DNA of 64,000 nt from Homalodisca vitripennis (taxonomy: Eukaryota > Arthropoda > Insecta > Hemiptera > Cicadellidae), in the NCBI RefSeq assembly GCF_021130785.1, contig NW_025778969.1, positions 1-64,000 of the forward strand. The letters run 5' to 3'. A program made the position numbers and the translations under genes. Below, piece after piece: positions 1-64,000 of the stretch (its first letter is position 1; every line of letters begins with the position of its first letter). The notes beneath the pieces were generated by a model. It was not told the DNA's origin. It ran no database searches and was given only the letters and a program-made list of their open reading frames with translations.

Positions 1-348
1 ATGAATGAGGCTAGTGCTGTGTTAAGCAATATCAGCACTGCATACTTTCATAAATCGTTTACAAGTAGGACCTTCAGCATGAAAAAAAATGAATGAGGCT
101 AGTGATGTGTTACGCAATATCAGCACTGCGTACTTTCATAAATCGTTTACAAGTAGGACCCTTCAGCTGAATGAATGAGGCTAGTGCTGTGTTACGCAAT
201 ATCAGCACTGCATACTTTCATAAATCGTTTACAAGTAGGACCTTCAGCTGAGTGAATGAGGCTAGTTGATGTGTTACGCAATATCAGCACTGCATACTTT
301 CATAAATCGTTTTTACAAGTAGGACCATTTCAGCTGAATGATTGAGGC
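1..348. repeat. 81-bp satellite, left block
   Basis: About four tandem copies of a unit of roughly 81 bp (the phrase gaggctagtg recurs at 7, 95, 177, 258 and near 344). Each copy holds an internal inverted echo (gctgtgttacgc ... atcagcactgc) and ends in ataaatcgtttacaa. The same unit resumes at 6681, so this is one array split by the retrotransposon. Single-base length differences between copies sit mostly in homopolymers. Confidence 0.9.
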
Positions 349-992
349 AAAGCTGCGGAGACCTGGTCTGCGGAGGATTGACGGTCGATTGACGGTCGTA
401 ATGTGGGTCTAATGTTTTTTTTTTATTCAAATTACCTTTTGTTTCGATTGTGATATTACGGTTGTTATGTTTAAAAACGCTTATTTGTGATTCGGTGGGG
501 CGTTTGCATGCGGTGCATACTGGACAATACTGTAAGTAGCTAAATGTGCACCGTCGTACCTAACCTAACCGGTACAGTGGCAATATCAGCCGACACAAGT
601 ACGAGCAGTTCCAGCCTGAGCGCAGCCACTGTGCGCAAACTACCAACCGAGCAGCCGCTGCCTGCCGCCGGCCGCTCCTAAAAATATCCCTGCTGCCACA
701 CGCTGCCTGTCTGTGTCACTAACCGCTGTCAAGAGTGAGCCGAGGCTTACCTGCCCGCTGCGAGTGTCGCCCGTTGCGCCTTCAATTTTCCGCTGCTACA
801 CTGCTGCTCGCCTGCTTTGCAGTTTGCCCCTTCTACTAATGCAGGCTGCATATTGCTGTTCCTGCCTGAGTTTCACTCTGTTATTAAATATTCACGGGAA
901 ATTTCACACCATTTGCAAATATACTACTGACTGATTTTATTTACTTCAAGAAATTGATTTTATTACCTAATTATATCATCTCAATAAATAAA

Positions 993-3721
993 ATGACTCT
1001 TACAATTGAACAAACTAACAAAGGGAAACCCTGTGTGGTTATCGGCAAATATAAAATACCGAGAAGCATATACAACAAAAAATGGTGATGTGACGTGGCG
1101 ATGCCTTGCCCGTACTTGTAATGCTGCTGTGAAGACCAACGCCGGACGAGACGAAGTTTCTGCACCACGATGACCGTCACAGTGGCCCGCACCCGGCCAC
1201 CATCCGCACAGTCACTCTTACACCGTCTCCTTGTCGGACTTCTGTGAGAGATTCTGATTTGCCCCTCTCGCCTCTAATCTCCCAGCTGATCATTAAGAAA
1301 GACACCAGAAATGCGTTCACTGAGACAGATTCTTTGTTTTTGGAATCTAAGGACGACCTGGTACATAAACTGCAGGTCTTGAGGTCTGCACAGTCTTCCC
1401 TTGTAGACGAGATTCAGCGTCTGACTCTTGAGTTGGAGAGGGCTCAGGAGATGATCGCTGGACTTACGGCATCACAATCCAGTGTGGGTCATGACGATGG
1501 TTGCCTGCATCCCCTGCCAGTAACTCTGAATTCTATTGCGACGCAGACCGAGTCACCTTTCCATCCGCAATCCAGCGTGGTTCATGATGATGGTTGCCAG
1601 CATCAGCATCCCCTGCCAGTGACTCTGAATTCTACTGCGACGCAGACTGAGTTACCTTTCCATCCGCAGTCCAGCGTGGTTCATGATGATGGTTGCCAGC
1701 ATCAGCATCCCCTGCCAGTGACTCTGAATTCTACTGCGACGCAGACTGAGTTACCTTTCCATCCGCAGTCCAGCGTGGTTCATGATGATGGTTGCCAGCA
1801 TCAGCATCCCCTGCCAGTGACTCTGAATTCTACTGCGACGCAGACTGAGTTACCTTTCCATCCGCAGTCCAGCGTGGTTCATGATGATGGTTGCCAGCAT
1901 CAGCATCCCCTGCCAGTGACTCTGAATTCTACTGCGACGCAGACTGAGTTACCTTTCCATCCGCAGTCCAGCGTGGTTCATGATGATGGTTGCCAGCATC
2001 AGCATCCCCTGCCAGTGACTCTGAATTCTACTGCGACGCAGACTGAGTTACCTTTCCATCCGCAGTCCAGCGTGGTTCATGATGATGGTTGCCAGCATCA
2101 GCATCCCCTGCCAGTGACTCTGAGTTCTACAGCGACGCAGACTGATTTACCTTTCCACCCAACGTCTGTGGCGCCTGTTGGGCTGCGGTGTCCTGTCCCG
2201 CCGCCTTCCTCCGGCTCAACCTTGAACGGTGCCCAAAGCATGAGTTCGAGGAATAAAAACTTGCCAAAGACTGGGAACTCTAGAGTTAAACGAACCACTT
2301 GGCTGAGTGATGAGGAGGTTTGGGATGGTATCAGGGACCTGAATTCTGACGAGGTACTAGTGTTGTCACCGGCTGAGTGCCTTGATATTAGGTTTCTTTA
2401 CTCTCAGTCTCAGCCCTCCTTTATTACAGGTTCTAATTTTAAACTCTTGCTAGCCCCCATAAGTAACTCTACTTTGCCTCCTAAGCATGGTTCCACGCAA
2501 AATTTACAATCACACTGTAACAGTGAGGGCACTCACTGGAGCCTGATTATTTTGAACAGGGTTGAGGGCAAGTATGTTCACTTAGATTCCCTGCGAGGAG
2601 TCAACAGTACTTGTGCTCTTGATTTTTGTAACAGCCTTGACAAAGTCCTCAGTAACCAAAACATTTCGTTTGAAGAAAAAAAAAAAAATTGTAAGCAACA
2701 AAAAGACAGTTTTTAGTTGTGGTTTTGAGTTGATAAAAAATGCCAAATCATATGTCTCTAAATACAATAAAACAATAGCTCTTAATGGAAACTCTAGTAA
2801 AGTAATACTAAACAAAGCATCACCAACCAGTAATACCCCATGGGACAGAGCTGTTTTGTCTAATGAGCTCGGACTGACACCAAAGTGTATAAAATTCATA
2901 TTTATGGCGATAGTCATTCCAGGGATCTTAAGGAAACATTACAGCCCCTTTTAAAAAATGCAGAGGTTTTCGAACATTGCTACCCAGGCGCCACTATGGC
3001 ATTTGTTCTTTCGAAGCTAAGCAGTTGTAGGAAAGCTTTTAATGAAAATGACATTGTTATAATTGTTGGAGGCACTAACAATACAAGCCTTGGTCACTGT
3101 TTAAAGGTTAAGGGAATGTTGTTACATATAATTAATACTTTTTCATGTAAAATAGTTCTTACCGAAGTACCTCAACTGCTGAAACAGCATCCTGCAAAAG
3201 CCTTTGAGATAGAGTGTGTCAACAATATGTACATTTCTCTGTCAGTAACAACTAAAACCCCTCTGGTTCTTTTAAATCACTTCCTGGCCAAGAGGCTCTT
3301 TGCAAAGAATGGCAAGCATCTAAGTAAAGCAGGCAAGAGTCTTTTTGGTGTTAAACTATCTAAGTGGCTGAATGCATTGTTTCCTGAGCAGCAGTTGAGG
3401 GGCCACCCCGGATCAAATTTTATACCATACCAAAACAATTGTCAAACTGCCTCCAGTCCCAGTACCTTTACCAGCTCTTCACCTGACACATCATATCCTC
3501 TGTCTGACCTGTCTTCTTCTGCATCAACTCCCTATAATACCACAATCACAACCATCTCTTGTTCTGACAAGGAGCAAATTGACCCCATGGCTCTTCCGTC
3601 GGCCTCGCCAATGTTCTCGGATGCTAGCAACTCTTTTTTATTGAGTCAGTCCAACAGACTCCGCCTATCAAGATTCTGCACCAAAACATTCAATCAATTT
3701 CCAACAAAACTGGTCCTTTAG
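993..3721 (+). pseudogene. CR1-like ORF1: FLYWCH finger, coiled coil, TQT repeats, Ulp1-like protease, SGNH esterase
   Basis: Start chosen at the ATG at 993. Reading across several frames: (1) 993-1200 resembles a FLYWCH zinc finger (KGKPCVVIGKY, then TWRC and TCNAAV, then a His-rich HHDDRH); (2) about 1320-1470 is heptad-rich and probably a coiled coil; (3) 1475-2161 holds seven tandem repeats each with ATQTE; (4) 2290-2760 is a Ulp1/C48-like protease with GTHWSLII (His), YVHLDS (Asp) and SCGFELI (Cys); (5) 2885-3600 is an SGNH/GDSL esterase with GDSHSRD, GGTNN and a C-terminal NGKHLSKAG block. The Pro/Ser-rich tail overlaps the start of ORF2. Frame changes lie near 1053, 1160, 2675-2686 (a long A run) and 2884. 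CR1 ORF1 proteins commonly carry an esterase; the added FLYWCH and protease modules are unusual to me. Confidence 0.75.
1475..2161 (+). repeat. In-frame 99-bp minisatellite encoding 33-aa TQT repeats
   Basis: One diverged 93-bp copy (1475-1567) is followed by six 99-bp copies (from 1568, 1667, 1766, 1865, 1964 and 2063). Copies 2 to 6 are almost identical at the nucleotide level, so the expansion is recent. Each encoded 33-residue unit contains VVHDDGC (GHDDGC in the first), HPLPVTL and ATQTE or ATQTD. The period is a multiple of three, so copy-number change keeps the frame. Confidence 0.95.
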
Positions 3722-6507
3722 AAGCTCTGCTACACAGTAGGAATGTCGACATTGCTTGTGTAACCGAGCACTGGCTATCTAAAAACAACTTTGCTGCGCT
3801 GAGTGTTCAGGGCTATTGGGTGGCAGGTGGCTTCTGCAGGTCTGACAGGATCAGGGGCGGAGTATGTGCTCTGGTCAGTGATTCTTTTTTCGTATACCGT
3901 TGTGGAAAAGCAGGTTACCTCTCACCTGAACTCAGAACTTAATTTTGAATCCGTCACCATTCACATAGTTGAATTAAACACCACTATCATCACTATTTAC
4001 AGATCCCCCCAGGGCGATTTTTCATTGTTTTTGAAATGTTTTGAGGAATCGCTTAGAATCCTACATAAACCTGATCTGAGGATATTTGTCTGTGGGGATT
4101 TCAATGTTCATTTTGATAGGCAATATGACAGGCAGTTTTTACTATTTTCCGACATTTTTCAAAGTTTTTCAATTAGAGCTCAGATTTCATCAGTGACCCG
4201 CCCATCACCAACAGGAGGTTCATGCATCGATAATATTTTAACTAATATCGGGCCTGACCATGTGACAGCTGAGGTGGTCCCTTCCTGTTTGTCCGATCAT
4301 GAAGCACAGCTTGTTACAGCCGTAATTCAGTCAACTACATCTAAGGGGTGTAACTCTGCCCCTTACCGAGTTTTCTCAGACAGAAATATTAATGTTCTTT
4401 ATGAACTTTTAGATTCAGTTGATTGGGGTAATATTTTCTTATACGAGGACATAAATGACCAATACTCGTTATTCCTCAGTCAAGTATCATCCTGCTTTAA
4501 CCAGGCCTTTCCTTTAGTCACATCGAAGCGTAAAAAACGTCAAAGGCCTGGTTGGTTGACAGGAGAAGTTCTCTTGGCCAGAGAACATCTCAAGGACCTG
4601 TATATTTTGCAGCGTGACTATCCTTCTGAACAGCATAGGATATTGTATAAGGTCAATAAGAGAAACTACAAGTTATTAATTTCATCTCTGAAAACATCTC
4701 AGATCGAAAGCCGTCTGAATAAGAGTAAGAATGTTGCCAAAACTGTATGGAACATAGTGTCTGAAAACTCTGGAAAGCAAACAGATAGGAAAAGACATAT
4801 TCAGGAGCTACAAGATAATGGAGCTGCAGTCTCTGACCCACGTCATATCGCTGAAATGTTTAACAATTTTTTTATGAGTTGCCCCACTGGCTAGAACCAT
4901 AAACGGAACAAATAGTTGCACTAACAGCTCTTCTAAAATACACCACTGTCCATCAAGTTTCTTCATAGCCCCAACAACGCTCCATGAAATGTACAATACT
5001 ATTTCACCTTTGAAATCCAGTTCAACACCTGACGTTTTTGGAATGAGTCCTTCAGTAATTAGACGGGTTGCTTCACCCTTGAGCCCTCCTTTAGCTCAAT
5101 TGTTTCAACAACTCAGTTCTTCAGGGGAAGTTTCCATCGGATATGAAGCTCTCTAAGGTCATTCCGGTTTTCAAGAAAGGCAGTAGGTCTTCGCCTCAAC
5201 AGTATCGTCCCATATCAATTTTACCAACCATCAGCAAAGTCTTCGAACGTCTCATTCATGTTAGACTAACAGACTTTCTAATCAGAAATTCCATTCTGAG
5301 TGACACCCAATTTGGATTTGTTCCTTCTAAATCCACCACCGATGCTATTGCCCAATTTTCCAAATATGTATTTACTCATCTTAACAATCAGAATCACGTA
5401 GCTGGTGTTTTTTGCGACCTCACGAGAGCGTTTGATACAGTTAACCATCTGAAACTCCTTAATAAGCTTGAACTCTACGGCATCAGAGGTTGTCCCCTGC
5501 TGTGGTTCAGGTCCTACCTTTCAAATCGTTACCAGAGTGTCCAGGTTACCAACTCCTTTGGTACGGCACAGTCAGATTTCGTTGAGGTCTCCATGGGTGT
5601 TCCTCAAGGTTCTATCTTGGGACCTCTTCTCTTTGCCTTATATGTAAACGACTTAAGCTCTTGTGTCCCTGAGGCTCGCGTCACTCAATATGCTGATGAC
5701 ACCACGGTCATTGTTCGGGCAGACTCTTCAATAGCGTTAAATCTTCAATTAAACACTACAATCGAAAAAATGAACTCTTGGTTCATTCGCAACAATTTAT
5801 TCCTCAATGTTGACAAAACATCCATTCTTCACTTTCGATCTCAGGCAGTTTCTAAGGGTTTTGTTGCTTTAGACGAGGTTGACATCATTGAGGTTGATTC
5901 AGTATGTTTCTTGGGCGTTCATCTGGATGCTGGTTTTTCTTGGCGTCAGCATGTGGAGGCCCTTTGCTCTAAGCTCAACTCGATATTGTTTTCCTTAAGA
6001 TGTCTTTCAAATTTTCTGAAAAGTAGTGCACTGAAAATGGTATATGATTGTTACTTTTCCTCTGTGATGTCATATGGCATAATGTCATGGGGAACTGCTT
6101 CATCTTCTCTGTTACAAAGAGTATTCAAATTGCAAAAGAGGGCTATTCGTTTAGTGTTTGGGTTGAGGGGCCTGGAGAGCTGTAGGCAAGTGTTTCACCA
6201 AGAACGTATACTAACCCTCCCCTCCATTTTTATCTATTCCGTATCAATTTACACTTTTAAACACATTACCGATTTTCCTACCCACAATCATATATATCCC
6301 ACCAGAAATAAAAATAGTTTAACAGTACCCCACCATAGTAACAATATGTTCCGCAAATCAATAGAATATTTAGGACCTACAATTTATAACAGATTGCCAG
6401 ATTATTTAAAAGCCAGCACTTCACTTGCATCTTTTAAAAACAAACTAAAAGACTTTCTTGTGAAAAACTGTTTTTACTCACTCTCTGAATTTTTGTGCCC
6501 CACCTAA
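3628..6507 (+). pseudogene. CR1-like ORF2: APE endonuclease and reverse transcriptase
   Basis: Frame 1 opens after a stop at 3625 with no ATG before the endonuclease, so ORF2 overlaps ORF1 and may depend on coupled translation. The endonuclease begins near 3670 (LHQNIQSISNK, VDIACVTEHWL) and continues with GDFNVHFD near 4095 and CLSDHEAQ near 4290. The reverse transcriptase starts near 5130 (KLSKVIPVFKKG) and has FCDLTRAFDTVNH, GVPQGSILGPLLF and YADDT, the metal-binding motif. The 454-codon RT segment 5143-6507 is uninterrupted. Frame changes lie near 3890 (T run), 4870 (T run) and 5125. Product: the polypeptide for target-primed reverse transcription. Confidence 0.88.
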
Positions 6508-6680
6508 CCTTACAAGTAAAACTATCATTAGTACTGTTTTTCAATATATTTTTAATTTGTACTTTTACCAGATATAGTAATATTTTTAGTATTTAGTTAT
6601 TTTATACATATTGACAATTCTCGATACATGTTAATGTTAATGAGAAATAAATGATTTTGATTTGATTTGATTTGATTTGC

Positions 6681-7027
6681 TAGTGCTGTGTTACGCAATA
6701 TCAGCACTGCGTAATTGCATAAATCGTTTACAAATATCACCTACTCATAAATCAATGAACCTAGTGATGTGTTACGCAATAACAGCACTGCATACTTGCA
6801 TAAATCGTTTACAAATATAACTTACTTCTGAATGAATGAGGCTAGAGATGTGTTACGCAATATCAGCACTGCATTCTTGCATAAACCGTTTTCAAATATA
6901 ACTTACTTCTGAATGATTGAGGCTAGTGTTATGTTACGCAATATCAGCACTGCGTAATTGCATAAATCGTTTACAAATATCACCTACTCATACACCAATG
7001 AACCTAGTGATGTGTTACGAAATAGAG
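6681..7027. repeat. 81-bp satellite, right block
   Basis: Four and a fraction units spaced exactly 81 bp (unit starts at 6681, 6762, 6843, 6924 and 7005). The first base continues the unit interrupted at 348. These copies differ from the left block in the second half (aaatatcacctactcat instead of aagtaggaccttcagc), so the two blocks come from different parts of a heterogeneous array. Confidence 0.9.
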
Positions 7028-7689
7028 GCGGTGTTTGACGTAGCCACAGCTAATAAAATTACAAAACACTCACAAAAATCTCATTACGCTGCATAAATAT
7101 CTCGAAACAAATTATTTAATATTTTTGTTTCTAATTAAAATTTATAAAACTGATATATCTAGCGAAGCCATAGTTTTATTAATTTCACATTCTTTTCATT
7201 TTCCTAAAATTTAATAAAATATTATATAATTATAAATATAACTGAGCTAATTTCAATCCAACTCGTACTTCAATATAATCGAATAAGTAATTTCATTGTC
7301 AAAATTTGTACTAACAGTCAGGGACAAGAGAATTCCCCATGACACTATTGTAGTGGATTGATAGTTTAGGTAAATTATTAGTGAAAACCATCTAATTTAA
7401 AATTAATTAAGTTACGAAAAATATTGATTTCTTTGTTCAAATACTAAACACTTTGAAATGAACATGACTACATGTAGCATTTCAGATTATTTTACAAATA
7501 GAAATTGCAGTTCACATCATAAATTTAAACAAAAATACTTAGATTATTATGGTCATGTTATATCCAGAGTGAAGCCAGTAATAAAGAAATATATTTGTAT
7601 GTAAATAAGCGTTTATACTCATTAAAATATTATCCTTTTTGCATGTACTTTAATAAACTGATACAACCAATTATTCAAGGACCTGACAG
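7028..7689. other. AT-rich non-coding DNA
   Basis: I see no open frame, RNA gene or repeat here; base composition is strongly AT-rich. Confidence 0.7.
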
Positions 7690-8815
7690 AACTTAACGGG
7701 TGTGTTATCAAAGAGAAGCACGGACTGCAGTTCTTCCAAGAGAGTTATGAGTCAAGGTTTCAAGTCTCTAGTACCCTTCTATCAAGAGTTATATTGCAGA
7801 CAGACACACAGTCTGATAAACGGACTACCCTTTGACCCCAAAATCTCTTCAGTTCTTCTCAGAGAGTTATGAATCAAGTTTCAAGTCTCTAGTGCCCTAC
7901 TATCAAGAGTTATATTGCAGACAGACACACTCTGATACACGGACTACCCTTTGACCTTTCACCCCAAAATCTCTTCAGTTCTTCCAAGAGAGTTATGAAT
8001 CAAGTTTAAAGTCTCTAGTGCCCTTCTATCAAGAGTTATATTGCAGACAGACACACAGTCTGATAAACGGACTACCCTTTGACCCCAAAATCTCTTCAGT
8101 TCTTCCCAGAGAGTTATGAATCAAGTTTCAAGTCTCTAGTGCCCTTCTATCAAGAGTTATATTGCAGACAGACACACAGTCTGATACACGGACTACCCTT
8201 TGACCTTTCACCCCAAAATCTCTTCAGTTCTTCCAAGAGAGTTATGAATCAAGTTTCAAGTCTCTAGTGCCCTTCTATCAAGAGTTATATTGCAGACAGA
8301 CACACAGTCTGATACACGGACTACCCTTTGACCTTTCACCCCAAAATCTCTTCAGATCTTCAAAGAGAGTTAAGAATCAAGTTTAAAGTCTCTAGTGCTC
8401 TTCTATCAAGAGTTATATTGCAGACGGACACACTGATAAACGGACTACCCTTTGACCTTTCACCCCAAAATCTCTTCAGTTATTCCCAGAGAGTTAAGAA
8501 TCAAGTTTCAAGTCTCTAGTGCTCTTCTATCAAGAGTTATATTGCAGACAGACATACAGTCTGATAAACGGACTACCCTTTGACCTTTCACCCCAAAATC
8601 TCTTCAGTTATTCCAAGAGAGTTAAGAATCAAGTTTCAAGTCTCTAGTGCCCTTCTATCAAGAGTTATATTGCAGACAGACACACAGTCTGATAAACGGA
8701 CTACCCTTTGATCTTTGACTCCAAAATCTTTTCAGTTCTTCCCAGAGAGTTATGAATCAAGTTACAAGTCTCTAGTGCTCTTCTATCAAGAGTTATATTG
8801 CAGACGTATAGATAG
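7690..8815. repeat. 121-128 bp tandem array, nine copies
   Basis: The phrase atcaagagttatattgcag recurs at 7781, 7902, 8028, 8149, 8277, 8405, 8529, 8657 and 8785. Length differences come mainly from presence or absence of a short ctttcac segment and of cagt. Short open frames inside the array are by-products of the repeat and are not genes. Confidence 0.93.
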
Positions 8816-9960
8816 TCAGACAGACGGGCTATCTTTTCACTTCAAAATAAACTTTGTGCCCAGACTTAATCTACAAGTATTTAAGTTACTCAGCTATATC
8901 AAGGGTTATCGCATAAGCGGACATATACATGGACCACTGCACTATTTTAAAAAGGCCCTGTCCGGTTCTTAATAAAAATATTATTTTATAATTTTACAGT
9001 ATGTGGAAGAGTTTCAATTGTCGGTTTCAGCATTTATTTTGTATTACTGTAATCACCTTTAGCTTAGATTCAAGGATTAATAAAAAATTCTATGAAAAAG
9101 AAAATTTCTTGAGGAACGAGTAATATTCTTAAGAAGTAATAAGATTCCCAGATGAGTGGGTCCTGAATGGCAGCTACGGGTGAGAAGCTTGTCAAAACAC
9201 CCCCTCCCCCTCACCACCCCCCTCACATCGCCTTTCACTCACCGTCGTCCTACAGCGCGGTGAGTACTTACTTAATTGAGCCACTTATACCAGTACACCC
9301 CTGGCTGGGTTTGTTGTTCTCTGGCTCGAACCTATTTCAGTTTGTTCTTCTCTGTAAAATCTCAGCAACTCATTAACATTGCAGTGCTCTCTGATAACTG
9401 CGTCGTATTACTCAATTGTACTATCTCAATTTCTTAACAAGAGTTATGTCGTTGGAGATGTTATTTCTGACTCGCTAACAACTTTGTTTTAATTACGACC
9501 AACCGACTTTAAAAAGTACCAAAATGTAAAAATATACTGATTTACACTATATTTATTGTTACTAATACATATATACTAAAGATACTATTTTATTCTATAA
9601 CTCCTAACAATTCTTTTTTTAAACAATAATATACATTTTCCCGCGTTCCAGAACAGGACAATTTGTGAAGATTAACAAGTCAACAAGTTCGTATAAAACC
9701 CGTGCTGTATTGCACATCGAATTTAAGCTCAATAAAACCATGCTTGAGCTATGTTAAAGTCCTTTTTGTTATATTGTCGTTGAAATTAGTACATAACATA
9801 AGTTATACATTTCTATGTTTGGTTCAACACTAGATAGCCTTGTCTCGTTTAATTATGCCAAAAATGAACTAATTAATTGTTACAGGCAAGGAAAACGTAT
9901 AAACAAACGCTTGTATTGTAATAAATATAATTTCAATAAAGAATGAATCATATTTACTGC
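8816..9960. other. Non-coding DNA
   Basis: No supported gene. A C-rich stretch near 9190-9230 followed by gtgagtact near 9260 resembles a splice donor context, but no coding exon can be tied to it. Confidence 0.6.
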
Positions 9961-10020
9961 GCCGGGACTCGAACCCGAATCTCTCACCTGACCTAAAAGT
10001 TCAGTTAACTAAGGGATAAC
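9961..10020 (-). ncRNA. tRNA-derived fragment (SINE-like B box)
   Basis: On the minus strand 9964-9975 reads GGTTCGAGTCCC, a near-perfect pol III B box, inside a T-arm-like context. About 40 nt upstream a weak A-box-like TAGTTAACTG is present. No complete cloverleaf can be drawn, so this is more likely a SINE head or tRNA relic than a working tRNA. Confidence 0.4.
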
Positions 10021-10204
10021 ATTTGACAAAGGGTAAATTTGACCAGGTTAAATTAACAGAATATTTGGTTAACCAAGGCATTACGTTTAACTTAGTACAA
10101 ATTGACTGAGGAACTACTCTGGTCAACTGGTCCTGGCTTACCAGGAAACTCAAATTATTAGAGAGTTGAGGGAACATGCGAGTAAAGTTAGTGAGAGGAT
10201 AAGT

Positions 10205-10610
10205 TTGGCACGAGGTTTACGTTGAGGCATTTAATTGACCAGGTGGTTAAATTAGGACATTTAATTGACCAGGTAGTTAAATTGAGACATTTAATTGACC
10301 GGATGGCTAAATTGAGACATTTAATCGACCAGGCGGTTAAATTGAGACATTTAATTGACCAGGTGGTTAAATTGAGACATTTAATTGACCAGGTGGTTAA
10401 GTTGAGCGATTTCATTGACCAGGTGTTTACGTTGAGATATTTATTTGATTAGGTGGTTAAATTGAGACATTTAATTGACAAGGTGGTTAAATTGAGACAT
10501 TTAATTGACCGGGTGGTTAAATTGAAGCATTTAATTGACCGGGTGGTTACATTGAGAATTGACCGGGTGGTTAAATTGAGGCTTTAATCAATCAGGTGTT
10601 AAAATTATAA
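10205..10610. repeat. 30-bp minisatellite, about 13 copies
   Basis: Tandem copies of a unit reading roughly ggttaaattgagacattt followed by aattgaccaggt. Copies differ by point changes and one short deletion near 10555. Both strands stay open over part of the array only because the unit length is a multiple of three. Confidence 0.93.
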
Positions 10611-13600
10611 GGATCATACAGTTCCATATTAGTTGGCTGAAAATTACGTAAATCTGATCAAAGGGTTAAGTTAAAAAAGTGTTACATTGACAAGGAGTTG
10701 CATATCTTTCAGGGTCGTGTCTACAAGGGTTTTTATAAAATTTATCAGAGGATTATTAGTAGATAAGATATATCAGTATGTTATCCATTTGTTTAGTTCA
10801 CTAAAGTATTTAACTGCGGTATTTAGTTTAAGTTTATAAAATTATCAAATCAAAGTTGACCGATGTGTTGGGTTGACTAAGAAAAATCGTTCAGCTATGG
10901 ATTTACGTTTACAAAATAGGTTATTTACATTAAACATTTAAATTTACCAAAGAGGGGAAGGTGGTTTTGTGGATGGATTTAATGAAGGTTATGTAAACCA
11001 GTCCTTTATATTCATCAGAAAGTATTATGGGTTTATAGGTTTTTCTAACGTCGATAAGCTGTTATTATAGACAATGTTTGTATGCAGCATGAGACATTTT
11101 TAAACTAGCTGTTGTACAGAACTTCACGTATTGTTAATTAATAAAGGTTCAAACTTGTTCATACATACGCTTCGTTTTAATATTACTCAATTGTAGCAAG
11201 GACACATTTCATACCAAAAAGCTCTAATTCGAATTCTTGAAATAAAACTTTCGCCGGATGTTTTAAAAGTGCTGGTAAAGTAAATGTAATGAATATTTTA
11301 TGTTGAAGCTCACAAACGGAATCTTTTACCTTCAGTGAAATGTACTTAGGGCGATTTGCCTTTGATGTTCTGTTTTATGCAAAATATCTCGATTATGTCA
11401 TCTCATTTATTAAAGTTTGGTTTGGAGCGAATAAGTTATTCTCTGATTTATTTATTTTGAAAATATTATAAAAAAACATTTTATAACTTTAAGTACAGCG
11501 TTTTGTGTTGCTGGATGTCGGGTGAGTAATGGTTTTTTGCAACCTGGGCGAGAATGTTAAACTAAGGAGTTATTGTACGAGATTTAAACACTTTGGATTT
11601 TTTTATAAAAGATGTTTGCAAATTCTTAAATTTGTTTTGTTGAAGTACAAAAATCATTTTGGTTGCTATTTGGATATTATTACCGTACACGCTGTATCTA
11701 CGAGAGCTGACAAATATACATAATTTGTACAATTATAATTTACATTAATGGATCTAAGAGCAGCATATTGTCGGAGTTTAAGTTCACTAAAGAGCTGACT
11801 GCAATCTGCTTTATGAAAAAAGAGAAATAAAACTGATTTGAAACCAGAAATTCCTTCATATAACAGGAAAGGATACAAAGTTAATATTAATGAATGAGGA
11901 AAACCGTCTGATTCGCAGCTACAAATAAGACATTAACTGAAACATACAGAAGCCGGGTAAATTTAATCAGCTGATTTCTACTTTGAAGCAATTTCCGAGT
12001 TGACTTGCTTATAAGATTTAAACTTGGATTAATTTGAAAAGTTGACATAGAGTTGCATTCTAGATTAAGTTGAGCAAACAGTACTATTTGAATGTGTATT
12101 TGAAACTACACTGTATTTAATTGCAATTGCATTTTAAAGACATAACGGATCTACGGAATGAGGCAAAAATACTGTGGGATATGTAAATTAGAATAAATAT
12201 TTTACTATATTATAATTTCTTGGAACTACATCTTATACAAAACCTTACTGAGTGAGTTAAAGTAGTTTACGAGTATGTTTGTAAATCGCCTATTCAGTTA
12301 TTACTTCTTACCACAGTACTGATGCCAAAGATCTCGGATGATTGAGGAACCCACCGCCTAGTTGAGAATCAGCTGTGTTACAGTGCGGTGCCTCGCGTGC
12401 CAGCCGGCAGTAAGGTTAACACATTTCCGCAGCTCAAAGCCCCGAGAGTGTATCGAGAAAGTAGCGCTGGGGCAGGCGCTGGGGCAGGGGCTGGGGCAGG
12501 TTGGCGTGCCCCTGTACAAGACCCGCCCATCTATCTGTATGCCAGAGACGTTTCTTTCGCCCACTTGGGACCTCTAATATTAACCCCAGCTTCCTACTGC
12601 AGTCCCTTAAGTGAACATTAAGAGACTGTGGGGCTGCTATAATCGTGTTCCACAATTGCCTCTACTTTCACTTGTACAATGCAATACTGTCACTTGTTTA
12701 CCGTTGGCGGAGAACTTAAATGCCATGTAACATTAAAATTGTAATAAATTAAGTCTTTGTATCACATTTTCTATATTTTTATTACGTACGATTTCGAGCC
12801 TGGGTTGTTAGAAAAACTGATTTAATGTATTTAGGCCTACAGACATACTGTTTAAACTTCTCATCGGTATGGAAGATAACTTTTTTGCGATACAATTAGT
12901 ATTAAAATTATTAATTGATATAAATTTACATTATTATAAATAATACAGCCTGGCATACAATTATATATCTCATACAAAAATAAATTTATAAGGTTAGTTT
13001 TATCATACTTTACGCACAGTTGTGTTTTATTTTCACTGTACAGTTCCAAATTAATTGTCACTTGTAAGATCGACAAGTGGCAGATAATAATATGCGGGTA
13101 ATTGTTCAAAAAGTAAACTAATCCAAACACTTTTTTGTCATAAATTTTATAACGTTTTGTAAATTTACTTGGCTCTTTATATTAATTTATTCGTCTTTTA
13201 CAATCGTTTTCAAATACTATCGCTAATATATCATATCCGTAGAAAACTGTAATATTACCGGATATGATAATCAGCTGAGTATTTTTCCTAATTCCATATT
13301 TAAACTTTTAGTAAGAGACAATATATTTACTAGAGCCCATAGAGTGTTTGACTCGTACTCCACAATCAATTTTCCCCTTTCCCTTCTATAGTTCAATATT
13401 AACTGTCAGTCGTCCATCGGGTGTGTATGTGTGGAGAATTGTAATACTGTACGAGATTAAAATTGTAATAAACCAAAATAACAACAAACATATTTGTTTC
13501 AACACTACGTACATTAAGAAAAGCTGTGTGAGGTAGTTTGTCTTTCACAATGGCTTTTACATTGTGAATGTAAATAATTACTATCGTGCGTAATATAACA

Positions 13601-15478
13601 CAATTTTCCCTAACAAACGTGTTTCTTTATAAAAGTTTAAAATATTTATTCAATTTAAGAAACTGTGTAGGAAAGGTTTTTCGCCTTTCATAATATTTGT
13701 GTTTCCATTCATTCGTTCAGTTCAAAACTAACTGTCATTTGCCAAATACCATCATATCAGTAAACAAGTAAAATTGTACTTTAAAATTATTCTAACTTTT
13801 TAATCAACTTGACATTTATCCTTATATTTGTCATAGTGTCATTCTGTAACTTTCAGACGTTATGTGGAATTGTTGAATCGTCTTCTCTATATTTTAATTC
13901 TATGCTTAAAAATAACTGTTATTCGAATAATTACAGTGTAAAATATCATCCTGTACAGTGTTACAATATTAACCGCAGATATTCCTCTCTAAATTTTCTT
14001 GTCTTTTGTTAAACTTTAGACAGTCTTAAACAATCTAAATACAACATTAGTTTCTCTCTGAGAACAATGTTCAAGACGAACCGTTTCTCCTCTTCTATGT
14101 AGATTTTCATGTCTCAAGTCTTTCAGAAGATAACTGCGCGCAATTTTATCTGTTTATCTCGGTTTATTTTTGGACTACTGTATTATAAATTGTTATCTTT
14201 GTTCTATCACTTTTTTACATTCAAGATAGACTATTGCATCTTGTATAAATGTGCGCGCCAGTAAAACTTGCTAATTAGTATAAAGTTATTTGGATTTTAT
14301 GTAAGGAAGACTAAACTTTTCAGCGGTCAATATTTACATAATTATCTCACAATGAGTAGAAACCGGTATTATTAACGGACTATTTTTTAATTAATTTACA
14401 AAATTATCTCACAATGAGTATATCAGTATTACTACAGGACTATTCTTTAATTTACATAATTATCTCCTAATGAGTAGATATCAGTATTATTACAGGACAA
14501 TTTTTTATTTTATGAAACTGTTCAAGCTTTTAAACTTTCCAACCTCTGCGTAGTTTTATCGCCCCCCGTTATATATCCGCATCGCGTATGTAGACCCACG
14601 ATGGGTTTCATCTCGTAATGTATTGCTTTAATTATGAGTTTTACAAAAACAAACGATTGAATATTCATGAAATGTGCAGTCGAGCCCGCGGTTGCCTCGC
14701 CCCCAGCCTCTACAGTTTTAATGAAAATATTAAATGTATTCAAAATTGTTAGGGCGGAGTTTGTTTCTAAATCCAGTCCCGCTACCCTGTTCGATCAAAA
14801 TTACGATAGTAACTCTCGCAATGTTGACAAAAACGTTACATAAAAAAACTATGTACATTTATAAATTTGAAGCCTTTTCATCTTTTTAATATTCCATGTT
14901 TCATGTTCTAACTGGGAAATAATCGTATCAGACAAATAAATATTTTAGAAGTAGCTTTACTTCGACTATCCGTGGCTGCAACAAAAACAATGTTAATTCT
15001 TTAGGATTACGCGACCTATATCATGACTATTATCAGAAGTTTCCGATTAAAACTCATCGAACACAATTAAAGTATTGAAATATGTTGCCCTCTCTGTGAA
15101 CTGCCGTGCTCAGACAACATATGTTGGACAAAAAGAGTTTGTTGACTTTACAGCGTGGCTGATATATGTAAAGAATTAAATGGTATTTGTTATGTTTCTG
15201 AGTGTTGTAAACCGGTAAACCTTACTGATAGTAATAAATAAACACACAACGTTTATAATCTAGAACTCTAGCCCGAAATCATTTATCACGTTCCTACAGG
15301 GTTAATGGATAAGCTTATTTCTTACGATATGATGTTAATTGACTGATCAAAACGAGGATTTGAATCAAATTTACTATTTTTTTCTTGAAGATTTAAAATA
15401 TTTCTATTTGGCGAGTATAACATAATTATAATGTAGCAGGATAAAGGTTTGCAGCATGGATATGTAGAGGTGACAGAC
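10611..15478. other. AT-rich non-coding DNA, probably intronic
   Basis: No convincing coding segment on either strand. A small GC-richer patch with ggggca repeats lies at 12460-12510. If the exon at 15479-15702 belongs to a TMTC gene read right to left, this stretch and the satellites to its left may lie in its first intron; the next exon was not found. Confidence 0.5.
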
Positions 15479-15702
15479 CTGAAAGACAGCGTGGTGAGGG
15501 GTCGGTAGGACTTGTGACTACGAGGGTCGCTGAGCGCGGTGCCCCAGAAGTCGTTGGCCAGCAGTTGTCCCAGGCCGGAGCTACCGAGTACGTCCGGGTT
15601 ACGAGAGACTGCCACAACATCGTCGTGCACGAACTCGCCGTACAGGGAGTTGGAGTAGCACGCGATGGCCAGACCCACCACTGCGAGGTACGGTGCCACC
15701 AT
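15479..15702 (-). CDS. First coding exon of a TMTC1-like O-mannosyltransferase (partial gene)
   Basis: Read right to left, the ATG is at 15702-15700 and the exon ends at 15479 with CTTTCAG|GTCTGT, a usable splice donor. The 74 or so codons give a hydrophobic first membrane segment (LAVVGLAIACYSNSLYG), then EFVHDDVVAV, NPDVLG, NDFWGT and SHKSYRPLTTLSFR. This order matches the N-terminus of TMTC proteins, ER membrane enzymes with TPR repeats that O-mannosylate cadherins; the acidic pair in HDD lies in the first luminal loop. Similarity is closest to TMTC1 by motif. The remaining exons must lie to the left and are not recognisable within the window, which suggests a large intron. It is the only host protein-coding exon I can support. 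Confidence 0.8.
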
Positions 15703-15884
15703 CACTGACTGAGCGTCGCGACGGCACTGCACCGGCTCTGCCCGGCGTCGTGGCGCATGTGGGACCACCCCCGCCTCACCCCCTGACCTTGACACACAGC
15801 GGCTCTCGCTCTCGGGACAGACATGCTTACAATCGATCGTAAAGTTGGAACTCACAGATTCCCATATTATTACTATACAAATAC

Positions 15885-16812
15885 TAGCGGGCCCGGCGCG
15901 CTTTGCTGCGCATTTCAATAATTTTTTTGCAAAAGTTGCCCGCGGCTTCGCACGCAATTTCCCGTTGAAAACAGTACACTATATTCACTTATTCTTTTTC
16001 TATCACATTCTAAACATTGCTGAGATAATTGATAGTCGTTCCATCGTGAGCCTCTTGGGCGTATTATGAAGGTATGTACCATATTCCTGCCTCTATCTAG
16101 CTGTTACCCACGGCTTCGCACGCAAATCTTAAGAACCGAAGTCCTTATATTACTTAGTAAATTTTTTTTTTTACTATAATAAATTTTAGATTAAATTAGT
16201 TATATCTCCGATGCCACGATTGAGCTTGCTTTGTTGTCTCGATCGAGAGAATATGTACACACGGAGTTTTGAGAACCATACTTCTGTAAAAAAAAACAAC
16301 TAAGGTTGATTTTATAACATTCTTTATATTTGTAGCCAACGTAAGATAGTAATTATGATATCTGCATTACTCTTCTGATCAAGCATGAGCATGGTTTATA
16401 TTAAATAAATATTGCAGTTAAAGGTGAATTTTTACGTCAAATTTGAATTGTATTATCTGGATAGTAAAGTCTATGTTTAACAGTGATTGCAAAAACAGTT
16501 TAAACAAAATTTGTCGTTTCTCTTAAGCTTACTCTATGCTTTAAAACTATAAGTGTAATATATGTTTACAAAGAACAGCTGATTAAAAATTTGAAAAGAC
16601 GTTAACATATGTTTGCTGCAATGCATTTCTTATGGGTATTTCTGTAACCAGTGGGGCGGAATCCTGAATCGGGAAAGGGATGGGCATAGCTTATAAACCT
16701 TCTCCGTGGAAAAATACATATACGTACAAATTTTCATCATGATCGGTCCAATAGTTCACGATTCCATAAAGGACAAACATACAAACATTCATTTTTATAT
16801 ATATAGATATAT
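15885..16812. mobile_element. Dispersed non-autonomous element (unclassified)
   Basis: Begins with cgggcccggcgcgctttgc, contains two copies of a cggcttcgcacgcaa phrase (near 15943 and 16112), and ends with a tcatgatcggtccaatag segment running into a TA microsatellite. Such GC-rich heads in AT-rich insect DNA usually mark dispersed repeats. No coding capacity is seen. Boundaries are approximate. Confidence 0.4.
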
Positions 16813-16825
16813 ATATATATACTCG

Positions 16826-17250
16826 CCTTCGGCTCGCTGGGGGCTACGCCCCCAGGCCCCCTTTTGGGTGTTTGCCAAATTCGGGGATAAGAGTGGTTTA
16901 TTTATAGGTAAAATTCGGACATGAGGTCATACAAGGAATTCCCAGGGGGTGGAGTTAACGTTACCAAGGGTTAAGACATCAGGGGTTATCTGGTCATACT
17001 GGGAACTTCCCAAAGGGGCGTTAAGAGATTTGGTGATAGGTAAAATTCGGACATGAGGTCATGCCAGGAAATTCCCTGGGGGGGGGGTTTAATATTACTG
17101 GGGGAGGGTTTACACTTCAGGGGGTTTTATGTACTCAGGAGGTTATCTGGTCATACCAGGAAATCGCGGGGGGGTTAATGTTACCGGGGGTTAATGACAC
17201 ACTCCAGGCCCCCTTTTGGGGTGTTGTCCAAATTCAGGGATAAGCGGAAT
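16826..17250 (-). repeat. Extra copy of the Helitron 3'-end-like hairpin segment
   Basis: 16826-16862 is nearly identical to 19226-19262, including an 8-bp perfect hairpin (ctgggggc / gcccccag) with a tac/gta loop, and is followed by the same aaattcggggataag phrase. A shorter echo (caggcccccttttggg) lies near 17207. The copy abuts a TA microsatellite. It is probably the 3' end of a truncated or non-autonomous relative of the Helitron at 19.2-26.7 kb. Confidence 0.5.
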
Positions 17251-17274
17251 TCGGAATAGTATTAGACCTATTTT

Positions 17275-19215
17275 ATTGAATTTTCCAGTTTTAATCAAAG
17301 TTTTGACTCTAAGGCCATTTTGTGGCTTAACCTTTAGAGATACGACAAAAAGCGACTGGACCTTTCTTGTCGGAAATTTAATTTTAAAATTTAATTCGAT
17401 TGTGACCTCAGATTTGATCTACGACCTATGGGTTAGTCGGTACAATGTTTGGGATAAAAGTCTGCACCGGTCAGCTGTTGTGTAAACAGATTTAGTGTAA
17501 ATAAATTAAAAACTGCCTTTATCAGATTATTAAGTTGATCAGGGGGTTTAATTTAATCAGGAGTTCATCAACCAAGAACTTCCCGGGAGAGGGGGTTTAT
17601 GTTCTTGGGGGTTAAAGAACGCGTGGTACTTTTCTAGTAAATTTGTGTCTGGGCACGAGGAATTTTTATCAAAATAAAACGTTGATCAGGGGGTTTAAAT
17701 TACTTCGGAAATTATCATTCCACGCCAGAGTTTTGACAATGAAGTAATATTTCGTAAAAAAAAAAAAAGAAAGAAAAAAAAAAAAAAAAAAAAAAAAAAC
17801 ACTCTGTCCCTATCTACTATTAAAGCTTCACTAACGCTCAGCAAACTCCCGATGTGGAGGGGGTTTTAGTCACTCGTTAACGTAGTAATACAAGGTCAAT
17901 ATGGAACCAGCATGAATCGCACTAATTATTGTTGCAAACTTTAAAACACCTAAAAGTGACGTCAAATAATTAGCCATTTAGAGCATTTATCAGGCTTACG
18001 GAAAGATAAACGATAGAAAGCTGCTGGGCCTTTTTTGTAGATCCTATCAATAGCTACTTACAAAAAGTTTTACATTTAAGCTAGGGCCAACGGTTCGGCC
18101 ACTATCGAGCACGAAAAGTAAGTTTATAATTGAAGTTTTCAATATAATCACGTTTTACGGCTAAATCATGGAAGATAGAGTAAAGGGTCACTGGATCTTT
18201 TGTGTAGATCGCATTATTTTGTATTAGAATCAAATTTTTAATCTAGGCTAGAACTAAGATTTTGTCTGAAATAGAGCCCAGAAAACAAAATCTCATGTAA
18301 AACTCAAAAAATCAAAACTTTAAAACGCGTTATGCGGCCAAACCGTTGAGGATAGGGCAAAATGTTACTAAGCTTTTTTTGTAGATCACGTGATTTCCTA
18401 AATCCGGCTGAAAATTTGTTTTGAGCTACGACCAACCGTTTAGCCGCTATCAAGCCCGGAATGTAAATTTGTAGGCGAAAATTTTCAAATATTTTCATTT
18501 AATCGCGTTTTGCGGTCAAACTAATGGAGATATAGTAATAGGTCACTGAACCTTTTTTGTAGATCATATTATTTCCTAAATCTAACCTTTGTTTTATTTT
18601 GACCTCCGACCATTTGTTTCGCCGCTATCGACCCCAAAAACAAAAGTTTCACGTAAAAGTTACAAAAAAATTGCACATAATCACGTTTTTTCGGCCAAAC
18701 CAATGGAGATAGGGCAAGAAGTCACTGGACCTTTTCTGTAGATAACGCAATTTGCTAATTTGATGGGTCAATCAGATTTGAGCTACGACCTACCATTCGG
18801 CCGCTATCGGGCTCGAAACTTTATTTTAAGCGAAAAAATCTCTGGAATGTCAAACATTTCCGTGTTTTGTGGCTTAACCACACGAGATAGGACAAAAAGT
18901 CACAGGACCTTTCTTGTAGTTCACTTCATTCCTGACTAACGATTTTTCGTCAGATCGAAGCTAGCTCCAACGGTTCACCCGCTATCAGGCTTACAAGAAA
19001 TGCCTGCAGGGGTGAAGAATGCGCGATTTTTGAGGAATTTTTTTGAGGGGTTTAAAAGTAAAAATTCCCAGTTTTCAGACTTTTTCTCCGGGTCATATTG
19101 TGAAAGGTACCTGCGTGCCAAATTTCAAGTTTCCAGCACTTCTAGAACTATGTTAGAATTTGTATCTATCTGTCAGTCAGTGTCAGTCAGTCAGTTACAC
19201 ATGCGGCTGTATAGT
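17275..19215 (+). repeat. ~177-bp repeat array, left of the Helitron
   Basis: A diverged unit recurs with period about 171-182 bp; its marker phrase (gatagggcaaaa, then cactggacc, then ttttttgtagatca) occurs near 17338, 18004, 18176, 18352, 18530, 18708 and 18890. A poly-A-rich tract (17758-17801) and the motif TCCCTATCTACTAT (17808) interrupt it. The array ends with a GTCAGTCAGT-rich segment and acacatgcggctgtata. The same terminal segment closes the right-hand array at about 28,512. Confidence 0.8.
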
Positions 19216-19629
19216 ATATTAGACTCGCCTTCGGCTCGCTGGGGGCTACGCCCCCAGGCCCCCATGATGTACGCTTGCAAATTCGGGGATAAGCGGAATT
19301 CGGGGACAGGAGGGATTCGGTTGTTGGTTAAAATCGAACTTGAGGTTTTAAATTTACGTGTCCCCAACTGTGTCCTTTCTCGTGGGAAACAATATTTAGT
19401 GTATAATGTGGTCTACAAGAAAGTTCAAGTAATATATTACTGTATCTCCCTTACAGCCGTAAAACGCCATTACGTGCGAAAATCGTGAAAATTGAGATTT
19501 CGGGTCCGATAGCGGTCAAACCGTTACTAATATTGTTTACGCAACACGGCTGCAAGTTGGGAGATTTAGCGCTACATATGTTTGTGTCAAATTAGTTGCT
19601 AGTAACTTTAAGTTGATAAAACTGTTCTT

Positions 19630-20500
19630 TGCCCGTTAGTTTGTCAATGCTCAAATACGGAGACCATATATTATTAACAAAATCACAGCTATTACAGCAA
19701 AATTACAGTCAATGATATTCTCTGATGTCGTGTGGAAATTTGCATATTTGGTTGTGTATATACATGTGTCAAATGATTTGGTAATAACTTATTGCTGTTG
19801 AAACTGTTGTTTGCCCGTTAGTTTGTCAATGCTTTAAATGCAAGCATGACGTATCCAGTCTCGCCACGGGGAGGCCGGCAAACGTGGAGACCATATATTA
19901 TTAACAAAATTACATCAATCGTTGGTTAATGTTGATCTTCAATGTCGTGTACATCTTTGCATAATTAGTTGTGTATATACTTGTGTAAAATTATTGGGTA
20001 ATAATGTATTTTTATTGAAACTGTTGTTTGCCCGTTAGTTTGTCAATGCTTTAAATGCAATCATGACGTATCCACTCTCGCCACGGGGAGGCCGGCAAAC
20101 GTGGAGACCATATATTATTAACAAAATTACATAAATCGTTGGTTAATGTTAATCTTCAATGTCGTGTACATCTTTGCATATTTAGTTGTGTATGTACTTG
20201 TGTCAAATTATTTGGTAATAATGTATTGTTGAAATTGTTGTTTGCCCGTTAGTTTGTCAATGCTTTAAATGCAAGCATGACGTATCCAGTCTCGCCACGG
20301 GGAGGCCGGCAAACATAGAGACCATATATTTACATCTGTGTACATCTTTGCATATTTAGTTGCGTATGTACTTGTGGTGTCATATTATTTGGTAATAATG
20401 TATTAATGAATTTGTTGTTTGCCCGTTAGTTTGTCAATGCTTTAAATGCAAGCATGACATATCCAGTCTCGCCACGGGGAGGCCGGCAAACATAGAGACC
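19630..20500. repeat. ~180-218 bp tandem array in the Helitron 3' region
   Basis: The phrase gcccgttagtttgtcaatgc recurs near 19637, 19816, 20035, 20247 and 20421. Three later copies also share the block gtctcgccacggggaggccg. Spacing varies from about 176 to 218 bp through internal deletions. It lies between the Helitron ORF and its putative 3' hairpin. Confidence 0.85.
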
Positions 20501-20537
20501 ATATATTTACATATATACAAAAAACTTATTTACATCT

Positions 20538-20905
20538 ACAAGGAGTTTTGTTTTGGCAGGCCCTCTAGCCTACTGCCGCATCAATCAGAATGGGGAGTTT
20601 TGTTCTGGTAGGTCCCATTGCCTACTGCCTAATCAGTCACTACGGGGAGTTTTGTTTTGGCAGGTCCCCTAGCCTACTGCCTAGTCAATCACGACGGGGA
20701 GTTTTGTTTGGGCAGGTCCCCTAGCCTACTGCCAGTGTCAATCACGACGGGGAGTTTTGTTTGGGCAGGCCCCCTAGCCTACTGCCAGTGTCAATCACGA
20801 CGGGGAGTTTTGTTTGGGCAGGCCCCCTAGCCTACTGCCAGTGTCAATCTCGACGGGGAGTTTTGTTTGGGCAGGCCCCCTAGCCTACTGCCAATCTCAA
20901 TCCGG
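20538..20905. repeat. 52-53 bp tandem array abutting the Helitron stop codon
   Basis: Seven copies (starts near 20541, 20592, 20644, 20696, 20749, 20802 and 20854) of a GC-richer unit holding ggggagttttgtttgggcag and a short ggcag ... ctgcc inverted repeat. The array ends at the last codons of the Helitron ORF on the other strand. Confidence 0.93.
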
Positions 20906-20906
20906 T

Positions 20907-23900
20907 TCACTGAAGAAGTTCGCCGTACACGATGTTCTTCGCGTAGGCGACTTCATTATGTACCCTTTCGGGGCGGACGAGGACAACTATGTCTTCCGGA
21001 CATCGAACTCTACTGAGCAGGACGTACAGCTGGCCATGAGTGAAACAATCAGTGCGAAGATCGACTCCGACCTGATCTATTGTCTGACCTTGGCTCTTGT
21101 GGCCGGTCATCGCGTATGCCAGCATCAGAGGAAACTGACGTCGACGGACAAGTAACGGCGAACCTTCAACGATCGCGAACCTAAAGATTATTCTAGGAAT
21201 ACCGATAGGTTGCGCGTCGTGAGGGCGTCTGACGGTAATCAACCGATTGGTTATAGCCGTCACAATGACCTTAGTGCCGTTTACAAGGCCGTCAGCGATG
21301 TTTAGATTCCTCATGATGAGGCACACTGAGCCGATCTTAAGTCGCAGCACGTGATCAGGAACACCCTTGCCTGTAGCCTGGTTCAGTAGAGGGACTTCAA
21401 CAGCAAGATTGTCATCGTTTTCACGGTCCACAGTGTCGGCGCTTCGCAGCTCATGAAGGCGACCGTCTACAGAGTTCAAAATTATGTCGTTGATCTCTCT
21501 AACGTTCACGTTCAGAGTCGAGAGGATCGCACGACGAGCACACTGATCGGGATCGCGGAGTACGTCGGCAGGAAAAACGGTTGAAATGAGGACTTGTAAT
21601 GCAGTGACATACCTCACCTCGGTCAAGGGAATAAGTATGTCACTCTCTCTACCCTCCCCGAAAATTGTGGACGGAACAGTGCCGTTGCCTACTGCGAGAA
21701 GGAAGTCAGAGTAGTCAACGGAACTGCTCGTCCTGTGCGGTGTCGTCAGAGAAAAGACGCGGAACAGACGCCACAGATGCGAGGCCCGAAGAGAAACGCA
21801 CGCGACGGCAGCTGCCGTTCGTGCTTTCACAACAACGGGTGCGATCTGCCGGAAGTCTCCAGAGCACAGAAAGATCTTGCCACCGAATGGCTCATCGCGG
21901 TTCATAAGATCTCGTAGCGAGCGGTCGAGGATCTCGAAGATGTAGCGATGCGCCATCGGGGCCTCGTCAAAGACGATGAGCTGAGCAGCTCTGATCAGTT
22001 CTGCGCGCTGGGACCCGTTGGTTATGTTCCAAACGCCAGACCCGTCGCCCAGATCGAGGGGAAGCCGGAACATGCTGTGTGCCGTTGAACCACCTGGCAT
22101 GTTCCCTGCAGCGATGCCCGAGCTGGCGACGGCCAGTGCAATCTGACGACAACTACGCACGTGTGCCAGTATGACACGAAGAAGGGAAGTTTTGCCATAT
22201 CCCCCAGGACCATCGAGGAAGATTACTCTTGAAGATCGGCGGTCACCGGGGTTGTCAAGAAGGGAACACACGTGTTGCAGAACGCGTCTCTGGTCTTCTG
22301 AGAGCTTTTGTTCCCATTCCTCGACAATGGCCCGCTGTTGGTTCTCGCCATAGTCCAACAGCTCCCTTCCCACTTCCGTCGTGTCATCCTGCACGTCGGG
22401 GAGACCACAATCCAATAAAGACAATCCCTGCCGACGTAGACTGCGATCGATATCGATCAAGGAAAGTGTATACGCTCTTTCGGGGTCAAGTGGGCTCCTT
22501 TCCAAGTGGTCCTCGCAAAGGGTGTCACGGAAGGATTCCCACAGAATAGCTGCAGGAGCACCCATATTACAAAGGAGCACGAAGAAGGAACGAAGCCTTG
22601 AAGCGACCATGAACCCAGAAGCCTCTCGCAGCGCTTCGCGGTACTCATCCTCGTCCTCAATCAAGCCGAGCTGACGACAAACCTCCTGGAACGTACGGCA
22701 ATCAGGACCACCGCGTGACAGGAGGTCAGAGTAGCCGCGACAAGGTGTTGACAAGAGAAGCATCCGAAGGTAGTAGAGTTCTCCACGATTAGGCGAGACC
22801 CAAAAGACCCTACATACCTTCCCTCCACGCTGGCGAGGTGTGACGAAGTGTTTCCCGTCTTGATGTTCATATATTTGTTCTGTTTTTGGTCTTTTGTCAT
22901 GTATAATGTAGTTCTCAAAAAATGTCAGATAAGTTAAATTGTCAAAAGTTTTATCAACAGGTCTGTTAAAATACAATATTAACTTGGAGCTTGATCTAAT
23001 TATCGCGGAGGTGAGATCACCGGGACGAAAACAGACGTGCTGTTTACCCTCAAGATGGACGGGTAGACACTCAACTGTTGGCTCTGACTTTGAGATTGGG
23101 AAGTCCAAGAGACGCCAGCATGCGTCGCTTGCACCAACCATTCTCTTAGTCACATAGTGTTCTACCTCGTCCTCTTGTTGCCACAAAGGAGTGACGGTGA
23201 CATTTTGAAGTGATCCACCCTTCATCAGGTATTTGAATAGATACTTGATGACGCGACGGGTAGAAGCAAGCTCCAAGTTAATGTGTGCTTCATACTTTAG
23301 CAGTAGTGCAGCGTTATATGGCACAACCCATCCATCGTGAACAGTAACAGACCTGTTGCGTGACTTGATTTGACCAGTATTACTATAGTCCCGCCTGTAC
23401 TGAACGAATCCTCTATCATCTACGTGGGTTGTCTGGCATGAAGGCTTGGGATAGAACTTTGTGCAGTAACCCTTAACAGCGTCCCAGCACAGGAAGTCGG
23501 TGCGATGATCAGTGCCACAAGGACCGTGGATCATGTGCTGCAACACCAACTTCCTGAGTCTTCCACCGGCTTCTTCTTCCGAGGGGATGTCCGCGCGGAT
23601 TACAGAGTCGATTTCGTCTGCTTGTACTGGACCGTCTCCGTCAATCTTAAACACAATGTGGGCATGAGGAAGGCCTCTCATTTGCATTTCGATGACGTAG
23701 ACGATATAGTTCGTGCAGCCGAACATCGCTCCGCTCCGCAGATCTCGAAGAAGCTCGAGGAGTTTGATCTGGAAGACTCTGCAAGCCGTGCTAGGGTCAC
23801 TGCGTCCACTGCCGTGAGGACACGCTCTCTTGTTTTCCTCCCAAGTCGCACTGTACGTGAATGTTAGGAAGTACGTTGGTGAACCCAGGCGTGTGACGAG

Positions 23901-26435
23901 AGCCATCGCGTTCTCGTAATGGATTTTCATGTACCTGGGCCCACCAGTGAACGTACTTGGGAGGTAAACTTTGCCAGGCTGTGCCCCACCCTCACCTTGG
24001 ACGGTCTCGTCTCCTGCTATGTCATCTCTAACCTGCCTTCCTGCCAGACTATTACGTTGAGCATCAAGAAGTTCATTCAGCTGTCCTATCCGCATGGCAT
24101 TTTGGGCTGAAGACCTTGACTGGGAATATTTTATGAAACGAAGTCTCTCCTCTTCAAACCTCGCAAACATTTCGACCTGCCACGCTTGAGAAAGACGGCC
24201 AAGATAAGAAAAACGAGGATTGGAGAGCAAGAGACAACGTGAATAGTTATATTGGGAAAGTTTTTTCCCGTTATTATCCAGCATGCCGATGTGCCAACCC
24301 AAAGTGCCTTGCGGATAGAGAAGTGGGTACTGGAAGGGCTCCATCAGAGGACTAAAGAGATCGATGGTAGAAGGTCTTCCAGCCCCCACTTTCCAGACGG
24401 TGAGCCTACGAGGCTCAGTGACTGCGTCATCACAACTAAGCACGGCGTGCACTTCAATACCTCTTTGCCTGTCACCAAGAACATTGCCATGAGTAGCTCG
24501 ACTTGTAATCTGGAATTCTAAGTGAGCGTTTACCAAGGGCTCATCACTTAACCGCCGGAAGTCATGGACATAAGGGTTTAACAAATCTAAATAATTTTTA
24601 ATTTCGTCCACTGTGGCGGCATCAAGTGATCTACTAATGGCAATGTTCCTGCGTTCTTCGCCATCGTCGATGTAAAGGCGGCACCGATTTACGAATTGGA
24701 CGTCACCGCCCGCAGTAACAAACCTTTGGCCGGGAGCGTCCAAGCTGTACACCTGGTGATACATCCTCCCTTCGATTTTGAAGAATGAGAGGCCACTTGG
24801 GTGCCGGTATCCGCCAGAAATTTCGAGGGCACAGAGAGCAAAGAGGTCATTGTAAGCACGCGCTCTGTCGAGGAAGCGTCGGTTAGAGTAGAATGATGCA
24901 TTGAGAGGTGGTAAATTGGTCACATTGTATGCTCCCTCTCCACAACACCACTTTTTTCTATCTTCTTCTTCCGCGAACAAAGGTGCTTGGCAGTGAGGAC
25001 AGATAAATACGTCATCATTCCAAAGGCAGGTTTTCTTTAGCTTGTAGTTGTTAATATTGTAAAGTAATGCACCACTCCAATGTGCCATTGGTCCGTGGGC
25101 AACGATGAGCCGAGCAAGTGAAATTGGCAAGTGACGAAGTTCGGCTAGCTTAGGATTTAACAAACGGAACCCCTGAACTTTTTCCCGACATGTTTCCACA
25201 TTTTGTTTGTAGTACCGGTGAACAGCCTCTCTGTGGACTTCAGGATGCTGCGCGTCGTATCGGCGAACAGATTCTCTGTGGACTTCAGGATGCTGTTGAC
25301 TATAACGGCGGACAGCATCTCTGTTGACCTCAGGATGCTGTAGGCTATAACGGCGGACAGCATCTCTGTTGACTTCAGGATGCTGCACGTCGTATCGGCG
25401 AACAGATTCTCTGTGGACTTCAGGATGCTGTAGGCTATAAATACGGACTGCTTTCCTGTGGATTTCGGGGTTTTGTGCTAGATATTTACGATTTGTGTCA
25501 CGACTTATTTTAGGATTCCGCTGAACGTATCTTTTGCTCGCCTCTCTCACTTGCTCGTCTCTCGTTGTTGTGAGTGTTTTAGGGCGTCCACGACGTATTT
25601 TCTTCGGTCTTCCAATGGTTTTACATTTAATCACACTTTTTAATGGGGATAAAACTACCTTAGGAATATTTTTAACTCTGGCATATTCAAAATCATTTTC
25701 TTTGTGGAGTTTAGACCGTGTATTACATGCTAGTGGTTTAATTTCGAATGTTTCTGAATTTATCTGTAACGGTTCACTGTAACTAAGGGCCGGCATAGAA
25801 AATCTTAATCTAGTTACACTGAACTGTCTCACTGACCCATCCAGAGCAGCATTTGACATCAATAACGTGGCCAGTGCTGAATAGTTCTCGCACTGGAAGA
25901 GGCGGGCAAGGTTTTTTTGTTCATCAGCCAAATCGTACACTCTGTCCTCGTTCACTGGATGAGGATCAAACAAGTACAGCTGTTCCTGGGAGCGCCAAAA
26001 AGCAACTGTAACCGTTTGTCCCGTGAAGAGAAACCCAATGTTTTCAAAATCCCCGGCCATCAAACCCTCCAAAACATTAGACAGAGATAAAATACAGTCA
26101 CCCATATCTCCCACTGCCAAAGGATACAGAGCGTCGTGCACATAGGAATTTTCTACAACGGATACGGATTGTTCATGAATGAGAAAATCGGTAGGAAGCT
26201 CATCAGGAGACAAATACCGGTTTCCACCCATACGATTCTCATCTCGCAATGTTTTGTAAATACGATCACCAGTGATGAGAATCGTATCGATAGCCGCTGT
26301 AGAAAATTCCAATCTAAGAGTCTTCCAGGCAAGGGCACAAGCAGAAATCGCAGTGCACTGGGAGTTTTTGCTCGTCGGAAACAACTGCTCATTCCCTTGA
26401 TGGAAAGAGCCCTTAGCAACGCAATAAAATGACAT
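20907..26435 (-). CDS. Helitron Rep-helicase with N-terminal cysteine-protease-like domain
   Basis: The first ATG in frame is at 26435-26433, giving about 1842 codons without interruption. N-terminal ~200 residues: FHQGNEQLF, SQCTAISACAL and LYLFDPHP, a Cys/His layout like herpesvirus-tegument-type or OTU-like cysteine peptidases (inference). Then a basic AT-hook-like patch (GRPKKIRRGRPK) and at least five 15-residue repeats (QHPEVHRESVRRY type; 25,180-25,520). The Rep domain has the HUH motif GLPHAHIVF (about 23,645-23,690) and the two-tyrosine helix VIKYLFKYLMKG (about 23,215-23,255). The Pif1/SF1 helicase starts with Walker A GPGGYGKTS (about 22,190-22,215), followed by IVFDEAPMA and a C-terminal LLSRVR motif. 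Role: nicking and rolling-circle transposition. Its open frame contrasts with the broken neighbours and suggests recent activity. Confidence 0.92.
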   Translation of the reverse strand: MSFYCVAKGSFHQGNEQLFPTSKNSQCTAISACALAWKTLRLEFSTAAIDTILITGDRIYKTLRDENRMGGNRYLSPDELPTDFLIHEQSVSVVENSYVHDALYPLAVGDMGDCILSLSNVLEGLMAGDFENIGFLFTGQTVTVAFWRSQEQLYLFDPHPVNEDRVYDLADEQKNLARLFQCENYSALATLLMSNAALDGSVRQFSVTRLRFSMPALSYSEPLQINSETFEIKPLACNTRSKLHKENDFEYARVKNIPKVVLSPLKSVIKCKTIGRPKKIRRGRPKTLTTTRDEQVREASKRYVQRNPKISRDTNRKYLAQNPEIHRKAVRIYSLQHPEVHRESVRRYDVQHPEVNRDAVRRYSLQHPEVNRDAVRRYSQQHPEVHRESVRRYDAQHPEVHREAVHRYYKQNVETCREKVQGFRLLNPKLAELRHLPISLARLIVAHGPMAHWSGALLYNINNYKLKKTCLWNDDVFICPHCQAPLFAEEEDRKKWCCGEGAYNVTNLPPLNASFYSNRRFLDRARAYNDLFALCALEISGGYRHPSGLSFFKIEGRMYHQVYSLDAPGQRFVTAGGDVQFVNRCRLYIDDGEERRNIAISRSLDAATVDEIKNYLDLLNPYVHDFRRLSDEPLVNAHLEFQITSRATHGNVLGDRQRGIEVHAVLSCDDAVTEPRRLTVWKVGAGRPSTIDLFSPLMEPFQYPLLYPQGTLGWHIGMLDNNGKKLSQYNYSRCLLLSNPRFSYLGRLSQAWQVEMFARFEEERLRFIKYSQSRSSAQNAMRIGQLNELLDAQRNSLAGRQVRDDIAGDETVQGEGGAQPGKVYLPSTFTGGPRYMKIHYENAMALVTRLGSPTYFLTFTYSATWEENKRACPHGSGRSDPSTACRVFQIKLLELLRDLRSGAMFGCTNYIVYVIEMQMRGLPHAHIVFKIDGDGPVQADEIDSVIRADIPSEEEAGGRLRKLVLQHMIHGPCGTDHRTDFLCWDAVKGYCTKFYPKPSCQTTHVDDRGFVQYRRDYSNTGQIKSRNRSVTVHDGWVVPYNAALLLKYEAHINLELASTRRVIKYLFKYLMKGGSLQNVTVTPLWQQEDEVEHYVTKRMVGASDACWRLLDFPISKSEPTVECLPVHLEGKQHVCFRPGDLTSAIIRSSSKLILYFNRPVDKTFDNLTYLTFFENYIIHDKRPKTEQIYEHQDGKHFVTPRQRGGKVCRVFWVSPNRGELYYLRMLLLSTPCRGYSDLLSRGGPDCRTFQEVCRQLGLIEDEDEYREALREASGFMVASRLRSFFVLLCNMGAPAAILWESFRDTLCEDHLERSPLDPERAYTLSLIDIDRSLRRQGLSLLDCGLPDVQDDTTEVGRELLDYGENQQRAIVEEWEQKLSEDQRRVLQHVCSLLDNPGDRRSSRVIFLDGPGGYGKTSLLRVILAHVRSCRQIALAVASSGIAAGNMPGGSTAHSMFRLPLDLGDGSGVWNITNGSQRAELIRAAQLIVFDEAPMAHRYIFEILDRSLRDLMNRDEPFGGKIFLCSGDFRQIAPVVVKARTAAAVACVSLRASHLWRLFRVFSLTTPHRTSSSVDYSDFLLAVGNGTVPSTIFGEGRESDILIPLTEVRYVTALQVLISTVFPADVLRDPDQCARRAILSTLNVNVREINDIILNSVDGRLHELRSADTVDRENDDNLAVEVPLLNQATGKGVPDHVLRLKIGSVCLIMRNLNIADGLVNGTKVIVTAITNRLITVRRPHDAQPIGIPRIIFRFAIVEGSPLLVRRRQFPLMLAYAMTGHKSQGQTIDQVGVDLRTDCFTHGQLYVLLSRVRCPEDIVVLVRPERVHNEVAYAKNIVYGELLQ

Positions 26436-26699
26436 AGTCCTTACCGTGAACAAATGAATAATAACAAGAGTTAAAATAAACAAGTAACTTGGACGACTAA
26501 TCAAGTAGTGTTCCAACAATTCAAAGCTTTCAGAATGTTTTGTATTCGAAAATTTCTCCGTCCCTATCTACGAATTTACGAATAGATCAGCCTCTGTTTC
26601 ACACGGCCTAAGGTACTCTGTTACGTACCGTACAGAACTAGGCGAACCCTGCATTTCAAGTATAGTAGATAGGGATAGACTCAGTTTTACTACGTGAAC

Positions 26700-28512
26700 T
26701 GAACTTTTAACTTTGATGACGTATTGTCGCTTAACCGTTGAAGATATGATAAAAAGTGACTGGACATTTCTTGTAGGAAATATAATTTGTTTTGGGTGTT
26801 CTGCCCTCAGAATTTTGATATAACCTCTAGTTCGGCCGCTATTTATTATTTACTAAAAGTCTGCTCAGTAAAAACAGCATTCCGTCCCTATCTATTAATT
26901 TTATATTATTCTGATTTTCAGGTTAACCGTTAAAGATACGGGAAACGTACAAAGGACCTTTTTTGTAGATCTACTCATTTTCTAACAGACAATATAAACA
27001 CATTTGAGCTATTGATGATCGTTCGGTCGCGACCGGATCAGGAGTAAAATGTTGTCGAAAAATCGAAAAAAAATCTTTGTTCAATAGCGTTTTGCAGCCA
27101 AACAGATGGAGATAGGGCATAAACTCACTGGATCTTTTTTATTGATTGAATTAATTTGTATTAATAACCGATGTTCACTTTATTTTAACTTTAAACGTTT
27201 AGCCGCTATCAAGTCCAAAAGGTATATTTTTAGGAGAATATTTAAAACAATTTTCACTTAATCGCGTTTTCCGGCCAAACCAATGGAGATAGAGCAAAAA
27301 GTCACTGGACATTTTTTGTAGATCGCGTCAATTACTATTAAAATAAAATTTTTATTTTGTGCTACAATTATAAGTTTGGCCGCAATAATGCCCAGAAAAC
27401 AAAATCTCACGTAAAACTTAAAAAATCAATACTTTAAAACGCGTAATGCTGCCAAACCATCGAGGATAGGGTAAATTGCAAATTCGGGGATAAGAGGGAT
27501 TTGGTGAATTTAATCATTTTATGGTTATCAAAATTTAATATTCAAGCTACAACCAATAGTTCGCCCGCTACCGCCTCCAGAAACAGAAATCTCATGTAAA
27601 AATGACAAAATGTTTATATTTAAACACGATTTGCAGCCAAACCATTGACGATAGGGCAAAAAGTAACTGAAGCCTTTTTGTACATCACGTGATTTCCTAA
27701 GTCCAGTCTTCAATCTGTTTTGGGCTACGATCAACGGTTTGGCCGCAATGGATATCTGAAACTAAATTTTCACGTGAAATTTACAAAAATTTTGCACATA
27801 ATCACATTTTTCGGCTGAATTAATAAAGATAGGCCCAAAAGTGACTGGAACTTTTTTTTAGATCACACAATTTTATAAGTTGCTCTTTTGTTTTGTTTTG
27901 AGCTATCCCTAATCGATTGGCCGTTATCGGGCCCTAAATATAATTTTGCACAGGAAAATTACACAAATTTTGCACATAATCGCGTATTGCGGTCATACCG
28001 ATAGAGATAGGGCAAACAGTCACTGGACCTTTTCTGTAGATCACGTAATTTGCTAATTTGATGGGTCAATCAGATTTGAGCTACGACCTACCGTTCGGCC
28101 GCTATCTGGCTCGAAACATTCATTTTAGCGAAAAAATCTCTGGAATGTCAAATGTTCCCGCGTTTTGTCGCTTAACCATGGAAGATAGAGCAAAAAGTCA
28201 CTGGACCTTTTTTGTAGTTCATTTCATTCCTGACCATGAATTTTTCGTCAGATCCGAGCTAGCTCGAACGGTTCGCCCGCTATCGGGCTTACAAAAAAGG
28301 CCTGCAGGGGTAAAGAATGTGCGATTTTTTGGGAATTTTTTTGAGGGGCTTAAAAGTAAAAAAGTCCGGTTTTCAGACTTTTCCTCTGGGTTATATTGCG
28401 AAAGGTACCTGCATGCCAAATTTCAAGTTTCCAGCACTTCTAGAACTATGTTAGAATTTGTATATATCTGTCAGTCAGTGAGTGAGTCAGTCAGTTACAC
28501 ATGCGGCTGTAT
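26700..28512 (+). repeat. ~177-bp repeat array, right of the Helitron
   Basis: Same unit and same orientation as at 17.3-19.2 kb; marker phrase near 26746, 26935, 27111, 27288, 27467, 27651, 27828, 28007 and 28185. The last ~380 bp (about 28,120-28,512) closely match 18,830-19,215, including cctgcaggggt and the GTCAGTCAGT tail. The motif TCCCTATCTA occurs at 26561 and 26884, and in inverted orientation near 26665. Confidence 0.85.
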
Positions 28513-29689
28513 ATTATATGGGATACATTTAAATATGGTTATACAACGAGTAGACTTACTATATATACGCACTACCAGCCACCTGAAGCTTTTGCACGCA
28601 ATTTCGTAGGTTTTGCACCTGTACGAGTACTCCTGGTTCGAGTGACATATTTCTGACGCCAATGTACCACGATCAAGAATATACGTCAAAAGTGTATATT
28701 TATGGCCATTTAAATGTATTAGTATTTTTTGTTCCAAAGTATTTTGCCTTGTGTCCCAATCAAGAAAACAGGTTAGAAAACCCTACTTCTTTTAAAAGAA
28801 AACTAAGATGGGGTTTTAAACAGTCTTTAAATGTATAGTAAAATTTAGATAGTTACTTCGTATTTTATATCTAATACATAATATTTGCTTAAAACGTACA
28901 GTGAAAAGTACATTAACAATGACACTGCGAGTATTCTCGTGTTTTTCCTTCATCAACTCAAAAAATGGTGGTAGTATTTTAGAACATTTAGAGTTTAGGA
29001 GTTAGTAGAACATGTACCGAATGACGATAACACAAGGGGGTGGTGACTTCTGAGGTCGTAGTAATAAATACTCGAATTATTGAAAAGTTTACTTATAAGT
29101 TCAATTTAATTAAAGAAACTTACAAGCACCACTTTTAGTTGGTAAATTAAATGTATACCTTGACACGTTGCTGCCAATTAGAGTACACGAACTAAAAATG
29201 TATATCTGATAGGTGGGCCTAAAATATCCAATGTTCTATGGAATTATGCCTACGATATTTTACTTTATAAAAAAAAGATTTAACTTCCCTTCGCAATATG
29301 TAGACTCACAACCCGGGCGTCGGCGTCTTGGCACGAGACATTGAAGCTGTAGTCTAAGAACGGTTATTTCTAGTCGGTAATTACTAGAAGAGGAGTAGAA
29401 GTTATAAAAGTGGTAGCCATCTACTCAAATAATACGTGAGCTCGCGGACATAGCGCGCGAGGTGAAAACGGTCACGTAGTTGGGCTGCTACGAAGGGTTA
29501 CAATAAAATATTCATACGCGTGCCAATTAGGTAGTTAGTCCGTCGATAATAAAGTTCCGGAACATTGGATAAAAATAATATTAAGTTGTACTGGCTAACT
29601 AGGTTGTGAAATGTTACATTATATAAAATGGAACTAACTAACGGTACAAACATTAATTCAAAAGCACTTTCGAGATTAAAGACAAAGAG
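28513..29689. other. Non-coding DNA
   Basis: No supported coding segment or RNA gene. Some of it may be decayed retrotransposon sequence belonging to the gag remnant that follows. Confidence 0.5.
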
Positions 29690-30330
29690 GTCAACATGAT
29701 GTTGACACGGCGGACCAACAGATGACTCGTGCCTAGAAGAACATTAGAGTGACCAGTAGAGGGCTGAGATTGAGATTGAGACGCTAATACCAAGGATGTA
29801 TTTTTGTTGGTGGCATTAGAGGGCCTAGTCTCTTGAGACGGCTTTGTTTGAAAATGTAACGAACTGTGGTGATGTTGTCACAAGTTGAACACGTTAACTA
29901 GAATTTACACTGTTTAAGATTATAATTTCCTGAACACAAGACACAACGTTGATATATTTTTACAAGTTTTTGTCGTTTTTCAGGAGTTTTGGTCTTAAAC
30001 GCTTGACAATTATAGATTTTGTGGTCATTATCCCCACAGACAAAACATGGGTGTTTAGAACAAGTGGGTGTAGAATGTTGAGCTACATGTTTGTTCCCTG
30101 AGTGCCATTTTCTGGGGGAGAGCTTCGCGTTGTTTGTCAATTTTGATGCAAATGGTTGGTTATATTGAGACTTCATAGAGCTTGAAGTGTGGTACTAATT
30201 AACATTCTCAAAATTAGAGCATTTTTCGTTAAAAGAATTTATTATATCTTGAATATCAGGCACAGCAACTGAACTTAAGTCCAACCAAGGTAAGCTTCCT
30301 CATGTTTTACTATAAGCCCGAATATTTAGC
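29690..30330 (-). pseudogene. BEL/Pao retrotransposon gag fragment
   Basis: On the minus strand a short acidic segment (DIQDIINSFNEKC) precedes a knuckle-like region with HPCFVCGDNDHKIYNC and RCVLCSGNYNLKQC, then after a frame change CSTCDN and a NVLLGTSHL stretch. This Cys/His spacing and order (gag C-terminus, double knuckle, then the lead-in to the aspartic protease) is typical of BEL/Pao elements. No protease active site, RT, integrase or LTR was found, so it is a relic. Confidence 0.6.
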
Positions 30331-30429
30331 TATGAACTAAAAAGATTTTTTGGAAAATAAGCATTTTTTTGATTTAATACTTTTTATCTTTGTAAAAATA
30401 ATCCATAGTTTTTTAAAATTTTTCTTATT

Positions 30430-31290
30430 CATTCCAGGTAATAGGTTTTCTCAAGGCTCTCAAAATAGGTGTTTCTTTCAGTAATGACTTCTTCATCCGA
30501 TCCAAATCTTCTGCCGCCCAGCCATTTCTGTAGGTTTTGGAAACAGGAAATAATCGCAGGGGACAAGATCTGGAGAGTATGCTGGATGGGGTAGCAGTTC
30601 GTAGCCCAATTCATGGATTTGTGCCATCGTGACTAGACAGCGTACTTTGTCTTGACAGAGCTGCACTTTCTTCTTTGTCAAATGCGACGCTAATGGATGT
30701 GAATGACACCGCGTGCATCCCAAAAAACTGGGACTACGGCCTTGTTGTCTGACAGACTCAATTTGCATTCTTTGGTCCACGTTCACCCCGAGCAACGCAC
30801 TGTTTTGACTGTTCCTTGGTTCCTAGCGTGTTATGATGGATCCATGTGTCGTCCACAGTTACAAAACGGCGCCAAAACTTGAAGTAGTGACGCGGTTGCG
30901 CTTATGGTCGAGTGTGAGCAATCGCGGTACCTATCTCACTGAGAGTGTTATCATGTCTAATATTCGTGGGAAATGTTATATACCCATTCAGTTGATACAC
31001 CTACAGCATGAGCCAACTCACGCACTCTCATTCTCTGATGGTCCAATAGGATTCAGTGGATTTTATCTACGATTTCCGGCGTGATCACTACCTCTGGGTG
31101 ACCTGCACGTTCAGCATCACTAGTGCTGGTACGACCACAACGGAACTCTGTAAACCACTTCTTAATCATTACAATTGAAGGTTCCGAGTCCCCGTAGTAT
31201 TTATCAACCCTTTCCTTTGTCTTAGCGATGGAGTTTTTACGTAAAAAGTAATGTTTAATCAACACACAAAATTCTTTTTTCCATTTTCGT
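30430..31290 (-). pseudogene. Mariner transposase relic (irritans-like)
   Basis: The N-terminal part (31265-31053) shows the paired-like HTH region with DKYYGDSEPS, KKWFTEFRCGRTSTSD and TPEIVDKIH. A middle segment contains TVDDTWIHHNT, carrying the first catalytic Asp. The C-terminal part (30795-30430) has LCQDKV in place of the usual second motif, AYSPDLVPCDYFLF with the third catalytic Asp, and GSDEEVITER. These are mariner DD34D landmarks. Several frame changes and a shortened second motif make it non-functional. Terminal inverted repeats were not located. Confidence 0.82.
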
Positions 31291-34200
31291 GAAAATTCAT
31301 GAGGTGCGAACAGCTATCAAACACCAACTGCACGACGCAGCTTTCTCAAAATTAGAAGGTAGTCCTCTGATATATCACTGTTGCATTTAAAATAATTGCG
31401 CGGGAAATTCAAAAGGTCACTGACTTATCAAACCGCTCTCGTATTTAATAGTAACGTTCAATTAATACACTCTCCAGGGTTTACACTGTAACACTACAGG
31501 TTTTCTGTATTAATTCCTTATAGATAGAGGAGGTTAAATACATATTCAACTCCTAATGCACAACCAAAGTCAAGCTGCCGCCCTATTTGCGATCAGCGTG
31601 AGTATGTGCATGTATATATTAATTTGTAAAGTCACATCATTAACCACCCTCAATACATAATGATTTCACATCGTGTGTGAGTTCTATGAGTCAATAGGTG
31701 GAGAGAGATTGCAACATCTTGCAACTCATAATCTCTGATCAAAGTTAATATATCACAAGTTGTGTGGTGTTTGAGATAATAGTGCCTCATCTTAAATCGA
31801 CTTAAGAAGCATCACATAACGTAATAGACGCACTCGTACACGTGTTGCACAAACAATTTTGCTATCTCAAATTCTTGCTAGAAATGACATGTATAATGTT
31901 CTTAAAGAAACAAATATTTATATGACACCTTTAATTATATATTATGATACTCAATTGGTATTTCAACACTTTTATTGCTGCTGACTACGGAAACCGAATA
32001 CAAACCTGTTACAAATATGATAGTGTTACCGAATAAACAGGATTGTTATAATATTTGTCGTTTTGGCTTATAGGGCCGGATTGCTTGTTCTTAATGAGCA
32101 TATTTATTATTATATTTTTATAAGCTTGATATTCATAAAATGTACAGTGGTGCTTGGCACGATGGTCAAAATTTCAGTTTGAACACATTTCTTTTGATTC
32201 GGTTGTCGGGTGTAAAATATTTTGAATTCACTTAATTCCAACAGAATATTTCTTATGAGATTCCTACTCTCCAAAATAGCTGCTTCGTTTGGAGTGTAGA
32301 TAAATTGTATAAATTCTCTCACAAACAACGTAAAGTTTGAAGAAACAGGGTTTTACATACATAGCTTTGTAAGGTGTCCCAACTGTTGTTGTGGGGAAAT
32401 TTTCTTAGATACGTTTACTGTATAGATCATTGAAGGTTAAGAGTTGTACGACATTATCACATGATGTAGGCCCTCTACCTCTGCGAGCATATATCTCAAC
32501 ATTGCAAACATTGATTATCAGCTTATTCGACATGGACACCCTTATATTTGTACAATATGAGGAACAAGTCCAAAGTTGTCCTTAAGAATTTAAAGATTGG
32601 TATGCACCACATTCCTAGGCTATTAGATGGACCGTCCTGACCTCAAACAACGACTGCTTGTAGTGTAGATCTCAAGTATTGCGACCTTGATTAACTAAGT
32701 GACGAAGTGTTAAGTTAAAAAAGTTGTACACTTAAGGGACGTATCAAACTTAGGCTAAGTTTATAAATAACAATGAAAAATTATTCAAACTGTGCTATAT
32801 TCAGGCGCAATATAACACTTTTAAAATTAATAGCTTAAATTTCTAAACTTTTTTGAAATAAATAAACGCAGTAGAATATAATTTGTTTATATATGTTATC
32901 CTTAGCGCACGGATTCCTAAAATATACATGCCTTCACTTCAGGTGTTTTAAATATTTAATCAGAAATTCTATAATAGCTAAAATAAGGTATTTTCATAAC
33001 CATCGTATAGGATAAAGAAATGTAAGAAATCTGTCCTGTTAAATTTCTTACATTTTGAAACATTTACATTCCCCTTCCCCCAAAAATTAGATTATTAAAA
33101 TGGTACATACTTTCAATCATATTAAATTCGTTATTTGGTAAGTTTTAAAGTATTTTCTAAGCAATTCGTCATAATATTGTATCATAATGCGTTTTTAGGC
33201 TTTAGATTCTTATTTTAAGATTACGATCCACACTTTGGTTTGAAATAATAGCGTACTACGACATAATCTGGAATTCGATCAATTAGAAGTCAGTTGGTAT
33301 TTTCTTACATATCCAACAAGAAATGGGAGTAGTGCACTATATTTATATTTAATATTTCAAATCGCATGTCATGTCAATTTAAAAATTAATTTCAGAGTTT
33401 AATTTTAACGCAGTTTCATTTATACAGATTTATATCAAATACAAACATTATATAAAATTGGCATTCCTACTTGAAAAGTAGGCCGAACGTTTTCCAAATT
33501 AGATACATACATCAATAAAAATAGTTATTCATTTATTATGTGGTCTCATTAGAACCAAAATACCATAAAATCTATATGTTAGGCCTTCCTTGCCAGATTC
33601 TTTTTACTTTTTCATAAATTGTGATACTTATGATCTCCTTCCAAAATTATACACGTAAGTCATCAACTAAAAAATGTAAAACAAAATCTGTTCATAGTTC
33701 AAATCTGTTTATAGTTGTCTCGCAAAACTTTAATAGAAGGAGGAGAATATCGTTAAAACAATATTTGGTGTTTTGCCACATGGCAGTGCAATCAGCAAGA
33801 TTAGCCATCATTAAGAAGATTAATGTTTCCATAAAAACTGAAGAATTGCCCTGTTTTGGAACTTGGCCAGAAGAAACATAGTTCAGTGTCTGCGAGAGCC
33901 GTAAATACTGTCTTGTAACATACAAGATATCCGAACATTATAGAACTTATTTATGGAATATCATTTCAAAGTCAAAAGTCGTCATTTTAATATAAAACTT
34001 GTAGATTGAGAGGCAGTTCAGATGGTAGAGTTCAGTTTGTATTGTTATTATGAGATAATCGCACTTGTAAAAGATTTATTATAATCACGTTTGAAGATAT
34101 TTACAAAGAAAAAATGCTTTGATTTTTGTTATTTTGTGAAATTTATTGCATCTAACTTTTTAATTACAAAACAAATGATTTTAGATAATTCATCTTAAGT

Positions 34201-36921
34201 TTGGTGACTTTTAATCTTTGAAAATCGCCTATTAGACTTTATGCAGTATTTTGAATTTTACTATACAAATTATTTATCCTCTTATTTGCTTATTTCTAAT
34301 ATTCATGACCTCACATAATAGGTAAGTTCACTTCATAACGAATAGTTTTACACGTGACCATCGTTACCATTGAAAATATCTCCTGATGAAGATTTAATAA
34401 AGTCAGCAAGTTTGAATATTTACAGAAAGTTTGTGTAGAAGTGTACTCAATAAGGCGAATAATAAGTATTAGATTTATTCACTTTTCCAAAATTTTTGAG
34501 TTTAACTAATCCAGTTTGATATTTAGTTTCCTAGGTAAGTGATTACTGATTACTGGACTAAAGTCCGGGTCTGACGCGATGGTCTGTCATCAAACATTCG
34601 GTTCTTAATCCCAGCAAATATGAGCTCTTTGAAGAAAATGACTATTTTATGGTTGGTTAAAATCATAAAATATTAACAATACATACTACAGCTAACCACC
34701 TACCAATAACTGATAATGACCTGTGAGGACTTCGTCTGTTATAAATATAGTAAAAATTTGAAACCTCAAACGCAATCTTTAACACTTTATAAAAGTAGCA
34801 ATAAAATAAACTGTCAAATGTAATATGTTTTGAAAATATTACATGTAATATTAAACATTCATAAAAATATCAATAATTAAATTTGTATCTTCCAAATATC
34901 AGTGATATTATTGCAGACTAACGGAGTTCACTGTTTTAAGTTAAGGTCAAGTCCGAAAGTTATATGTTTTAATATGGTGAAAAATTATAAATCTTCCGTA
35001 TATATTTGCGACCCTTAAAACGTAAAAAACTAATTTCTATCAATATTTATCTAGGAAAAGTATAAGCCTATCCTTAATTTTTAAAATACCTATTATTTAT
35101 CAAAGTAAATATTAGTTTCCAGCTTTGCATATTATGAGCGTACAACACCTGAAGTAATTCCCATAACGTAGCTGTGATGGAAAGGGATTCAATGTGAATG
35201 TTGAGTTGAGCTCCAGTTCACCTTCCGCTGCAGAGTGAGCGGAACTCAACACTCGCTGTCTGGATATTGTACAGATACGCAGAGGAGTTCCTCCATCCAA
35301 AATTTTGTTGTTTTGTTTTATTGTTGCAAATATTCTTGTAAAACTATCATTATAATATAAATACACGAATTTTTAATACTAGCATATCACATAGAAGCAT
35401 TATATTCGAGTACATCAAGGCGCGCAGTTCTAAGCCTACCACAGTTCAGGCACTCCTGCTCCTGAGCCTAAGGCATGGATGGACATATAAGCATGCTATC
35501 CGACAAGTTTAACAGAAAACATTAAAAGATATATTGCCCTAATAGTAAGATTTATAATCAAGGCAAATAACAATGAAATAATGAAACATTGGGATATAAA
35601 ATTGGTGAAAGTGTGGGACAACTGGTGATATAAAACTTATGATAGATATGGGAAGATGGTAAAACCTATAAACCATGATATTAAAAGCTTCCAAAAAGTT
35701 GCATGTGCTGAAGAAATCCGATCTTTGTTTTGCAAAATGTGTATTGTACTTGTCTCATCTGTAAGAAGAAAACTTGAGGTCCACTTGTGGAATAAAAACC
35801 ATCCAACACCTTCCGTATATATGTTGAGAATATGAAGTTCACAAACTCAATTCATCTATCTTCCAACGTGAAATGATTAACGAAATACCTGCTCTTACGT
35901 AGAACCGAACTCCAGTTGTAATGATGAATTCTTCTACAATGATAATCGTGATTTACACAAGAAACCGAAGTGTGGCTGAAGTCAGTGGTCACAACTAAAG
36001 ATACGATGAAACCCCGGACAGTCAACTAGCCGAGAAATCCAATCATACACGAAGGCAACTGTTACCTTGATATTGGGCAGAACCCGCAGTCACTTGCCAC
36101 AGGAGTGGACTTACTCATATATAGCTGTGTATTCGCTTATAGTGTCACTTAATAATTGCTGTTAATGTTATATTATCGTATATTTAACTGTGTTTCGTTG
36201 AAACGATAAAGTTTAATGAGTAGTTCAGTTGAAATGTTTAATTTCGTGATCCTAGCAACAATCAAGTAGAGACAGGTAAGTCTAAAAGAAACATCCAGAA
36301 AGTAGTTTAAAAAACTAGACTGGGCAGACGACAAGACCACCTATAACCACGTGGCTGCCGGCCCGACCACCGGCCAACAAAATAAAAGTGGCAGACGTCA
36401 CAAAACGACATCCAGGCAGGTAATTAAAATAAACAAAATTCAGATTTGTTGAAGAAAAGTACACCATTTAATGTTGCATAGTCCAAAGTTAGAATCTTCG
36501 ATAAAGAGTTCTCCAGTGCGTTTTTACTAAAATAATATCCACCACTACCTTGTGTGTGCACCTGAACTTGTCCGTAGACCCTATTCGCTCCCCTCACAAC
36601 TGACTTTGTATCTCTCCCGCAAATTTTATATATTTCGGCACCAGATGAAGCCAAGAAAATGCGTTTTATCGTCTAATAAAACAAATTCATTAAGTTTTAT
36701 AAATATAACTACCGCTTAGAATTCGATGGTCACTTACTAAAAAGTCCAATATTTGTGAATAATCTGAAGATGTGTTAACAGAAAGATGATTTAAGTTGTT
36801 CAGATTAATAATCAGTATCGATTGGTTATATTGATTGGTACAATTATGAAATACCATTTGGCATTATCGATACCAAAACTCCGCCTATCGCACTCTACCC
36901 AGAATCGGTTCAGTACAACCT
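31291..36921. other. AT-rich non-coding DNA left of the Polinton
   Basis: No open frame here has a recognisable motif. Open frames near 33,621-33,925 (both strands), 35,112-35,366 (minus) and 36,424-36,654 (minus) are of unknown nature and could be chance or decayed repeats. Confidence 0.5.
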
Positions 36922-37304
36922 TAGTAGAACGGGCGCCACTTTGGCCGTAACATGGGCTCTTATGGAGTTATTCTGGACCAATGAGAAAGCAGCAATGGCG
37001 GCTAGGCCACGCCCCCTGCCCCCCTCCCCTCCCCCCTCCCACACCCCCCGCCCCCTCCTAGACCCCCTGCGACGACCCCCCAGCCAATGGGAGAGCAGCA
37101 AGCCCCCCACCTTACGAGAGCGATGGCGGACGAGCGATGGCGGACGGTGTCATGGCGGATGAACAAAAATTTGTGTCTCCGGCGGCCGGTATCCGAACCC
37201 GGACCCCTACGAATGCGAGACTGTCGCGCTGACCACTGGACCACGGAGACGAGTTGTGCGTGGCGGCGCGATATGGCTGTACGTGCGGCGCGGGGCGCCC
37301 GGCG
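36922..37304. repeat. Polinton left terminal inverted repeat
   Basis: Reverse complement of 55939-56324 over about 383 bp with near identity; differences are mainly in the lengths of the C runs. It contains a C-rich tract (37010-37085) and, on the minus strand, a 76-nt tRNA-like sequence. The inner boundary is sharp at ...cggggcgcccggcg. Confidence 0.95.
37175..37250 (-). ncRNA. tRNA-like sequence inside the left TIR
   Basis: Minus strand: 7-bp perfect end pairing (GTCTCCG with CGGAGAC), an A-box-like TGGTCCAGTGG, a B-box-like GGTTCGGATACC and 76 nt in total; an A run on the plus strand (37165-37169) would give a T5 terminator just downstream. The T-arm has one mismatch and no good anticodon stem forms, so it is tRNA-like and not a certain tRNA. 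It would be transcribed outward from the element. Confidence 0.5.
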
Positions 37305-37308
37305 ATCA

Positions 37309-37428
37309 ACGAGTCCAATAATAACTACACAGATGTGCATTCCAACGGCTCTTCTCCCTCTCTCGGTGACGGATGCAGGTGCACATTCCAACGACTCCAA
37401 TAATAACTACACAGATGTGCATTCCACA
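37309..37428. repeat. Subterminal direct repeat just inside the left TIR
   Basis: The phrase tccaataataactacacag with atgtgcattcca following occurs at about 37313 and 37395. A diverged inverted relative (tgcagttgtag ... attggaatgcac) lies inside the right end near 55,630-55,660. This could be a subterminal binding-site arrangement, or a remnant of a longer ancestral TIR. Confidence 0.55.
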
Positions 37429-37565
37429 GTAACCAACATGAAACATTAAATCATATTGCGTCAGCCTGGGAGCTACGTGAGCCACGTGCAGATCATTAGT
37501 CTTCAGTCCATACCGGTGAGTCAGCTATTTATAGGTGCTCAGGTTACCGAACATTACCGGAGCGC

Positions 37566-37601
37566 TATATAAATAGAGCGGCCGACCGATGGCCAGTCAT
37601 T
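37566..37601 (+). promoter_or_regulatory. TATA-initiator promoter for polB
   Basis: TATATAAATA at 37566-37575, with an arthropod-type initiator CCAGTCATT whose A is at 37595, 29 bp downstream. A possible splice donor (gtggtaagc) lies at about 37622, so a short 5' UTR intron before the ATG at 37793 is possible. Confidence 0.6.
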
Positions 37602-37792
37602 AACCGTGCTGCTCTTCACTGTGGTAAGCCTGCTTCTTACTTGTTCACTTAACACTATTCTGTCATTGTCATTGTGTATAGCTACATTGTACCATCTCAA
37701 CGATAGCCGTTCATTTTAAACAAATTTAAAATAACATTGTCATATTTGTTTAAACATAAACCTCAACTACATTTCTCAATAAGCCATATATC

Positions 37793-40700
37793 ATGTCGGT
37801 AAATATGCTAGAGCCTGTATATTTAGTAAACACCAGTGAAACGTATGTCAAAAAGTTTAGACTTTACGGTATGAGGACAACGTTTAAATCCAACAGTCCT
37901 CCTGAAGGAATATCTGAACTGGATTGGATTAAGCGGGGGTTCGGAGAAGTTGTAGAGCAAATGAAAGCTAAAGCTTCAGATACAGATTACCTAGGTTTCA
38001 CTTTGAACAGTTTAAATTTCAAGAATAAAGATCCGGGATACGTAGCCTTTAGACCAGCTGATGAAGTTAACCTTGACGTGTTATGGAAAATCTTTGGAGG
38101 TATTGTACAGAGTAACGCTGAATCTGTCACTTCTAGTGATACGTTTCAAGTGTCTTGTACGGTTGTCAATCTGCCCGTAGGTAGAGGTAGAAATAGGCCC
38201 GGTAAATACAATAGCTTCAGCGAAGAGTGCAAAGGACGAAAAGGTATCGTAGTCATTAAGAATAGCGATAATCTGTGTCTGCCCCGAGCTATAGTGGTAG
38301 CAAAAGCCTATGCCAAAAAAGATCCTCAACTTAAAGCAATAAGGCAGGACATGGCTAAGAGACAAACATTTAGAGCACAGAAACTAATGGCAAAGGCAAG
38401 AGTTAATATTTCAGAAGAGGGGGCTGGGTATAGCTGAACTTGAAAAGTTTCAAGACCACTTGAAGAAATATAACATAACAGTATTCAGCTATAATGCAAA
38501 AGGGCGGGACGTATACTTCAGTGGTAACAATACGGAAGCCTCATACAAAATAAACTTGTTGTTTCACAAAGGTCACTTCAACGTGATAACTAATTTGACA
38601 GCAGCTTTCGCTTGCCATTTCTATTGTGAAGCTTGTCATGTGCCGTATGACCACAGAGGTGATCACCGATGTTCTAATGTCTGCTCTGCTTGTAGGCACA
38701 ATCTCACCTCCCTGCAAGCTCGAGCATTCAGGAATAACTTGCCCTGAGTGTAATCGTCACTTTAAAAACCAGCGCTGCTTTGCTGCTCACCAAGGTGATC
38801 TCTGCAAAAAACGTACAGAAGTGTCTCGACTGTGAGAAAAACATATACAAGAAAACATAGAAAAAACACAACATGAATGCGGTGAAGTATATTGTAGCAC
38901 TTGCGCAGAATTTAAACCCGCTAATCATCAATGTTACATGCGCCAAAACAAAGTACCCACTAAGAATGATAACTTTCTGTACATATTCTTTGACCTGGAG
39001 ACTCGTCAGGACGAATGTTTAGAGAACGAGCCTGACATCAAGGTTCACAAAGCTAACTTGTGCGTCTCAGAACAGTTCTGTAGCCAATGTATAAATAATA
39101 ACGAGTTTTGTGAAAACTGCCTCCAACGCAGAAAAATCTTTCAGGAAGACCCAATATCCAGTTTTATGAACTATGTAATGGAAATTCGCAAACCATACAA
39201 AGACGTGTGCGTCATAGCTCATAACGGACAAGGATTCGACTTCCAATTCATCTTGAGATATATTCTGGAAGAGACCAAATTCACACCGGAAGTCATTACT
39301 CGTGGGACAAAAGTAATTTTGCTGGAGTTTGACAACGTACGTTTCATTGACTCTCTCAACTACTTTCCCATGTCACTGTCCGCTCTTCCTAAAGCCTTTG
39401 ATCTTGGTCCCGAAATGAAGAAAGGCTACTTCCCTCATCTGTTCAACACGATCGCAAACCAAAACTACGTGGGACCGATACCAGCAAAAGTATTCTATTG
39501 CCCAGAGTCAATGTTTGAAAAGAACTACAAAGACTTCGAGAAATGGCACAATGAACAGGTATGCAATAACTATGTGTTTGACTTTCAGAAGGAATTGATA
39601 GAATATTGCATCTCTGACGTTGACATACTGGCAAAGGCGTGTATTAAATTTAGATCCCTATTTTTAGCCGAATGCAATGTCGACCCGTTTCTGGAAGCTG
39701 TCACCATAGCTAGCGCATGTAACCTAGCGTTTAGACGTAATTTCTTAAAGCCTGAAACAATCGGAATATTGCCAAAGAAAGGATACAGATTAGTGGACAA
39801 TCATTCTGGCATTTCTTTACAATGGTTGACGTGGGAAGAAGAGCGGCGAGGTGTTAGAATACAGCACGCAGGAAGAGAGCGAGAGGTCAACATTGAGGGA
39901 ATGAAGGTGGATGGATTTGATGGAGACAGAATATATGAATTTCAAGGTTGTTACTATCACGGATGTCCAAAGTGTTTCCCGTACAAAAGAGGTGAACCGT
40001 TGAAAGAAGATCCTTCTGACACCCTCGAACTCAGATACGAGAGGACAAGAGCCAAAATCGAGAAGCTGTCACGTACACCTTATGAGGTGGTAGAGATGTG
40101 GCAGTGTGACTTTAATAAACTAAAATCAGAAAAGGAGCTAACATATTTGGAAAACCATCCCGTGTTGAACACCTTACCGCTCAATCCACGAGACGCATTT
40201 TTCGGAGGAAGAACCGGAAATGCCATGACGTATTACAAGTGTACGGAAGATGAGACAATACAGTATGTGGACGTATGCTCCCTATATCCCTACGTTTGTA
40301 AACACGGTAAATATCCGATATCCCATCCTACCATCTATATTGGTGACAAAGAGTGCAGAGAGAGGGGAATGCAGGTTGAGGGCTTGCTAAAGTGCAAAAT
40401 GCTACCTCCAAAAGATCTTTATCATCCAGTGCTTCCAGCTAGAATGAATGACAAATTAATGTTTGTACTGTGCAATGTCTGTGGCGAAGAGCTCAACAAC
40501 GATGACTGTCAACACAGTGACGAGGGAAAGGGCGTTGATTGGCACATGGACGATGGATGAAGTACGGAAGGCAGTTGAAAAAGGCTATAGAGTTGTTGAA
40601 ATGTACGAGCTGTGGGAGTACAACGTAGCCACTTTCGAAACGGGCGGATTGTTTACAGACTTTATCGACAAATTTCTAAAGATAAAACAAGAGGCGTCAG

Positions 40701-41592
40701 GCTATCCATCATGGTGTCAGACAGACGAAGAAAAGGAAAAATATGTGCAGGATTATTACGACCACGAGGGAGTAAAGCTTGATCCGTCAAAGATAGAGAA
40801 AAACGAAGGCCTCCGCTCTCTAGCAAAGTTAATGCTTAACTCGTTCTGGGGTAAGTTTGGGCAGAGAGAAAACCAGACAAAAACGCTCATCACCAGAGAC
40901 CCTGAGGAACTGTTTAAGCTGTGTATGGATTCTAGCGTTGCCGTAAACAGAATACAGGAAATCAACGATGACGTTGTCCTGGTAAGCTGGCAACATTTAG
41001 AAGAAGTGGGCGAGTCATTAGCCACTGTAAACGTTGTCCTAGCTGCCTACACTACAAGTCAAGCCCGTTTAAAGCTTTATGATCATCTGGAGGCACTGGG
41101 TAAACAAGTATTGTACTACGATACAGACAGTGTTGTGTACGTATACAAAAATGGCTTGTACAGAGTAAATACCGGCGACTACCTAGGGCAGATGACAGAC
41201 GAGCTGGCTAAAGACTACGGTCCCGGATCTCATATTGTAGAATTTGTTTCCGGTGGTCCAAAGACGTATGCTTATCGCGTTTTTTTTTTCCACAAACAAA
41301 AACGATTTTGTATCTGTCTGCAAAATCAAGGGTCTCACTCTTAACCTAAAAAACTTCAAAAAATCTAAATTTTGAAAAACTTAAAGAAATGGTTCTTAGT
41401 GAAACCTGGGTAACACTCGATATTGAAGAAAACAGAATTAGGAGAACAAAGTCCAGGCAAATAGTTACTGTCAAAGAGACAAAGGTTTTCAAAATTACAG
41501 GTCCAAAACGCAGACGCGAAGGTGAGTATGGAACCCTGCCTTATGGTTATTGTAAAATGTCAAAAAACCAGTTAGATGGTACCTTATGCTGA
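37793..41592 (+). pseudogene. Protein-primed DNA polymerase B (pPolB), frameshifted
   Basis: Replicates the linear element by protein priming. The ATG at 37793 begins a 214-codon N-terminal part (IVVIKNSDNLCLPRAIVVA). It continues through Cys/His clusters at 38,600-38,930 (CEACHVPYDHRGDHRC, CPECNRHF) to the exonuclease: FFDLETRQD (Exo I), AHNGQGFDF (Exo II) and YCISDVDIL (Exo III). Polymerase motifs follow: DVCSLYPYV (A), LMLNSFWGKFGQ (B), YYDTDSVVYV (C) and GGPKTYAYRV. The C-terminus ends at 41592 after YGTLPYGY. Frame changes lie near 38417 (G run), 38730, 38810, 38860, 40527, 41280-41289 (T10) and 41365. All catalytic motifs are preserved; the frame is not. Confidence 0.93.
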
Positions 41593-42612
41593 CAATACAG
41601 AATTATGTTAACAAGTAATGAGTCTATTGTCACAGTCGAATTGAGTTTGGAGCGAAAATGAGAAAATAATGAATAAATTTACCTCTGTACTGTATTCCCT
41701 TTAGTCGTACTCCATCCACCATCACCACGACACCGGAAATATTCTGGTTCTTCATCTTCCTCACCCGAATATCCTGATTGCGAATTCCGCAAAAAACTAC
41801 TAATCACTAGCACTGGAGACCACGGATGACGCAGAGGATGATCGTGATAGTGGTATTATTAAAAACGTATCAACGAGAAACGAGTATAGGTGATACGCAC
41901 CAAGAATAATTGGTAGCACTCTGCACGGAGCCGAACTCAGTACTGAGAGCGGGATACGTGGCAGAACGGCGCCTCTACTAGCACATGTGGTCAACACATG
42001 TTGTGACGCACTTCCTGCGCTGTTGTATTCGCGGTTCCAGAGCCGGGGTGACGAGGAGGTTGGTCTAAAACACCGTAGAAACAAACTTTTCCTTCGGTCG
42101 TTACGAGGTGTGACCATGTAAGGTGCGAGGACTCACGCATGTAGATGGGTTGAAACCTTCACTGGACGGGCACCTCTAGCGTCCACCACCCTGTTAAAGC
42201 GCTCGGAAACCCGTGTTTACGTCAGCAGGTGTATAATGATATGAAGTATGCAATAAGGCTAATTTCAGCCACTAATCCGATTTATGCCTCTGCAGACTCT
42301 AGATTATATAAACTCTTTCCACAATCCTACCACCACTACTAAAGGGAATATAGTATCATACTCTCGGTCTTTATCGCTGCTCGAGAGAATACCCTTGTTC
42401 AACGGACAAGGAAGGGAGGTGGGAACTCGTTGTCCCATCACAGCATACAGCGTTGGTTGGGGCTGTATGGGTATTCCCGGTCGGCGTGTTGACAGTCGAT
42501 CAGAGTGTTGACAACCATCGGTAATGCCAGGGGGATAACGGAGGCATGAACTAGCGTCTTTTGGAGCATGCCACGGTCTACAGCGGTGGAGGGGCTGTAG
42601 AATTTAGGGGGT
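41593..42612. other. Gap between polB and integrase
   Basis: Starts with an AATAAA-bearing stretch (gaataaatttacc near 41670) that may end the polB transcript. A minus-strand open frame (41800-42117) and short plus-strand frames have no recognisable motif. A decayed or unknown gene cannot be excluded, because indels are frequent in this element. Confidence 0.5.
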
Positions 42613-42645
42613 TAAATATAAAAGATTACTTAGATATTCATCATT
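42613..42645 (+). promoter_or_regulatory. Putative promoter of the integrase gene
   Basis: TAAATATAAAAG at 42613-42624 and an initiator-like TTCATCATT about 26 bp downstream, directly before the ATG at 42652. Spacing fits a TATA-initiator pair, but the initiator is weak. Confidence 0.45.
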
Positions 42646-42651
42646 TGCGTA

Positions 42652-43545
42652 ATGGACAAGCGTCAAGCAATAGCTAACGAGCTACACAGACCGGCTCGTC
42701 GCAATTTCAAGAGGCGTGGCGTCACCTTGAAAGGTAAAGACGATTTGTACCAAGCGGATCTTGTAGAGATGCTACCGTACGCTGGTGAAAACAAAGGTAT
42801 GAAATACATACTTACGATGATAAATTGCTTAACAAAGTTTGCTTTTGCTGTACCGCTAAAGAGTAAAAACCGGATTAGAGGTAGCGAGAGCGTTAGAACC
42901 AATTTTGAAGAAGCATAAGATGAAGAACTTTCAGACCGATCAGGGTAAAGAATGGTTCAACATTCATGTTAACAAACTGATGACGGCGTACGAAATAAAT
43001 CACTATAACGCTAAAAGAAAAAAATGTGGAAACTGTTTACTGCTAGAGGTAATTACGAGTGGCTCTCCATGTTACCGAGAATAGTTAAGGAGTACAACGC
43101 GTCCGTTCACAGGAGCATCGGTATGAAACCGAAGGATGTGAGGGAAAAACACGTAAAGCTTATTCTGACGAGTATCGAAAAAATCGAGAAGAAATAAAGG
43201 GAAAAAACAGATCGAGTCAAAGTTCAACGTGAACGATAAAGTAAGAATTAGCAAGTACAAAGCGTGTGTTTTTAAAAAAGGTTACATGCCGAACTGGACG
43301 AATGAAAATATTCACAGTGTTCGCCGTGAAAACCGAGCAATCCAAAGACATACATTCTGATGGACTCTAGCGGGACTGTGTTAAAAGGTGGTTTTTTACA
43401 AAGAGGAAACTAGCCAAAGCAAAAACTGGTGACGTTTATCTAATTGAAAAAGTATTAAAAAGAAAAAAAAGATAAAGTACTTGTTAGATGGACAGGTTTC
43501 GATAAAACAAGTGATACGTGGATAGACAAGAAGCATATTATCTGA
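42652..43545 (+). pseudogene. Polinton integrase (rve fold plus chromodomain), catalytic Glu region missing
   Basis: ATG at 42652. The N-terminus (LHRPARRNFKRR) leads into YQADLVEM with the first catalytic Asp; FQTDQGKEW carries the second. The segment that should contain the third residue (Glu, a V-E-R-F-type motif) is absent: HYNAKR runs in frame straight into KKMWKLFTARGNYEWL, about 15 codons short. The rest is typical (EYNASVHRSIGMKPKDV). A C-terminal chromodomain-like segment (VLVRWTGFDKTSDTWI) ends at the stop 43543-43545. Frame changes occur near 42870, 43190, 43320 and 43400. Role: integration of the element; this copy should lack activity. Confidence 0.88.
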
Positions 43546-43597
43546 GGACTTAATGTTCCGTCCAAGAGAGAGAGAGAGAGCGACTGCTGGTGCAAGC

Positions 43598-43634
43598 TAT
43601 ATTTAAACATAGATATTTACGATGCGCAGTCAGT
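43598..43634 (+). promoter_or_regulatory. TATA-initiator promoter before the ATPase cluster
   Basis: TATATTTAAA at 43598-43607 with GCAGTCAGT starting about 30 bp downstream, a good arthropod initiator. It lies between the integrase stop and the ATPase and could drive the tightly packed morphogenesis cluster. Confidence 0.6.
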
Positions 43635-43699
43635 AACAGCTGGAATGCGTGTCGTGAAGCAGTCTCTGGAGCTACCCGTGTCTAAATTTTGACCGGTAT

Positions 43700-44339
43700 G
43701 TGGGTGGAGGGGGAGATTTGGAAAAAAGCAAGCACGGTCTTCTCCTACCAAACTCTATACGCTGTATTATTGCAGGGCCTTCTAATTGCGGTAAAACCAA
43801 CGTGCTGTTCAACCTCTTGTTTGATCCAAACGGCCTTGTTTACGAGAACGTGTACGTTTTTTCTAAATCACTTTATCAACCCAAATACCAATTTCTTGCA
43901 AAGGTATTGCCTAAAGAGATTGGTTACTTTCCTTCAGATGACAATAACACCGTTATAAGTCCTAGCGAAGCCAAACCGCATTCCATTATGGTTTTCGACG
44001 ACATAGCGTGTGAAAAGCATGACAACATCCGCGCTTATTTCACTATGGGCCGTCACAACAATATCGATGTTTTCTATCTTGGCCAAACGTACAGCAGGAT
44101 TCCCCAAACAACTGATACGAGACAATGCAAATTTTTTAATACTCTTTAAACAGGATGACATGAATCTTAAACACGTGTACGCTGATCACATCAATACAGA
44201 CATGCCGTATGACTCTTTGAAAAAACTATGCACTCTAGCGTGGAATGACAAGCATGGATTTCTTGTCATAGACAAGGATCGCGACCTTTATAAGGGCAGA
44301 TACCGCGTTGGGGTTGACACTTTCCTTGAGTCACTATGA
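43700..44339 (+). pseudogene. FtsK/HerA-type genome-packaging ATPase, frameshifted
   Basis: Pumps DNA into the capsid. Walker A is AGPSNCGKTN, Walker B is IMVFDDIA, followed by MGRHNNIDVFYLGQTYSRIP, the sensor-like region of the A32-like family. The reading frame changes near 44105, then runs through DNANFLILFKQDD and DKDRDLYKGRYR to the stop at 44337-44339. The N-terminus is uncertain: an ATG at 43698 is one frame off and the in-frame codon at 43700 is GTG, so an indel near the start is likely. It overlaps the next gene by ATGA. Confidence 0.9.
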
Positions 44340-45520
44340 GTACGCGGATCTATTACTACAACGACGTTAGAAGGTATGCAGATGCCGGTTGCGGTGGTAT
44401 CAAGAGACTTACAAAGGTAAGCTCTAATCTTTGCACGTGGTATTACGCAGATAAGAAAAGGTTTTGCGGTAACTATTGCAGTAGACGTGGTGCACACGGT
44501 CATGCGTATAATAGACTTTGTTGGCGTCATAGAAGACCAGGTTGCTACAGCAGGAGCTTACCGCCAATAGTGCTGTTGATGATTTCATCTAGCCAGCGTA
44601 TATACAACAGAGATAGGTGGATAGCGTTTATAGCCGAGTGTCAGGAGAAGAATGTACCTATTGAATTGGTAATTTACCATGAGGACATGCTAAACGGTAC
44701 GGTGCGTGAACCCATGAACCTACTGTCTCGGTTTAGACCGTTCCCCGACCTCTTTGGCAAGCCGATATTGAAACTCAGTAACAGTCACGGTAGTTTGAAC
44801 TTTACTCAGATATACTTAAGGATGTTGAAGTATGCTTGTGATATACCTTATGCCACTAAGTGTATAGTGTTGACTGAGCGCAGTATACCAGTTAGATCCC
44901 CCGTTACACTCTATAGACGTGCACTGCGGTCGCGGTGTTACTTAAACATAAGTTACAATGTAAGTTACGGCCCAATGCCTAGTAGTGTAATGGGAAGGCG
45001 GGGTAAACCGTTTGCTGCAGTGAACAACATATGTCAAGGACTGTACACAGCAGACTTCTTGAAAATTGCATTACCCACAGTACCACTGCAGTGCGAAAAA
45101 TTCGGCATCTCTTTGGTAACGAAAACCGGTGAGTATAAAATAACGCAACCAAACCTGTTTAGAAGCTGGCATGAATTTACCGGCGCAAACTCGGATGAGT
45201 TTCTTCTTCTAAACTCATATCTGTTGCACAACACTAACGTTGATCGACCTATTCAACGTTTGAAGGAATATATGGACAGAACAGTGTCAAACGATCAGTA
45301 TACGGTCGCTGAGATCCCTCAGTGGCGGCACGGTATTAAAAGAACATTTATTTTTAGAGATATGACGCTACGAGAACGCATACCCAGATTCAATCCTGAG
45401 ACAGACAGATATTACTACGGCCTACCATTGACCTCTGGTGTTTCACTTAAAGAAGTGATTCGTTACATTAGAAAACACAAGAAGCGGGCATTGTTTTTTA
45501 GACAAGTAGAACTGCCATGA
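44336..45520 (+). CDS. Glycosyltransferase-like Polinton protein (Core-2/I-branching-like)
   Basis: Intact 394-codon frame whose ATG overlaps the ATPase stop (ATGA) and whose own stop overlaps the next ATG in the same way. The N-terminal 80 residues are Cys/Arg/Tyr-rich. The centre (IVLLMISSSQRIY, ELVIYHEDMLNG, SRFRPFPDLFGKP, GSLNFTQIYLRMLKYA, CIVLTERSIPVRSP) follows the order of blocks seen in Core-2/I-branching (GT14) enzymes, where a long helix precedes a Leu-Ser-Glu-Ser-like block. The C-terminus is basic (RKHKKRALFFRQVEL). No signal peptide is evident, so a virion or cytosolic role is as likely as Golgi-type glycosylation. The family link is inferred from motif order only. Confidence 0.55.
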   Translation: MSTRIYYYNDVRRYADAGCGGIKRLTKVSSNLCTWYYADKKRFCGNYCSRRGAHGHAYNRLCWRHRRPGCYSRSLPPIVLLMISSSQRIYNRDRWIAFIAECQEKNVPIELVIYHEDMLNGTVREPMNLLSRFRPFPDLFGKPILKLSNSHGSLNFTQIYLRMLKYACDIPYATKCIVLTERSIPVRSPVTLYRRALRSRCYLNISYNVSYGPMPSSVMGRRGKPFAAVNNICQGLYTADFLKIALPTVPLQCEKFGISLVTKTGEYKITQPNLFRSWHEFTGANSDEFLLLNSYLLHNTNVDRPIQRLKEYMDRTVSNDQYTVAEIPQWRHGIKRTFIFRDMTLRERIPRFNPETDRYYYGLPLTSGVSLKEVIRYIRKHKKRALFFRQVELP

Positions 45521-45738
45521 AGAGGGTAAGGTTTGACGATAGAGTGGAGGTAAGGCTAGTTTCGCGGTATGACGAGTGCAGATTATTCGATACTTCATCA
45601 TTTTTCGAACAGATGAGGAAATCCTATATAAATAAACAGATAGCAGGCTGTGGGTTCAGTGTCAATCATGACGCGAAACAAGAAGCAGCTTATGACGGAG
45701 ATATCAAAATTAAAGAAAGCTATAAAACAAAAGTATAA
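45517..45738 (+). CDS. Small unknown Polinton protein, 73 aa
   Basis: ATG overlaps the preceding stop by ATGA. The product has KRVRFDDRVEVRLVSRYDEC at its start, a mixed-charge sequence and no recognisable domain or membrane segment. It overlaps the start of the next gene (ATG at 45668) in another frame. Its position inside the packed cluster is the best support that it is real. Confidence 0.55.
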   Translation: MKRVRFDDRVEVRLVSRYDECRLFDTSSFFEQMRKSYINKQIAGCGFSVNHDAKQEAAYDGDIKIKESYKTKV

Positions 45739-46723
45739 TCGGTTTAAGCGGGGTGAATTGGAGTCCGAGGAGATGTTTTGAAAAGCAATACCAGCCGTTG
45801 ATCAAGGAATTGCGTGACACCAAGGAGACCCGCACTTTACACACCGATGTCAAGAAGGAAATCAAGAAAGAGGAAGATGATGCAGATGATGACGATGATG
45901 AAAACTCAGAGTTTCTACCAAATTTATTTTCTTCGCCTAATCTTCCCCATTTAAAACCATCGGTCTCCACTAGACTTGATTCTGGAGCAGAAGAAGTGTT
46001 TGAGACAGACGACCAAGGTGATGGTGGAGGAAACAACGAAATTACAAAAATGCTCTCAACACCTACGGGTCTACAGACGGCGTCCCAATATATCGCCGAC
46101 AGCTTTGCTCATCCGTTGACCAGAAAGTACATGCAAGAGCTTATGAAGGATTTGGGTGGGCGTTCATCTAAAATTGACCATCTTTACGGTCCTCGTTACG
46201 AAAAAAATACTTTAATGGTTGGCAATAAGGAATTGCAGTTTGATGAGGACGGTAGTATTCGAATAGATGATGTGGCGTATAAGCCACAAGAGGGTCTGTA
46301 CGAGTTGATTTTCAAGCGAATACCGGATGATGAAATCTACAATGACGAAGACAAAATCGCTTACAAAGATATACTGAAGGAAAACTAGCGCTCATAAAAG
46401 AAACTATAACCCAAATGGAGTTATCAATCGCAACACGTCGCTCAAGTATAAGTATGTAATTTCAGACTTATTTCCAAAAGTAGTTAAGGGTTCTGGAGCT
46501 GACAGGAAAGCTCATAGTGTGACTAAATCACTATCAGATCCCGATACGGTTTTACTGGAACGATCCAAATGAGTTGTGCGACCGTCTTAGGCTGTTGGTG
46601 GCATCCGCTGAAGCTGGAAACACGAACCACAAGAACGAGATTATAAATATCATTGAAGAATTGAAAGAATCAAAGACTATATCAGGTGATGGTAACGCGA
46701 GATTCAGATCATTGATGAGATGA
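45668..46723 (+). pseudogene. Conserved Polinton structural-type protein with GLYELIF motif, frameshifted
   Basis: The likely start is the ATG at 45668, giving a Lys-rich, coiled-coil-like N-terminus (ISKLKKAIKQKYNRFKRG). After a frame change near 45775 (T run) come KEIKKEEDDADDDDDEN, TPTGLQTASQYIADSF, DHLYGPRYEKN and GLYELIFKRIPDDEIY. After further changes near 46390 and 46546 it continues through NYNPNGVINRN and FYWNDPNELCDRLRLLV to a stop at 46721-46723. I recognise this layout as a recurrent protein of arthropod Polintons with no established function; a virion role is inferred from its place before the fibre-like genes. It overlaps the next ATG by ATGA. Confidence 0.65.
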
Positions 46724-47083
46724 CCGTCAATAAGTTTGGTCAGAGGCCACAATCTCTGAAGAAGCAAGACATCCAGAGAGTTATGAATACTGTAAAACAA
46801 AAAGCTAAAGAAAGATGTAAGAAGATTGTACTCTCAAATTGCAATCCTTCAGAATCAAGCGCTTATTCAGCAGGATCAAATAAACAGCTTACAAAATACA
46901 AATGAAGAAGCTATAAGACGTCTAGCAGTTCAACTATTTCACTGGATCAACAAGATACACACTACCGTACCTCCAGCTCGCTTCCACGCCGTCTTAGATG
47001 CTGATGAAAACACATATATTGACTGGGATAAGATATTTATAAAGAGCAATGTACAGGAGGAGTCTTCATCACTTGTAAAATGA
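46720..47083 (+). pseudogene. Fibre-like paralogue A (short, coiled coil), frameshifted
   Basis: Starts MTVNKFGQRPQSLKK; a frame change near 46820 leads to a coiled-coil stretch (YSQIAILQNQALIQQDQINS) and the C-terminal block QLFHWINKIHTTVP ... YIDWDKIFIKS. That last block is shared with paralogue B, so the two genes arose by duplication. A lacks the GPKG / KRLRN repeat. ATGA overlaps at both ends. Confidence 0.6.
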
Positions 47084-47503
47084 GTGTGGACAAGTTTGGA
47101 CGACGCTTCAAGCGTACAAAGGCTAAACAAGGTCCGAAAGGCGAGGGATTCAATGTGACTGCCGAAGGTGACTATGACGTGCAGAGAAAACGTCTGAGAA
47201 ATCTAGGGAACCCTGAAGATGAACTAGACGCTGTTAATCTACAGACGTTGATCAGTAAGTTAGGAGATCTGCAGACCGAAATGATTACTTTAACCGACAA
47301 GTTAAACAGCTTGAAAGATTCGCAAGAAAATTCTATGAAGCTTTTAGCGGTTTCAATTGTTCCATTGGATCAATAGAGTACACAGTACCGTAGCTGTTGG
47401 TAGGTTTCAAGCACACTTTAACGTTGATGCACATACATATATCGACTGGGATAAGATATTTATAAAGAGTAAAGTTCGTGACTCGCCATCACTTGCACAA
47501 TGA
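47080..47503 (+). pseudogene. Fibre-like paralogue B, frameshifted near its end
   Basis: Starts MSVDKFGRRFKRTKAK, then GPKGEGFNVTAEGDYD and RKRLRNLGNPEDELDAVNLQ, a repeat type typical of trimeric fibre shafts and phage tail fibres (a KRL..V..P...DAV..L pattern), followed by a coiled coil (LQTEMITLTDKLNSLKDS). A frame change near 47365 restores FHWINRVHSTVAVGRF and YIDWDKIFIKSKV, the block shared with A. ATGA overlaps join A, B and C. Proposed role: spike or fibre; this is inference from repeat style. Confidence 0.62.
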
Positions 47504-48255
47504 GTGTTGACAAGTTTTGGACGGCGATCCAGGCAGTTTGGAAAAGGCGGGTTAAGGGACCAAAAGGAGATGGATTCAAGCTGACGGCCGAAGGTGACTA
47601 CGACATTAACGGGAAACGTCTAAGACATGTAAAAAGTCCAGAAGATGATCTCGACGCCGTAAATCTACAAACGCTGACCAGTAAATCGGTGATAATCGGG
47701 AAAGATGGAATTGACTGTCGGAAACAGAGATTGAGCAATATAAGTAAAAGCTACAAGACCATACGATGCTCTACCACTCGCTCAACTGGCCGAACACATA
47801 CCGTCAAAAGATTTAAAGGATAAATCTTACAAGTTCCAGCGCTTTAGATTACATCAAATTGGGGAGCCTAAACAAAACGATGACGCGTTAACACTCGGTT
47901 ACTTCAAAAATAACACTATCAAAAAAAGGCAGGATGGTTGGGAGCTTGGAAACAAAAGGCTAAAGCTAGTGGCCGATCCTGTCGAGCTTCGTGACGCTGT
48001 GACGCTCAACTATTTTCAACGCAAACACAGTTACAAAGAAGCAAGACGGTTGGGAGTTTGCAAACAAAAAAGTTAGGGTTAGTTGCAGACCCTACCGAAA
48101 TGCAGGATGCTGTGACAATGAACTATCTCGTTCGTGTCTTAAGTGAAGTGTTTTACAGTTTCTATATATACGTCTCGCTCCTCCTGGTGATAGTGTTAGA
48201 TCGGTCGCTAAAGACCAGTGGATTCGTTCAAACGTTGTTGATCCGTTTTTCTTAA
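47500..48255 (+). pseudogene. Fibre-like paralogue C with five shaft-type repeats, frameshifted
   Basis: Starts MSVDKFWTAIQAVWKRR, then GPKGDGFKLTAEGDYDINGK. Five successive shaft-like repeats can be read across frames: KRLRHVKSPEDDLDAVNLQ, KQRLSNIS, IGEPKQNDDALTLGYFKNN, NKRLKLVADPVELRDAVTLN and NKKLGLVADPTEMQDAVTMN. A hydrophobic C-terminal stretch (FYSFYIYVSLLLVIVL) follows and would be unusual for a fibre tip; it may instead reflect one more frame change. Changes lie near 47742 and 48035. Confidence 0.6.
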
Positions 48256-48292
48256 ACGCCCAAAACGAAAATAATGAGATCGGAAGACTAAT

Positions 48293-48328
48293 TATATAAA
48301 CTGTGATTGCAAGCCATACACTGCAGTC
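48293..48328 (+). promoter_or_regulatory. TATA-initiator promoter before the PLA2 gene
   Basis: TATATAAA at 48293-48300 with CTGCAGTCTGG about 30 bp downstream (A at 48325), placed between fibre-like gene C and the ATG at 48354. Confidence 0.55.
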
Positions 48329-48353
48329 TGGTTTTGGCCACGGCGCGGATAAA

Positions 48354-48906
48354 ATGGCAAAGCGCAAAGGGTCTCGTCCCGTCAGACGAAAGCGAACCAT
48401 CGGAGGAGCAGGAGGTATTATCTCTAGTGTTATTAACAAGGCGATTGACCTTCTACCTTTTGAAGCACACATCCCTGGCTATTCTTTCTGCGGACCTGGC
48501 ACATTTTTGAAAAAAAGAATCGCTAGGGGTGAGAAGGGGGTGAATTTATTGGATGATGCCTGCCGTATTCACGATATAGCTTACGATAAATACAGTGACT
48601 CGGAGCATCGCAATCAAGCAGACAAAGAGTTGGCAAAGCGGGCTTGGGATAGAGTATAAAAGCGGTCAGACGCGACTTTAGGTGAAAGAGCAGCTGCTTT
48701 AGCGGTAAACTGGTGCGATGAAAGCTAAAACGGCTTTCGGTGGTGGTGGTGGTGGGAAGAGACGAAGGAAAGTTGTTAAGAAGAAGAGCGGAAAGACGAA
48801 AGGTAGGGGCCTTTACCTAAAACCTTATCCAAAGAGGGGAGCTGGTGTTAGAAAGAAGAAGAGGAGTTGTTGTAAAAAAAATCTCGATCCCGATAAGGAC
48901 CGTTGA
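48354..48906 (+). pseudogene. Parvovirus-type phospholipase A2 with basic Gly/Lys/Arg tail, frameshifted
   Basis: I choose the ATG at 48354 (MAKRKGSRPVRRKR), since it is 29 bp past the initiator. The PLA2 core has the calcium-loop YSFCGPGT and the catalytic DDACRIHDIAYDKY, the signature of parvovirus VP1-type sPLA2 used to cross endosomal membranes. After NQADKELAKRAWDRV the frame is lost near 48655; an alternative frame gives ERAAALAVNWC and then a tail of Gly6, many Lys/Arg, and RGLYLKPYPKRGAGVRKKKR, resembling basic core or membrane-active virion peptides. TATAAAAG at 48655-48662 may be chance or an internal promoter. Confidence 0.8.
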
Positions 48907-49327
48907 CAAATTTCGAGTTGATCCACTACGCTAAACAACTAAGCATTCCCAATTTTAGAGGGGTGTTTTATGCGTGACACGTTTACCTCAAACAGGGCCC
49001 AGAAAATACGAGTCAGCTATAGTTAATCTGGACTCAAGTTACGGTGACGGTACTCATTGGGTTTGCTACAGAAAACGCCGGCATAATGTAAGCTATTTTG
49101 ACAGTTTCGGAAATCTTCGCCCTCCTTGGGAACTCATATACTATTTCGGACCCACCGCTGACATACAGTATAATTATCAAAGTCGTCAGGGGTTTGATTC
49201 AGTTGTATGTGGACATCTGTGCTTAGAGTTTCTCAGCGGAAAGAATGTTTTGCCTGAGCGGGAAAGGTTCAAGAATAACTTTGTGACGTATTTCCTCCAT
49301 ACGACACCAGTGATGGCGATTACGTAA
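48903..49327 (+). pseudogene. Adenain-like cysteine protease (virion maturation)
   Basis: Catalytic landmarks in order: GDGTHWVCYRK (His), VSYFDSFGNLRPPWEL (Asp) and DSVVCGHLCLEFL (nucleophile Cys), typical of the C5/Ulp1-like proteases of adenoviruses and Polintons. The upstream frame starts TNFELIHYAKQLSIPNFRGV directly at the preceding stop; the position where an ATGA overlap would be expected reads TTGA (48903-48906). A frame change near 48972 separates this N-terminus from the intact catalytic part (48974-49327). Role: cleavage of virion precursors. Confidence 0.88.
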
Positions 49328-49945
49328 TTGGGATTGATAGATCTGAGCACGTTCAATTCTATTCCCAATATTGAAAAGAATGTAAACGATAAATTTTATT
49401 ACGGAAACCATGATGAAGTGATAACGTTTGAGGAAGGTTCTTACGAAGTAGAAGACATTGCGAATTATATACAGGGGAGACTACCGGAGGGGATCACAGT
49501 CCGCTTGAATGCAAATAACAATACTCTTAAGACCGAGATTAAAAGCAACGTGCAGATTGATTTCAGCAAGAAAGGCACAATTGCATCGATATTGGGCTTC
49601 AGCAAAAAGGTGCTGCAAGCTAATAAAGTACACACTTCAGACCTGCCTGTGAATATTCTCAAGGTGAACAGCATAAGAGTTGAGTGCAACGTTGTTCGCG
49701 GCTCGTTTGATAACGGTGTAGAGAGTCACGTTATTCACGAGTTCTTTCCACAAGTAGAGCCGGGGTATAAAATAGTCGAGACACCTGGTACAGTGATTTA
49801 TTTACCGCTCAAAAACGTTCAGAAGGTGCACACCATAACTGTCGAGCTTAAAGATCAAGACAACAATCCTGTGAATCTCAGAGGTGAAACGTTATCTTTG
49901 AGGTTGCATATAAAGAAAGTGGGTGCTCATGGGTCTAGTATTTAA
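49328..49945 (+). CDS. Penton-type minor capsid protein (single jelly roll)
   Basis: An intact frame of about 205 codons with GLIDLSTFNSIPNIEK at the N-terminus, EEGSYEVEDIANYIQGRL, NANNNTLKTEI, GSFDNGVESHVIHEFFP and GYKIVETPGTVIYLPL, all landmarks of the Polinton penton. It would form the vertices with the hexon. The frame opens with TTG directly before GLIDL where ATG is expected; no in-frame ATG lies nearby, so the start may be mutated or an indel hides it. GGTATAAAATAG at 49765-49775 lies inside codons of a conserved segment and is probably not a promoter. Confidence 0.88.
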   Translation: MGLIDLSTFNSIPNIEKNVNDKFYYGNHDEVITFEEGSYEVEDIANYIQGRLPEGITVRLNANNNTLKTEIKSNVQIDFSKKGTIASILGFSKKVLQANKVHTSDLPVNILKVNSIRVECNVVRGSFDNGVESHVIHEFFPQVEPGYKIVETPGTVIYLPLKNVQKVHTITVELKDQDNNPVNLRGETLSLRLHIKKVGAHGSSI

Positions 49946-50090
49946 GGAGGGTGTGAACATAATTCAGGTCATTAGACCGTCGCGCCTGATAGTGGTAACT
50001 TCTGCTAACGCAAATTTCTTGCGCTCTCTTGGCTTTAAAGTTAACACCGGCGCAATTCGTGAAAATGCTCGATATAGAGAGTCCCGCTGA
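49929..50090 (+). CDS. Small basic ORF bridging penton and hexon, 53 aa
   Basis: ATG at 49929 lies inside the last codons of the penton gene; the frame runs through NIIQVIRPSRLIVV and NANFLRSLGFKV to a stop at 50088-50090, inside the hexon start. It fills the whole 120-bp gap between the capsid genes. The product is basic and amphipathic. Its placement is suggestive of a small virion protein, but it has no recognisable domain and could be chance. Confidence 0.42.
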   Translation: MGLVFKEGVNIIQVIRPSRLIVVTSANANFLRSLGFKVNTGAIRENARYRESR

Positions 50091-51265
50091 GTACAATGAA
50101 ATCATTACCGGACTGGAATATCACACACATAATCCGTATGCTTCAACCACGTTTAATAATAACGATGAAATACGGATACCAATCAGTTATCAGGATTTAA
50201 TAACAGCTCCTTTTGAAAGCACACTACACGTTGTGGGTACAGTAAGCGGTAAGAAAGCTGACGGTACAACAGATGCTAAAGTGTCTCTGGTTAACAACGC
50301 GATCGCTTTTTCTCTTTGATGATATCCGATACGAGATTGGCGGTGTGGAAATTGATCGCACAAAAGAATGTAGGTATAGCCAGTTCGTTAAAAAATATAT
50401 ATTATCAGCTCGTGCGGAAGACGAAAATAATCTGGAAAATGCATGCTGGTTCGGCCCCGGTGGAAAGAAAGAAATGAACAAATTCTCATTTTCTGTGCCT
50501 TTAAGGTTGTTGTTGGGATTCGCAGAGGATTACAAGCGAATAATTGTGAATGTAAAACAAGAGTTGATACTGCTGCGGTCGGCGACAGATGCCAACGCTA
50601 TTATTAGCGATGACGCAGCGACCCACACGTTGAAGATCACCAATCTGTACTGGCGGGTGCCTCACATCTCTGTATCCGACTTGTTTCGTGCTAAAATCCT
50701 ACGTCTAGTTGAAAAAGATACTCCAATACATATACCGTTTAGATCGTGGGAGTTGCACGAATACCCTGTACTGCCGCAAACTGAACGTCAATCATGGACT
50801 ATAAAAACTTCTTCTCAATTGGAGAAACCACGATACGTGATTGTAGCTTTCCAGACAGAAAGGAAAAACAACTTAAAGAAAGACATGTCATGTTTTGACA
50901 GTTGTAAGTTATCGAACATCCGCCTGTATTTAAATACACAATATTTCCCTTATGACAACATTCACGGAGACACCGCTATATTCTATGAAATGTTTGTAAG
51001 ATTTCAAAACTCCTATTATGGCGATTTAGGCGGTCGTCGGTGGCCTGACGTCAGTCTGGACACGTTTAAAAATAAAACACCTCTGTATGTGATTGATTGT
51101 TCACGCCAAAATGATTCGGTCAAGTCTGGACCTGTCGATGTGCGGCTAGAATTTGAGGCTACGGAAGCGTTCAAGGCCAACACACCACAGGCCTACTGTC
51201 TACTGCTTCATGACTCGTATTTCGTTTACACAATGCTCAAGGGCACGGTAAAGAAGATGATGTAA
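50065..51265 (+). pseudogene. Hexon-type major capsid protein (double jelly roll), one frameshift
   Basis: I choose the ATG at 50065, which puts the conserved ITGLEYHTHNPYASTTFNNN close to the N-terminus as in other Polinton major capsid proteins. A T-run indel at 50308-50312 changes frame, after which 320 codons are open: FLFDDIRYEIGGVEIDRT, ACWFGPGGKKEMNKFSF, VPLRLLLGFAEDYKRI, YWRVPHISVSDLFRAK and a C-terminal FVYTMLKGTVKKM. One base is all that separates it from an intact gene. Role: trimer building the icosahedral shell. Confidence 0.9.
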
Positions 51266-51280
51266 CGTGAATAAAACACG

Positions 51281-51595
51281 ATGCAAATGACAGAATCTTT
51301 CAGTTTCAAATTGGACGCCACGATGGAAGGTTCACGGAAGATAAATATTGTCCTTGATTTGGTCGGTGAAATCCGTAGATTAATCCGCAATCACCAGTTA
51401 ACAACAATGAAACGGACGAGTGATGGCTACATGCATTATTGCGAATGTGCGTATACCGCACCGGATTGTCAAGATGTACCAGACACTTGTGTATGTGTAA
51501 TGATTGACAGGCGGAAAGATGAAATATTCAGACTGTTAAATGAAATTTACGATAACACTGTGCAAAACGACGACGACGATGTTCATAGAAGATGA
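51281..51595 (+). CDS. Unknown Polinton protein, 104 aa, acidic tail
   Basis: ATG 16 bp after the hexon stop; an AATAAA (51270-51275) lies between them. The sequence has ITRL-like helical stretches (VLDLVGEIRRLIRNHQ), seven Cys residues between 60 and 92 (YCECAYTAPDCQDVPDTCVC), which may bind metal, and ends NDDDDVHRR. No family recognised. Confidence 0.6.
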   Translation: MQMTESFSFKLDATMEGSRKINIVLDLVGEIRRLIRNHQLTTMKRTSDGYMHYCECAYTAPDCQDVPDTCVCVMIDRRKDEIFRLLNEIYDNTVQNDDDDVHRR

Positions 51596-51674
51596 TAGTG
51601 ACTATACGATATCCTCTATGGAAGAAGGGGAGGAGGAGGAGGAGGAGGAGGTATGTAATTGTATAAGCCAGTGA
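51579..51674 (+). CDS. Micro-ORF with poly-Glu, 31 aa
   Basis: ATG at 51579 overlaps the end of the previous gene by 17 bp; the product is MFIEDDSDYTISSMEEG followed by seven Glu and VCNCISQ. A good donor-like gtatgt (51651) interrupts the Glu run. It may be a short acidic gene, a first exon, or nothing. Confidence 0.3.
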   Translation: MFIEDDSDYTISSMEEGEEEEEEEVCNCISQ

Positions 51675-51730
51675 CTAATACGTCAGGTACTTAATGGTTT
51701 GCTCAAGGTTGTACAGAGTCATTCGTGATC

Positions 51731-51922
51731 ATGGAGCGAAAGAGTGAAGACATACTGGCTACAGTCGCTGATGCTGTGTTCAAGGAGGAGGAGGAGGACC
51801 AGCTGGTGAGTCAACCAATGGAAATAGACAAGGTTAAATCAGTCCGTAAAAGCTCAAAACGAAATCTCCCGAATCTAGTTACCGGTGTGTTTCTAAAGTC
51901 TCTTTACTTTTTGAATTCCTGA
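51731..51922 (+). CDS. Unknown small ORF, 63 aa
   Basis: Starts MERKSEDILATVADAVFK, then KEEEEDQLVSQPMEIDK and a basic KSVRKSSKRN segment. The mix of acidic and basic stretches resembles small core-associated proteins, but no family is recognised. It may continue in another frame. Confidence 0.4.
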   Translation: MERKSEDILATVADAVFKEEEEDQLVSQPMEIDKVKSVRKSSKRNLPNLVTGVFLKSLYFLNS

Positions 51923-52044
51923 TTGTTCCAAATACTTGATTGTAGGGATTGTTTGTTGATCACGACAATGGTTGTTCGGTATCTTGATGAAAGGTAAAAG
52001 GGGAACGTTTGCGTTTTGGAAACCTGAAATGTTCAACATTCTAT

Positions 52045-52290
52045 TAGGGTGCGCGAACCAAATCACCGGACTCTTGGAATCGACAGGCGTGCATAGATTC
52101 AGTAGTTCTAAAAGCGAAAGTGGAGAGAATATGGTGGTTACGTAGAGTATTTGGTCAGCAGTACGTTGTACTGTACGACGGAAAGAATACATTAACTCTG
52201 TCCGTAGACGAGTGGGACTCAGTTCACCAACTGTCTGCCCTGCGTAACACGTCAAATCAACGAGTTGTTTTTAAACGGAGGATCTATTGA
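52045..52290 (+). pseudogene. Fragment resembling a PC4-like ssDNA-binding protein
   Basis: An open frame without ATG ends at 52288-52290 and contains YVVLYDGKNTLTLSVDEWD followed by SVHQLSALRN. The pattern of two beta strands, then TLSVDEW and a helix, recalls PC4-type single-strand DNA binding domains. The match is short and the call is tentative. Confidence 0.3.
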
Positions 52291-52443
52291 GATCTTTACG
52301 TCGGTGATGTGTTAGCATTGCCTAACAACGGAAGTCCGGACGAGGGTTACGTTGATCCGCCTGAGGCTTTACCACGTCACCTTTGCGACAGACTTTTTGA
52401 TGACGTCCAGTGCTACAAAACGTTTGGCCACATTCCAGCGGCG

Positions 52444-52915
52444 ATGAATGTGGCAGTAGTTGAATTTCAAGCTTTTCAAGGTAACAAAAAACCGTTTATA
52501 ATCAAAGAGTTTGCCATTGTGGCTAATTCATTTTCAATGTCAAATTGTTTTCAAACCTCCGTTTCCTAGGGAGAGATTAAACAAGAAAATGCGTACAACA
52601 GCTCTGTGGTTAGAGAAGAACTACCACAAGATCTTGTGGGAAGAAGGCGATTTCCCTTACAGTGGAAGTGTCATTCGCAACCTGTGCAAGCCGTTTACCA
52701 TAATTTATACACGTGGTCATGAGAAAGCGAAATTTTTAAGACGGTTTCACTCTAACGTTTGTGAGCTAGACAACCTGGCATGTTATGACAGTAGTACATT
52801 ATGCAGTTGTAAAGGAACGCATCGGTTTTTTCCTGCTCCCTACCGCAACACAGCGGCCGTGATGAAGATGTACGGTGTGCAATGCACGCTGCTAGATGTC
52901 GTTTTGAAATCCTGA
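52444..52915 (+). pseudogene. Conserved arthropod Polinton-associated protein, frameshifted
   Basis: ATG at 52444 gives MNVAVVEFQAFQGNKKPFI, IKEFAIVANSF; after a frame change near 52535 it continues QIVFKPPFPRERLNKK, WLEKNYHKILWEEGDFPY, IYTRGHEKAKFLRRF and a Cys-containing C-terminus. I recall similar uncharacterised proteins in arthropod genomes; the acidic residue in the first strand and the overall order hint at an RNase H-like or DEDD exonuclease fold (inference). AATAAA overlaps the stop (52915-52920). Confidence 0.5.
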
Positions 52916-52986
52916 ATAAACAGACTCACCAGTCCACTTAGTAGTCATTCTGTTCACGGTCACTGTTGAGATTACATCGTGTCAGC

Positions 52987-53404
52987 ATGGCGAGTACAGC
53001 TGCTGCTGCTACCGCTGCTGTATGGGACCTCATTTCTCGAGAGCCCAAAGTGCCTGTCGGTGTGCTCACTGATGCGTTCATTTTGGAAATTTAGTCGCTT
53101 TCTGAATTGGAAGCTTTTATCGGCAAATTATACTTTTTCGTTTGACATGTTGAGAATATTTCAGCATAAAGTAATTTGGACCACGATTTTGGAAAATGCT
53201 CGCCTTCCTGAATTCATTTTACGTGAAATGATGCCGAACTTTGACACTTACTGTTGGATAGTAATAAGTCGTCACCAGGTTCTATCGGAGCAGTTTATAC
53301 ACGATTTTGCTGAACAGCTGGACTGGGATTACATACTATTGTACCAAAACCTTAGTGGAAAGTTTCTTCAGGACCATTGTAATTATTATAGTGATGAAGC
53401 GTAA
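52987..53404 (+). pseudogene. WxxIS-repeat protein, frameshifted
   Basis: ATG at 52987 gives MASTAAAATAAVWDLISREP; frame is lost near 53092. Further on come VIWTTILENARLPEFIL, CWIVISRHQVLSEQFIHDF and LDWDYILLYQNLSGKFL. These are degenerate copies of a Trp-x-x-Ile-Ser ... Leu-Ser-x-x-Phe-Ile repeat that I know from proteins of large DNA viruses and phages; function is unknown. It is the last coding-like segment before the hairpin cluster. Confidence 0.5.
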
Positions 53405-53437
53405 TGTGTTCCGTAGAAAAACTCCAGTTTTACGATA

Positions 53438-53709
53438 GACCACATTGAAAGGCTTCACCGAGTAAAGTGGTCAACATCCGATTCTCTGCTTGTGTTTCAC
53501 GAGTCACATTGAAAGGCCTCTCTGAGTAAAGTGACTTGTAGGAATCTTGCTGAGAATCGGATCTCGCTCATCCTCTGTAAGTTACAACGAGTCACATTGA
53601 AAGGCTTCTCCAAGTAAAGTGGCTTGTATGAAAACCGACTGAGAGATGCTTCAGCTTCACCTGGATGAGGCAAGTCATATTGAAAGGCTTCACCAAGTAA
53701 AGTGACTTG
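53438..53709 (+). repeat. Hairpin family 1: four copies with a constant 23-nt loop
   Basis: Stems pair at 53438-53443/53467-53472 (GACCAC/GTGGTC), 53500-53507/53531-53538 (CGAGTCAC/GTGACTTG), 53588-53595/53619-53626 (CGAGTCAC/GTGGCTTG) and 53671-53678/53702-53709 (CAAGTCAT/GTGACTTG). Every loop is exactly 23 nt, starting ATTGAAAGGC and ending AGTAAA. Stem changes are compensated or give G-U pairs. Hairpin 2 is enclosed by an 11-bp stem (53476-53486 with 53552-53562) and hairpin 3 by a 7-bp stem (53567-53573 with 53663-53669). The pattern points to a structured RNA. Confidence 0.85.
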
Positions 53710-53769
53710 TCGCGTCCACCTAGTAGTATAATGTAGATTAGTACAAAAATGTCCTTCTCGGAAGGAGGA

Positions 53770-54128
53770 GGAGGAGTTCGGCATTGAGTTGAGAACTACT
53801 CCTGGAAAAAATGTCTTTGCGAGAGCTAAGGAGTTTGGCATTAAGTTGAAAACTTCAAAGCTCACGTGGGGCAGAAAAAAACACTTGCAAAATATAAAAG
53901 TTTTTTGCGAGTACTTGACAGTGAGACGGAAAGGTTCGGCATTTAGTTGAGAACTTTAACGGACTCGCTAAACGGTCTCGCAAGGACACAAAAAAAAAGT
54001 TTACTTTTTCGGAGGTGGCAAATTTGTTATGGAGTGGCCATCACGACAGAGTGGGCGATGGTTGGGGCCCACTCGCAAAGAGAGGTGACACGGAGAGGTT
54101 CGGCATTGAGTTGAGAACTTGAACGTGT
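53770..54128 (+). repeat. Hairpin family 2: four copies with a constant 13-nt loop
   Basis: Inner stems: 53775-53779/53793-53797 (AGTTC/GAACT), 53832-53836/53850-53854 (AGTTT/AAACT), 53930-53936/53950-53956 (AAGGTTC/GAACTTT) and 54096-54101/54115-54120 (AGGTTC/GAACTT). Loops are GGCATTNAGTTGA in all four. Each has a different outer stem: GGAG/CTCC, GAGCT/AGCTC, GCGAGT/ACTCGC and ACACG/CGTGT. Constant loops on changing but paired stems imply selection on RNA structure. Confidence 0.85.
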
Positions 54129-54326
54129 TCAGTGTTCTTTGTTAAGTGAGATTAGGCCTCCTGGGGAAACTCACTATAATAAAAAACGCGCCGAGACCCC
54201 TACGGCCTGGCTCAAAGCCTACCGTGGTGATGGAAACGTGGGTCAACTACGCTGCATTCCTGTCTATATTCAGCTTGGCAGTTTGCCACGACCACAGCCG
54301 CGACTACCTCCACTTTCATTCCAAGG

Positions 54327-54573
54327 TATATATACTACCTGTGGCGAGCTGATCGTCACAGTCACTCTTCGTCTACGTGTCGACGCTCTCATTACAGGTA
54401 AGTGACTACACTACACATTTAACTGTTTTCTTTAAGATATTCGACTGCGCTCTCTATTTGCGGTGTGTTGCTCACGCATAGTTATTCTCAATCCGCTAGC
54501 CAAGTTAACAGTTTTACGATGAACTCGTTGTTAAGATTATTCGCTATACAGATTGTCGGTTTTTCCTTTACAG
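54327..54573 (+). promoter_or_regulatory. TATA box, initiator and 5' UTR intron of the last conserved gene
   Basis: TATATATA at 54327-54334, CACAGTC initiator about 31-33 bp downstream (near 54358-54360), splice donor ACAG|GTAAGT with intron start 54398, and a pyrimidine-rich acceptor ending TTTACAG at 54573. This leaves a 176-bp intron and an ATG nine bases into the second exon. Confidence 0.65.
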
Positions 54574-54581
54574 ATTGAAAA

Positions 54582-54903
54582 ATGGAACTTTCTACAAAGC
54601 TTTCGTCCCTGGAGAAGCATGGTGAACCCACACCAAAGATGGCGATAAAAGAGTTGACACGGAAAGCTGGCTTACAGGATCCTGGAGGCAAAGAAGGTGG
54701 ACACTAAATTTGACCGGAAGGCAGTGATGTTACTCGTAGAAGTGGACAGCACCAAAACAGCCGTCACATTTCTACCGGTGAGATTTGAAAAGACTTTAGA
54801 TGACAGTGATCTACAAGAAATGACGTCGTCTAAAAGGTATAAAGTTAGATGTACGGGTGTTAACGGACTTTTGGTAGATGTTAAGATTTGGAAATGTATG
54901 TAA
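54582..54903 (+). pseudogene. Conserved small Polinton protein (LPxR type), frameshifted
   Basis: ATG at 54582 gives MELSTKLSSLEKHGEP and a helical start; after a frame change near 54668 comes YRILEAKKVDTKFDRK, AVMLLVEVDSTKTAVTFLPV and RFEKTLDDSDLQEM, ending VKIWKCM. This beta-rich layout with an F-L-P-x-R-F core recurs in arthropod Polinton proteins; an OB-fold or ssDNA-binding role is possible but unproven. AATAAA at 54917-54922. Confidence 0.5.
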
Positions 54904-55101
54904 TCAGAACGCTTTTAATAAACGTTAGTACGGACGTAAACACGTGTGTTATTTCTGCAACGACCCCGCCTCCCGGCTATTTTTAGATAGTGCATCTATG
55001 CAGGAGATGTACCGTCACATGTGGTGACCACATGCAGTTGCTGGTGTTCATAATTGTGGGTCTTTCTCACTCAGTACTGTGTTCGCGCCGACTCGGTTAA
55101 G

Positions 55102-55377
55102 ATGATATCAGTAATTATTGCTGCTTATTCTTTGTATTTACGTGTTATTGACCTGTTGTCGACTCCATCACCACCACCGTGTCCCCTTTCGAGATCGTCC
55201 TCATTCATCTCTTCAACAGTCTCCTGGGGTAGTGTTAGTAGCGGTTGGGAGTTTTTTTGGGACTCAGAATCAGAAGAATCCGAGAGTGGATATTCAACAC
55301 TAGAAGAAGAAGAAGAAGACGACGAATTCGATTTGCGTGGTGGTGGTGGTGGCTGGAACGGCTGGAGAGAGTACTAG
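55102..55377 (+). CDS. Unknown Polinton ORF, 91 aa, Ser/Pro-rich with acidic tail
   Basis: ATG at 55102. Hydrophobic N-terminus (ISVIIAAYSLYLRVIDLL) that could be a signal or membrane segment, a Ser/Pro stretch, then SESEESESGYSTLEEEEEDD and Gly5. A donor-like gtgagt follows near 55397. No family recognised; low-complexity composition weakens the case. Confidence 0.4.
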   Translation: MISVIIAAYSLYLRVIDLLSTPSPPPCPLSRSSSFISSTVSWGSVSSGWEFFWDSESEESESGYSTLEEEEEDDEFDLRGGGGGWNGWREY

Positions 55378-55739
55378 GCTACTAGACTTCCAAAAAGGGT
55401 GAGTTATTTTTATTGTTGTCTCCGGTTATCATTAACAGATCACTACATTTCACTGTGATAATGTTTCCGTCTCTAGTTCACCAAATACCAATAGCTGAAG
55501 ATTCCGACTCTAGCTGGTTTTAGATTTTTTTTTACAATAACCGTACGGTAAAGTACCATATTCACCTTCACGCTTGCGTTTTGGGTCAGTAATTGACAGA
55601 GTAAGGCGTAGAGATGGTCTGGTACACACATGTGCAGTTGTAGTCATTGGAATGCACAGCTGTATCCGCTCTGTCACCATGTGCTGTAATGAGATTATGC
55701 TCGCCTACACGAGAGAGAGCAGTCATCGCTCTTAAAGGT

Positions 55740-55823
55740 ATGCCAAACCGAGTGGTCTAAGCGCTCGTCTTACGTTCCGCCGGGACCAGGGTTTCAAATC
55801 CTGGGCGGCTTGGTATACTTTTT
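55740..55823 (+). ncRNA. tRNA-like pol III unit just inside the right TIR
   Basis: Ends pair over 7 bp with one G-U (ATGCCAA with TTGGTAT, 55740-55746 and 55810-55816). A-box-like ACCGAGTGGTCTAAG resembles tRNA-Leu/Ser; B-box-like GGTTTCAAATCC has one extra T; T-stem CCAGG/CCTGG is perfect; a T5 terminator follows at 55819-55823. The anticodon arm is not canonical. No counterpart exists at the left end, so it is unique to this side. Confidence 0.5.
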
Positions 55824-55938
55824 GCGTCCTCACTTGTCGCTACCAGAATGTTGTAAGCCGTGTGTTGTGTTGCCGTCTCTACCAGATAGCAGCACCGCAG
55901 TCGCAAAGCTAAGAAAACTACAGCTGATCGCCGATAAA

Positions 55939-56324
55939 CGCCGGGCGCCCCGCGCCGCACGTACAGCCATATCGCGCCGCCACGCACAACTCGTCTCCGT
56001 GGTCCAGTGGTCAGCGCGACAGTCTCGCATTCGTAGGGGTCCGGGTTCGGATACCGGCCGCCGGAGACACAAATTTTTGTTCATCCGCCATGACACCGTC
56101 CGCCATCGCTCGTCCGCCATCGCTCTCGTAAGGTGGGGGGCTTGCTGCTCTCCCATTGGCTGGGGGGTCGTCGCAGGGGGTCTAGGAGGGGGCGGGGGGT
56201 GTGGGAGGGGGGGGGAGGGGAGGGGGGCAGGGGGCGTGGCCTAGCCGCCATTGCTGCTTTCTCATTGGTCCAGAATAACTCCATAAGAGCCCATGTTACG
56301 GCCAAAGTGGCGCCCGTTCTACTA
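55939..56324. repeat. Polinton right terminal inverted repeat
   Basis: Reverse complement of 36922-37304. The G-rich strand (56,137-56,240) is nearly continuous G runs. The outer end is GTTCTACTA; the next base differs from the left flank. Confidence 0.95.
55993..56068 (+). ncRNA. tRNA-like sequence inside the right TIR
   Basis: Mirror copy of 37175-37250: 76 nt, perfect 7-bp end pairing, A and B box-like motifs, and a T5 run at 56074-56078. Transcription would run outward into flanking DNA, as for the left copy. Confidence 0.5.
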
Positions 56325-56340
56325 TTAGTACTGACAGAAA

Positions 56341-56410
56341 GTGGAACTGGAATTGAACCTGCGCCATCTGAAACTTAGGCCCAAAATCAGACAACCTAGA
56401 TCGCCCGGCA
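56341..56410 (-). ncRNA. tRNA-like fragment in the right flank
   Basis: Minus strand 56359-56349 reads GGTTCAATTCC, a perfect B box, 17 bases outside the Polinton end. An upstream A box is weak. It may be a SINE or tRNA relic at the insertion site. Confidence 0.35.
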
Positions 56411-58400
56411 ACTCGCTCTCCCAGACATACACATAGACTGCATGCGATAAATAGAATGCTAACTTACTCCTCATTGCTATTTCTGATAATTCTTGTACAG
56501 TATACTTTGAAGCTAGGTAGATTAATAAACTAACCTCAAACTAAAAAATATGCTAAATCATTTTTATAATGTTTGTATCCTAACAAATCTTTTTCTTTCC
56601 AGAATATTATTGCTTCATCTGTGAATACTTTTGCAGATATGTAAGTCTAATTTTACGAAATTGTTATAAAAACGACATCTTACCTTGATACACAATCATG
56701 TATCTCTTCTTCTAGCCCATTCACAGAAACAATGAGTTAGATTATTCTAAATGGTTAATTCCAACTGTAGTTTGACTCCGGAAGAATTTCACCGGTCCCC
56801 TGTGATGATTTTTATAATTATTCGTCAAGTTTTAATTTGGCACGGCACAATATCTTGTTAGTTGTTATTCGAACTGGGCTGTCTTTCAAATACTGGCATT
56901 CTCCTCGTATTGACTGATGTCGTTTAGTCCTCCATCGAGAACCCAAGACTCATACAGTCTGCAAGATTTATTGCCCTACATTTTTCATCACAAGTGAATC
57001 AGTTATCGCTATTTCTGTGTTTATTCCTTTCCTCAGCTGGAGTTCATCAACATTTTGTCTGGAAAATACTATCTGACAAGGTTCTTAAATATATTATAAT
57101 TTTTAACCAAATTCCAACTTGTTGGTAGAGTTTTATTTATATAATTATTAAATTGTGTTTGTGTTTTCCGTACAGTTTACAAACTTTATTTCAAAAAGTA
57201 ACACTGCATCAAGAAAATTAGCTTTATAATTCATAGCGGTATTTGTAGCAGTGACTTTTGATTCTTGATATATAACATACTGTCTATCTGTATTGACTTC
57301 CAGAAGTGGGCAATGGATCTTTTGACACTTAACTTTTTAAATATGTTTCTTTGTAAAACAAAATAATTATGAACTTAGCTTGAGACCAAATCTACTATTT
57401 AATTCTTATTTGTGATTGCAGATCTAGTACGTCCATCACTCACATTTTTTATGTTTCATATCAAAACTGATTTTGTTTTGAAAACGATATTAAAAATTCT
57501 AGGAATTATGAGGACCCAAGAATTCTATATCTTGGAGGATTGTTACACATTTAACAGGTAAAAGAATGACAAACAATACAACTAACTAATAATGACAGAC
57601 TTATTTACAAATGAAATGAAATGAAAAATTGCAGATTAAGGTTTTATTGGAATCCAGAGCGTTAGGCCGCGTTTGAAGTAACACAATGCATTTCTTACGG
57701 AAAAGATGAAACACTAAATTTAGGTTCCACGAGGATATTAATTTATTTAACGGTCATAGTATCACACTTGAAAGCTTCATATATATTAGCTAATTGTGTT
57801 TATATTAAATATTGCAATCAAGTTCCAAAAATTCTTGTACGGGAATACAAAATATTTTGTCCTTTTTCGGCCATTTACCTTTGGTCACAATCCTGCGCAA
57901 AAGTGTATATGATACATTATTGATTCAGCTATCAACAAACATGAGTGGACCTAAACATCCTCTCTGTATGTATGTCTGCCTACACGTTATATCTAACAAC
58001 ATTTTGATGATGATGATTTAAGTTATGGTTTATACATGTCTTTCTTATAGACTTCATTTTTGCAACTTACTCAATTGGTTGAAAAAAAGAAAAATTTTGG
58101 TACAGTTGTATGTTAATGTAAATTTTAATTTTATTTAATAATATTGGATAATAAAGAGCAACACTTGGATTATCCGATCTAACGAGGTATTTGGCATGGT
58201 TTGTTTATTATTCCTAAAATTGTGAACTTAATCATAAACTGTGTTTGTGAAATATCACTGTTTTCATTTACAGATCAAATTGACTATTATTTGTTAATGT
58301 TTTCGGACACGGTGTTTCATCATCAGCCGAGCCACTTTATCCAATTGACTGGTTCCATTATTGGCCTCTACAGCCCATTTAATCTCGCCCAGGACCGACC
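56411..58400. other. AT-rich non-coding DNA
   Basis: No supported gene. Short frames near 57,812-58,416 are compositionally random and have no motif. Confidence 0.6.
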
Positions 58401-58406
58401 ACTCGC

Positions 58407-59297
58407 ACAGTCTTAATTAAACGATGGCGTATATTACCGTGTAACCGCAATCAGTTTTGTTTTAGCGCAATTGTGTAAACTCACACGAGTCGTTCACAAT
58501 TACATCTGTAATCCTCGCACAGTCCTTAATTAAACGATGGCGTACATTACCGTGTAACCGCAATCAGTTTTGTTTTAGCGCAATTGTGTAAACTCACACG
58601 AGTCGTTCACAATTACATTGTAATCTCGCACAGTCTTAATTAAACGATGGCCTACATTTACCGGTGTAACCGCAATCAGTTTTGTTTTAGCGCAATTGTG
58701 TAAACTCACACGAGTCGTTTCACAATTACATTGTAATCTCGCACAGTCTTAATTAAACGATGGCCTACATTACCGTGTAACCGCAATCAGTTTTGTTTTA
58801 GCGCAATTGTGTAAACTCACACGAGGTCGTTCACAATTACAATTGTTAATCTCGCACAGTCTTAATTAAACGATGGCCTACATTACCGTGTATACCGCAA
58901 TCAGTTTTTGTTTTAGCCCAATTGTGTAAAACTCACACGAGTCGTTCACAATTACATTGTAATCTCGCACAGTCTTAATTAAACGATGGCCTACATTACC
59001 GTGTAACCGCAATCAGTTTTGTTTTAGGCCCAATTGTGTAAACTCACACGAGTCGTTCACAATTACATTGTAATCTCGCACAGTCTTAATTAAACGATGG
59101 CCTACATTACCGTGTAACCGCAATCAGTTTTGTTTTTAGCCCTAATTGTGTAAACTCACACGAGTCGTTCACAATTACATTGTAATATCGCACAGTCTTA
59201 ATTAAACGATGGCCTACATTACCGTGTAACCGCAATCAGTTTTGTTTTAGCCCAATTGTGTAAACTCACACGAGTCGTTCACAATTTACATTGTAAA
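58407..59297. repeat. 111-113 bp satellite, eight copies
   Basis: The block cttaattaaacgatggc recurs near 58413, 58525, 58634, 58747, 58861, 58974, 59086 and 59199. Copies are almost identical in base substitutions but differ by many single-base insertions (for example cattaccgtg against catttaccggtg, and gtgtaaac against gtgtaaaac), mostly in homopolymers. Confidence 0.95.
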
Positions 59298-62200
59298 CTG
59301 AACTTTACCTCGTTTTCATCCCGAACCTCCATAGAAATCATAATATTAGCTAATTCATCGTAGCGAAATCTATTTTTTAATTCAATTTTTAATATTAATA
59401 ATGAAACCATTAGTACTAAATAAATACACGTGCTTTGAACTTTAATCAAGATAAAATCAAACATACATTGATAGAATACCAATATATTCATTGCTTAATC
59501 TCGGGCTGCACAGTATCTTGTTAAATTTTCTTGATGAGCTTGTAGGAAAACAAATTAGTCGACATATTTCCTCTCAATCGATCAGTAGGTCACTGCAAAA
59601 AAAATCTTAAAAACAAACTCTATTTGGAAAACCTTAAAATGAACATAATAACAGTTAATCGTTGTTATAATTATTGTAGGTAAATTCCTGCTTAGTGTTG
59701 TGTATTTTTGTAAAACAGACACATTATTTCCAAAATTCATGATTTCATGAATGAAGAGAATGAGTTGTAAAAACTGGCCATGAATGAACTATGAAATGAA
59801 ATGTGCCCTTTATTTAAGAGGCAGAGTTAGGGCTATTTAGCCCTCTCTACCACTCAACCTCTAGACATGGAATATCGTATGGGGTAGCCAATTGCAGAGC
59901 GATGTAACACGTGGGACTTTGATAGACAGATATATTTACAGATATTTTGATATCTGGGCTAGAGATAGTGCAAAGTTAGACTCATTGTATGTGACCGTAA
60001 CACATGTTATCAGTACGATTGACCTAAGGATAGAAATCTTCCCTTATTTTTATGTGATTCGATCCTCTCACCGGCCAGTGACTAAGCACATGGGCAGAAT
60101 AGGGCTTGGAAATAGGGTGAGTAAATTCCTTCAACAAATATAAAGTAATTGATTGATAATCAGCGTTCCTGCAATCCTACGATACCCAAAAACCAAAGAA
60201 GCGCCAATGTTAGAGTCTGTTTCATGAAATATGTTTTTTTAAGTATTTTATTTCCTATTTGATAAATCCTATCATTCATACCTAATGAATAACTAATACG
60301 AGAAAAGAGTAAATAAATCTAATTGAATATTTTCATAGAATATTTAAAACCACCTAAACTAAACCAGGGTTTATATTTTAAGTGGATTAATGGCTGCTTA
60401 TTTACGAAAAATATTAGAGACGTCTTCAATTCTTCTAATTAATTAAAACTGTTATCGAAATTAGCTGTCGTTTAGGACAAAAACCCAGGTAAAAAGTCTA
60501 AACTATGCACGTTAACGAGAGCGTATAAGTTTGGAATGATTTAGTGAAGTTTCGTACACAACCCACCGGATTTCCCGGGCCATGACAGATTTCTTATCTT
60601 ACAATTTCTGTTCGGCATTGTTAAAACTTGTCTTGGCAACAAACTTCGGTAACAATGGGAAAAAGAAGTTTAGGTTCTTAGTTTCAGATGTCTAAGCAAA
60701 TTTCTCGAACGTTACAAACGTTGCCAACACTGCCTCCTACATAAGTCTTATTTTTAAGGATTAGGCACCGTAAACTATTTTAAAACTGTTTATATTATAC
60801 AGGACGCAATGTTCTCAACATTATTTTAGATCATACACATTCAATTAAATTTTAACGCAATCCCAAAAAAACCCCTCAAAACATTAGTAATACGTCGCTC
60901 TCCAAAAGAATGGAAATTCCCCATTCCTCTTTTAAATTCCTTAATAATGAAAGTTGAATGTATAATAATTATATTAGGTAGATTTTGTACAAAAGGCCTA
61001 TAAATTACACCACGTACAGCTCCATAAAGTAAGTTTATACATCTGTCTAATGAATATTTCTGTTATATTAATCGGTTTATAAACTCTATAACAATCCCAA
61101 AAAAGGCCAAAAAATTGAAACTTTTGTACAAAAATTGATATAATAAATATATCGGCTTAGTTCGTTGGTACGCCATTTAGTTCCAATAAATTTAAAACTA
61201 AGAATGTACCAACTCCAGTATTGGCGGGCCCAGAGAGCAATTATTATTGTAACGAAGTTGACATCTTGTATTTCATAATAACTTATTTCAGCCATAACAT
61301 CTACCTACTCCTTTCCCGCTCAACCGAAATGGACTATTTCATAAATCTTTTTGCTTTTACCCTTTTAAAACTAAACTAAAGGTCAGAAACTATAAAAATG
61401 ATCAAATTCCAATTATAAACTTGTGATTCATTAAATAACGGAACGAAAGTGTAAAAGTTGACGCAGTTTTACTTGTAAAGTTTCCTCTACTTGCAAAGTA
61501 GCTATTTATTCCCATCAAACAAGAATAAAGGTTTCCTCCACTTTCTATGCAAAGTACCATTCAGTCTCTCTAAATAGGAAGTAAAGGCGTGCTTTTCACA
61601 CCCGAGAGAGACTGAGTTAATTTGTCTCCAGCCGTTTATTGTGTTGCTCTAGTTATGGTATTGCGAAAAATAACTAACTTAAAAATAAATAACTTTCACG
61701 TATAGAATATATTGTAGATAGGAGTGTCATTGATATTTGTTATGGGCAGTGATTCAGAGCAAAGGTATAATTATTAATAAGTGTATTTACTAAACATGTA
61801 TCTGAGAGACGAGTTATTTTTGTATCATATAAAAAACAAAAATTCCTTGCCATTATCAAGAGACATATTGTTCCCGGCTCCGCTCCTCTCTTGGCGGTCG
61901 AACTGTTCAATTCTCCGAAAGAAAGAGTCTCCTTCCCTTCGGATCCATAAATAACTATTATCATATATCTTTAGAAAAAGCGGCCAGTTTCATATTCGGG
62001 TCGAAAGAAAGAATTTCTCTAAAATGTGCTATCATGGGATATGACTCTTCTGAAAACGACTACCCCAATAAAAAATGTTTGACATAAAATATAATAATAA
62101 TTATTGTCCCTCAAAATTTTACAATTTCATTATAAAGATTATTTTATGACTGATCTAACCGCACTTCTATTGATATTGCTAGCAGACTATGTATTTAATG

Positions 62201-64000
62201 TAGGATTAAATAGTTTAATAAATGTAAGCTTTATGGCACAGCATGGAAAGTTTCTCATGAGTATAGAATATAATCCATAACGTAGTGATGACAGATAGTT
62301 CGCACCCTAATAATTTTTAAACGGTTTAAGATAGAGAGATGAAACTCATGGAATGTTGCTGAACTAATATAAACTATTTTTGAGCATTTAAAAATTTTCC
62401 TTGGTTAGGGGGGAGAGGTGAGGCGCTACCAACTCAAAGTTTTCAAATTGAAAACCCCCACTTTGTGATTGTGGATGTTACGAAAACAAAAAATAAACAT
62501 TTTTTGTGTAATCCAGAGGTCTTGGCCTTCATTTGTTTCGGACATATTGAGAATCGGTTATTGATGTCAACACTATATTTTAACATTATATAAACTTCGT
62601 TTTGAACAGGTAGGAAAAAATAAAATATCGATAGTATACGAATTTCTTTCAACTTTAGAAGCACTTTTACAAAGAGACACTATTTTCATTTTTAAAAGGA
62701 TGAAAGAAAATATAAAAATTAAGGAAACCAGGTTATCTTTACGAAATTACCATGTGCTGAATTGAAAAAAATATAACAGGATTTTAGACTTTTGCCATCG
62801 TTATATGTTTTGTAACATTTAACGATGGAAAAATGTCCGAAATCCTGTAATCCTGTGAAATTTTCCATCGTCAATAACAAACTTAAAAAAGAATTGAAAA
62901 ATATGATTTGTTGTTTTTTTTTATTTCAAAAGGAAATGGAAAGACAAGTCAGGATAGTCACCTTCATTTGATTTAAACACGCTATTTTACTTTTCAATCA
63001 AAACATTTTTGAATAATTCAAATTGTATAGTTATGCTTTTGATCCGTACTAACGTACATCACACGCGAGTACGTGACGTATGACGTGTATTACTATTATT
63101 AATCAACTGTCATTATTAATTTTTTCAGTTCGATAAAGGATATGTACTTATTGTTTTATTCTTTACCAAAACCCTGCAAAGCCATATGCAAGCAATTTAC
63201 AAGCAGATATTGTTTTCCCCATAATTTTATACTACAAGTGAATTTGTTTGAATACACTACAGAAAGTGTAAAAAACGAAATGTTAAACCAAACAAGATTT
63301 CTATGTTGAAATGTACTTACAGCTCTACTTTGCGTTCGCTTGTGATGCAAAGAGTGACTTATAATACAGTACCGCGAACATTTCAAGTGTTGTATGTTCG
63401 CCTCCATGCGCCCACAGCCGACGTCCAGTCAATCTCGGTATCGGAGATGGAATATTCAGCGATGTGTAAGACGTATAAAGACTTTGTTGGGCTTTCTTCT
63501 CGTCTCTTTTGACTCCACTATCATATTTACCTAGAAATTACTTGGTGTACCATGCGTTAAACTACTATTGCAAATCCTCAAAGTTTAGGGATTTAGAAAA
63601 CTGATGGATTGGGTATTTTTTGGATTACTGTTTTTACTTTATCCTGAAGCTGCTCTTACAAAAATCCGATTCACTTCTTGCCCGGATAATAACCAAGCTA
63701 AAACTGAGACATACTTGGGGGAATGATGGCCTGTATGCAAAGGGAGACGCAAATCAATTTTGGATATCTTAATTTGTCTTTTTATTAATAAACGTGTCTA
63801 GTATAGTATTTTTTCTTTTGTTTTTTTTTCTTTAACAAAAACTTGACACATGAAGCCACGCAAGACTTGTTAGGAATGGCCTCCACACATTTAAAAAAGG
63901 CAAAGCAATATATTTACAACTTGTTTTTAAAATTGCACTTGTTTTGTCAACAACTACCAAATTTTGAACAAATTCAAGATGTGAGTGTCTTTTAAGCGCA
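59298..64000. other. AT-rich non-coding DNA
   Basis: No supported gene on either strand. A short dispersed-repeat-like segment lies at 59,790-59,885 (gagttagggc, then an agggct/agccct inverted repeat, then ctctaccactcaacctctag). Nothing else stands out. Confidence 0.6.

Follow-up and report, generated by a model that had tools for sequence, protein, structure and literature searches.

Constant loops on changing, matched stems: a modular array behind the rightward genes of a Polinton/Maverick-like element of Homalodisca vitripennis

Introduction

The VA RNAs of adenovirus are structured RNAs of a linear DNA virus and are transcribed by Pol III, and retroviral CTE and RTE elements carry repeated internal loops. 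Among the large ornate RNAs, GOLLD and ROOL have been linked to phages. These two and OLE are described as large, multi-module bacterial RNAs with covariation support (PMC12286853). In the linear virus-like elements of yeast, stem-loops shortly behind the stop codons shape mRNA 3' ends that lack poly(A); no motif is reported to be common to their transcripts, which typically carry between one and four weak stem-loops and a U-tract (PMC6211774). Polintons have been placed near the root of several groups of eukaryotic DNA viruses (PMC6431247). None of the matches listed in a search of the open-access full-text literature described structured RNA in Polinton/Maverick elements. To our knowledge, the transcription of Polinton genes, its ending and its regulation have hardly been studied.

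The locus reported here lies in a window of 64,000 nt, the whole stretch of DNA analysed (contig NW_025778969.1, positions 1 to 64,000, of the Homalodisca vitripennis assembly GCF_021130785.1). Its host shares with Polinton/Maverick elements the terminal inverted repeats, PolB, A32-like ATPase and DJR capsid protein, and it carries an ORF that by eye looks integrase-like. As in yeast, stem-loops follow shortly behind a stop codon in a linear virus-like element, but here the modules number about a dozen and keep their loops, and by eye the window sequence shows no T-run of the yeast terminator type after F5, the last module. Like GOLLD, ROOL and OLE, the array would be a large multi-module RNA with covariation support; unlike those bacterial RNAs, it has no Rfam match. 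No Rfam family reached the gathering threshold in the window; at E<=1 the array gave one chance-level match (PVT1_3, 14.1 bits of 45), and L005, L020 and L019, other copies of the array, gave none. With the VA RNAs the array would share being structured RNA of a linear DNA virus, whereas one pattern search of the plus strand placed no B-box-like word within it.

Results

The host element

The array is carried by a 19.4-kb element at 36922-56324 of the window, partly decayed in this copy. Its main features are as follows.

36922..37304, plus strand: left terminal inverted repeat, terminal bases AGTAGAACG
38938..41344, plus strand: family B DNA polymerase (PolB) in two frames (PF03175, E 1.7e-34 and 1.6e-14)
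50273..51265, plus strand: double-jelly-roll (DJR) capsid-like protein (PF21738, E 6e-97)
52979..53404, plus strand: upstream ORF of 141 aa with a PHROG 3532 match of unknown function
55939..56324, minus strand: right terminal inverted repeat, ending in CGTTCTACT, an inverted copy of the left repeat

The terminal inverted repeats are 386 bp long, 99.2% identical and bounded by the AG...CT ends that mark a Polinton (AGTAGAACG...CGTTCTACT). The element also encodes an A32-like packaging ATPase (PF04665, E 1e-6) and a PLA2-like domain. A capsid relative occurs in Macrosteles quadrilineatus. Because inverted ends, PolB, an A32-like ATPase and a DJR capsid protein are present, the host is a Polinton/Maverick-like element. 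With the AG/CT ends as borders, a 6-bp target-site duplication was not found at the window copy (AACCTT on the left, ATTAGT on the right). The flanks (window 36923 and 56323) bear the inverted word TCAGTAC/GTACTGA. An ORF with its ATG at 42652 resembles by eye the N-terminal part of an rve integrase; it has no Pfam and no PDB match, and copies elsewhere in the genome retain open frames of 315 aa. The named genes of the element run rightward, and the last ORF of this rightward block has its stop codon 33 nt before the array.

Layout of the array

The array occupies 53438-54244 and comprises twelve units of six kinds (four F1, four F2, and F7, F6, F4 and F5) in the order F1 F1 F1 F1 F2 F2 F2 F7 F6 F2 F4 F5, which is that of the window's lineage, W.

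53438..53472, plus strand: F1 unit 1, internal loop UUGAAAGG/GAGUAAA
53476..53562, plus strand: F1 unit 2, by core match and fold
53569..53648, plus strand: F1 unit 3, by core match and fold
53662..53718, plus strand: F1 unit 4, by core match and fold
53769..53803, plus strand: F2 unit 1, GGCATTGAGTTGA, the weakest unit, with 10 pairs
53812..53873, plus strand: F2 unit 2, GGCATTAAGTTGA
53900..53989, plus strand: F2 unit 3, GGCATTTAGTTGA
54010..54045, plus strand: F7 hairpin, CGGAG-stem-AAATTTGTTATGGAGT-stem-CACG, with two-sided changes across lineages
54049..54074, plus strand: F6 hairpin, GAGTGGGC[GATGGTTGGG]GCCCACTC, its stem different but matched in lineages X, A, B and D
54075..54142, plus strand: F2 unit 4, GGCATTGAGTTGA
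54145..54175, plus strand: F4 hairpin, AGGCCTNCTGGGGA loop
54195..54244, plus strand: F5 element, GACCC...GGGTC
54327..54333, plus strand: TATA-like box of the next rightward gene, 82 nt past the end of the F5 match

By eye, A-rich linkers separate the modules. The preliminary description had reported two families giving eight structured units in 700 bp near the right end. Those units are real, but the count exceeds eight, F7, F6, F4 and F5 completing the array; the right end in question is that of the Polinton-like element, not of the window; and the kinds of module number seven, not two, with family 1 probably representing an internal-loop motif rather than a hairpin loop. A coding role on either strand was rejected: in the other copies of the window's lineage with matches, stops or shifts interrupt the longest open stretch, which has 152 aa and lies on the minus strand.

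The F1 (family-1) cores, at 53441, 53505, 53593 and 53676, are exact and unique within the window. The F2 word GGCATTNAGTTGA occurs exactly at 53780, 53837, 53938 and 54102 on the plus strand; at up to two mismatches the 64-kb window holds 17 matches against 6.65 expected, and all but those four have at least one mismatch. Mean identity among the four F2 copies is 0.94 in the loop, 0.76 in the adjoining 6 bases and 0.29 further out. The F1 units have a core identity of 0.89, and over F1 and F2 the six adjoining bases range from 0.74 to 0.76 and the outer arms from 0.28 to 0.29, near the value for unrelated DNA. The four constant loops described earlier on their named stems are thus present at 53769-54142, and each copy does have an outer stem of its own. 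In the window and in lineage X, the stretch described as a 13-nt loop is predicted to fold further, into an internal loop GG/A, then CA/UG, then a loop of 6 nt, UUNAGU; the fold differs in lineages A and B.

The 2.30-Gb genome contains 577+577 copies of the F2 loop word and 56+48 of the reversed-word control, and the recurrence of the F2 word is therefore not due to chance. The isolated F2-word loci, which have no array, fit the number that the control leads one to expect by chance (L003, L007, L008, L026, L027, L061-L063, L065-L070, L072-L075, and L006 and L059, each with one extra weak F7 match); the F2-word loci examined leave out several listed matches with C at the open position. Beyond this genome, the F1 and F2 patterns tried gave no exact match in IMG/VR, where no capsid relatives were found either, and the F1 core was not found in GTDB genomes. 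The word AGGCCTNCTGGGGAA had 32 single matches in viral contigs of IMG/VR, six of them also with one loose F6/F7 pattern, and these were taken as chance.

The same modules in other element lineages

Comparison of diverged copies yields seven kinds of module in total. The modules recur in lineages X, A, B and D of the Homalodisca vitripennis genome, and in part in the decayed lineage C, with some of their order preserved and on stems that differ yet are complementary. The preliminary description had staked its reading on conservation of the loop in relatives, and the loops are indeed kept in these diverged lineages. F3, the seventh kind, is found in X, A and D and in a single copy of B. The order is F2 F1 F3 F3 F3 F1 F7 F6 F1 F4 F5 in X, F3 F3 F3 F1 F2 F7 F6 F4 in A, F2 F1 (F2 in one) F7 F6 F4 in B, with F3 F3 F3 in front in L004, and (F3) F3 F3 F1 F7 F6 F4 (F5) in D; the pattern used to score F5 was narrow, and inspection by eye reveals this module in A and B too. 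Lineage C retains four F2 (two with a mismatch), F5 and, at looser settings, an F4-like word. Judged by these module orders, W, X, A, B and D share an unchanged 3' half, F7-F6-F4-F5, and differ by shuffling of the 5' half. F2 itself is present four times in the window, once in X and A, once or twice in B and not at all in D. The preliminary description had asked whether the unit count changes between copies; it does so between lineages but is nearly fixed within one.

Within the window's lineage the full set is present in 22 of 26 fetched loci, L013, L015, L116 and L124 lacking one or more matches. Ordered modules were found in 79 of the 112 genome loci examined, a figure that is not a rate, the loci having been chosen by matching and some overlapping. 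The F3 units lie between the complementary words CTAGRGCGRGG and CCTCGCTCTAG, both of which are present in X, A and the D copy L138, and CCTCGCTCTAG stands alone in L076 and L136. The palindrome AGGCCT is found in the F3 and F4 loops. F6 shows the matched stem changes most clearly: one ten-base loop, variable at a single place, is carried by four stem pairs, GAGTGGGC/GCCCACTC, TGTACAGC/GCTGTACA, GTGATGAGC/GCTCATCAC and GTAAAGAGC/GCTCTTTAC, and the F6 word GCGNTGGTTGGGGC occurs 377+385 times in the genome against 1+2 for its reversed control.

The surroundings of the array were also compared. In W, X, B (L020) and D (L076), at most about 60 nt separate the first module core from the end of an open plus-strand frame of at least 140 codons; in lineage A the distance from the end of the nearest open frame to the first module is about 300 nt. 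TATA-like words come after the array in X, A, B and D as well as in the window. AATAAA lies at most 60 nt past F4 in the window, L119, L019, L112 and L113 and does not in L005, L114, L001, L060, L020, L004 (at its array F4), L076, L136 and L138; by lineage, it is present in the window, in a sub-lineage close to W (L119, L121 and L126, counted as one because they are nearly identical), in C and in one X copy, and absent from two other X loci, A, B and D. With so patchy a distribution no common poly(A) site is evident, and a poly(A) site after F4 is possible in some lineages.

Stem pairing

Stem pairing was assessed by swapping arms between units in F1, F2, F4, F6 and F7, with permutations that ignore the relatedness of lineages. 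Own arms gave -19.2 kcal/mol against -12.9 for swapped arms in F1 (10 units; 0 of 20000 permutations as good), -15.7 against -10.6 in F2 (12 units; 4/20000), -21.2 against -12.6 in F6 (5 units; 327/20000), -12.5 against -7.7 in F4 (5 units; 165/20000) and -15.0 against -12.0 in F7 (5 units; 1016/20000). Ranked singly, the own arm came first among possible partners in just 20 of the 37 units (F2 5/12, F1 5/10, F6 4/5, F4 3/5, F7 3/5). An alignment of the F7-F6-F4-F5 half in six rows (W, X, A, B, D and D2, with C left out) contains 31 aligned predicted pairs, 15 changed on both sides and four on one side, and 11 of its 186 cells are unpaired; the RNAalifold covariation term of this half, which has gaps in F4-F5, is slightly unfavourable (+3.3).

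Between W and the sub-lineage, at 91% identity, substitutions were half as frequent at paired sites (26/430) as at unpaired ones (49/416; p 0.0036). No pair changed on both sides over this distance, and 13 of 214 pairs were broken, 11 of them other than A.C; the distal stem of F1 unit 2 accounts for seven of those 11.

Against 40 shuffles per lineage and strand, plus-strand fold z-scores are -6.3 for W, -4.0 for X, -5.9 for A, -5.3 for B, 0.0 for C and -2.3 for D; on the minus strand they are -4.2, -3.1, -3.5, -2.2, +0.9 and -2.5, so that D has no strand asymmetry. In stems located by Watson-Crick pairs only, G.T mismatches outnumber A.C by 57 to 11 over all 37 units; without lineage C the ratio is 53 to 8, and swapping arms between lineages gives 220 to 76 (p 0.027). 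Counted by hand, Watson-Crick pairs of W became G.U nine times and A.C twice in the sub-lineage (one-sided p 0.033), a count that includes a small hairpin at 53639-53654, which is not a module, and stands at 7:1 without it. Because G.U exceeds A.C in the stems, there is a weak sign that plus-strand RNA would be the working form, both tests being weak (p about 0.03 each).

F1 as an internal loop

From its sequence, F1 reads best as an internal loop: a stem, A.A, UU/AA, GAA facing AGUA, A.G, GG/CC and a short loop, in which AGUA/GAA is the sarcin-ricin signature. AGUA faces GAA between helices in the F1 of W, X, A and D; lineage B keeps AGUA, with the flanking AA changed to UA. The strands are found in swapped order, AGUAAA before and UUGAA after an F2 hairpin, in lineage X, at the first F2 of B and at two of the F2 units of C; W, A and D lack this arrangement. 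F1 thus resembles the sarcin-ricin (loop E, bulged-G) motif in holding GAA opposite AGUA, flanked by UU/AA, and in having its two strands in either order, which fits a true internal-loop motif, since such a motif can do so. It differs in being repeated up to four times in a viral element, where it is a candidate motif by sequence. A sarcin-ricin query of the open-access full-text literature found no paper.

A second structured region before the integrase-like gene

The F7-F6 pair of the array has counterparts upstream in the element:

42414..42469, plus strand: first pair, an F7-like hairpin at 42414-42442 (helix 42418-42439) and F6 at 42444-42469
42539..42601, plus strand: second pair, F7-like at 42539-42576 and F6-like at 42577-42601

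The F6 hairpin at 42444-42469 reads CATACAGC[GTTGGTTGGG]GCTGTATG and the F6-like one at 42577-42601 TCTACAGC[GGTGGAGGG]GCTGTAGA; the likeness of the 42414-42442 hairpin to F7 was judged by eye. From the end of the second pair it is 15 nt to TATAAAAG at 42617 and 50 nt to the integrase-like ATG at 42652. In other copies of the window's lineage, too, an F6 word lies about 11.59 kb upstream of the array F6. F7-F6 therefore precedes two different TATA-like words. Another TATA-like box, at 42305, stands ahead of the second structured region, which could therefore as well be a 5' leader.

Discussion

Altogether, loops that stay constant on stems that change in matched pairs suggest a structured RNA. 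Our leading reading, to which we give about an even chance, is that the array is a conserved modular structure of plus-strand RNA, lying in the 3' part of rightward transcripts and acting in cis. A position between the end of a gene block and the following promoter points to transcript tails, and we infer that it is transcribed with the genes ahead of it. Such constancy of the recognition parts on drifting, mutually unrelated stems would be expected if the loop or internal loop were what a partner reads, with the helix serving only to present it; each module would thus offer a fixed recognition part, be it an apical loop or a non-canonical internal loop, on a helix free to drift as long as it stays paired. 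As the 3' UTR or tail of rightward transcripts, upstream of the following promoter, the array would act in cis on 3'-end formation, stability, export or translation, perhaps by binding several copies of one or a few loop-reading factors. The mutually unrelated outer stems would stop near-identical units from pairing with their neighbours. As to what binds, it seems sensible to infer a protein or RNA that reads the F2 loop, as the preliminary description had done.

More tentatively, the array might represent a new class of viral RNA, a modular 'bead-string' of at least seven interchangeable modules with fixed loops and orthogonal stems. The modules would have been shuffled as the lineages of an animal Polintovirus diverged, and a dedicated factor, encoded by the element or the host, would read them and so control the ends of each viral transcription unit; we regard this as possible but doubtful. 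A conserved structure at the ends of gene blocks would in any case offer a handle, the loops serving as bait for a partner and the stems having testable pairing. Constant loops on stems that differ between neighbours also suggest how arrays of near-identical binding sites avoid misfolding, which may be useful for engineered hairpin arrays.

The large size, the many modules, the A-rich linkers and the kept 3' half beside a shuffled 5' half would also suit a separate noncoding RNA, a large ornate RNA acting in trans as a scaffold, a packaging RNA or a decoy for a host RNA sensor or Dicer, and the palindromic AGGCCT of the F3 and F4 loops could permit loop-loop contacts. We consider such an RNA unlikely: no promoter of its own was seen, the only B-box-like words that one regular expression, with both tRNA-like words included literally, picked out on the plus strand of the element (at 55790 and 56044) lying beyond the array, and the array begins within about 60 nt of the end of an open plus-strand frame in W, X, B (L020) and D (L076), though not in A.

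That the modules act as DNA, through cruciforms or folds on single strands displaced in protein-primed replication and read by a DNA-binding protein near promoters, seems quite unlikely to us. Polinton replication by PolB would yield single-stranded DNA, and both structured regions of the window precede a TATA-like word, as the arrays of X, A, B and D do; the bias of the plus strand towards G.U over A.C and its better fold z-scores in W, X, A and B argue for RNA instead, each modestly, and the latter not in D. By analogy with the repeated internal loops of retroviral CTE/RTE, the internal-loop modules behind the last gene of the rightward block might be a nuclear export or stability element of intronless viral mRNAs, a reading we hold improbable, as no Rfam family reached its gathering score and nothing beyond chance appeared at E<=1. 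A relic or tandem duplication without function, its likeness due to shared descent of repeats, is largely excluded: the elements are repeats, some copies are decayed and some frames contain stop codons, but cores that stay constant while outer arms are unrelated yet complementary are unlike neutral duplication, and paired sites change less than unpaired ones.

Other observations on the element and the window

Each terminal inverted repeat contains a tRNA-Glu-like stretch (window 55996-56065, inverted copy 37178-37247) with a box B-like GGTTCGGATACC, a 7-bp acceptor-like stem and a T-run behind it; ARAGORN reports it at a relaxed threshold only, and the Rfam tRNA model gave no match to it at E<=1. 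A second tRNA-like stretch, again at the relaxed ARAGORN threshold only, lies inside the right end of the element at 55728-55815 (GGTATGCC...GGTTTCAAATCCTGGGC...), within the strongly folding 55600-55900. At default settings no tRNA or tmRNA was found in the window.

Several lineages, W and X among them, seem to have been active recently. Forty scored array copies of lineage X, from 773 candidates, are 99-100% identical, and 67 of 150 scored integrase-like starts are identical to that of the window (the window counted), many of them in 315-aa open frames. The lineage B arrays L021, L022 and L023 (C1:136107501, C1:234357001 and C2:40429801) form head-on inverted pairs a few kb apart, as if from inverted-dimer or fold-back versions of the element.

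In the rest of the window, a 30-bp repeat array at 10226-10538 has a unit that resembles the F2 word with one or two mismatches, which was taken as chance. A tandem repeat with a period of about 112 bp lies at 58402-59296, a non-LTR-type retrotransposon with endonuclease and RVT_1 at 3803-6507 (plus strand), and a large Helitron with Helitron_like_N and PIF1 at 20907-26519 (minus strand).
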